From Lachnospiraceae bacterium (GTDB taxonomy: Bacteria; Bacillota; Clostridia; Lachnospirales; Lachnospiraceae): DNA of 33,601 nucleotides. The notes under the pieces were generated by a model, which made no database searches, had not been told where the DNA came from, and worked only from the letters and a program-made list of their open reading frames with translations. The position numbers and the translations under genes are program-made. Below are positions 1-33,601 of the stretch, in pieces (the first letter of the stretch is position 1; each line of letters opens with the position of its first letter). Location of the stretch: the NCBI GenBank assembly GCA_900199595.1, contig FZRB01000030.1, forward strand, positions 1 through 33,601, read 5' to 3'.

Positions 1-800
1 AGGCATCTCTGATATTCAGTATTAGGAAAGGCGGTAGCTATAGCCTCTTTGATTCCTGAAAGCCCATCAGCGCAGACAATCATGATGTCTTTAACTCCTC
101 GATTTTTCAACTCATTCAGTACAGAGAGCCAGTATTTAGCACTTTCATTTTCGCCAATCTGAATAGTAAGTACTTCCTTATGTCCCGTACAATTGATGCC
201 AAGAATAACATAAGCAGCCAGTTTTCGGATTACTCCATTATCACGAACGGAATAATGAATCGCATCTATGAAGATAACCGGATAGACTTCTTCTAAAGGT
301 CTATGCTGCCATTCTTCAATCTGAGGTAGCACCTTATCAGTAACATCAGAAATAAAGCCTTCTGAGGCATCAAATCCATAAATATCATAAAGTGTATCGG
401 ATATCTGTCTTGTGGTCATTCCTTTGGCATACATGGAGATAATCTTCTGATCAATTTCTGAGATATCCTTCTGCCTTTTCTTTACTACCTGCGGTTCAAA
501 TGTAGAATTTCTATCCTGTGGAATCTGGATATCAAGACTTCCAAAGCTGGAATTAACACGCTTAGTCTTATATCCATTTCTGTAATCATCATTTTCGCTT
601 CTCTCTGATTTATGATAACCAAGATGGTCATCCATCTCAGCTTCCATCATTTCCTTAATGGTGCCACCGAGAAGATCCTTGAGTGCATCTTGGATATCCT
701 CAGCAGTTTCGATGTCATACTCCTGCAGGAGCTGTTGAATAATCTGACGTTTTCCGTCTGTCATCTGAACTTTGTGTACGATTTTCTTTTCTCTTGCCAT
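1..800 (-). CDS. IS256-family (mutator-type) transposase, 3' end cut by window edge
   Basis: The reverse strand is open from an ATG at 798-800 to the window edge, about 266 codons of a protein normally near 400. It starts MAREKKIVHKVQMTDGKRQ and has the family hallmarks: a DDHLGYHKSER stretch and NGYKTKR in the N-terminal region, then the first catalytic Asp in IFIDAIHYSV and the second in the signature ADGLSGIKEAIATAFPNTEY. The catalytic Glu lies beyond the edge. A strong ribosome binding site AAGGAGG sits about 8 bases before the ATG. It would cut and join the ends of its own insertion sequence. Nothing in the visible part is broken. Family assignment is by motif recognition; the exact IS name cannot be given. 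Confidence 0.9.
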   Translation of the reverse strand, partial: MAREKKIVHKVQMTDGKRQIIQQLLQEYDIETAEDIQDALKDLLGGTIKEMMEAEMDDHLGYHKSERSENDDYRNGYKTKRVNSSFGSLDIQIPQDRNSTFEPQVVKKRQKDISEIDQKIISMYAKGMTTRQISDTLYDIYGFDASEGFISDVTDKVLPQIEEWQHRPLEEVYPVIFIDAIHYSVRDNGVIRKLAAYVILGINCTGHKEVLTIQIGENESAKYWLSVLNELKNRGVKDIMIVCADGLSGIKEAIATAFPNTEYQRC

Positions 801-891
801 AATAAAGGCCTCCTTAAAGTATTAATATTTTACCTTAGGAGACCTTAATAATACATAACTATTATATTTTTACAGACTTTTTTTCACAGAC
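1..891 (-). mobile_element. IS256-type insertion sequence, one end visible
   Basis: The transposase gene plus its upstream flank. Reading into the element from the right, GTCTGTGAAAAAAA is followed 14 bases further in by GTCTGTAAAAAT (motifs at 886-891 and 872-877 on the plus strand as ACAGAC). Repeated GTCTGT-A-rich motifs just upstream of the transposase are what a terminal repeat would look like, but the other end and any target duplication are outside the window, so the right boundary near 891 is an inference. Confidence 0.45.
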
Positions 892-922
892 TCGAAAAAT
901 ACGAGATTATTCAATAAATTTC

Positions 923-959
923 AAAAGGGAACTTGACTATTATATCAAGTTCCCTTTTT
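923..959. terminator. Bidirectional Rho-independent terminator
   Basis: A perfect 14-bp stem (AAAAGGGAACTTGA at 923-936, TCAAGTTCCCTTTT at 945-958) with an 8-nt loop, flanked by A-tract and T-tract so that it can work on both strands. It separates the IS256 region from the XRE regulator, whose transcript runs leftward into it. Confidence 0.8.
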
Positions 960-981
960 GGGTTTTAGTACTTGTTTAAAC

Positions 982-1016
982 ATCATCATATATTTTTTTC
1001 TACTATATATGATGAT
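982..1016. repeat. 12-bp inverted repeat just downstream of the regulator gene
   Basis: ATCATCATATAT at 982-993 and ATATATGATGAT at 1005-1016 form a perfect 12-bp stem with an 11-nt loop. It lies within 10 bases of the regulator's stop codon. There is no T-tract after the stem, so it is either part of an mRNA 3' structure or part of the element's end. A related ATCATCATATGAAGATGATGAT sequence lies just inside the coding region. Confidence 0.5.
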
Positions 1017-1022
1017 ACAGTC

Positions 1023-1760
1023 TTAATTATTTTGTACTAATCGAAAAGAGTTTTTTACTGTATCATCATATGAAGATGATGATTCTAAATAGACTTCTTT
1101 TTTTAATGTCAAATAATTCTCATCCATTAATATTACAGATACTAAAAGATTTAATAAATGTGGCGGATTTTGACATAAACGCTCTAGTAAATTACTATCA
1201 AATGTTACAAAAGAATATTTAGATTGTGAATCGGCTCCTGAACTTAATATCTTGGAGTAGTATTTTGTAAAAATATTATCTTCGGTATTAAAGGTTTCAT
1301 TAAATGTAGGAGCAAAATACCATTTATTAATTTTATCATTATCTATTATGATTAAAAAATCATAGTTTTTTTGGGGGGATGGTATACTGACTTTCCATTC
1401 TTCTTCAAATTGTGTAAACTCGTTTAAAATAGCTAAATATACCAATCTATCTTTTATAGGGTCAAGTTTGTCCTTATTGATATTGGGATAAGATTCCGGA
1501 TACTTTCCAATGTCATATCCTGCTGCAAATAGAAAGTCTTTATAAGCAATGTTATTAACACTGGCTTTTGCTATTTTATTTATGGTTGATGGGATTGGTG
1601 GCTTTTCGACTTTTTTCTTTATATACCTGTTTAAATATGCTGGTGAAATACCACAGTCTCTTGCAAACTCGTTTTGACTTCTCCCGCCTTTTGCCTTTTC
1701 CAATAATTCTGAAAACTCTTCTTTATTAAATTCAAAATCTGGATTTACAGCTTTACTCAT
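1023..1760 (-). CDS. XRE-type helix-turn-helix regulator of the transposon
   Basis: A 245-aa protein. Residues about 12-60 form a Cro/CI-type helix-turn-helix domain, with SQNEFARDCGISPAYLNRYI as the helix-turn-helix core, used to bind DNA. The C-terminal ~150 residues have no domain I recognise. The ATG at 1758-1760 is preceded by AAAAAAGGA, a good ribosome binding site. It is transcribed away from the recombinase operon, from which it is separated by a 258-bp region rich in direct repeats, so it probably represses or times that operon and its own gene. That role is inferred from layout only. Confidence 0.75.
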   Translation of the reverse strand: MSKAVNPDFEFNKEEFSELLEKAKGGRSQNEFARDCGISPAYLNRYIKKKVEKPPIPSTINKIAKASVNNIAYKDFLFAAGYDIGKYPESYPNINKDKLDPIKDRLVYLAILNEFTQFEEEWKVSIPSPQKNYDFLIIIDNDKINKWYFAPTFNETFNTEDNIFTKYYSKILSSGADSQSKYSFVTFDSNLLERLCQNPPHLLNLLVSVILMDENYLTLKKEVYLESSSSYDDTVKNSFRLVQNN

Positions 1761-1838
1761 ACTTGGATATCCTTTTTTAAATATTTTTATTATTTATATC
1801 ATAATAAAAATATCTAAACGGAATGTCAATTAAAAATA

Positions 1839-1972
1839 GTATAAAAGCAATATATAAAAGTAAAAAAGCAATATAAAGGTATAAAAGCATGAAAACATAA
1901 AATACACTTGCTTTCAGATGTATTTTATGCTATAAATATGTAAAAGCAATGTAAAAGCAATGTAAAAGCAAT
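1839..1972. repeat. Direct-repeat array (AAAAGCAAT motif) with inverted repeat, divergent control region
   Basis: The motif GTAAAAGCAAT occurs three times in exact tandem at 1940-1950, 1951-1961 and 1962-1972 (11-bp period). Three variants lie upstream: GTATAAAAGCAAT at 1839-1851, GTAAAAAAGCAAT at 1860-1872 and GTATAAAAGCAT at 1879-1890. Between the two groups is an 11-bp inverted repeat, CATAAAATACA at 1896-1906 and TGTATTTTATG at 1919-1929. An 11-bp period puts all copies on one face of the helix. This could be an operator array for the XRE protein or a recombinase arm-site array. Confidence 0.75.
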
Positions 1973-2018
1973 AAGTATTGTTTTTGATTATATTAGAAAT
2001 AGTAAAGAAGAGGATAAT

Positions 2019-3143
2019 ATGCCAAATCATTACATAGTAGAAAATATAAAAGAAAAGCCGGATTGGTTATATTGTATCTTTAATGATAAAGATATGTCAC
2101 TTCCCAAATTTGAAAATAGCTATTTGAAGTTTTTAGTGAAGACAAATCATGCGGAAAATACTGTAAGAGCTAATGCTTATCAGATTTCATACTATATGAA
2201 TTATCTTGAAGTTAATGCTTTGACTCATAGTGATGTACTTCTTATGAATTATGAGGACCAGTTTGAAATGTTTGCAGATTATTTAAATTGGTTGTCTTTG
2301 GGGAATCATAAAGATTCGATAGAAAGACCGTGTAATAGTACTTGCAATTGTTATTTACGCAAAATTTTTGGCTTTTATAGATATGTTGTTCAGAAAAATT
2401 GGGTTCAGGGAAATATAAAAGTCCTCATAGATAGATCTTTTGGTATAGCTGGAGAGGCAGGCATATATCGGAATAGATATTATCAGGCATTTCCCGGATG
2501 TCTGAAGTCTGATCAGGGTTTTCTTAATGATAAGTCCTTAACTAAAGATGAGGTTATTACATTAATAGCAGCAGAAAAGAATATAAGAAACAAACTTCTG
2601 CTTCTTATACTTGCTGAGACAGGAATGAGATTAGGGGAAGCTCTAGGAATACGATATGCAAACGATATAGATTTGGATAAAAGAATAATTAAAGTAGAAT
2701 ATCGTGATAATAATGATAATAATGCATATGCAAAGAATGCAGAGTATAGAAGTTTAAGAATCAGTGAAGAAACTTGCGGTTTGCTGATTCATTACATGTC
2801 GAAATATAGCGATATACTGAAGAAAACGGAATATCTGTTTGTTTCTTTATATGGTCCTGAAATGGGATCGGCACTTAGTAAATCTTCGGTGTATAAATTT
2901 ATGGATAAGTTGGAACTGAAAACGGGAATAAAATCTCGGCCACATATGTTTCGTCATTTTTTTGCAAATGAAAGAAGAAAAATGGGAGTTAGAATTTCTC
3001 TTATATCTTTCATGCTTGGTCATAAGCGTATATCCACCACTGAAAAATACTTTAATGTTGAATTAGAAGAAACTTTAGAGGTTCAAGATAAATATTTTGA
3101 AATAAGTAAGGGGATTATTGATATTAGCAATCTGATTGGGTAA
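2019..3143 (+). CDS. Tyrosine recombinase, first of the Tn554-like trio (TnpA-like)
   Basis: A 374-aa phage-integrase-family recombinase, close to the ~361 aa of Tn554 TnpA. An N-terminal core-binding (SAM-like) domain spans about residues 30-130, and the catalytic domain about 170-360. The catalytic set is visible: Arg204 in TGMRLGEAL, His309 and Arg312 in HMFRHFF, His335 in LGHKR, and the nucleophile Tyr344 in TTEKYF. The ATG at 2019 is preceded by GAAGAGGATAAT. It heads the rightward operon, directly after the 11-bp repeat array, and is 6 bases from the next gene. Role: strand exchange at the element ends, together with the next two recombinases. Confidence 0.88.
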   Translation: MPNHYIVENIKEKPDWLYCIFNDKDMSLPKFENSYLKFLVKTNHAENTVRANAYQISYYMNYLEVNALTHSDVLLMNYEDQFEMFADYLNWLSLGNHKDSIERPCNSTCNCYLRKIFGFYRYVVQKNWVQGNIKVLIDRSFGIAGEAGIYRNRYYQAFPGCLKSDQGFLNDKSLTKDEVITLIAAEKNIRNKLLLLILAETGMRLGEALGIRYANDIDLDKRIIKVEYRDNNDNNAYAKNAEYRSLRISEETCGLLIHYMSKYSDILKKTEYLFVSLYGPEMGSALSKSSVYKFMDKLELKTGIKSRPHMFRHFFANERRKMGVRISLISFMLGHKRISTTEKYFNVELEETLEVQDKYFEISKGIIDISNLIG

Positions 3144-3149
3144 ATCGTT

Positions 3150-5114
3150 ATGTCAGCATCATTATTAAGAATAGTACAACCAGAAAACTACATAGAAGAG
3201 CAGTGTACTTATTGTAAAGGTGTTAGCGGAGTTCGTCTTAGTGTTGTAAAAGATTATCTCCAATCTAGTAATATTAATTCATTACATATAGTTAATGAAG
3301 AAACCCTATTAGATTATAGAAATTATGTTGAAAACCTTAGTGGTCTTTCGGAAAATCAGTCAAAATACTATAAAAACTCTTTGGAGCAGATTGTTTTTGC
3401 TTATTTAGCTGCAACATGTGATAAGCAGATTATTAAAGAATCCGAGATTATTAAAGAAAGGGCTGTTAGAAATAAGACAACTGGATATTTGATACTTAAT
3501 GGCATTCAAGGAACAGAAGACATTACTTATAGTTTTAGGGAAAAATATGAAAAGTATTTAAAAAACACAATATCAGATTCTTCTATAGATAAATATTTGA
3601 AATCATTAGATCTTCTTAAACTTTCATCTATAAAGAAGCTATGCGAAGAGGAATCTTTCTATAGAGATAAGTTCTTATTCAAGGACGATAAAATATTCCT
3701 GCTATATCATCCTGAATATAAAGTGGCAGAGTCGTTTTATTATATTCAAAACAAGTCAGAATTGGTATTTGATTTTTCATTAAATACTTCTGAATTATTA
3801 AAACGTCAGGTTTTCAGTGTTTTAAAAAATGTATTGGAAACGAACACTGATCGACATGACAGACGGGAAAGATTTATTGTTCCATTAGGTTTATTATATA
3901 GTTTTTCAGTGGAGTATGGAATTGAGGACTTAGAGCAGTTGCTTTATAAAGATGTTCAACAATATAAGGAGTATTTGAGAAAGCAAGGTATAAAGAAAAT
4001 AGATGTATATTCTCAAATAATTGAAAATGTAAGAAAATATTTATTCTTAAATTCAGAAATCATTAACTGGTCAGCAAATGTATGGTATATGGCCCGATTC
4101 AATATAAAGGAAGAAAAACTGAATCCGGCAAGGGAAATATTAAAGCTCAGCTTCGATAGAGTAAATAATAATACTAATAGGGAATGTGCAAAGAAATATA
4201 TAAAGTATATGCTTGGTCCATTTGCAGATATTTCGATTCAGACCTTGAGATGTAGATTATACGACATTATTGATTTTCTTGAATTCCTAGATAAGAGAAA
4301 TAAAAGCCTGGTTGTGTTGGATATTAAAGATATTGAAGATTACGAGAATATTCTTGAAGATAGAAATATATTACCGGAAACGTTTAATACCCAAATGTAT
4401 TCTGTTGAGTCGTTTATTAATTATCTTGTTATAAAAACCATAATACCACCAATTAATCCCAGAGAGGGAATCTATTACAAGAAAGTATTTTCCAGACATA
4501 TCAATAGAAGAGTTTTCGTAGAAGTTCAAAATCAAGTACTAGAATCTTTAATACAAATGCCATTTGAATGGAGACTTATTTTTTTATGCGCGTCTCAACC
4601 AGGACTTAGAATAAGTGAAGCGTGTAGTTTAAAAGGAAATTCTTTTTATTTAGATGATGATACTGCTTGGCTCCGGATGTATCAGGGAAAATTAAAAAAA
4701 GAAAAAATGATACCTATTCCTAAAGCTCTTTATTATTTGATGACTGAGTATATAAAAAGAAATAATATCCTGGCTAATGAATATATATTCAAAAATAAAA
4801 AAGGTGGTGCATATGATGCTGGAACTTTTACAAAGAGTTTTAAGAAAAAGCTTAAAGAAATAGGAATTACTGAATATAACTATAAATCACATGATTTTCG
4901 CCATTGTGTTGCAACTGAATTATATGAAGCAAATGTTCCTCTTGAGGTTATCCGTGATTACCTTGGACATGATGAAACAGAAATGACTAAGAGATATGTT
5001 GATGATATGCAGTCAAAAGCGGATAAAGAGAATGATCAATATTTTAAGAATAATAAGCTGATGCAGGAGACTAATCATGGAAAGAATAAGAATAAGGGAT
5101 TTAGAATGCTATAA
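3150..5114 (+). CDS. Tyrosine recombinase, second of the trio (TnpB-like)
   Basis: A 654-aa recombinase, the length of Tn554 TnpB (~630) and about twice that of ordinary integrases because of a long N-terminal extension (about residues 1-300) of unknown fold. The C-terminal catalytic domain has Arg487 (PGLRISEA), His581 and Arg584 (HDFRHC), a His near 607 (LGHDE) and nucleophile Tyr616 (TKRYVDD). The ATG follows the previous stop by 6 bases without a strong ribosome binding site, which suggests translational coupling. Its end overlaps the next gene by 38 bases. It looks intact and catalytically competent. Confidence 0.88.
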   Translation: MSASLLRIVQPENYIEEQCTYCKGVSGVRLSVVKDYLQSSNINSLHIVNEETLLDYRNYVENLSGLSENQSKYYKNSLEQIVFAYLAATCDKQIIKESEIIKERAVRNKTTGYLILNGIQGTEDITYSFREKYEKYLKNTISDSSIDKYLKSLDLLKLSSIKKLCEEESFYRDKFLFKDDKIFLLYHPEYKVAESFYYIQNKSELVFDFSLNTSELLKRQVFSVLKNVLETNTDRHDRRERFIVPLGLLYSFSVEYGIEDLEQLLYKDVQQYKEYLRKQGIKKIDVYSQIIENVRKYLFLNSEIINWSANVWYMARFNIKEEKLNPAREILKLSFDRVNNNTNRECAKKYIKYMLGPFADISIQTLRCRLYDIIDFLEFLDKRNKSLVVLDIKDIEDYENILEDRNILPETFNTQMYSVESFINYLVIKTIIPPINPREGIYYKKVFSRHINRRVFVEVQNQVLESLIQMPFEWRLIFLCASQPGLRISEACSLKGNSFYLDDDTAWLRMYQGKLKKEKMIPIPKALYYLMTEYIKRNNILANEYIFKNKKGGAYDAGTFTKSFKKKLKEIGITEYNYKSHDFRHCVATELYEANVPLEVIRDYLGHDETEMTKRYVDDMQSKADKENDQYFKNNKLMQETNHGKNKNKGFRML

Positions 5115-6615
5115 AAATGCATCTGATGTTGATAAAAATAATAAGCTGATAAGCCCAGATAGATGTTTTGATCTGACAAAGCTTCCAAATACGGATATTA
5201 GAAAAGAAATGGAAGCATACATATTAAATAGAGGAAAGACGCTTAAGTTGATTAGTATTAGAACAGAGTTATATCCGTTTAATTTGTTTGCCAGATTCCT
5301 AAGTGAGCAATTTCCATCACTTAAGAGTTTTCTTGATGTTGAGGAATCAGAAATTATAAGGCAGGCAAAAGTTTGGTTAGGAAAGAATGGACGAAAACTC
5401 TCTGAGCTAACAAATAGAGCTACTAGAAATAAACCACAAGTAAAAGATGCGGAATTGGTAAGATATATAAAGAGTATTTATAGGTTTTATATAAAATTAG
5501 AAGATTCATTTAACTATGATTCGGATGTGTGGTTTTTAAAAGGGTTTCCTTCAAAATTAATAATTAATCCTACAAAGACTGTAAAGAGTATTTCATTTAA
5601 AGGTATTAAACAATCAAAGATAAAAGACGAGATAAAAAGAATAATATATATTCATTTAGGGCAGCTAGCAGTCGGAACAGTGTTAGCAGAAATGACAGCA
5701 ATTAATAGATTTGTAGATTATTTATATGAAAGACATCCCGAAGTTGGTTCATTGTTAGAATTAAATAGGGATACTATAGAGGATTATCTTTTATATTTAA
5801 GTATTGAAGATGGAAGAAGAAAATCCTATAGAACTGAAGTCTCACACTTGAAAAGTGTTTTTATTTTGGCAGGTAATCTTTTTGAATCTATGCATCTTAA
5901 AAGATTGATAATAAATACCGATTATCAATCTGAACCTCGAAAACTTCCCAGAGCATACAGCAAAACCGAAATAAAAACTTTGAACAGAGGGATGAAAACT
6001 CTTGATATTCAAATGCAGCGATTGTTAGTTCTTCATCAGATGCTAGGAACAGGTATTGGAGACACATTAACGCTAAAACAGAATTGTTTGCGTTATGATT
6101 TGCAAAATAAGACTTGGGTAATAAGAATAGAAAGAGTAAAAACAAAAAAAGTATATGAAAAAAGTATTAATGATGATGTAGCAAAGCTGATTAAATCGGC
6201 CTGTGAGTACACAAATAATCTGTATAAAGGATCAGAATATGTATTTGTTAGAGAAAGTGATTCTAACCAACCAATGCAATATGCACGTGTATATGATCAG
6301 ATGAAAACTATGATAATTACTAATGATTTGCGTGATGATAACGGAGAACTGTTTAAGGCAGGTACGCATATCTTTAGAAGCACTTATGGATGTACGCTTG
6401 CTGAATTAGGTGCAACAGATGAAATGATAGCTGCTCTATTAGGACATTCTAACACGCATTCAGTTAGGCATTACAGGAAACTTAATAATAAGATAATAGC
6501 CGAAGCAACAAGACCATATATAAAGAGTAAAGATGAAATACTATCGAAGATTATTGATAAGTGGGGGGATTATAATGAAGCAATACGAAAAGATGCTAGA
6601 GGGAAAAAGGGCTAG
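5077..6615 (+). CDS. Tyrosine recombinase, third of the trio, with atypical Arg I region
   Basis: A 512-aa phage-integrase-fold protein. The C-terminal domain (about 310-480) keeps box II: HIFRST with His and Arg, LLGHSNTHS with His, and the nucleophile Tyr in RHYRKL. Where relatives have TGxRxxE with the first catalytic Arg, this protein reads GTGIGDTLTL, with no Arg at the expected place. It may be an inactive partner, or another Arg may be used. The start ATG at 5077 has GGAG 8 bases upstream and lies inside the previous gene; its end overlaps the next gene by 41 bases, so all members are translationally coupled. Confidence 0.85.
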   Translation: MERIRIRDLECYKNASDVDKNNKLISPDRCFDLTKLPNTDIRKEMEAYILNRGKTLKLISIRTELYPFNLFARFLSEQFPSLKSFLDVEESEIIRQAKVWLGKNGRKLSELTNRATRNKPQVKDAELVRYIKSIYRFYIKLEDSFNYDSDVWFLKGFPSKLIINPTKTVKSISFKGIKQSKIKDEIKRIIYIHLGQLAVGTVLAEMTAINRFVDYLYERHPEVGSLLELNRDTIEDYLLYLSIEDGRRKSYRTEVSHLKSVFILAGNLFESMHLKRLIINTDYQSEPRKLPRAYSKTEIKTLNRGMKTLDIQMQRLLVLHQMLGTGIGDTLTLKQNCLRYDLQNKTWVIRIERVKTKKVYEKSINDDVAKLIKSACEYTNNLYKGSEYVFVRESDSNQPMQYARVYDQMKTMIITNDLRDDNGELFKAGTHIFRSTYGCTLAELGATDEMIAALLGHSNTHSVRHYRKLNNKIIAEATRPYIKSKDEILSKIIDKWGDYNEAIRKDARGKKG

Positions 6616-6943
6616 GAGTAGTAGGATGATTAATACAGCTATAGAGTTGATTGACAAAATGATAAAGGATGATGAACAAGTGACAATTGCGGTATTGGTT
6701 AAAAGGTCAGGCTTTTCGCGATCCTTTTTTAACCAGAATACTAAGGTGCGTGAGGCTGTTGAGCATGCTAGGGCAATACAGGAAAAGACAGATTATAATT
6801 ATAATCGTAAAGTTGTATTAGAAAAGGCGTTAAAAAAAGAAAATGAAAGATTAGCAACAGAGAACAAGGCTTTAAAAGAAGAAAACTTGGAGTTGAACCG
6901 ACAAATGAAATTATTGAAAGTAAAACTAGTAGAAAAAATATAA
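6575..6943 (+). CDS. tnpC: TnpC-like (DUF6262-type) transposition protein
   Basis: A 122-aa basic protein, close to the 125-aa TnpC of Tn554. The start at 6575 is chosen because GGGGGG lies about 6 bases upstream; an in-frame ATG at 6533 has none. An N-terminal helical DNA-binding-like region (VTIAVLVKRSGFSRSFFNQN, about 38-57) resembles a winged/HTH segment, and residues about 80-120 are a coiled coil rich in Glu, Lys and Leu. In Tn554, TnpC influences insertion efficiency and orientation rather than catalysing exchange. It ends the operon, 79 bases before a terminator. Confidence 0.8.
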   Translation: MKQYEKMLEGKRARSSRMINTAIELIDKMIKDDEQVTIAVLVKRSGFSRSFFNQNTKVREAVEHARAIQEKTDYNYNRKVVLEKALKKENERLATENKALKEENLELNRQMKLLKVKLVEKI

Positions 6944-6971
6944 ATAATTACAATAAAAATAGCTTCTTAAT

Positions 6972-6988
6972 TTCGGACATATTCGGAC
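6972..6988. repeat. Paired TTCGGAC direct repeat near the element's right end
   Basis: TTCGGAC occurs at 6972-6978 and 6982-6988, one helical turn apart, between tnpC and the terminator. The two copies could be binding sites for a recombinase or TnpC at the right end. No other copies were noticed. Confidence 0.35.
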
Positions 6989-7021
6989 GAAAAGTAATTT
7001 ACATAGTATATAATTGTTATT

Positions 7022-7051
7022 ATGCGAATCAGAAATGATTCGCATTTTTTT
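7022..7051 (+). terminator. Rho-independent terminator of the recombinase operon
   Basis: A perfect 10-bp stem ATGCGAATCA / TGATTCGCAT with a GAAA tetraloop, followed by seven T. It ends the transposon transcript, so transcription from the element should not run strongly into the pilus genes. Confidence 0.92.
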
Positions 7052-7092
7052 ATAAAGAACAATGTATTTTACGTATAAACACTTAGTTTTAG

Positions 7093-7227
7093 CAATTAAT
7101 AGAAAAGAGGGTGTATATACTGGTTGTTCTTATAGGACTAGTTGTTGTTTTTAAATCGCAGGCCGCTGCATTGGTTTCTAAGATATGGAAAGCAATAACC
7201 GAAGGATCGGATTCAATAACAGGATAA
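7093..7227 (+). pseudogene. Flp1-type pilin gene, 5' end lost at the transposon junction
   Basis: The frame 7093-7227 encodes QLIEKRV, then YILVVLIGLVVVFKSQ and a short polar tail ending SDSITG. The hydrophobic stretch followed by FK-Q is typical of the C-terminal two thirds of the ~55-60-aa Flp1/type IVb pilins of Clostridia, which normally start with a short basic leader and a conserved glycine/glutamate processing site. Here a TAG stop lies immediately upstream (7090-7092) and the leader is missing. A GTG at 7111 could start a 38-aa remnant, but the pilin would lack its processing site. It is placed exactly where an flp gene is expected, before the DUF5702 and TadE-like genes. Confidence 0.7.
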
Positions 7228-7255
7228 GAAACTGCAAGCTTAAGGAGATTTATTA

Positions 7256-8698
7256 ATGGTAAGAAGCAAAGGGTATGTTACGGTCTTTATATCCCTGGTC
7301 CTTGTAATAATGATTGTTGTAGTATTGGTTGTTCTGGAGGTTTGTGACAGAAATCATGCACGTATAAAAATGTCAACTGCGCTTAGTAGTGCTATGTCTT
7401 CAGAACTCGCCAATTATAACAGATATATATACGATCGTTACCATATCCTGTTGCTTGATACCCATAGCTCAGGAGGGAGCGAAGGGGCTATGGAACAAAG
7501 CGTTGAGGATACTTTAAATACAGATCTGACAACGGAATATAAGGTAGAGAGTGTTGAGCTCACCAATAAGGTTTATATAACAGATAACAATTGTAAGGAA
7601 TTTAAAAAACAGATAAAAGAGAATTTTAAATACGAAGCAGCCGAAAACATAGTTGAAAAAATAATGGATAAGGCTGAAGGTAATGATTCGCCTGTTGATG
7701 AAGAAATGGTTGAGGGTATAGATGAGGACATAAAGAGCAGACAGGAAGAGATAGAAATAAGTGAAGAAGAAAGTAAAGATGATAAAAAAAAGAAAAAGAA
7801 ATCAAAGAAGGATGAAGAGGATGTAACGGATCCCAGAGAAACTCTTAAGACCTATACAGATGCAGGTATAGCTTCATTGCTTCTGCCTTCGGATGTGACA
7901 TTTAAGGAGGAAGAACTTGCTTTAGATAAGCTTCCATCCGGAGGGAATAGTAATGATGAGAATATGATGATAGATACAACTTTTTCAGATAAAGACCATA
8001 TGGAAGCTGATGGTTTGAAATCAGGTGGATGGGGGAGTCTGATAACAGACAAAGCCGGAAGTCTGTCATATGCGAATGAGTATTTTAATTCTCTGACAGA
8101 GCATAAATACGATGATACGTGCCTGAATCTGGAAAAAGAATACCTGATTGCCGGGAAATCATCTGATGGAGAAAACTATAAGGCAGTTGTAAATGAGATT
8201 CTCGTCATAAGATTCGGTTTCAACTTTGGCTATATAGTGACGGATACCGCAAAAATGGGTGAATGTGAAGCGCTGGCAGCGGCGCTGACGGTTGAATTTC
8301 CTCCACTTGAGCCAGTGGTGAAGTATCTTCTGGCCGGGTGTTGGTCATACATTGAGAGTGTTGCTGATGTGTATATGCTTCTCAGAAATCACAAAATTCC
8401 ATATATAAAGGATGTTACCTCATGGCGTACTGATTTTGAGAGTCTTGCTCATCTGGAGGAGCTTTCAGAAGAAGCTGATGAAGAACAGGGGCTTGCTTAT
8501 AATGACTATCTGATCATTCTGGCAGGAATGCAGGGCGACAAGCTGGAGCTTAGAATGCTTGATCTGATACAGGAGAATACTAAAAGAAATTCTGACAAAT
8601 CGTTTATGATAAAAAACTGTATAACTTCATTTGGAATCAATACTGATTTTTCATATAAAGGAAGGCATTATTCTTATCACGAGGAAACAGGATACTAA
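7256..8698 (+). CDS. DUF5702-type membrane-anchored Tad-locus protein
   Basis: A 480-aa protein with one N-terminal hydrophobic helix (about residues 8-28) after a short basic segment (MVRSKGYVTVFIS), the pattern of TadE/TadG-like pseudopilins and of the DUF5702 family found in Clostridia pilus loci. The remainder is predicted extracellular. A lysine- and acid-rich low-complexity stretch lies at about residues 140-200. The start is supported by AAGGAG 8 bases before the ATG. It follows the broken flp1 gene and precedes two TadE-like genes, so a role in pilus biogenesis or surface display is likely; its biochemical function is not known. Confidence 0.72.
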   Translation: MVRSKGYVTVFISLVLVIMIVVVLVVLEVCDRNHARIKMSTALSSAMSSELANYNRYIYDRYHILLLDTHSSGGSEGAMEQSVEDTLNTDLTTEYKVESVELTNKVYITDNNCKEFKKQIKENFKYEAAENIVEKIMDKAEGNDSPVDEEMVEGIDEDIKSRQEEIEISEEESKDDKKKKKKSKKDEEDVTDPRETLKTYTDAGIASLLLPSDVTFKEEELALDKLPSGGNSNDENMMIDTTFSDKDHMEADGLKSGGWGSLITDKAGSLSYANEYFNSLTEHKYDDTCLNLEKEYLIAGKSSDGENYKAVVNEILVIRFGFNFGYIVTDTAKMGECEALAAALTVEFPPLEPVVKYLLAGCWSYIESVADVYMLLRNHKIPYIKDVTSWRTDFESLAHLEELSEEADEEQGLAYNDYLIILAGMQGDKLELRMLDLIQENTKRNSDKSFMIKNCITSFGINTDFSYKGRHYSYHEETGY

Positions 8699-8716
8699 AG
8701 CATTTACCTTGAATAG

Positions 8717-8820
8717 ATATGGTCTGTAAAAAAGGTGTTTTCATAACAATACAAAATAACGCATATAAAAACAGACTCTTCGGAAGGGAATTATGAAAAT
8801 ACCTCTTTTACAGACTATAT
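8717..8820. repeat. 30-bp imperfect inverted repeat between DUF5702 and TadE-like genes (MITE-like)
   Basis: Arms 8717-8746 and 8791-8820 match over 30 bases with three differences; in RNA two are G-U pairs, leaving one A-C mismatch. The loop is 44 nt. The arms begin with GTCTGTAAAAAAG-type sequence, similar to the GTCTGT motifs at the IS256 end near 872-891. No clear target duplication is seen. It fits either a small non-autonomous insertion or an intra-operon mRNA hairpin that tunes expression of the downstream gene. Confidence 0.65.
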
Positions 8821-8843
8821 TGAAGGATGCGAGGTGAGACAAG

Positions 8844-9611
8844 ATGAAAATTTCAAATAACAGAGGCACTGTATCTGTGGAGGCGGCTGTTGCCCTGCCT
8901 GTCTTTTTGTTCACAATGCTGTTTTTTATAAATGTTTTTGAGATTTATACAGTGAAGGCAGCTGTATATGAAGGGTGTATTGAAACTGCTGAATATATGG
9001 CGGAATATGCATATCTTGTAGACAGTCTGGGAGAGGAAGGTGTGGATAATTCAGTTACCTGTCTTCCGGTAGCGGCTATCCGTTTTCGGGAATATGTAGA
9101 TGAAGAAAACCTTCTGGATAAATATGTAGTCGGAGGAAAGAACGGCATCAGCTTTCTGGGGTCGTCTTTCCCTGATGAGAAAGGATTTATTGATTTAAGA
9201 GTAAATTATTTTATACATGTAAATATACCTCTTTTGGGGAAAATGAGTCATATGTGTAGCGAACACATAAGACAACGTGCATATCTGGGGTATTCGGGAG
9301 ATGAGGAAGGAACAGATGATGAGGATGATCCTTATGTGTATGTAGCACAGAATGGAATGGTTTACCACACTACAAGAGGCTGTACATATCTTCTTCCGGA
9401 TATTCATAGCAAATCTCTTGATTCGGCAAAAAAAACAGGATACAAGCCATGTAAGTATTGCGGAGACCTGTGTAAGGATAAGGTTTTTATTACACCGGAA
9501 GGTGATGCATATCATTCAGACAGGTATTGTTCACGACTAAGAAGGTCTGTAGAAAGAAAAAGGCTGAGTGAAGTTAATCTTCCACCATGTTCAAAATGTG
9601 GAGGAGAATGA
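8844..9611 (+). CDS. TadE-like pseudopilin with two C-terminal cysteine modules
   Basis: A 255-aa protein. The N-terminus RGTVSVEAAVALPVFLF followed by a hydrophobic helix (to about residue 34) is a classic TadE/TadG pseudopilin start. Residues about 170-255 hold two copies of a small cysteine module: VYHTTRGCTYL...KPCKYCG and AYHSDRYCSRL...PPCSKCGG. The pattern Y-H-x(4)-C-x-x-L ... P-C-x-x-C resembles the metal-binding tails found on some secreted Gram-positive proteins, so each copy probably binds zinc. GAGGTGAG precedes the ATG. The gene is followed after one base by the next TadE-like gene, showing an operon. Confidence 0.75.
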   Translation: MKISNNRGTVSVEAAVALPVFLFTMLFFINVFEIYTVKAAVYEGCIETAEYMAEYAYLVDSLGEEGVDNSVTCLPVAAIRFREYVDEENLLDKYVVGGKNGISFLGSSFPDEKGFIDLRVNYFIHVNIPLLGKMSHMCSEHIRQRAYLGYSGDEEGTDDEDDPYVYVAQNGMVYHTTRGCTYLLPDIHSKSLDSAKKTGYKPCKYCGDLCKDKVFITPEGDAYHSDRYCSRLRRSVERKRLSEVNLPPCSKCGGE

Positions 9612-9612
9612 A

Positions 9613-10008
9613 ATGGATAAGAATAAAGGATATATGACAATTGAGGCGAGCTTTGTAATTCCGATAATTCTTATTGGAATCTTTGTGATACTTATAGGGC
9701 TGATAATAGTATTCGAAAAAAGCACTATTAAAGCAGAAGAAGTAGAAACACTGTATCAAATACCACTGGAGTATATACGAGATGGTAAGGTGGCGGAATA
9801 TCTCGGATTGAAGAACTACGGAAACTGTCTTGAGTATGGAAGTGTTTCTTCAGAAGGATCTTATAAGCATCATAAGGCTGCAGCCAGTGGTGAACTCGTC
9901 TATGTAAAGCCTTTCTTAGTGAATTCCGAAAGAGAGATTGATTTATGTGTTGACAGACTGAGGAGGTGGCAGTTTTATGATGATATTTCAGAGGAATCAG
10001 GGGATTAG
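9613..10008 (+). CDS. TadE-like pseudopilin
   Basis: A 131-aa protein starting MDKNKGYMTIEASFVIPIIL, with the TadE-type TIEASFVIP motif and a hydrophobic helix to about residue 36; the rest is a short predicted extracellular domain with no recognised fold. The start at 9613 is chosen because GGAGGAG lies just upstream (9600-9606) and because the pseudopilin motif begins right after it; a longer in-frame ATG at 9568 would add 15 residues and has no ribosome binding site. It overlaps the next gene by 32 bases. Confidence 0.72.
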   Translation: MDKNKGYMTIEASFVIPIILIGIFVILIGLIIVFEKSTIKAEEVETLYQIPLEYIRDGKVAEYLGLKNYGNCLEYGSVSSEGSYKHHKAAASGELVYVKPFLVNSEREIDLCVDRLRRWQFYDDISEESGD

Positions 10009-11242
10009 CAGTTATGTAGAAATAAGTGATGTAGTTATTCCTGATAATTATGAAGAGAGAATGCTTACACGATGCAGTTTTATAAATATTTTACCCAGTG
10101 AAGTAAGAGAAATAGATGGTAATAAAAGTCTATATGTAAAGGTTGATGGTCTGACTCCGCTTATATCAAGATTTCGCAGGGTGTGTCCTGGTAAAGAAGA
10201 TATAAAGAAACTGATGGATGGGATACATAAATGCATAGATGAACTCAGAGAATATCTGTTAAATCCAAGCGGAATAATAATCGGAATGGATTATATATTT
10301 TATTCAGATAAATCAGATGAATATAAGTTTATTTATGTTCCCGGTAATACATTTGATTTCAGAAATCAGATAAAAAATCTGTTCGAGGATATAATGAGAA
10401 TTTTTGACCATAAGGATGAGGCTGGCGTTAAGTATCTATATGATACGTACAGTCAGTTTTTGAGGGATAATTTTTCCATAGATCTATTTACCAGAATTTC
10501 AAACAACAGGTATTTACTGGAAAAGAAGGATGATGAAAATGAAAAAGAAAATGATATAAGTATTAATCCTCAGTTTGGAGTATCCGAGGATTATTACAAA
10601 GAGGTGGCGGCGCCGGAAGTGGTAAAGGAAGAGTTTTCCATTAATAAAAAGCCTTATATCACTGCTTATACAGTTCTGGCAGCCGCGGCAGTAATACTAA
10701 TGATTATATTTGGACCGAATTCCCTCAAGCTTTCGACCGTAGGATTCCTGGCGGTTTCGATATACACAGTGGCGGACATTAATCGAAAGAAAAATGAAGC
10801 TGAACTTGAGAACACATTTAAGGGAATGGAAAAAATAGAATTAACTGATACAAAACCGAAGAAAGAGGAAGAATGCTATGCAAGCAAATATAAATATCCG
10901 GATGAGGGGACTACAGTTCTGAAACAGAATAATATGAAGGGTGTTTCCAGGCTGATTCCAATAGAGAAATCCGGTGACGGTTACCATGATCAGATTCTTC
11001 TGATAGAGGGGCTTACAAGAATCGGAAGACTGGATTATCAGTGTGATGTGGTTTTGGATAATACTTCGGTAAGCAGAATACACGCTGAGTTTGAGAGACA
11101 TGGAGAAAATGTGACTATAAAGGACCTTGGATCAACTAACGGGACCTATGTCAATGAAAGCAGACTGAACGTGGGTGAATCAGTGATGCTGAATCCGGGA
11201 GATAAGATAGGAATAGCAGATGTTCTTTTTGAATGTGCATAA
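9977..11242 (+). CDS. DUF6382-FHA domain membrane protein
   Basis: A 421-aa protein. Residues 1 to about 190 match the DUF6382 type of N-terminal domain. Two hydrophobic segments lie at about 228-265 (TVLAAAAVILMIIF and STVGFLAVSIYTVA). The C-terminal ~80 residues are an FHA domain: TRIGR, NTSVSRIHAEF and LGSTNGTYVN are the conserved phosphothreonine-binding motifs. FHA domains bind phospho-threonine peptides, so this probably reads serine/threonine kinase signals at the membrane, next to the pilus genes. AGGAGGTGG lies about 8 bases upstream of the ATG. The gene is part of the same tightly spaced operon. Confidence 0.82.
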   Translation: MMIFQRNQGISSYVEISDVVIPDNYEERMLTRCSFINILPSEVREIDGNKSLYVKVDGLTPLISRFRRVCPGKEDIKKLMDGIHKCIDELREYLLNPSGIIIGMDYIFYSDKSDEYKFIYVPGNTFDFRNQIKNLFEDIMRIFDHKDEAGVKYLYDTYSQFLRDNFSIDLFTRISNNRYLLEKKDDENEKENDISINPQFGVSEDYYKEVAAPEVVKEEFSINKKPYITAYTVLAAAAVILMIIFGPNSLKLSTVGFLAVSIYTVADINRKKNEAELENTFKGMEKIELTDTKPKKEEECYASKYKYPDEGTTVLKQNNMKGVSRLIPIEKSGDGYHDQILLIEGLTRIGRLDYQCDVVLDNTSVSRIHAEFERHGENVTIKDLGSTNGTYVNESRLNVGESVMLNPGDKIGIADVLFECA

Positions 11243-11255
11243 GGAGGAAGCAATA

Positions 11256-12338
11256 TTGAAGATTAGTTCCAAATACAGAAAGATATCGGCAGCAATGATT
11301 ATAATGCTTGTTTTATCAGTCTTAAACATGTGTGAACTGAAAACTTCAGCAGGGGAAAAAGAAGATCCTCCGATTCCGGTATTGAATTCCAGAACTATGA
11401 TCAAAGGGATGGTTCTGAAGGAGATACCTTTAAAAGAAAAAATAACAATAATTGATAAAGTGTTTTATGAAAATCTAAAACCAGATACGGCTTATACACT
11501 TCATGGGATTTTAATGGTTAAGAATTCTGATGGGGTATATGAAAAGTATAAAAAGGGAAATGATCTGATAGAGGCATCCTGTTCCTTCAGAACATCTGAT
11601 AATAAAAACGGCTATGAAGAATATGGTGAAGAGTGGATTGAATTTGAGGAAATAGAAATAAGTGATGTTGAAGGCAAAACCTTTGCTGTGTATGAAAATC
11701 TGTATCTGGGTACGGATACAGACGCCGTAAATCAGTATGAGGAATATCCGGATAAAAAGATATTTCCTATAGAGCATAAAAACGAGGAGGATAAACAGCT
11801 TATTCGAGCGGCATATATAAACAGCAGTATTAAAGGACTGAATAACGAATCGAAGGAGCTGAAGATAAATCAGGCAGGTAAAACGGTAATTACAGATACC
11901 ATATCATATGAGAATCTGACTCCGGATATGAGCTACAGAATAGTCGGGAAACTGTTTGATTCAAAAACAGGAAAAAGACTTGCATATGATTATGCGTCCG
12001 GAGACGAAGAAAAAGTATTTGTGGCACGAAAGGCAAGTGGCTGTGTAGAAGTCAGTTATGAAATAAAGACAGAGGACAGTATCAGTATTTCAATAGAAGA
12101 ATCCCTGTTCAATGCCGAGGGAAGCCTGATAGCCAGGAATAATTCTGAAAAGGATGGAAACAATATTATTCATCTAATAAAAGAAACAAAACAGGAAATA
12201 ACAGAAGAAAAAAAGAAAGAAGAAATATCGGAGAAAATAGATATAGAAACAAAAGAAGATGAACCGGAGAAACATTTTTGGGATTATCTGATTAAAAAAA
12301 TTAATGTTTTTTTACTGGAGAAAGGAAAACAAAAATGA
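11256..12338 (+). CDS. Secreted VaFE-repeat protein without sorting signal
   Basis: A 360-aa exported protein from a TTG at 11256, chosen because AAGGAGG lies 8 bases upstream; the in-frame ATG at 11220 lies inside the previous gene and lacks a binding site. The start gives a signal peptide, KISSKYRKISAAMIIMLVLS, cleaved after about residue 33. Two VaFE-type beta repeats follow: one ending in KTFAVYENLYLGT, the other starting ITDTISYENLTPDMSY. The C-terminus is charged and ends without an LPxTG-like motif, so it is probably not wall-anchored by sortase. Its stop overlaps the next gene's start (ATGA). Likely a surface or pilus-associated partner of the large protein downstream. Confidence 0.72.
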   Translation: MKISSKYRKISAAMIIMLVLSVLNMCELKTSAGEKEDPPIPVLNSRTMIKGMVLKEIPLKEKITIIDKVFYENLKPDTAYTLHGILMVKNSDGVYEKYKKGNDLIEASCSFRTSDNKNGYEEYGEEWIEFEEIEISDVEGKTFAVYENLYLGTDTDAVNQYEEYPDKKIFPIEHKNEEDKQLIRAAYINSSIKGLNNESKELKINQAGKTVITDTISYENLTPDMSYRIVGKLFDSKTGKRLAYDYASGDEEKVFVARKASGCVEVSYEIKTEDSISISIEESLFNAEGSLIARNNSEKDGNNIIHLIKETKQEITEEKKKEEISEKIDIETKEDEPEKHFWDYLIKKINVFLLEKGKQK

Positions 12339-15300
12339 AAAAAACCAAGAGAATAATGGCTGTTATATTATCAGCTGTTTTAATCATACAAATGGCTTCG
12401 TCATATTCATTAATGAGTTATGCGGATCAGGAGACAAATGATAAAAGGGAGGAACCTATTACTGATATTATACATGAAAATGAAGAGACTACAGAAAGAT
12501 TTACAGAATATGTGACAGAAGAGACGACAGAAAATGAAATAGAAAGCGGTAAATACAAAGAAACCATAACAGAAGAAATTGTACAGGATGGTGAAGTGTC
12601 TACTGAACAGATCACTGAAGAAGATAACTCAGAGAATGCAGAGACAGACAAAAGTGCTGATAGTACGGAGGCTGATCTGATCCAGAAGGATGACACTGAA
12701 AATAATTCTGATTTGAAAGATGTTGAGAAAAAGGAAGAGGAAAAATCTTTAAGCGATAAGGCTGATAAAAAGACAAAAAAGAAATCCAAAGCTGATAAAA
12801 AAGAAATCCAGCCGACCTTTGATAAATTATACGGTGATGTTTCTGTAGATGGGATTGATTTTTCATCATGTGAGCTTCTTGTTGCAACTAAGGATGTGGG
12901 TGTCTTTACAGCAGATACAGAGGTAGTATCTGAATATAATGGAATATATCTTACCAGATATGAAGATGCAGAACAAACGAAGTCAGCGTATACATATTAT
13001 TTTACAAGAGCTGATTTTGTAGAGGTCAACTCTGTTATCAGAGCAGCTGAAGATCATGGTGAGGCTGATCTGTCTGATATAAATAATGGTGATGACGCTA
13101 TCTCCAATATAACCAGTGCCCCGGCATCGAGCTGGCCGGGGTGCGTTGCTCTTATTGATACAGGTGCTGAAGGAAGTAATGTGGTTAGCAGTATATCTAT
13201 TATTGGCGAATCAGTGGCAGATGACAATGGACACGGAAGTCGAATGCTGAAGGCTATGACAGAAGCGAATCCTGATGTGAAGATATTATCAATAAAGGCT
13301 TTGGACTCAAATGCAGTCGGAACAATATCGGACGTTTATGCGGCTATAGAGTATGCTGTCAGAGCGGATGTTTCAGTGATAAATCTATCCATGTGTTCAG
13401 TAGCCACAGCTGAAAGTGATGTACTGAATCAGGCGATTTCAGATGCTGTTTCAAAAGGAATAATAGTTATTGCTTCAGCAGGAAACAATGGCAGGGATGC
13501 AGGTTTTTTTGTTCCGGCTGGCATAAGTGGTGTTATCACAATAGGTGCGTGTGATGCGAACGGAAACAGACTAAGTACGTCAAACTATGGATCTGCAGTT
13601 GATTATTATGTTGTGGCAGAATCGACATCTGATGCCGCAGCACGTTTTTCTGCGTATGCGATAAGATATGGCTTGTCTGAGGTTTCTAAAAATGAGAAGG
13701 TTTTTTCTGCCCATAGTATTGAAGAAAAAATTAGCACAAAGGGGGAAACAGATAAAAAGGATGATAACAAACAGACTGAAACTGATGCATCAGAGACGGA
13801 TGAACATCAGAAAGATGAGATTCAACAGACAGAAAAAACCACTCAGGAAGAAAATGAAACAGCAGATAAAGATGATAAGCTGAAAATAGAAGAAAAGATC
13901 TATAAACATAAAGCCTGTACCAGAGATATGCTTAATGAGATATTTTTGATGGCAAGTGCAACACCTCCCGAGGGCAGCGGATTTCCGCATTACATAAGCG
14001 ATGTAACGGTAGTAATAGAACAGACTTCACAGTCCGGAAAAAGCTTCGCCGGATATATGGTTTCAGCTGAAGTACCAAAAACCAGCAGATACTATAATAA
14101 GATAAAGGTAGGTGGTGTAACCTGCTGGTGTTCTGTACACGATAATCGTGAGGGAGGCTGTGCTGATCCGGGACCTGGAAAACATACGATTTCAAAGGTT
14201 AAGTTCGAATATGTATCCTCAAGCAAGGGAGTAGCAACTTATACAGCTGTCAGTAATGTAGACGGACAGGCACACGAATATGGTTATCAGAAGATGGAAC
14301 TTACTATAAAGCTTGAACAGCAGAACTCATACATTTCCATTCAAAAAGTACTTGCCGGAAGTCCTAAGAGTAATGCCGGAAATGTATACTTTGACGTATA
14401 TGACAACAAGAATGCAAGTGGCAGTCCCTTAGGCTATATGAAGACCAGTTCGTCGTCCGGAGTGGCTCATAATGTATATACGGATAAAGATATTTCTACC
14501 TTAACACATAGTACAAGTGATGGACTTAAAGGATCATTAGACCTGCCTCCGGATACTACAGTATATCTCTTTGAGGTTGGACAGGGAGATTCATATAGTA
14601 AAGCGAAGAATAAAGCTCCAAGTGGTTCAAAATATAAAACCGATGCTGCCCATGAAGCCGGTCAGCCCAATGTAACAAAATATGCTATAGACCTCCTGCC
14701 GGATGATTCTAAGTATATAGCCAGATATACGGTAAAAACATCAAGCTCCAAAGGAGGGACAGAGGAAACACTGACTAATCCTATTGAAGAATTCGTATAC
14801 ATATACAAAAAAGATGAATATGGAAATGAATTAAATGCCGATTATCAGATATACGGAACAACTAAAGAAGTTAATCTGAGCAGTAATGACAGGCAGACAC
14901 GCATTGATAAAATCAAAAAAGCTTCAGGCAGCAAGCTTATTACCACACTGTCAGTAAAGGACGGATTTGGTCTGGCAGATGTTTCGTCGTACAAAAGGGA
15001 TCATCTGGATGATGACAGGTATTATTACGCTGTTGAGGTTGAAGGGACAGTGGACAGTACGCATAAAGTTTCGTTGCCATTTAAAGCAGAATCAAGAACC
15101 TATAAACCGGAAAAAGGCGATTACGGATATGCAGTCAATACTGACGTCGAAGGACATTATTACTATAAGGTTGGTATATATAAATATGATGATGAAGGAA
15201 AAAATGTACAGGCAAGCTTTGATATATATTCAACACCGGTAAGTGGGGCTACCAGTGGCGGTACACTAATTAAATCAATAACAACGTCCGGCTCGACGGG

Positions 15301-18247
15301 ATACGGAGAACTGGATATAACTGAGAACTATATAAAATCATGTGCAGAAGGTAAACCTAATTTCTATTACGCAGTGGAAACAGCTACAGATGATTTACAT
15401 GAGATGGGAAGCCAGAAGGAGACAGCATTAAAAATAGTAAAAGGTGATGCTCCTGATTTTAAACTGACATCTCCTGATTATGTCAGAAAACTGAATCCTC
15501 TGAAGAAAAAGGTAAGGGCTGATATTGAATTATATAAGGTTGATGAAAATGGTGACCCTATATCTGAAGTTCAGTTTAAACTGACAGAGAAACAAACCGG
15601 ACAGAGTGTTATTCTTGTTACAGATGAGAATGGATATGTATCAACAGCATCCTCTTATGTTGCTCATTCTCAAAACACAAATGCAGGAACAGCAAAATCA
15701 GGTACATGGTTTGGAGATATGAAGGAACTGGATGAAAAATCAGGCGCTCTATTTACTGGAGAATATGTTATTAGAGAACTTAGATGCACAGCTAATAATG
15801 GAATGCAGTTGGAAAAAGAGCAGCAAATAACTATAACAGGAGAAGATGAAAATAAGATAATAAAGGTGTTTGATAAGAATACAGAAGAAACTGATGATAA
15901 GATATGGAATATAAATAATCCTGTCATAAGTACTACAGCTTCTGTTGTTGAAACAGATAGTAAGACACTTGCTCAGCAGGGGTGTGATGACACCATAGAT
16001 TATAAAAATCAAACCATAAAAGATGATATAAAATATCAGGGACTCCGATCGGCAACTGACTATACTCTTCTTGCAGAACTTATGGTTGTAGATAAAGATG
16101 GTAATGTTCGTCCTTACACTAAGGATGAAGAACCTCTTAGAATTACGAGTACATTTAAAACCCCTGAAAAAACGACCAGATCTGTCAACAATACAAGCGG
16201 GACACATACATTATATATTAAAGGAGTTGATCCTACAGGGCTGGAAGAAAGACAGGAAAAACTTGTTGTATTTGAATCACTATATTTGGGTACATACAAT
16301 TCAGTAGAAGAACTGGATAAAGCTATAGAAGAAAAAAGTATAAAGACAAGATATGATGAATACAGCGAAGAAGACGATATGGATTTCTTTCCTGTGGAAC
16401 ATAAGGATGAAAATGATGATTATCAGACAGTTCGTCCAGGAGATATACATACAAATGCCGGTGATGGTATAGATTCTGATAATGTTGCCTATCCCCGTGT
16501 TAGCAGTGTAATAAAGGATAAGGTTTATTATACAGGACTTGAAATAGGAAAAGAATATACTGTTAAGGGAATTCTCAGAATAAAAACAGACTCAGGAGAA
16601 GGTGAAGAATTAAAGGGAGCAGACGGACAGCCGGTTGTGGCAGAAAAATCATTTAAAGCAGAAGCTTCAGAAGGGTATGTAGAACTTGAATTTACATTTG
16701 ATGCATCAGTATTAAAAGGAAAAACAGTTGTTGCATTTGAAGAGCTTTTCTACAACGGGATTAAAATAGCGGTTCATGCAGATATAAATGATGAGGATGA
16801 AAGCATACATTTTCCTGAAGTGAAGACGACAAGCAGGAATACGATTCTTTCGCCGGATAAAACTGATGATTCTGCGAAAGAGGTAGAGGCCTCTGAAAAG
16901 GGCGGTTCAATAACGGATACAGTTTCATATAAGAATCTTATAGCAAATAAAACTTATATAATAAGAGGAACACTGATTAATAAGTCCACTGGAGAAATAC
17001 TTAAGGATGCAACCGGAAAAGAGATTAAAGGTGAGTGCACATTTAAAACACCGATAACAGGTGAAGTAAAGATTGATAAATCACCGGATGCAGTAGATTA
17101 TGAGCTTCCGGATGGAACAGTAATGGATCTTTCATCAGACCATGCAGATTATATGTGTAACGGTAGTGCAGATGTAATATTTGATGGTTATGATCTGAGC
17201 AATCTTGCCGGTGTTACAGGTGTGGTATATGAAGAAGTATATCTTGTGAAAAAAGGAAGGGAATATCTGGTAGGTGAGCATAAGGATCAGGAAGATATTG
17301 ATCAATTCATATATTTTGTGAAAATAAAAACTGAGGCAAATGATTCAGCTACCAATTCAAAAGTAGTTCCATATGAGGCAGAGACCGAAATAGAAGATAC
17401 AGTTTCATATAAGAATGTAATTCCAGGAAAGGAGTATACACTTACAGCTACGCTTCATGTTAAGAACGATGCAGGAAAAAAATATAAAAACGGAGATGTT
17501 CTTCTGGATAAAGATGGAAAGCCTGTAACTGCGACCTTCAGTTTTGTTCCGGATAAAAAGGATGGAACGGCTGTTGTTAAGATTCCGGTAAATACCGAAG
17601 GATTAAGTGGTATGGAACTCGTAGTCTTCGAGGAAATGAGGAATGAATATGGAGTTCAGGTTGCAGCTCATAATGATATAGAAGACAGTGCTCAGACAGT
17701 ACAGGTTCCGGGAGGGTATACATCAGCTGTAGAGAAGAAAAGCAAAAACAAGTCAGTTGAACCGGATGAAGATATAACTATAGTTGATACTATCGTCTAC
17801 ACAAATCTTGAACCCGGAGTAGAATATAAGGTTAAGGGTATATTGTATTCAAAAGAATCTGAAAAACCTGTAAAGATCGATAACAAATTAGTGACGAGCA
17901 CAGTAAGCTTTACGCCGAAAGAAAAGAATGGAAAAGTAGAGGTTCCATTTGATCTGAATACAAAAGAAATAGCAGGTATATCTGTGGTTGCATTTGAGGA
18001 TGTTACGATTAAGAATGAGAAGGATGAAGATGTTCTTGTTTTTTCGCATCGTGATATAAACAGTAAGGAACAGACGATAAAAGTTAATGAATCACCTGAA
18101 GAGAAAACTAAAAAGAAAAACACTCCTCAGTGGTTTTCTCCAAAGACAGGTGATGATGCAAAGATCGTTCCGATATTCCTTATTATGATAGGTTCTTTTA
18201 TTTCAATAGTGATCATATGGCGTAAAAGGAAAAAAACCATAAAATAA
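12335..18247 (+). CDS. Giant wall-anchored adhesin: subtilase-like domain + SpaA-like domains + VaFE repeats
   Basis: A 1970-aa surface protein. The signal peptide is residues 1-31. An acidic, Thr/Lys-rich linker follows (about 32-155). A subtilase (S8)-like domain spans about 265-450: Asp275 in LIDTG, His300 in NGHGSR, oxyanion Asn384 in SAGNNG, and Ser432 in ESTSDAAARF, where the usual GTSxAAP is altered (Gly to Ser, Pro to Ala). After another charged linker come several SpaA/Cna-B-like domains (about 666, 818, 942 and 1061), then five VaFE repeats centred on VVFESLY, VVAFEELF, VVYEEVY, VVFEEM and VVAFED (about 1310, 1464, 1630, 1762, 1883). The sortase signal SPKTGDD (about 1935), a membrane helix and RKRKK end it. 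It is the last gene of the Tad-linked operon. Confidence 0.85.
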   Translation: MKKTKRIMAVILSAVLIIQMASSYSLMSYADQETNDKREEPITDIIHENEETTERFTEYVTEETTENEIESGKYKETITEEIVQDGEVSTEQITEEDNSENAETDKSADSTEADLIQKDDTENNSDLKDVEKKEEEKSLSDKADKKTKKKSKADKKEIQPTFDKLYGDVSVDGIDFSSCELLVATKDVGVFTADTEVVSEYNGIYLTRYEDAEQTKSAYTYYFTRADFVEVNSVIRAAEDHGEADLSDINNGDDAISNITSAPASSWPGCVALIDTGAEGSNVVSSISIIGESVADDNGHGSRMLKAMTEANPDVKILSIKALDSNAVGTISDVYAAIEYAVRADVSVINLSMCSVATAESDVLNQAISDAVSKGIIVIASAGNNGRDAGFFVPAGISGVITIGACDANGNRLSTSNYGSAVDYYVVAESTSDAAARFSAYAIRYGLSEVSKNEKVFSAHSIEEKISTKGETDKKDDNKQTETDASETDEHQKDEIQQTEKTTQEENETADKDDKLKIEEKIYKHKACTRDMLNEIFLMASATPPEGSGFPHYISDVTVVIEQTSQSGKSFAGYMVSAEVPKTSRYYNKIKVGGVTCWCSVHDNREGGCADPGPGKHTISKVKFEYVSSSKGVATYTAVSNVDGQAHEYGYQKMELTIKLEQQNSYISIQKVLAGSPKSNAGNVYFDVYDNKNASGSPLGYMKTSSSSGVAHNVYTDKDISTLTHSTSDGLKGSLDLPPDTTVYLFEVGQGDSYSKAKNKAPSGSKYKTDAAHEAGQPNVTKYAIDLLPDDSKYIARYTVKTSSSKGGTEETLTNPIEEFVYIYKKDEYGNELNADYQIYGTTKEVNLSSNDRQTRIDKIKKASGSKLITTLSVKDGFGLADVSSYKRDHLDDDRYYYAVEVEGTVDSTHKVSLPFKAESRTYKPEKGDYGYAVNTDVEGHYYYKVGIYKYDDEGKNVQASFDIYSTPVSGATSGGTLIKSITTSGSTGYGELDITENYIKSCAEGKPNFYYAVETATDDLHEMGSQKETALKIVKGDAPDFKLTSPDYVRKLNPLKKKVRADIELYKVDENGDPISEVQFKLTEKQTGQSVILVTDENGYVSTASSYVAHSQNTNAGTAKSGTWFGDMKELDEKSGALFTGEYVIRELRCTANNGMQLEKEQQITITGEDENKIIKVFDKNTEETDDKIWNINNPVISTTASVVETDSKTLAQQGCDDTIDYKNQTIKDDIKYQGLRSATDYTLLAELMVVDKDGNVRPYTKDEEPLRITSTFKTPEKTTRSVNNTSGTHTLYIKGVDPTGLEERQEKLVVFESLYLGTYNSVEELDKAIEEKSIKTRYDEYSEEDDMDFFPVEHKDENDDYQTVRPGDIHTNAGDGIDSDNVAYPRVSSVIKDKVYYTGLEIGKEYTVKGILRIKTDSGEGEELKGADGQPVVAEKSFKAEASEGYVELEFTFDASVLKGKTVVAFEELFYNGIKIAVHADINDEDESIHFPEVKTTSRNTILSPDKTDDSAKEVEASEKGGSITDTVSYKNLIANKTYIIRGTLINKSTGEILKDATGKEIKGECTFKTPITGEVKIDKSPDAVDYELPDGTVMDLSSDHADYMCNGSADVIFDGYDLSNLAGVTGVVYEEVYLVKKGREYLVGEHKDQEDIDQFIYFVKIKTEANDSATNSKVVPYEAETEIEDTVSYKNVIPGKEYTLTATLHVKNDAGKKYKNGDVLLDKDGKPVTATFSFVPDKKDGTAVVKIPVNTEGLSGMELVVFEEMRNEYGVQVAAHNDIEDSAQTVQVPGGYTSAVEKKSKNKSVEPDEDITIVDTIVYTNLEPGVEYKVKGILYSKESEKPVKIDNKLVTSTVSFTPKEKNGKVEVPFDLNTKEIAGISVVAFEDVTIKNEKDEDVLVFSHRDINSKEQTIKVNESPEEKTKKKNTPQWFSPKTGDDAKIVPIFLIMIGSFISIVIIWRKRKKTIK

Positions 18248-18255
18248 TTCTGTTG

Positions 18256-18284
18256 ATCCACCGGTCCATTCAGGACTGGTGGAT
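18256..18284 (+). terminator. Hairpin after the large adhesin gene
   Basis: ATCCACCGGTCC (18256-18267) pairs with GGACTGGTGGAT (18273-18284), 12 bp with one G-U pair and a 5-nt loop, 8 bases after the stop codon. The run that follows, TAATATG, is only weakly T-rich, so termination may be partial. Confidence 0.65.
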
Positions 18285-18416
18285 TAATATGTAATTTAGG
18301 AAGATTTTTTTATAGTAATAGAAGTTACTTAATGGTATAATTTAACATGTTTCATATGGGGTAAAAAACATTTGAAAAATTAAACATTTTAATCATTATG
18401 AGGAGGTAGCAAAAAA

Positions 18417-19271
18417 ATGATTCAAGTTAACAATGTATTCAACAACGAGAACATGAAGGTGATAGCAAGCTCCGGCCCATACTTTGTATATGAGCATCAG
18501 GCAGATCTTTCAGTTACACCTTATACGGCAGAAAGTGCTTACTTCATGCATCAGATGAATGTAAGAAGGAGACAGCTTCTCATTCAGCTCAATAATTCAT
18601 CTGTAAAGATGCAGGCAGGTGCTATGCAGTGGATATCCGGAAATGTGCAGGTATCCTCAGGAGTTAAGGGCGTAGGCAATTTCCTTGGCAAGATGGTTAA
18701 GGGAGCTGTTACTGGTGAGTCTGCAGTAAAGCCTGAGTATAGTGGACAGGGTTTTGTTATGCTTGAGCCTACATACAAGCATCTTCTTATTGAAGACGTT
18801 GGTTCATGGGGATCAGGTATGGTTCTTGATGATGGTCTTTTCCTTGCCTGTGATACAACATTACAGGAAACTATTAATAAGAGATCAAATGTATCCTCTG
18901 CTTTACTTGGTGGAGAAGGACTTTTCAATCTTTGTCTTACAGGTCAGGGCTATGCAGTTCTTGAAAGCCCGGTTCCAAGAAGCGAGCTGTTCGAATTCGT
19001 TCTTCAGGATGATGTTCTTAAGATAGATGGAAATATGGCTATAGCATGGTCAAGCTCACTTCAGTTCACAGTTGAGACTGTAACCGGAAATGCAATCGGT
19101 TCAGCTGCAACTGGTGAAGGCTTTGTTAATGTATATCGTGGTACAGGTAAGGTTCTTATGGCTCCTACAGATGGTGCTCCATCTATGTCTACTGTTAACG
19201 GACCGGAACCTACTACAACATCTTCACAGGGTATTGCCGGAAGTGTAGTTAGCAGCCTGTTTAACGCATAA
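18417..19271 (+). CDS. AIM24 family protein
   Basis: A 284-aa protein of the AIM24/TIGR00266 beta-sheet family: repeats of short beta segments with glycine-rich turns, e.g. MQAGAMQWISGNVQ, EYSGQGFVMLEPT and LTGQGYAVLES, and the family's central GSWGSGMVLDDG stretch. Bacterial members have no firmly established activity; they are cytosolic and often assigned to stress or membrane-related functions by context. AGGAGGT lies about 9 bases before the ATG. A TATAAT at 18336-18341 is a plausible -10 box, with no clear -35. Single gene with its own terminator. Confidence 0.85.
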   Translation: MIQVNNVFNNENMKVIASSGPYFVYEHQADLSVTPYTAESAYFMHQMNVRRRQLLIQLNNSSVKMQAGAMQWISGNVQVSSGVKGVGNFLGKMVKGAVTGESAVKPEYSGQGFVMLEPTYKHLLIEDVGSWGSGMVLDDGLFLACDTTLQETINKRSNVSSALLGGEGLFNLCLTGQGYAVLESPVPRSELFEFVLQDDVLKIDGNMAIAWSSSLQFTVETVTGNAIGSAATGEGFVNVYRGTGKVLMAPTDGAPSMSTVNGPEPTTTSSQGIAGSVVSSLFNA

Positions 19272-19310
19272 TAGCTTATTTAGTTAATACATTTTTTGAT
19301 TAATATATAT

Positions 19311-19361
19311 AACCTCCTGTCTTGGTTCTGATTAAGAATCTTTATAGACAGGAGGTTTTAT
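19311..19361 (+). terminator. Terminator after the AIM24 gene
   Basis: A perfect 12-bp stem, AACCTCCTGTCT (19311-19322) and AGACAGGAGGTT (19346-19357), 23-nt loop, then TTTAT. On the reverse strand it could end nothing, as no gene points that way. Confidence 0.7.
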
Positions 19362-19517
19362 CAATTTTGTCACTTGTTCGATTAGAAACAACCTTGAGCT
19401 TGTTTGGGTTGAATACGCTATGATATATTGATAATTAGTGCTGGAGTTATTGGTCAGATTAATTAGAAACTGATGCACCAGAGAAGTGTTTAATGAGGTA
19501 TATATAGGGGGATTGAA

Positions 19518-20042
19518 ATGTATATAGAAACAGAAAGATTAATAATAAGATCAATTGAGCTGGGAGATGAGAAAATATTTGCGGAAATGGCGAAGGATGG
19601 AAGTCTTACAGAAATAGGCTTTGATGAGTCATTTTCCGACTGGGCCGGTGGATGGATAAATGAAGCACTTGAACTTACCCAAAAGGACGATCCAAGGGCA
19701 GATTATATTCCCTGTACCATAGTGCTTAAATCCACAGGTGAAGTTATAGGAAATGTCGGTAATACCTATTATGAAGATACTGATAAGATCGGGATTTGCT
19801 ATTTTGTCGGAGCGGCTTACAGAAGAAAAGGATATGTGAGTGAAGCGGTGATGGCTTATGTTCCTTATTTCTTTGAACGCTATAATGAAGACGAAATAAT
19901 CGCAACCATAAAAGATGTTAATGAACCTTCCTGGAAGACGGCAGAAAAAACAGGATTTAAACTGCTGGAGATCAAGATGTATAAAGACATTGATGACGAG
20001 AAGGAAGAATTATATAGATTCTATGCTGCAAACCGCGGATAG
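19518..20042 (+). CDS. GNAT acetyltransferase, RimJ/RimL type
   Basis: A 174-aa protein starting MYIETERLIIRSIELGDEK, the standard opening of ribosomal-protein-type N-acetyltransferases. The acetyl-CoA loop region reads YFVGAAYRRKGYVSEAV (about 95-111), matching the Q/RxxGxG/A-type motif loosely, and NEPSWKTAEKTGFKLLE is the typical C-terminal motif B. Substrate is unknown. GGGGGATTGAA precedes the ATG. First of three acetyltransferase genes in a row, spaced 26 bases apart from the second. Confidence 0.85.
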   Translation: MYIETERLIIRSIELGDEKIFAEMAKDGSLTEIGFDESFSDWAGGWINEALELTQKDDPRADYIPCTIVLKSTGEVIGNVGNTYYEDTDKIGICYFVGAAYRRKGYVSEAVMAYVPYFFERYNEDEIIATIKDVNEPSWKTAEKTGFKLLEIKMYKDIDDEKEELYRFYAANRG

Positions 20043-20068
20043 TATGAATCTTAGAGAGGTGCAGAACG

Positions 20069-20497
20069 ATGGTAATAAGACTTGTAAATGATAATGATAT
20101 AAGCGGCCTTGCAAAGGCTATGTCGCGAGCCTATTCTGAAGAACCGTGGAATGAGAAATGGACACCTGAAACTTCACAGAGAAGGGTGCGTTCGATTATG
20201 GGAAATTTTGAAGCCATGGGTCTTGCTGCAGAGGAGGCTGGAGAAATAATAGGTGGACTTCTTGGTTTTATTGATCCATATGCTGATGAAGACTTTTTCT
20301 TTGTGGCAGAGCTTTTTATAGTGCCGGAGAGAAAAAAACAGGGAATAGGAAGAATGCTGTTGAAAGAATTGGAAACTAAGCTGAAAGAGAAAAATATACC
20401 TGTTGTACAGCTGATATCTATTGAGGAAAATCAAGTATTCTATAATAAATGTGGACTCAACAAAGATGCATGTGGTGTAATGGCTAAAAGACTATAA
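20069..20497 (+). CDS. GNAT acetyltransferase
   Basis: A 142-aa single-domain GNAT protein. Motif A is clear: VAELFIVPERKKQGIGRMLL (about 89-108), with the acetyl-CoA pyrophosphate-binding RxxGIG loop. The C-terminal FYNKCGL is the usual motif B. The sequence SRAYSEEPWNEKWT near residue 19 is like that of small-molecule (for example aminoglycoside-type) acetyltransferases, but the substrate cannot be read from the sequence. GAGAGGTG precedes the ATG. Confidence 0.85.
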   Translation: MVIRLVNDNDISGLAKAMSRAYSEEPWNEKWTPETSQRRVRSIMGNFEAMGLAAEEAGEIIGGLLGFIDPYADEDFFFVAELFIVPERKKQGIGRMLLKELETKLKEKNIPVVQLISIEENQVFYNKCGLNKDACGVMAKRL

Positions 20498-20523
20498 AAT
20501 GATAATTAATGGAGAATAAAAAG

Positions 20524-20976
20524 ATGAATAAATATGAATATGTAATATTAAGAAATAAACCGGAACTTAAGGACACAGCTGCTGATTGGTTTCACAACAA
20601 ATGGGGAGTACCAACAGAGGCTTATCTGGAATGTATGAATGATTATTTAGATGGAAGAACTGAGTATGGCTGGTATCTATGTTTAGATGGCGATAAAATA
20701 GTCGGAGGTCTGGGAGTTATAGAAAATGACTTCCATGACAGAAAGGATCTGAGTCCAAATGTTTGCGCGGTATATACAGAAGAAGACTATCGTTGTCAGG
20801 GAATAGCTGGAAAACTCCTTAATCTCGTAGTTGATGATATGAAGTCAAAAGGTATTACTCCGCTGTATCTGGTAACTGATCATGAGAACTTTTATGAACG
20901 TTATGGCTGGGAGTTTTACTGCATGGCTCAAGGAGATGATGAACCGGAAATGACAAGACTCTATATACATAAATAA
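20524..20976 (+). CDS. GNAT acetyltransferase
   Basis: A 150-aa GNAT protein. Motif A is VCAVYTEEDYRCQGIAGKLL (about 84-103), with RCQGIAG as the cofactor loop; DHENFYERYGWEF is motif B. The start at 20524 is preferred over an in-frame ATG at 20509 because the sequence ATGGAG of the latter supplies the ribosome binding site GGAG, 9 bases before 20524. Third of three adjacent acetyltransferases; the next 650 bases hold no intact gene. Confidence 0.83.
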   Translation: MNKYEYVILRNKPELKDTAADWFHNKWGVPTEAYLECMNDYLDGRTEYGWYLCLDGDKIVGGLGVIENDFHDRKDLSPNVCAVYTEEDYRCQGIAGKLLNLVVDDMKSKGITPLYLVTDHENFYERYGWEFYCMAQGDDEPEMTRLYIHK

Positions 20977-21113
20977 GATTGTTCTAAATACATAAGAAAC
21001 CCCAACTATTGAAAAGTATTCAATAAAGGAAGTATAATCAAATTATCAAAACATAAATGAACATAACATACAAAGAAAAAAATCAAATGAGGATTTTGCT
21101 ATGGGACCTTTTG

Positions 21114-21152
21114 GCAGAAACTGGCTTCAGCTGGTTTCTGCCCCTTTCTTAT
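21114..21152 (+). terminator. Hairpin with weak T-tract after the acetyltransferase cluster
   Basis: GGCAGAAAC (21114-21122) pairs with GTTTCTGCC (21135-21143), with an inner GC/GC pair, followed by CCTTTCTTAT. It is either a terminator for the acetyltransferase transcript or a leader hairpin for the broken small gene just downstream, whose AAGGAG lies at 21154-21159. Confidence 0.55.
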
Positions 21153-21169
21153 AAGGAGATGATAATAAA

Positions 21170-21382
21170 TGATTATAAACAACTATCATACCAAAATAAA
21201 GGAACTTATAGTAAGAGGGCATTTGATTGGTAGAGGTAGACCGTAGAAGACTTGTATTCTCAGTAAATGTATATGATGAAGTTGTAGCAAGTATGATCAT
21301 CTATAACAAGATGATGATTTATGTAGAGGCAAATGCTTTTAATACAGGAATCGATTCTGATAAGAATCAGTGCTCCGAATAA
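21170..21382 (+). pseudogene. Small gene of unknown function, frameshifted
   Basis: An ATG at 21170 with AAGGAG ten bases upstream opens a frame of 25 codons (MIINNYHTKIKELIVRGHLI...) that stops at 21245-21247. The adjacent +1 frame continues with protein-like sequence, VDRRRLVFSVNVYDEVVASM and IIYNKMMIYVEANAFNTG, to a TAA at 21380-21382. The two pieces together give a ~70-aa protein with a single frameshift near 21230. I do not recognise the family. It lies alone in a 656-bp gap, between the acetyltransferases and the cardiolipin synthase. Confidence 0.45.
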
Positions 21383-21409
21383 AACTAGGATGTGATTGGA
21401 ATGCAAATC

Positions 21410-21463
21410 GCATTCGCGTAACTGTAATCGTTAGGTCTTAGAAGATGCAGTTGTCGTGAATGC
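21410..21463 (+). other. Long RNA hairpin in the gap before cls
   Basis: GCATTCGCG-TAACTG (21410-21424) pairs with CAGTTG-T-CGTGAATGC (21448-21463): 15 bp with two G-U pairs and one bulged T. GTATTTTGCTTTAT follows, so it could be a terminator-like or small structured RNA. The rest of the gap (21464-21571) shows nothing I can support. Confidence 0.4.
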
Positions 21464-21571
21464 GTATTTTGCTTTATAGGTAGATAGTTACCTTTGTCCA
21501 CACGCGCCACTTTTTAATGATCTATATGAGAAAAAATGTGCAAAATATATAGATTATGATATTATGATGTG

Positions 21572-21596
21572 GGTGTCGAAAGTGACTTTTGACACC
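21572..21596. promoter_or_regulatory. 25-bp palindrome upstream of cls
   Basis: GGTGTCGAAAGT (21572-21583) and ACTTTTGACACC (21585-21596) mirror each other around a central G with one mismatch. It lies 37 bases before the cls start. A size and symmetry like this suit a dimeric repressor's operator; GGTGTCAAAAGT also resembles insertion-sequence end sequences, so a relic is possible. Confidence 0.45.
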
Positions 21597-21632
21597 ATAT
21601 GATATGCAGATTACTAAGAATGGATAAAGGGG

Positions 21633-23195
21633 GTGGAGCATATCAAAAAAATAATAGGACGTATATTAGTTGTTTTGCCACCGGTTGCTCTGCAGATGGC
21701 GTGGTATGTTTTGATTTTTAGTGTCGCAGACAGATGGTTCAATGGTCATTTGTGGGATATTATATCAGCTGTTTTTACGGTACTTTCAGTTGCCTTTATT
21801 TTATATCTTGTAAATAAAAGGGAGGAATCAACATATAAGCTTCTCTGGGTAATCATTATATTAACATTTCCTGTTCTTGGGGCAATTCTTTTTTTAGCAC
21901 TTGGTAATAAGAAAACGGGTAAAAACCTTAAGAAAAAACTTAAAGAGTCATCTAAGAATCTGCTCAAAGATAATTCTCGGGTGGATAAAGCCTTGTCGCA
22001 ACATGAAGCTGCTATAAATACAATCAAGGAATCTGACCTACGTATATCGCAGACATTAGATTATTTATCGCATGCTACAGGATTTCCGATGCATATAAAT
22101 GGAACTTCCAAGTATTATCCTCTTGGAGAGGATGTATTTAAGGATATGATAGATGATTTGGAAAAGGCAGAGAAGTATGTCTATATTGAATACTTTATTA
22201 TTCAAACAGGAAAATTCTGGAATACACTTACTGAAATCCTGGAGCGAAAGGCAGCAAAAGGGGTTGATGTAAGGGTTATTTATGATGATCTGGGGAGCAT
22301 AGCTACTTATTCTCTCAAGGATGTAAAAAATCTTAATGAAAAAGGAATAAAATGTGTTGCATTTAATCCTTTCTTCTTAATACGCTCCCAGCTTAACAAT
22401 AGAGATCATAGAAAAATAATGGTTATAGATGGCAAGGTTGCTTATAGTGGTGGAATAAATCTTGCTGATGAATATATAAATGAAAAAGAGATGTACGGTC
22501 ACTGGAAGGATATAGCCTTTCGTATTACGGGCCCCGCTGTACAAAGTTATACTTACATGTTTGCAGAGTTCTGGGAAGCGTTTTCAAAATATAAGATTCC
22601 GATAGAACTCTTGGAAAAGTCTTCTTATGAGAAAGTGAAGGATGATAGTAATGGTTATATACTGCCATACTATGATTCTCCTATGAGAAATGAGGCTGTG
22701 AGCAATTCTCTTTTTACAGAAATGCTTTCCATTGCAACAGATTATATATGGTTTTATACACCATATCTTATTTTGGGAGATACATTGATAGATGCTTTTG
22801 TCAGGGCAGCAGAAAGAGGCGTGGATGTAAAGATAATCATGCCAGGTATACCGGATAAAAAACTGGTTTATCGTATAGGAAGAAGTTACTATGAGGAATT
22901 GCTTTCTGCAGGTGTTAAGATATATGAATATACACCGGGGTTTATTCATGCAAAAGCAGTAGTTATGGATGATAAGGTGGCTGGAATTGGTACAGTTAAC
23001 CTGGACTATAGAAGTCTTTTCCTGCACTTTGAATGCTACTCGATTTTTTATAAAGCGGATATAGTAGATGAGCTTAAGAAAGATTATCAGACCACTCTTT
23101 TAAAGAGTAGAGAGAGAACTCTGGATGATGCTAAGCGTAGTGGATTTGGTAGAGTTCTTGACAGTGTACTGAGACTTGCGGCACCGTTATTATAA
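21633..23195 (+). CDS. cls: Cardiolipin synthase
   Basis: A 520-aa membrane enzyme that joins two phosphatidylglycerols into cardiolipin and glycerol. Two N-terminal membrane helices (about residues 10-30 and 40-62, with a third hydrophobic stretch at 70-90) precede two phospholipase D modules: His259-x-Lys-x4-Asp (HRKIMVID, then SGGINLADEY) and His439-x-Lys-x4-Asp (HAKAVVMDD, then GTVNLDYRS). The length is that of ordinary bacterial Cls (~480-520). The GTG at 21633 sits right after AAAGGGG, so the binding site is very close; no better in-frame start exists nearby. Single gene, possibly under the palindrome upstream. Confidence 0.92.
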   Translation: MEHIKKIIGRILVVLPPVALQMAWYVLIFSVADRWFNGHLWDIISAVFTVLSVAFILYLVNKREESTYKLLWVIIILTFPVLGAILFLALGNKKTGKNLKKKLKESSKNLLKDNSRVDKALSQHEAAINTIKESDLRISQTLDYLSHATGFPMHINGTSKYYPLGEDVFKDMIDDLEKAEKYVYIEYFIIQTGKFWNTLTEILERKAAKGVDVRVIYDDLGSIATYSLKDVKNLNEKGIKCVAFNPFFLIRSQLNNRDHRKIMVIDGKVAYSGGINLADEYINEKEMYGHWKDIAFRITGPAVQSYTYMFAEFWEAFSKYKIPIELLEKSSYEKVKDDSNGYILPYYDSPMRNEAVSNSLFTEMLSIATDYIWFYTPYLILGDTLIDAFVRAAERGVDVKIIMPGIPDKKLVYRIGRSYYEELLSAGVKIYEYTPGFIHAKAVVMDDKVAGIGTVNLDYRSLFLHFECYSIFYKADIVDELKKDYQTTLLKSRERTLDDAKRSGFGRVLDSVLRLAAPLL

Positions 23196-23253
23196 CCGCA
23201 ATAATCCTTGTAATTATGCAAATAAATGCATTCTATATTATCGAATGGGATAT

Positions 23254-23262
23254 GGTATACTA
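23254..23262 (+). promoter_or_regulatory. Extended -10 promoter for the lipoprotein gene
   Basis: TG-G-TATACT at 23254-23262 is an extended -10 element, 95 bases before the lipoprotein ATG. No good -35 is visible, as is common for extended -10 promoters. Confidence 0.4.
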
Positions 23263-23356
23263 AAACGCATAATAAAAGGAAAACACGCGCGCCTACTAAA
23301 CTTTGAAAAAACGTCAAAGTAAGACTATTAGGTTGCTGCTATGGAAGGGAAATCCT

Positions 23357-24337
23357 ATGACTCGTTATAATATCCGAATTGTGTTAACGTTATGTATATT
23401 AGTATTCATGTGCATGGGCTGCTCTGTTTCAGATATAGTACCAGAACCGGAAAGTCAGACTTATAGTAAGATTGAAAAACCATATACAGATAAAGCAGAG
23501 ATAGATCATCATCAAGAAAATATATATAAGAGAACAGTAGCCGGTACCCTTAGATATATCGATAATGGAGATAAAGCAGGCCTAAAGAAGATGCTTTGCA
23601 AAGGTCTCAACGATATGAAGGATACAGATGTTGAGATAGATGCTTTACTGGACGGTTTCAAAGGCGATATAACGGATACGACATATATCAGTGGAGATCT
23701 TGGAGCCAGAACTTATGCTCAGTGGTCAAAAGACGAACCAGTTGCCTGTTATGAGTCTGAATTCTATGTATATACTGATAAAGAAACCTACTTTGTGGAG
23801 CTTGATATGTGTGCAGTAAATGATAAAGACGTTGATGGTAAGGATTCGGTTGGAGTGACAAAGCTTTATGTGATGACACTTGATAAAAAGTATGATGCTG
23901 ATGCAACTCCCAATGATGCATCCAAAGATGTTGAAACTAAAACGGTTGGAACCAGTCAATGCAGTATCCTGTCTGAGTATGGAGACAGCGAAGGGTATCA
24001 GGTTTTAAATACAAGTACAGAGTGGTCTGATAATGATGTCTGGAAACTTACCGGAACAAAGGATTCTATAAGTTCGGAAAATCTGAAGAAGATAGATTAT
24101 TCAGATGAGAATGCGGTTCGAAAAGTTTTTAATGGCATGGAACCATATGCCATTACGGAGTCGGATTCTCACTGCAGATTATATAATTTATCGGGTAGTG
24201 ATAAAAAGGTTCATGTATATTCAGATAATTATTATGAAGGTGATGAAAACTACAAAGTAAAGTTTGTGCAGATAATCGATATCTCTGAGCTGTATGGAAA
24301 ACAGGATAGAGAATATATATATAACTATAAAAAATGA
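23357..24337 (+). CDS. Lipoprotein, DUF5104-like
   Basis: A 326-aa lipoprotein from the ATG at 23357, chosen for GGAAGGG seven bases upstream; a TTG at 23303 would extend it by 18 residues without a binding site. The signal peptide MTRYNIRIVLTLCILVFMCM ends in a lipobox with the lipidated Cys in GCSVSD. The domain after it (about 50-170) has a low-complexity-free alpha/beta pattern with IDALLDGFKGDI, which resembles the DUF5104 lipoproteins of Clostridia; the C-terminal third resembles nothing I recognise. It would sit on the outer face of the membrane. Its stop is 28 bases before the first WYL gene, so it might be co-transcribed with that module. Confidence 0.65.
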   Translation: MTRYNIRIVLTLCILVFMCMGCSVSDIVPEPESQTYSKIEKPYTDKAEIDHHQENIYKRTVAGTLRYIDNGDKAGLKKMLCKGLNDMKDTDVEIDALLDGFKGDITDTTYISGDLGARTYAQWSKDEPVACYESEFYVYTDKETYFVELDMCAVNDKDVDGKDSVGVTKLYVMTLDKKYDADATPNDASKDVETKTVGTSQCSILSEYGDSEGYQVLNTSTEWSDNDVWKLTGTKDSISSENLKKIDYSDENAVRKVFNGMEPYAITESDSHCRLYNLSGSDKKVHVYSDNYYEGDENYKVKFVQIIDISELYGKQDREYIYNYKK

Positions 24338-24365
24338 GATCTAGAATAATGATGATGGTGTGATT

Positions 24366-25703
24366 ATGTCTGAATTTCAGGAACTAATTAAAAATTTTGA
24401 TAAATGCAGGGATTATATCAGGGACTTTTTTGTATATGGTTTTAAGAGCAGAAAAGATTTTACGGGAAAAAGTGCCAGAACCTATGATGATGAGAGAAGA
24501 CGGATAACGGACTGGCTGGGAGATATAGTACATGAAGATATATCTGATGCTACGTCAGAGAAAAACCTGTCGCTTCAGGTTACCCCTAATCTTCTTGCTA
24601 CAAATCCGCTATACAGAGTTTGGCAGACCAGAAGTTTTACGGACAATGATGTCAGACTCTTTTTTCGTTTGCCGGAAATGACTACTATGCCACATACCGT
24701 TGAAGAATTAACTGATGAACTGAGCCGTCGGTATGCAGTAGTCTGTGATTCCCAGATCGTCAGGAGAAAATGTAAGGAGCTTGAAGAAGAAGGAATACTT
24801 CGACAGATAAAAGAAGGAAAAACTATATACTATAAGAGGAATATGACTCTTCAGGAGATACTGACCCAAGAGCAGGCACTGAGTGATCTGGAGGATAACC
24901 CGGAAAGACTGTATGAGGCAATCGAATTCTTTCAACTCTGGTATCCTTTCGGGTTTGCTGGATATTCAATCCTGGAAAAGGAGAATCTTACAAACGATAT
25001 ATTCCGGGTTAAGCACAGTTTTCCGGAATTCTGTCTGGAGGATGATATACTCTGTCAGATACTTGAAGGTATCAAAGAGGGAGTTAGAATGACCTTTATT
25101 TTTTCCTCGAATCTGCGGAGCGAAAACGGTAATCAGATGACCGGAGTACCGGTCAGGATTCTTGCAAGCTATAGAACCGGAAGAAGATTTGTGGTTCTTT
25201 ACGATGCGGGAGAAAAAAGACGATTCAATGTGTTAAGACTCGATCAAATCAAAAAAGTCAGTAAGGCTGCTGATACGAAGAGTGACGAGGATTCCGGAAT
25301 CAGACCGTATGATGATGAAAAGATCCGGGATAATCTGGACAGAAATCTGGGATATGTATGGAATGCATCGTTCTCGTCAGTTATGAAGGGAAGCTACCGG
25401 CAAAAGGTTGAGATGACGATACATATCGATGAAAGAATGGAAAGCTATATCCCCGCGAGAATCAGAAAAGAAGGGAAGAACGGAACATTAACCAAGCTTT
25501 CGGACGGTACCTATATATATGAAGCGGCGGTCTTTGATGTAAATGAGATGTTTCCATGGCTGCGTACATTTATCGGGCGAATAGAGGATATAAGATTTTA
25601 TTCTCTGAATTCAGAGATGGAGAAAACCCGCGAGCTGACGCAGATAAGGGATAGGTTCTTTGGTGACATAGACAGATTGTTCGATATGTATGGAATAGAG
25701 TAA
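24366..25703 (+). CDS. WYL-domain transcriptional regulator (first of pair)
   Basis: A 445-aa protein. Residues about 100-165 look like a winged helix: TVEELTDELSRRY, then SQIVRRKCKELEEEGILRQI. A WYL-type ligand domain covers about 190-310 (IKEGVRMTFIFSS, GVPVRILASYRTGRRFVVLY, NVLRLDQIKKV), and a C-terminal WCX-like extension covers about 340-445. WYL domains bind nucleic acid or nucleotide ligands and are frequent regulators of defence and RNA or DNA repair genes. The start is GTG 24360 or ATG 24366 in GTGATTATG; neither has a strong binding site. It ends at the base before the second WYL gene begins. Confidence 0.78.
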   Translation: MSEFQELIKNFDKCRDYIRDFFVYGFKSRKDFTGKSARTYDDERRRITDWLGDIVHEDISDATSEKNLSLQVTPNLLATNPLYRVWQTRSFTDNDVRLFFRLPEMTTMPHTVEELTDELSRRYAVVCDSQIVRRKCKELEEEGILRQIKEGKTIYYKRNMTLQEILTQEQALSDLEDNPERLYEAIEFFQLWYPFGFAGYSILEKENLTNDIFRVKHSFPEFCLEDDILCQILEGIKEGVRMTFIFSSNLRSENGNQMTGVPVRILASYRTGRRFVVLYDAGEKRRFNVLRLDQIKKVSKAADTKSDEDSGIRPYDDEKIRDNLDRNLGYVWNASFSSVMKGSYRQKVEMTIHIDERMESYIPARIRKEGKNGTLTKLSDGTYIYEAAVFDVNEMFPWLRTFIGRIEDIRFYSLNSEMEKTRELTQIRDRFFGDIDRLFDMYGIE

Positions 25704-25709
25704 GTGATT

Positions 25710-26681
25710 ATGAGAATTTTTTCGGAAAATTATGGATGCTATTACAATATAATATACAGGCTATTATCTGATTATAAAGAGATTACGGATAAAGAGATAA
25801 CTGAAATTGTCCGTGAAAAGGGTTACGGAGAATCGATGCTATTTCTGCTTCCGAAGCTTAAGGAAGACGTATGGGAATTCTTCGGCGAGACAAGACCCGA
25901 TCCTGTGATACCGCTGACAGGTTATCAGAAATCCTGGCTGAAAACCGTTCTGATGGACAAGAGAATAGGCTTGTTTCTGGAGAAGGAGGAATTACGTGGC
26001 TTGCTGGAGCAGCTGTCGGAGATTGAACCTTTATTCCGGCAGGAGGATATATGTGCTACGGATATTTTCCTGGAGGGAGATGATTTCGAGGATGAGGTAT
26101 ATCGGGAGAATTTCCGGACTGTTGTTTCTGCCATAAGAGCAAGAGAAGTCCTGGATATAGAATATAATCCTATGCCGGATAAGAGAGTAAGGCATTATTT
26201 CATCCCGTGCAGGATAGAATATTCGATTAAAAATGACTGCATCCGAGTATATGGTGTGGAAGAGAAATCACAGAATAAGCTGTATCAGATAAATCTCGGT
26301 AAGATAGTTATGGCGAAATCAACAGGACGTTTTATCAGCATCGATAAGCTCCCGGATATTGACCGGCTTATTGAGAAGCAGTATCTGGAGGAACCGGTTA
26401 CAGTGCTGATCAAAACCGAACGAAATGCTCTCGAGAGGGCGATGCTTCAGTTTGCCAATTACAGAAAGAATACTTCCCGCTATGTAGAAAAAAGAGATGA
26501 TGATTTTGACGGTACTTCAAATGATATCTATAAATGTGAGATATACTATGGACAGGGAAATGAAACGGAACTGTTGATTAATATACTGTCTTTCGGGCCA
26601 ATGGTAAAGGTTGTCGGAAGTGAAAGATTCCTGAAACAATTGAAGGAAAGACTGAAAAAACAAAGATATCGATCTGTTTGA
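25710..26681 (+). CDS. WYL-domain transcriptional regulator (second of pair)
   Basis: A 323-aa protein lacking an obvious helix-turn-helix in the first 100 residues. The WYL domain spans about 135-225: FRTVVSAIRAREVLDIEYNP, HYFIPCRIEYSIKNDCIRVY and KLYQINLGKIV are its usual strands; a WCX-like C-terminus follows (about 230-320: EPVTVLIKTERNALERAM and LSFGPMVKVVG). The start context GTGATTATG at 25704-25712 is the same nine bases as in front of the first WYL gene. It abuts the first gene, so the two are probably co-translated and may form a heteromeric sensor. A terminator follows, separating the pair from rtcB. Confidence 0.78.
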   Translation: MRIFSENYGCYYNIIYRLLSDYKEITDKEITEIVREKGYGESMLFLLPKLKEDVWEFFGETRPDPVIPLTGYQKSWLKTVLMDKRIGLFLEKEELRGLLEQLSEIEPLFRQEDICATDIFLEGDDFEDEVYRENFRTVVSAIRAREVLDIEYNPMPDKRVRHYFIPCRIEYSIKNDCIRVYGVEEKSQNKLYQINLGKIVMAKSTGRFISIDKLPDIDRLIEKQYLEEPVTVLIKTERNALERAMLQFANYRKNTSRYVEKRDDDFDGTSNDIYKCEIYYGQGNETELLINILSFGPMVKVVGSERFLKQLKERLKKQRYRSV

Positions 26682-26685
26682 TATG

Positions 26686-26726
26686 TACCCTCTTTACCGG
26701 AAAAACCAGTAAGGAGGGTATTTTTA
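26686..26726 (+). terminator. Terminator after the WYL pair
   Basis: TACCCTC-T-TTAC-C-GG (26686-26700) pairs with CC-A-GTAA-G-GAGGGTA (26706-26720), a 15-position stem with one U-G pair and one mismatch and an AAAAA loop, then TTTTTATTT. It means rtcB is transcribed from its own promoter, probably within 26727-26850, although no consensus pair stands out there (TTGAAA at 26739-26744 is one candidate -35). Confidence 0.8.
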
Positions 26727-26859
26727 TTTAACCGGTTCGCAGCTTTTTTGAAATGAATAATGTTTTCGTTAATGATATCTTATCTATAGCAAAAGCAAAG
26801 CTGAATAAAACCTGTATATAGCAAGCAGGTGAGGGCTGAGAATCGAAAGGGGAATAGAT

Positions 26860-28089
26860 ATGTTCGTTTTATATGATGGTACAAAATATCCGATGAAAAT
26901 ATGGCAGAAGGATATTGGTAATATAGAGGATTCCTGTATAGAACAGGCACAACATCTGGCAGATCTCCCATTTATTCATAAGTGGGTTGCACTTATGCCG
27001 GATACTCATACAGGAATGGGAATGCCGATAGGAGGAGTGATCGCAACAAAGGGTGTGATCATTCCGAATTCGGTAGGCGTTGATATCGGATGTGGTATGA
27101 ATTTTATAGATACAGATATAGATGCAGCTGATGTTAAGGAGTTAATGACAGGAAATGGTTCCGGAGTTCAGGCTATAATCGGAAACTTTATGAGGAATAT
27201 ACCTGTAGGAACAGCAAGACATCAGAAACCACAGATGTGTGAGAGTATAGATATAGCTTTAAAGGAAATAGATAAATATCAGGAGGATTCTGAACTTATT
27301 CCTTTGCTTGAGGACGGATATTATCAGGTGGGAACTCTTGGAGGCGGAAACCATTTTGTGGAGCTTCAGGAGGATGATAAGGGTAAGCTTTGCATTATGA
27401 TCCATTCGGGCAGCCGTCATCTCGGCAAAGCAATCTGTGATTATTTCAACAAGAAAGCGATAATGCTGAATGATATGTACTACAGCTCTGTTCCATCAGA
27501 GCATAGACTTGCATTCCTTCCGGTGGATAGTGCAGAAGGAAAGAATTACATAAACTGGATGAAACTTGCGATGGATTATGCATTTGAAAACAGAGCCAGA
27601 ATGATGGATGTCGCAAAGCAGGCAGTGACAGATATTGTAAAAAAATATCTGGACAGGGATGTTATATACGGTGAAGAAATCAACTGCCACCATAATTATG
27701 CGGCTCTGGAGAATCATTTCGGTAAAAATGTGTGGGTTCACAGAAAGGGAGCAAACAGGGCCAGAGTCGGTGATAAGGCAGTTATTCCGGGAGCTATGGG
27801 ATCCTACAGCTATGTTGTAGAAGGTCTTGGTAATCCGGACAGCTTCACGTCCTCCTCTCACGGAGCCGGAAGAGCATATTCCAGAACAGGAGCTATGCAG
27901 CGCTTCACAACAGAAGAGGTTATGCGTGATCTTCATGAGCAGGGAGTTATCCTTGGAAAAGCGAAGAAAAATGATGTAGCTGAGGAGTGCAGATTTGCAT
28001 ATAAGGACATTGATGAGGTTATGGAGCAGCAGAGTGATCTGGTGCGTCCGATAAGAAAGATGAAGACAGTAGGTGTTCTTAAAGGTTAA
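26860..28089 (+). CDS. rtcB: RNA-splicing ligase RtcB
   Basis: A 409-aa protein, the length of E. coli RtcB (408). RtcB seals RNA ends carrying a 2',3'-cyclic phosphate or 3'-phosphate to a 5'-OH, using GTP and manganese. Metal and guanylate residues are visible: Cys78 in VDIGCGM, the GGGNHF motif, GSRHLGK, HHNYA, and the guanylated histidine His334 in SSSHGAGRAYSR. In E. coli these are Cys78 and His337. The ATG has GAAAGGGG about 8 bases upstream. It follows two WYL regulators (after a terminator) and precedes a tRNA-like noncoding RNA and a slipin, which points to RNA-damage repair, probably of tRNA. No rtcA or rtcR gene is near. Confidence 0.95.
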   Translation: MFVLYDGTKYPMKIWQKDIGNIEDSCIEQAQHLADLPFIHKWVALMPDTHTGMGMPIGGVIATKGVIIPNSVGVDIGCGMNFIDTDIDAADVKELMTGNGSGVQAIIGNFMRNIPVGTARHQKPQMCESIDIALKEIDKYQEDSELIPLLEDGYYQVGTLGGGNHFVELQEDDKGKLCIMIHSGSRHLGKAICDYFNKKAIMLNDMYYSSVPSEHRLAFLPVDSAEGKNYINWMKLAMDYAFENRARMMDVAKQAVTDIVKKYLDRDVIYGEEINCHHNYAALENHFGKNVWVHRKGANRARVGDKAVIPGAMGSYSYVVEGLGNPDSFTSSSHGAGRAYSRTGAMQRFTTEEVMRDLHEQGVILGKAKKNDVAEECRFAYKDIDEVMEQQSDLVRPIRKMKTVGVLKG

Positions 28090-28109
28090 TTATGTAAGTA
28101 TTTGTACTG

Positions 28110-28370
28110 TATGAGAGTATGGCGGCGGTGGTTCTTCATCCACAGCGCTGCTCCATGGTGCCGGAATCGGTATATCGTACGTACTTATCTATATGTTAAG
28201 CAGTCAGCTTAACAAGCCGAATGATGATCGGTTTAAACACCAGTGTTGAGGGTTCGAGTCCCTCCATACTTCGGTATGTAGCTTAATGGGTAGAGCATGG
28301 TCATTATCTACGCAAGATGCGTAAAGAAGGTATCAGAAAGAAGATTTTCACCGAACCGGATTCTTCCCTC
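28110..28370 (+). ncRNA. Candidate YrlA-like noncoding RNA with a permuted tRNA-like core
   Basis: The core at 28239-28301 folds as a tRNA with its acceptor ends joined. In order: ACCA (anticodon-stem 3' strand), GTGTT variable loop, T-arm GAGGG-TTCGAGT-CCCTC (28248-28264), acceptor-like stem CATAC-TTCG-GTATG (28265-28278), TA in place of U8-A9, D-arm GCTT-AATGGGTA-GAGC (28281-28296), one A, then TGGT pairing with the first ACCA. An outer helix, GAATCGGT (28164-28171) with ACCGGATTC (28355-28363), has one bulged G. Between them are hairpins GTTAAGC/GCTTAAC (28195-28213) and TACGC/GCGTA (28309-28323). Bacterial Y RNAs (YrlA) have such a tRNA-mimic domain next to a Ro60-binding stem. RNA ends are not known. 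Confidence 0.7.
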
Positions 28371-28609
28371 ATGTAGGTCTGCAGATCATGCAGGCGTCAC
28401 GGGAGGAAGAGCTGGAGAGGACCGGATATAACCCCAGCAGCAACAGGATACCGTACAGACTTCATATCCGGTGGGTCAGAGACACCCTGTGTGAAGGTTG
28501 TACTTAATGAAGCTCCGGGTTATTGATGGGGAATTCTTCTCTCGGATACATTTTCCAAAATGGATGAAGAATAATTATCTGACTGATAAGATGTAAGGGG
28601 TGAATAAAG
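28371..28609 (+). other. Structured noncoding stretch between tRNA-like RNA and slipin
   Basis: No credible gene. Hairpins seen: CTGCA/TGCAG (28379-28393), a perfect 9-bp ACCGGATAT (28421-28429) with ATATCCGGT (28464-28472), and CATTTT/AAAATG (28549-28562). None is followed by a T-tract, so rtcB, the RNA and the slipin gene may share one transcript. It could be the 3' part of the noncoding RNA or a separate leader for the slipin. Confidence 0.45.
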
Positions 28610-29701
28610 ATGAGATATATAATAAGAGATAATGAGGTCGGTTTTCTTAGAAGAAACGGTAAGTTTCTGAGAATGCTTAATGCAGGAAAGTATAATTACT
28701 GGAAGCAGGCAGGATATGAACTTGAGATAGTAGAAGCTGCAGGTGAAGTTAAGTGTAATGGTATTCCTTATGAAGTCCTGGAGAAGGATGAGGAATTCAG
28801 AGCTTCAACTGTCAGATATGAGATAGGAAACGATGAGATAGGTTTCTTATATATAAACGGAAAGCTGATGGGTGTTTCAAATAAGGGTGAATATGTATTC
28901 TGGAACCGTTTCGAGAAGGTGGATATGAAGATATATTCCATGAAGGAACTGATGTTTCAGGAAGAGCTTACTAAGGATATGATCCAGTATATACCACTTA
29001 AGAATTACACAAAGGTTGTTGTTGGTCAGGGCGAGGAGGCTTTGGTATATATCAACAATACACTTACAGATAAGCTTGGTGAAGGTCTGTATTACTACTG
29101 GAATGTTGTCAGGGAAGTGAAGGCTGTGGTTGTTGACATGAAGTGGAGAGAGTTAAATGTTGCAGGTCAGGAGATACTTACTAAGGATAAGGTGGGGATA
29201 AGACTCAACATGGTAACAAACTACAGGGTAACAGATGCCCAGAAGTCTGTATCGGACAGAACTAATCTGACAGATCAGCTCTATTCCTTTATCCAGATGG
29301 TATCCAGAGAGCTTATAGGAAACTACAAGCTGGATGAGATACTTGAAAGAAGAAGTGAGTTAATCGAGATCCTTGACAGAAAGCTCCGTGAGGGTGAGAA
29401 GGATTTCTGCGTTGAGTTCGGAAGCTTCGGTATCAGAGATATCATACTTCCGGGTGAGATAAGGGAGATCATGAATACAGTTCTTGTTGCCGAGAAGAAG
29501 GCACAGGCCAATGTGATCGAAAGAAGGGAGGAAGTAGCATCAACAAGATCACTTATGAATACAGCAAAGCTTATGGATGAAAATAAGACATTGTTCCAGC
29601 TCAAGAGACTTGAGTATCTGGAAAGAATCTGCAACCGTGTCGGTGAGATATCCGTATCCGGTAAGGGAGACCTTATAGAACAGCTGAGCCAGCTGATATA
29701 A
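28610..29701 (+). CDS. Slipin (SPFH/band 7 family protein)
   Basis: A 363-aa protein. Residues about 130-300 are an SPFH/band 7 domain: AGQEILTKDKVGIRLNMVTN, YRVTDAQKSV, and DIILPGEIREIMNTVLVAEK followed by the helical AQANVIERREEVASTRS segment typical of slipins. An unusual N-terminal ~120 residues hold two similar short modules, NEVGFLRRNGKFLRMLNAGKY and DEIGFLYINGKLMGVSNKGE, without a membrane helix, so it may attach to membranes indirectly. Slipins often neighbour rtcB in bacteria and are thought to take part in the same RNA-repair or stress response. TAAGGGGTG lies upstream of the ATG. Last gene of the unit. Confidence 0.87.
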   Translation: MRYIIRDNEVGFLRRNGKFLRMLNAGKYNYWKQAGYELEIVEAAGEVKCNGIPYEVLEKDEEFRASTVRYEIGNDEIGFLYINGKLMGVSNKGEYVFWNRFEKVDMKIYSMKELMFQEELTKDMIQYIPLKNYTKVVVGQGEEALVYINNTLTDKLGEGLYYYWNVVREVKAVVVDMKWRELNVAGQEILTKDKVGIRLNMVTNYRVTDAQKSVSDRTNLTDQLYSFIQMVSRELIGNYKLDEILERRSELIEILDRKLREGEKDFCVEFGSFGIRDIILPGEIREIMNTVLVAEKKAQANVIERREEVASTRSLMNTAKLMDENKTLFQLKRLEYLERICNRVGEISVSGKGDLIEQLSQLI

Positions 29702-29729
29702 TTATAATAACCTGCAAAGATATAGGATT

Positions 29730-29763
29730 TACCCTGAACGGCTAAATACAGCTGTTCAGGGTA
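29730..29763. terminator. Terminator between slipin and lipoprotein remnant
   Basis: ACCCTGAACGGC (29731-29742) and GCTGTTCAGGGT (29751-29762), 12 bp with one G-U pair, extended by one T-A pair, 8-nt loop. It serves the slipin transcript and overlaps the stop codon of the reverse-strand lipoprotein remnant, which suggests that remnant's 3' end was deleted up to this point. Confidence 0.65.
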
Positions 29764-30153
29764 ATATTATTATGATATATTTGGATAATAGTTGAACGCC
29801 TTCGTATACATTTACCTGACTTGCTTCGGGCACCTTATAGTCGAAATCAAAATCCGCTGTGATTCCCCCTGCAGAAAATGCTTCGTTAACGGATATATTA
29901 TTGCCGAATATTTCTGTTAAGCTGCGTCCGTCGCTTTTTAGATTTTCATAGTCTGACGAAGAAGCATTTGTTGCTTCATCTGAATCGCTATCAGAAGCAT
30001 CATCCGATATAGTACCGGATGTGTTATCAGATTCTGAACCATAATCAGTTACTTCTACTTGCTTTTTGCCACACGAAGTGCCTGACAACATAAGAGTCAG
30101 AGCAAGTCCCAGGCAAAGTCCCCCCCTTTAAAAACACCCTTCAATCTTCGCAT
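29756..30153 (-). pseudogene. Lipoprotein gene, frameshifted at a G7 tract and probably 3'-truncated
   Basis: The true start is probably the ATG at 30151-30153, with GGAGG five bases upstream. It reads MRRLKGVFKGG and then leaves frame at seven G (30120-30126 as C on the plus strand). With eight G the frame joins GLCLGLALTLMLSGTSCGKK, a complete lipoprotein signal peptide, and continues through a Ser/Asp-rich linker and a folded stretch (SLTEIFGNNISVNEAF, DFDYKVPEASQVNVYEG) to a stop at 29756. The end, KYIIIILP, is not protein-like and lies in the terminator, so the C-terminal part seems lost. Either a decayed gene or one in the off phase of a slippage switch. Confidence 0.6.
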
Positions 30154-30271
30154 AATAACCTCCACTGTATCACCACAGTTCACTTTAATTCGAACTGAAA
30201 AATCTTTTTTCATAGTAACATAACCCCTTTGTTTTTTCATATAAAATGGGCGTTGGTAAGAAAGTTTGTCC

Positions 30272-30298
30272 TTGACTATTAGTGTATAGTGTTATAAA
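30272..30298 (+). promoter_or_regulatory. Possible promoter for the CD3324 family gene
   Basis: TTGACT (30272-30277) and TATAAA (30293-30298) are separated by 15 bases, shorter than the usual 17. It is the best pair in this 311-bp gap and lies upstream of the short leader frame and hairpins. Confidence 0.35.
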
Positions 30299-30351
30299 GT
30301 TTCGTGTTAGGAACAGTTGATTTTTGGTTTAAGAAAGGGAGAAACTATTTT

Positions 30352-30445
30352 ATGAGAAGATATGTTATCGCTCAGTAGTCTGAGCTTAAATAAATATGAT
30401 GAATAGTAAGCTCGGATGAATCCCCGGGAATACCTGATGGTATTC
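30352..30445 (+). promoter_or_regulatory. Leader with 8-codon frame and two hairpins
   Basis: ATG 30352, preceded by GGGAG, opens MRRYVIAQ and stops at TAG 30376-30378. The stop lies in the 4-base loop of hairpin GCTCAG-TAGT-CTGAGC (30370-30385). A second hairpin, GAATACC-TGAT-GGTATTC (30428-30445), ends 10 bases before the AGGAGG of the next gene. The set-up could regulate translation of that gene; it could equally be the trace of a lost gene start. Confidence 0.4.
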
Positions 30446-30464
30446 AAGAATTATAGGAGGATAC

Positions 30465-30734
30465 ATGAGCTATATAAGAGCAGAAGAAGTTCTGCCACAA
30501 GAGTTAATAGAAGCCATTCAGCAGTATATCAGTGGAGAGAATATATATATTCCGTGCGTAGAGAAGAAAGACTGGGGCAGTCAGACTGATACCAGGAAGT
30601 ATTACAACGAGCGAAACCGTGAGATATGCGATAAGAGCAGAAAAGGAGTTTCAACAGTAATACTTGCGCAGGAGTACTTTCTCTCGGAAAAAAGCATTCG
30701 AAGAATCATAAGGTCTGAGGCTGCAGCAAGTTAA
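30465..30734 (+). CDS. CD3324 family protein (small HTH regulator-like)
   Basis: An 89-aa protein. It begins MSYIRAEEVLPQELIEAIQQ, continues with YISGENIYIPCVEKKDWG, and has a C-terminal helix-turn-helix-like segment (VSTVILAQEYFLSEKSIRRI). This is the layout of the CD3324 family of small Clostridia proteins, which resemble the Mor-type DNA-binding fold; function is not established. The ATG has AGGAGG five bases upstream. It is a single gene between a hairpin leader and a strong terminator. Confidence 0.8.
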   Translation: MSYIRAEEVLPQELIEAIQQYISGENIYIPCVEKKDWGSQTDTRKYYNERNREICDKSRKGVSTVILAQEYFLSEKSIRRIIRSEAAAS

Positions 30735-30751
30735 GATAATGCTGGAAGCAG

Positions 30752-30777
30752 AAAAGCCGCCGAAAGGTGGCTTTTTT
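30752..30777 (+). terminator. Terminator after the CD3324 family gene
   Basis: AAAAGCCGCC-GAAA-GGTGGCTTTT (30752-30775), 10-bp stem with one G-U pair and a GAAA tetraloop, continued by T to 30777. Confidence 0.92.
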
Positions 30778-30906
30778 GTTTTGGCTTATTCAATTGATGA
30801 CATTTGTCACTCATGATTTGTGATGATTCTCACTAACGTGACATAAAAGGCTTCCTTATAATAACACTTAGAAATTATAGTTTGATTTTTTATGAGGATG
30901 CCGGAT

Positions 30907-32256
30907 ATGAATAAAAGAATAAGAAAAACCATGATATCAATAATAGTGATGATCCTGATAGTGATAGGTGCTCTAAGTCCATGTACGTCCACGGCAGCAG
31001 GTGCTGACGCTGTGGATGCGCTGATAAATGATTTTCAGAAAGAAACCAAATGCAGTTCAGTAAGTGTGGTTACATATGATCATGGAGAACTGACTTACTA
31101 TGGTGATAAGGATGGATTATATCAGATTGGTTCCATGACCAAGGCTTTTACAGGACTAGCTGTACAGGGGCTGATAGATGAAGGCAAACTGTCTGAAGAA
31201 GATAAGGTCTCTGATTACATTTCCGGTTTCGAGGCATTTTATAATGGAGAGAAAACCGATATCACTATAAAGCAGCTGATGTCCCAGACCAGTGGTTATA
31301 CTAATAATGAAAAGACTTATCCCAGTGCAACGGAAGATATGACTCTGGCGCAGTGGGTTGATAGTATATCCGGAAAAGAACTTAGCAGTGCACCGGGAGA
31401 AGAATATGCATATTCTAATGTAAATTATAATTTACTTGGTGCTATAATAGAAGATATAACGGGTGTTTCTTATCGTGACTATATGGAAAAAGAGATTCTG
31501 GCTCCCTTAAGTCTGGCAGATACATATGTGGGGACTCCGGGTCAGAAAGATAAAATAATAGAAGGAACAAGACTTGGATATCGCAGAGCCTTTGAGTATG
31601 AAATACCTGTAAGAGAAGGTAGTATTCCTGCCGGATATTTTTACTCTGATGTTGCGGATATGGGAACCTGGCTGAAGATATGGATTGGTGAAGCTGAATT
31701 ACCCGAGACGATAAAGACAGATTCGATATTAGAGAAACTTAAAAACAAAGGAGACTACTACGCCGGCTGGGAAAGATTTGATGATGATGTTATAGGTCAT
31801 TCCGGAGGAACTCCGAACTATTCTTCAAGAATTGTATTTTCGAGAGATAAGAAGATAGGTGTATGCGTTCTTACTAATTTAAATGTAGCAGCATCAACTG
31901 ACAGTCTTTGCAACGGTATATATGACAGGATTTCGGGAAATGTGTCGAATGCTATAGCAACAGATGTATGGACTGTATTTGATCTTGTGTTTACTATTAT
32001 ATCGATAGTAATGATAGTATTATTAATAATAGTTTTATTAATCAGGAAAAAAGGATTACTGATTGTTACGGGAATAATACTTGCAGTTTTGATGGCATTA
32101 ATTCTTATACTGTTTCCTATGATCTTCGGTTCTGATATGTGGAGCATAGTAATGATATGGGCACCATGGAGTCTGGCTGGCGGACTTATTCTTATAGCAG
32201 CAGATATAGTGGTGGCTTTGATAAGGAGTATTTTTGGTAAATGGAAAAAAGCATAA
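30907..32256 (+). CDS. Membrane-bound serine hydrolase, beta-lactamase class C family
   Basis: A 449-aa protein from the ATG at 30907, chosen for GAGG nine bases upstream; in-frame ATGs at 30892 and 30898 have none. It has a signal/anchor helix (about 8-26), then a penicillin-binding-fold domain: Ser76-x-x-Lys79 (SMTK) with the nucleophile, Tyr169-Ser-Asn (YSN) and His298-Ser-Gly (HSGG), which replaces KTG as in D-aminopeptidase- and esterase-like members. Three membrane helices fill about 355-445. It probably hydrolyses a peptide or ester outside the cell; true beta-lactamase activity is not implied. Its 3' end overlaps the next gene by 16 bases. Confidence 0.85.
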   Translation: MNKRIRKTMISIIVMILIVIGALSPCTSTAAGADAVDALINDFQKETKCSSVSVVTYDHGELTYYGDKDGLYQIGSMTKAFTGLAVQGLIDEGKLSEEDKVSDYISGFEAFYNGEKTDITIKQLMSQTSGYTNNEKTYPSATEDMTLAQWVDSISGKELSSAPGEEYAYSNVNYNLLGAIIEDITGVSYRDYMEKEILAPLSLADTYVGTPGQKDKIIEGTRLGYRRAFEYEIPVREGSIPAGYFYSDVADMGTWLKIWIGEAELPETIKTDSILEKLKNKGDYYAGWERFDDDVIGHSGGTPNYSSRIVFSRDKKIGVCVLTNLNVAASTDSLCNGIYDRISGNVSNAIATDVWTVFDLVFTIISIVMIVLLIIVLLIRKKGLLIVTGIILAVLMALILILFPMIFGSDMWSIVMIWAPWSLAGGLILIAADIVVALIRSIFGKWKKA

Positions 32257-32558
32257 GAGATAAAATATTATTTATACTACCACCAATTGTTTTGGCGTTA
32301 TTAACAATTATATGGTATGTAAGGGCGGATGGCAGGTGGTATTCATATCGCAGTGAATGGGAATTTCTGCCTCTGCTGGCGTGTCACCTGATTATGCCAC
32401 TGTACTATCTGGTGCGTTTAATTATTGCTATAGTGAAGCAGATAGATGTAAGTACTCGTTCCTCAGAGAATACATTTTATATCGTTGCCTCGGCAATTCT
32501 ATGGCTTGGATGTGGATTTGGAGTTTTAGTTTTTCTGATTTTTACGAGTGGAAGGTAA
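32241..32558 (+). CDS. Small membrane protein of unknown function
   Basis: A 105-aa protein with three predicted membrane helices (about 8-27, 42-66 and 80-102): ILFILPPIVLALLTIIWYV, LLACHLIMPLYYLVRLIIAI and FYIVASAILWLGCGFGVLVF. AAGGAG lies 12 bases before the ATG. It overlaps the serine hydrolase gene by 16 bases, so the two are translated together and may interact in the membrane. No family recognised. Confidence 0.7.
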   Translation: MEKSIRDKILFILPPIVLALLTIIWYVRADGRWYSYRSEWEFLPLLACHLIMPLYYLVRLIIAIVKQIDVSTRSSENTFYIVASAILWLGCGFGVLVFLIFTSGR

Positions 32559-32584
32559 GGATCAGGTTAATAAAATGTAGTAAA

Positions 32585-32622
32585 AGACATCTGTTTTAGC
32601 CGGTACAGATGTCTATTTTTTT
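32585..32622 (+). terminator. Terminator after the hydrolase operon
   Basis: A perfect 10-bp stem, AGACATCTGT (32585-32594) and ACAGATGTCT (32605-32614), then A and seven T. Confidence 0.92.
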
Positions 32623-32660
32623 GCTCCGAAAAAAAAGTAAAAAAAAGAGATAAAAAAGTG

Positions 32661-32689
32661 TTGACATAGTTATATTGTTTTGCTATTAT
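32661..32689 (+). promoter_or_regulatory. Strong sigma-A promoter for the tRNA genes
   Basis: TTGACA (32661-32666), 17-base spacer, TATTAT (32684-32689). It lies 66 bases before tRNA-Ser(UGA) and could also transcribe the second tRNA and the rRNA operon. Confidence 0.88.
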
Positions 32690-32754
32690 AGACAAAGTCG
32701 CCGGTAAAAAGAGCGGCTACTTTTGACGAGTAAATAGTATAGCAGAAACGTTAT

Positions 32755-32840
32755 GGAGAGGTATCGAAGTGGTCATAACGAGGCGGTCTTGAAAACCGTT
32801 TGTCCGCAAGGGCACATGGGTTCGAATCCCATCCTCTCCG
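32755..32840 (+). tRNA. tRNA-Ser (anticodon UGA)
   Basis: Acceptor GGAGAGG pairs with CCTCTCC, followed by discriminator G. The anticodon arm is GCGGT-CTTGAAA-ACCGT with anticodon TGA, reading UCA and other UCN codons. The variable arm is long (class II, as serine tRNAs require), and the T-loop reads TTCGAAT. CCA is not encoded. Confidence 0.96.
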
Positions 32841-32885
32841 CTCGAAGGATTTTCCTTTGAATATTGAATTACGTATCAGCAATTT

Positions 32886-32974
32886 GGAGAAGTACCCAAG
32901 TGGCTGAAGGGGCTCGCCTGGAAAGTGAGTAGGTCGAGAGTATCGGCGCGAGGGTTCAAATCCCTCCTTCTCCG
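32886..32974 (+). tRNA. tRNA-Ser (anticodon GGA)
   Basis: Acceptor GGAGAAG pairs with CTTCTCC, then discriminator G. The anticodon arm is CTCGC-CTGGAAA-GTGAG with anticodon GGA, reading UCC and UCU. It has a long class II variable arm and the T-loop TTCAAAT. It is 45 bases after the first serine tRNA, on the same transcript. CCA is not encoded. Confidence 0.96.
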
Positions 32975-32978
32975 TATA

Positions 32979-33125
32979 CTTGGATATACCAAGCTGAAGT
33001 AATTTGATAAATGATGCACCTTGATTACAGAGTAATCAAGCAAGCCTGCTTCGCAGTCTTGAAAACGCTTCGCGTTTTGTGTTTGTGACTACGTCACAAA
33101 TCGTCGATTTCATCGAAATCGATGA
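32979..33125 (+). repeat. Tandem array of tight hairpins between tRNA-Ser and 16S rRNA
   Basis: CTTGG-ATATA-CCAAG (32979-32993) is followed after a gap by five hairpins almost back to back, each with a 3-nt loop: CTTGATTAC/GTAATCAAG (33020-33040), CAAG-C-CTGC/GCAG-T-CTTG (33041-33061), AAAACGC/GCGTTTT (33062-33078), TTTGTGAC/GTCACAAA (33082-33100) and an 11-bp TCGTCGATTTC/GAAATCGATGA with one G-U pair (33101-33125). None has a T-tract. From 33126 to 33194 nothing is seen. Confidence 0.85.
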
Positions 33126-33194
33126 CTGTACTTTAACAACAGAATAATGATGACAACCCCGAAAATTCTTTATAAATTAATGAATATTCGGAAC

Positions 33195-33223
33195 TTGAAC
33201 GAATCCAAATAAGACAGTAAATT
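33195..33223 (+). promoter_or_regulatory. Possible rRNA promoter
   Basis: TTGAAC (33195-33200), 17-base spacer, TAAATT (33218-33223), about 45 bases before the 16S start. It is weaker than the tRNA promoter upstream, and the leader would be short, so it may be a secondary promoter. Confidence 0.35.
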
Positions 33224-33233
33224 ATTGGAACGG

Positions 33234-33249
33234 TAAACGTTAACGTTTA
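33234..33249. promoter_or_regulatory. 16-bp perfect palindrome just upstream of 16S rRNA
   Basis: TAAACGTTAACGTTTA reads the same on both strands. It lies 20 bases before the 16S start and after the possible promoter. It could be an operator-like site or part of the processing stem that flanks mature 16S. Confidence 0.5.
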
Positions 33250-33268
33250 ACGAACCATGGAAAAAACT

Positions 33269-33601
33269 TTTTTTGAGAGTTTGATCCTGGCTCAGGATAA
33301 ACGCTGGCGGCGTGCTTAACACATGCAAGTCGAACGGAGTGGTCCTCCCGAAGACCTGAAGAGCTTGCTCGGATGGAATTCATTTGGATCACTTAGTGGC
33401 GGACGGGTGAGTAACGCGTGGGTAACCTGCCTCACACTGGGGGATAGCAGTTGGAAACGACTGATAATACCGCATAAGCGCACAGATAGGCATCTATCAG
33501 TGTGAAAAACTCCGGTGGTGTGAGATGGACCCGCGTCTGATTAGCTAGTTGGTGAGGTAACGGCCCACCAAGGCGACGATCAGTAGCCGGCCTGAGAGGG
33601 T
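33269..33601 (+). rRNA. rrs: 16S ribosomal RNA, 5' part (cut by window edge)
   Basis: AGAGTTTGATCCTGGCTCAG starts at 33276, equal to position 8 of E. coli 16S, placing the 5' end near 33269. Conserved blocks follow: CGGCGTGCTTAACACATGCA, GGCGGACGGGTGAGTAACGC and AGTTGGTGAGGTAACGGC. The V1-V2 sequence, with ATACCGCATAAGCGCACAG, is of the Lachnospiraceae type. GGATAAACGC appears where most relatives have GGATGAACGC, a single-base variant. About 333 bases are present. Confidence 0.97.

What the first reader, a model, noticed from the sequence alone, without database searches (positions are those of the whole stretch)
28239..28302. Circularly permuted tRNA mimic directly downstream of rtcB
Seen in sequence: a T-arm with a TTCGAGT loop, then CATAC-TTCG-GTATG closing what would be the acceptor stem, then TA (U8-A9), a canonical D-arm with GGG in its loop, and TGGT pairing back to ACCA ahead of a 5-nt variable loop. 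All tRNA parts are present but the 3' half precedes the 5' half and the acceptor ends are fused by a UUCG loop, so it cannot be charged. Known: bacterial Y RNAs (YrlA), often linked to rtcB and Ro60, contain a tRNA-mimic domain. Inference: this is a YrlA-like RNA or a related RtcB-associated RNA in a Lachnospiraceae that shows no Ro60 gene in this window.
Basis: partly seen in the sequence, partly recalled or inferred. Interest (0 to 1): 0.88.

Follow-up and report, generated by a model that had tools for sequence, protein, structure and literature searches.

The report
tRNA-mimic RNA between rtcB and slipin
Between an RNA-repair ligase gene and a scaffold-protein gene lies what looks like an unannotated structured RNA of roughly 450 bases with a rearranged copy of a transfer RNA at its centre, and relatives of it sit in front of the same scaffold gene in many related bacteria.

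Summary
Window 28239-28301 is a circularly permuted tRNA mimic whose helices covary strongly in 43 sequences. Rfam's YrlA model matches just this module (40.0 bits; cut-off 69), not the Ro60-binding stem. The mimic is the middle of a larger conserved RNA, about 28104-28549: a 5' domain (GGUGCC...GGUAUAYC), the mimic, and a 3' domain that covaries in 13 relatives. Of 80 relatives of the slipin gene, 72 have the mimic upstream on the same strand, 59 hold rtcB and 64 carry TTCGCARCTTTTTT upstream (reversed control 0). No TROVE/Ro60 gene was found in 21 slipin genomes. Burroughs and Aravind (2016; recalled, not readable here) proposed a tRNA-like RNA for Band-7 repair operons, so the kind is known; the YrlA-type permutation joined to two further domains looks new. 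Best explanation, inferred: an RNP scaffold in which the RNA brings tRNA-handling repair enzymes to an SPFH oligomer. By membership it is not a Y RNA. Transcription and binding are untested.

The parts
24360..25703 (+). WYL-domain regulator A, first of a pair linked to these loci
   Evidence: PADLOC WYL model E 9.9e-09, no Pfam family; relatives in 59 of 80 slipin loci
25704..26681 (+). WYL-domain regulator B
   Evidence: PADLOC WYL model E 2.6e-09, no Pfam family; relatives in 53 of 80 slipin loci
26736..26749 (+). TTCGCAGCTTTTTT, candidate operator/promoter element before rtcB
   Evidence: only exact match in the genome; motif with at most 1 mismatch in 64 of 80 related loci, reversed control 0
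26860..28089 (+). rtcB RNA ligase
   Evidence: Pfam RtcB E 6.1e-110
28104..28180 (+). 5' domain of the RNA; closing helix GTAC 28104-28107 with GTAC 28177-28180; conserved GGTGCC...GGTATATC 28157-28176
   Evidence: element in 67 of 73 regions by a loose pattern and 62 of 72 by a stricter one that misses the window for its short inner loop; no chance control was run; inner-helix pairs covary; fold
28194..28231 (+). two hairpins (28194-28214, 28217-28231) between 5' domain and mimic
   Evidence: sequence; fold
28239..28301 (+). circularly permuted tRNA mimic: closing helix 28239-28242/28298-28301, T arm 28248-28264, fused acceptor hairpin 28265-28278, U8-A9 28279-28280, D arm 28281-28296
28309..28323 (+). 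hairpin at the place where many relatives have an anticodon-arm-like hairpin (here the loop is not anticodon-like)
   Evidence: sequence; for relatives
28330..28549 (+). 3' domain of the RNA, closed by GTATC 28330-28334 with GATAC 28545-28549; conserved GGATACCG at 28446-28453
   Evidence: window 28320-28560 folds with z -4.33, 0 of 200 shuffles as good; compensatory changes in the genus; in 13 relatives 43 pairs, 31 with changes on both sides
28610..29701 (+). slipin (SPFH/Band-7) gene that follows the RNA
   Evidence: Pfam Band_7 E 1.1e-28; model

Best explanation
The stretch about 28104-28549 encodes a structured non-coding RNA of roughly 450 nt, made with the rtcB-slipin transcript, probably from a WYL-controlled promoter before rtcB. 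Its central module copies the elbow and acceptor arm of a tRNA with the halves swapped and the acceptor ends fused, so that tRNA-binding proteins can dock but the RNA cannot be charged. I think it works as an RNP scaffold: the 5' and/or 3' domains bind the slipin, an SPFH protein expected to form a ring or cage, and the mimic holds a tRNA-handling enzyme there (RtcB itself, or PNPase as with YrlA), so that cut tRNAs are repaired or removed at one site when the operon is induced by stress. Shown here: the fold, its covariation, its extent by comparison, and the linkage to slipin, rtcB, WYL genes and the promoter motif. Inferred: transcription as a discrete RNA, control by the WYL pair, binding to slipin, docking of RtcB or PNPase, and the role in repair.
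For: Covariation of the mimic and of the 3' domain. Mimic upstream of slipin, same strand, in 72 of 80 loci; 30 of the 38 loci not used to build the model. Linkage to rtcB 59 of 80 and to the WYL genes 59 and 53 of 80. Shared element TTCGCARCTTTTTT in 64 of 80; in most loci without an upstream rtcB it lies directly before the RNA, so the RNA would then head the transcript. The conserved structure ends 60 nt before the slipin ATG and does not reach the ribosome-binding site. The permuted module is the one by which YrlA binds PNPase (passages of PMC8394870). The slipin model matches stomatin, prohibitin and HflK.
Against: No transcript or binding data. No TROVE partner. Four loci with enough upstream sequence have no R1 match (L115, L143, L154, L157; in L115 no T arm was seen either), and G079/L049, the same contig as L115 by length, keeps the 5' element and GGATACCG without the mimic, so the mimic is not indispensable. 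The slipin has no transmembrane stretch (largest 19-residue Kyte-Doolittle mean 0.96), so membrane tethering is not supported. In the Citrobacter and E. coli slipin stretches fetched there is no rtcB. The RNA lies in front of slipin in the same direction, which a cis-acting leader would also explain.
Confidence: 0.45

Rival explanations
1. It is a cis-acting leader: the RNA controls the slipin (and rtcB, where rtcB follows), with the mimic sensing tRNA-binding proteins or tRNA nucleases.
For: Position before slipin in the same direction in 72 of 80 loci; in the Oscillospiraceae-type loci (my label for L132-L159 with a short D arm) it starts just after a promoter-like box.
Against: The 3' domain closes 60 nt before the slipin start in the window, and in many Oscillospiraceae-type loci the 3' strand of the best long helix ends about 30-58 nt before it, so the ribosome-binding site is not covered; the consensus scan found no terminator between RNA and slipin in the window; in one record (L058 and L091 are the same contig) two other genes lie between RNA and slipin.
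Confidence: 0.22
2. It is a decoy or sensor for anticodon nucleases and other tRNA-attacking toxins; cutting it signals damage or protects real tRNAs.
For: In 21 of 51 Lachnospiraceae-type loci a hairpin with an anticodon-like loop (YUNNNRN) follows the D arm, against 0.9 expected from shuffles; 11 of the 21 read GUN. Hughes et al. suggested that YrlA might compete for such a nuclease (passage, PMC7790460).
Against: The window's own hairpin has no such loop; in Oscillospiraceae-type loci only 5 of 25 have it (0.6 expected); Hughes et al. detected no YrlA fragments; the loops come from related species and are not independent.
Confidence: 0.17
3. It is a Y RNA that works in trans with the Ro-like protein encoded elsewhere in the same genome.
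For: Same tRNA-mimic module; own genome holds a 682-aa protein beside a YrlA-like RNA. Four window-type relatives (L018, L023, L025, L038) were aligned by Rfam's model over 1-114, though at 36.8-43.0 bits.
Against: Only 3 of 21 slipin genomes have that protein, all in the window's genus; 0 of 21 have TROVE; the enclosing stem is not matched in the window.
Confidence: 0.06
4. It is a decaying tRNA pair or a chance match with no function.
For: The YrlA model also matches junctions of tandem tRNAs, and model R1 hits them too, up to 50 bits.
Against: ARAGORN finds no tRNA there; compensatory changes in every helix of the mimic and in the 3' domain; kept before slipin across families.
Confidence: 0.01

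Closest known systems
Band-7/SPFH-associated tRNA-like RNA of RNA-repair operons (Burroughs and Aravind 2016; abstract recalled, paper not held)
   Same: Same genomic setting: SPFH scaffold gene, RNA ligase, tRNA-like RNA; proposed as the SPFH counterpart of TROVE plus Y RNA.
   Different: I could not read whether they saw the permuted clostridial form, the 5' and 3' domains or the WYL element. In L168 (Burkholderia) and L169 (Photobacterium) the tRNA-like units are in ordinary order.
YrlA bacterial Y RNA (Rfam RF02553; structure 6CU1)
   Same: Circularly permuted T arm, fused acceptor, D arm, closing helix; link to rtcB.
   Different: In the window no match to the Ro60-binding stem, no TROVE gene, 40.0 bits against a cut-off of 69; embedded in a longer conserved structure; the steady neighbour is a slipin.
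Salmonella rsr-yrlBA-rtcBA operon
   Same: rtcB next to a tRNA-mimicking RNA and a scaffold-protein gene.
   Different: Scaffold is Ro60 there, slipin here; regulator RtcR there, a WYL pair nearby here.
Eukaryotic vault particle (MVP, TEP1, vault RNA; composition recalled)
tmRNA and viral tRNA-like structures (recalled; tRNA-like status)
   Same: RNAs that mimic tRNA.
   Different: tmRNA is aminoacylated; here the acceptor ends are fused.

Membership tests
YrlA / bacterial Y RNA (RF02553) | permuted tRNA-mimic domain | tested here: met
   model positions 23-86 matched, 40.0 bits; covariation
YrlA / bacterial Y RNA (RF02553) | score at or above Rfam's gathering cut-off (69 bits) | tested here: not met
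   40.0 bits; note that 0 of 299 family genomes reach it
YrlA / bacterial Y RNA (RF02553) | basal Ro60-binding stem around the mimic | tested here: not met
   in the window model positions 1-22 and 87-114 are unmatched. Four window-type relatives were aligned over 1-114 at 36.8-43.0 bits, which I did not examine further
YrlA / bacterial Y RNA (RF02553) | Ro60 (TROVE) protein in the genome | tested here: not met
   own genome 0; 0 of 21 slipin genomes, positive control rings
YrlA / bacterial Y RNA (RF02553) | discrete RNA of about 90-150 nt | not testable with these tools
   no expression data; conserved extent is about 450 nt
Band-7-associated tRNA-like RNA (Burroughs and Aravind 2016) | tRNA-like RNA beside an SPFH gene in an RNA-ligase locus | tested here: met
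Band-7-associated tRNA-like RNA (Burroughs and Aravind 2016) | same sequence and structure as the RNA they described | not testable with these tools
   paper not held
Functional tRNA | open acceptor stem with 5' and 3' ends, detectable as tRNA | tested here: not met
   acceptor ends fused by UUCG; ARAGORN and Rfam tRNA at gathering score negative there
Vault particle (MVP) | SPFH shoulder followed by a long helix | tested here: met
   model and matches
Vault particle (MVP) | tandem MVP repeats before the SPFH domain | tested here: inconclusive
Vault particle (MVP) | large closed cage containing RNA | not testable with these tools
   -

The most novel reading that the evidence does not exclude
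A bacterial, vault-like ribonucleoprotein: a three-domain RNA of about 450 nt with a YrlA-type permuted tRNA at its heart is built into an oligomer of a soluble SPFH protein with MVP-like layout (tandem beta units, SPFH domain, long helix), and holds RtcB or another tRNA-handling enzyme as a stress-induced tRNA repair station. This would make Ro60/Y RNA, slipin/tRNA-mimic RNA and the eukaryotic vault variants of one theme: ring or cage protein plus tRNA-like RNA.
Probability: 0.15. Interest if true: 0.93.

Novelty: new variant of a known kind. Interest (0 to 1): 0.7.

Why it matters
It indicates that the permuted tRNA mimic known from Ro60-bound Y RNAs is also used where no TROVE gene is found, as part of a larger conserved RNA tied to an SPFH scaffold gene and an RNA ligase. 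That gives a concrete, testable RNA for the slipin genes of RNA-repair loci. It also supplies a strong candidate promoter element for the WYL pair, so the inducing signal can be sought. Apart from the YrlA match to the mimic, no Rfam 15 family was found for it. If the faint likeness before the E. coli slipin (by eye and fold only) proves true, a version would be at hand in 1,624 of 5,426 complete E. coli genomes, 1,617 of them with at least 80% of the locus.

Tried and rejected
Rejected: tandem-tRNA artefact. The RF02553 search over 299 family genomes gave 218 with a match at E <= 0.01, and 8 of 14 control genomes rang, E. coli among them. ARAGORN showed tRNAs in 17 of the 30 loci it scanned from that call; I dropped those and kept 13. 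Model R1 also hits such tandem tRNAs, up to 50 bits, so its score alone is not proof. R1 rests on A2: 43 stretches picked by hand from those found by regular expressions that required 5 of 5 T-arm pairs, a T-loop motif and, for most, a D-arm-like string; T-arm pairing and loop identity in A2 are therefore partly by selection, acceptor and closing helices not. L109 and L113 were dropped from the prepared list, and other loci were not put on it. One acceptor pair of A2 (columns 36-49) is unpaired in 21 of 43. For the 5' domain A3 and A4 took the window and 55 of 62 prepared stretches.

Literature: searches in an open-licence library only; only passages were seen of PMC7790460, PMC7824862, PMC4012209, PMC13086221, PMC9503650, PMC11090510, PMC9650030, PMC8394870, PMC11472068 and PMC6514570. 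Burroughs and Aravind 2016 is recalled (abstract); searches show only the reference. I do not claim that the SPFH-linked tRNA-like RNA as such is undescribed.

Full report
What is there. Window 28239-28301 (+) lies between rtcB (26860-28089, Pfam RtcB) and a slipin gene (28610-29701, Pfam Band_7). Read 5' to 3' it has ACCA, five bases, a T arm with loop TTCGAGT, the hairpin CATAC-TTCG-GTATG, TA, a D arm with GGG in its loop, and TGGT that pairs back to ACCA. This is a tRNA with its 3' half before its 5' half and with the acceptor ends fused. ARAGORN sees no tRNA there.

It is not chance. Rfam's YrlA model matches 28240-28301 with 40.0 bits over model positions 23-86 of 114, that is the tRNA-mimic domain and nothing else. 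I aligned 43 such stretches, the window and 42 relatives. RNAalifold, without being told the structure, drew the same four helices. In the stated structure 16 of 19 pairs have changes on both sides, 91.7% of cells are paired, and the covariation score is 0.633 against 0.160 in shuffles (0 of 500) and 0.065-0.201 in slid versions. The T arm was selected for pairing, so the acceptor and closing helices are the fair test; in both, every one of the five pairs has double changes, though the innermost acceptor pair fails in 21 of 43. Energy alone does not find the mimic.

Where it occurs. In the window's genus the slipin is in 6 of 61 genomes, all six with DNA similar to this intergenic stretch. In the family it is in 16 of 299 genomes; the mimic is upstream of 15 of these 16, by covariance-model or Rfam hits or by reading the sequences, two of them at only 28-31 bits. 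The exception, G079, keeps the 5' element and GGATACCG but no mimic. In 299 genomes of the phylum 6 have the slipin at E <= 1e-30. Model R1, built from the 43 stretches, finds a full-length match upstream of the slipin on the same strand in 72 of the 80 loci; 42 were used to build it, so the independent count is 30 of 38. Of the eight others, two have only 63 and 220 bases upstream (L096, L119), two have the T arm alone (L133, L144), four have no R1 match (L115, L143, L154, L157). Six other places in the 753,824 bases match at E <= 0.01. R1 also matches junctions of tandem tRNAs, so ARAGORN was run on the Rfam-derived loci; it was not run on the 80.

The neighbours. By tblastn, 59 of the 80 loci hold rtcB, 59 the first and 53 the second WYL gene; some loci are cut short. 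Two RtcB lineages occur: the window type upstream of the RNA, and one only about 27% like it downstream of the slipin in what I call Oscillospiraceae-type loci. The RNA keeps its place before the slipin in both. The 14-base element TTCGCARCTTTTTT is found once exactly in the window's genome, before rtcB at 26736-26749; with one mismatch it is no commoner there than a backward control. With at most one mismatch it occurs within 2.6 kb upstream of the slipin in 64 of 80 loci; the reversed pattern occurs in none, and elsewhere in the same loci there are 2 in 560,399 bases. In most loci where no rtcB precedes the RNA, the element lies directly before the RNA. In Oscillospiraceae-type loci a TATAAT-like box follows it and the 5' domain begins soon after. 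I read the element as the operator of the WYL pair; that step is inference.

The RNA is larger than the finding. Upstream of the mimic an element with GGUGCC, a hairpin and GGUAUACC is found in 67 of 73 regions by a loose pattern and 62 of 72 by a stricter one; I ran no chance control for it. In other loci it reads GGUGCG...CGUAUGCC or GGUGCA...UGUAUGCC, so the base pair at that point covaries. Downstream, 13 Oscillospiraceae-type loci give a 3' domain of 43 pairs, 31 with double changes, covariation score 0.571 against 0.250 (0 of 500) and 0.088-0.148 when slid; the structure was predicted from the same alignment. It holds the near-constant GGATACCG. The window's own 28320-28560 folds far better than its shuffles (z -4.33, 0 of 200) into one closed domain, and in the genus AACCC/GGGUU changes to AACUC/GAGUU and AAUCC/GGAUU. 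So the conserved structure runs from about 28104 to 28549 and stops 60 bases before the slipin start. Rfam 15 has no family for it at gathering scores in the window or in the four relatives of this kind scanned beside others.

Traces of two tRNAs. In 21 of 51 Lachnospiraceae-type loci the D arm is followed by a hairpin with a seven-base anticodon-like loop YUNNNRN, where 0.9 is expected from shuffles; in 11 of the 21 the anticodon reads GUN; in Oscillospiraceae-type loci it is 5 of 25. Many also have a second T arm there. In L168 (Burkholderia) and L169 (Photobacterium), whose slipins are 30-34% identical to the window's, ARAGORN and Rfam see ordinary-order tRNA-like units before the slipin, and by eye the element GGUGCG...CGUAUACC or GCAUGCC precedes them (other Burkholderia). 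rtcB follows the slipin in both, and in L168 a gene that looks like a nucleotidyltransferase comes next. Citrobacter and E. coli have rtcR (Citrobacter), slipin and an annotated nucleotidyltransferase but no rtcB in the stretch fetched. Before their slipin I see a T arm and a fused hairpin by eye and MFE fold only; R1 gives just the T arm at E 0.47 in Citrobacter and nothing in E. coli. That E. coli locus, upstream stretch included, is in 1,624 of 5,426 complete genomes, 1,617 with at least 80% of the query, and the upstream stretch carries no feature in the one record inspected. The simplest history is a tandem tRNA-like pair that lost its outer halves; that is inference.

Ro60. The whole genome of the window has no TROVE match, and 0 of 21 slipin genomes have one, while the positive control rings. 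The same genome does hold a second YrlA-like RNA on another contig (44.6 bits, again only model positions 23-86), next to a 682-residue protein without a Pfam family; that protein is in 3 of the 21, all in the window's genus. An enclosing stem is seen by eye at that second locus. Against a clean split, four window-type relatives were aligned by Rfam's model over its whole length, at 36.8-43.0 bits.

How it may work. YrlA's permuted module binds PNPase and is modified by tRNA enzymes (passages of PMC8394870), and the YrlA structure is recognised as a circularly permuted tRNA (passages of PMC11472068). By analogy the window's mimic should hold a tRNA-handling enzyme, while the other domains bind the slipin, so that RNA and slipin form a repair station with RtcB. 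Binding is not shown here. Rivals are a cis-acting leader, a decoy for tRNA nucleases and action with the Ro-like protein.

Known or new. I recall, but could not read, that Burroughs and Aravind (2016) proposed Band-7 proteins as scaffolds with a novel tRNA-like RNA in RNA-repair systems; a 2026 paper notes an SPFH gene inside the rtc locus of Pseudomonas aeruginosa (passage of PMC13086221). So the association is known. What appears new is the YrlA-type permutation in this setting, the three-domain RNA with covariation, its steady place before the slipin although the rtcB lineage changes, and the shared promoter element. I file it as a new variant of a known kind.

Noticed in passing
L057:4736-4800 (-), contig C15 of the window's genome: A second YrlA-like RNA (44.6 bits) with an enclosing stem GACAGCUA...GAUAUCGUC by eye, between an HTH gene and a 682-aa protein with no Pfam family; similar pairs in relatives (L007, L008, L013-L015), sometimes with rtcB or the WYL pair. 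The protein may be a divergent Ro60-like partner.
   Followed up: partly
loci L020, L022, L024, L026-L037, L039, L040: The Rfam YrlA model matches junctions of tandem tRNA genes (3' half of one, 5' half of the next); control genomes such as E. coli ring as well. A trap for YrlA annotation below the cut-off.
   Followed up: yes
L086, L090, L095, L127, L128, L131 and others, just after the D arm: Hairpins with anticodon-like loops, 11 of 21 reading GUN, the anticodon set of queuosine tRNAs (set recalled).
   Followed up: partly
L169:5662-5803: Photobacterium slipin locus with two tandem tRNA-like units after the 5' element, one called tRNA-Met(cat) by ARAGORN.
   Followed up: partly
L012, L137, L139, L158: DUF2828-type genes (Ro60-like by my recollection): beside a YrlA-like RNA in L012, and in the same loci as the slipin in L137, L139 and L158.
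   Followed up: no
L171:5680-5830 and L167:5690-5850: Before the E. coli and Citrobacter slipin genes, a sigma-54-like promoter string (by eye) followed by a T arm and a fused hairpin; unproven by the covariance model.
   Followed up: partly
window 2019-6615: Three consecutive genes that look, by eye, like tyrosine recombinases in tandem.
   Followed up: no
window 12335-18247: A 1970-residue protein that looks, by eye, like a cell-wall-anchored surface protein with a protease-like N-terminal part and repeated domains.
   Followed up: no
L078/L079 (G008): The slipin reading frame is split in this relative, which also shows no rtcB in its locus (L081), yet its RNA stretch is kept (82% identical over 454 bases).
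   Followed up: no
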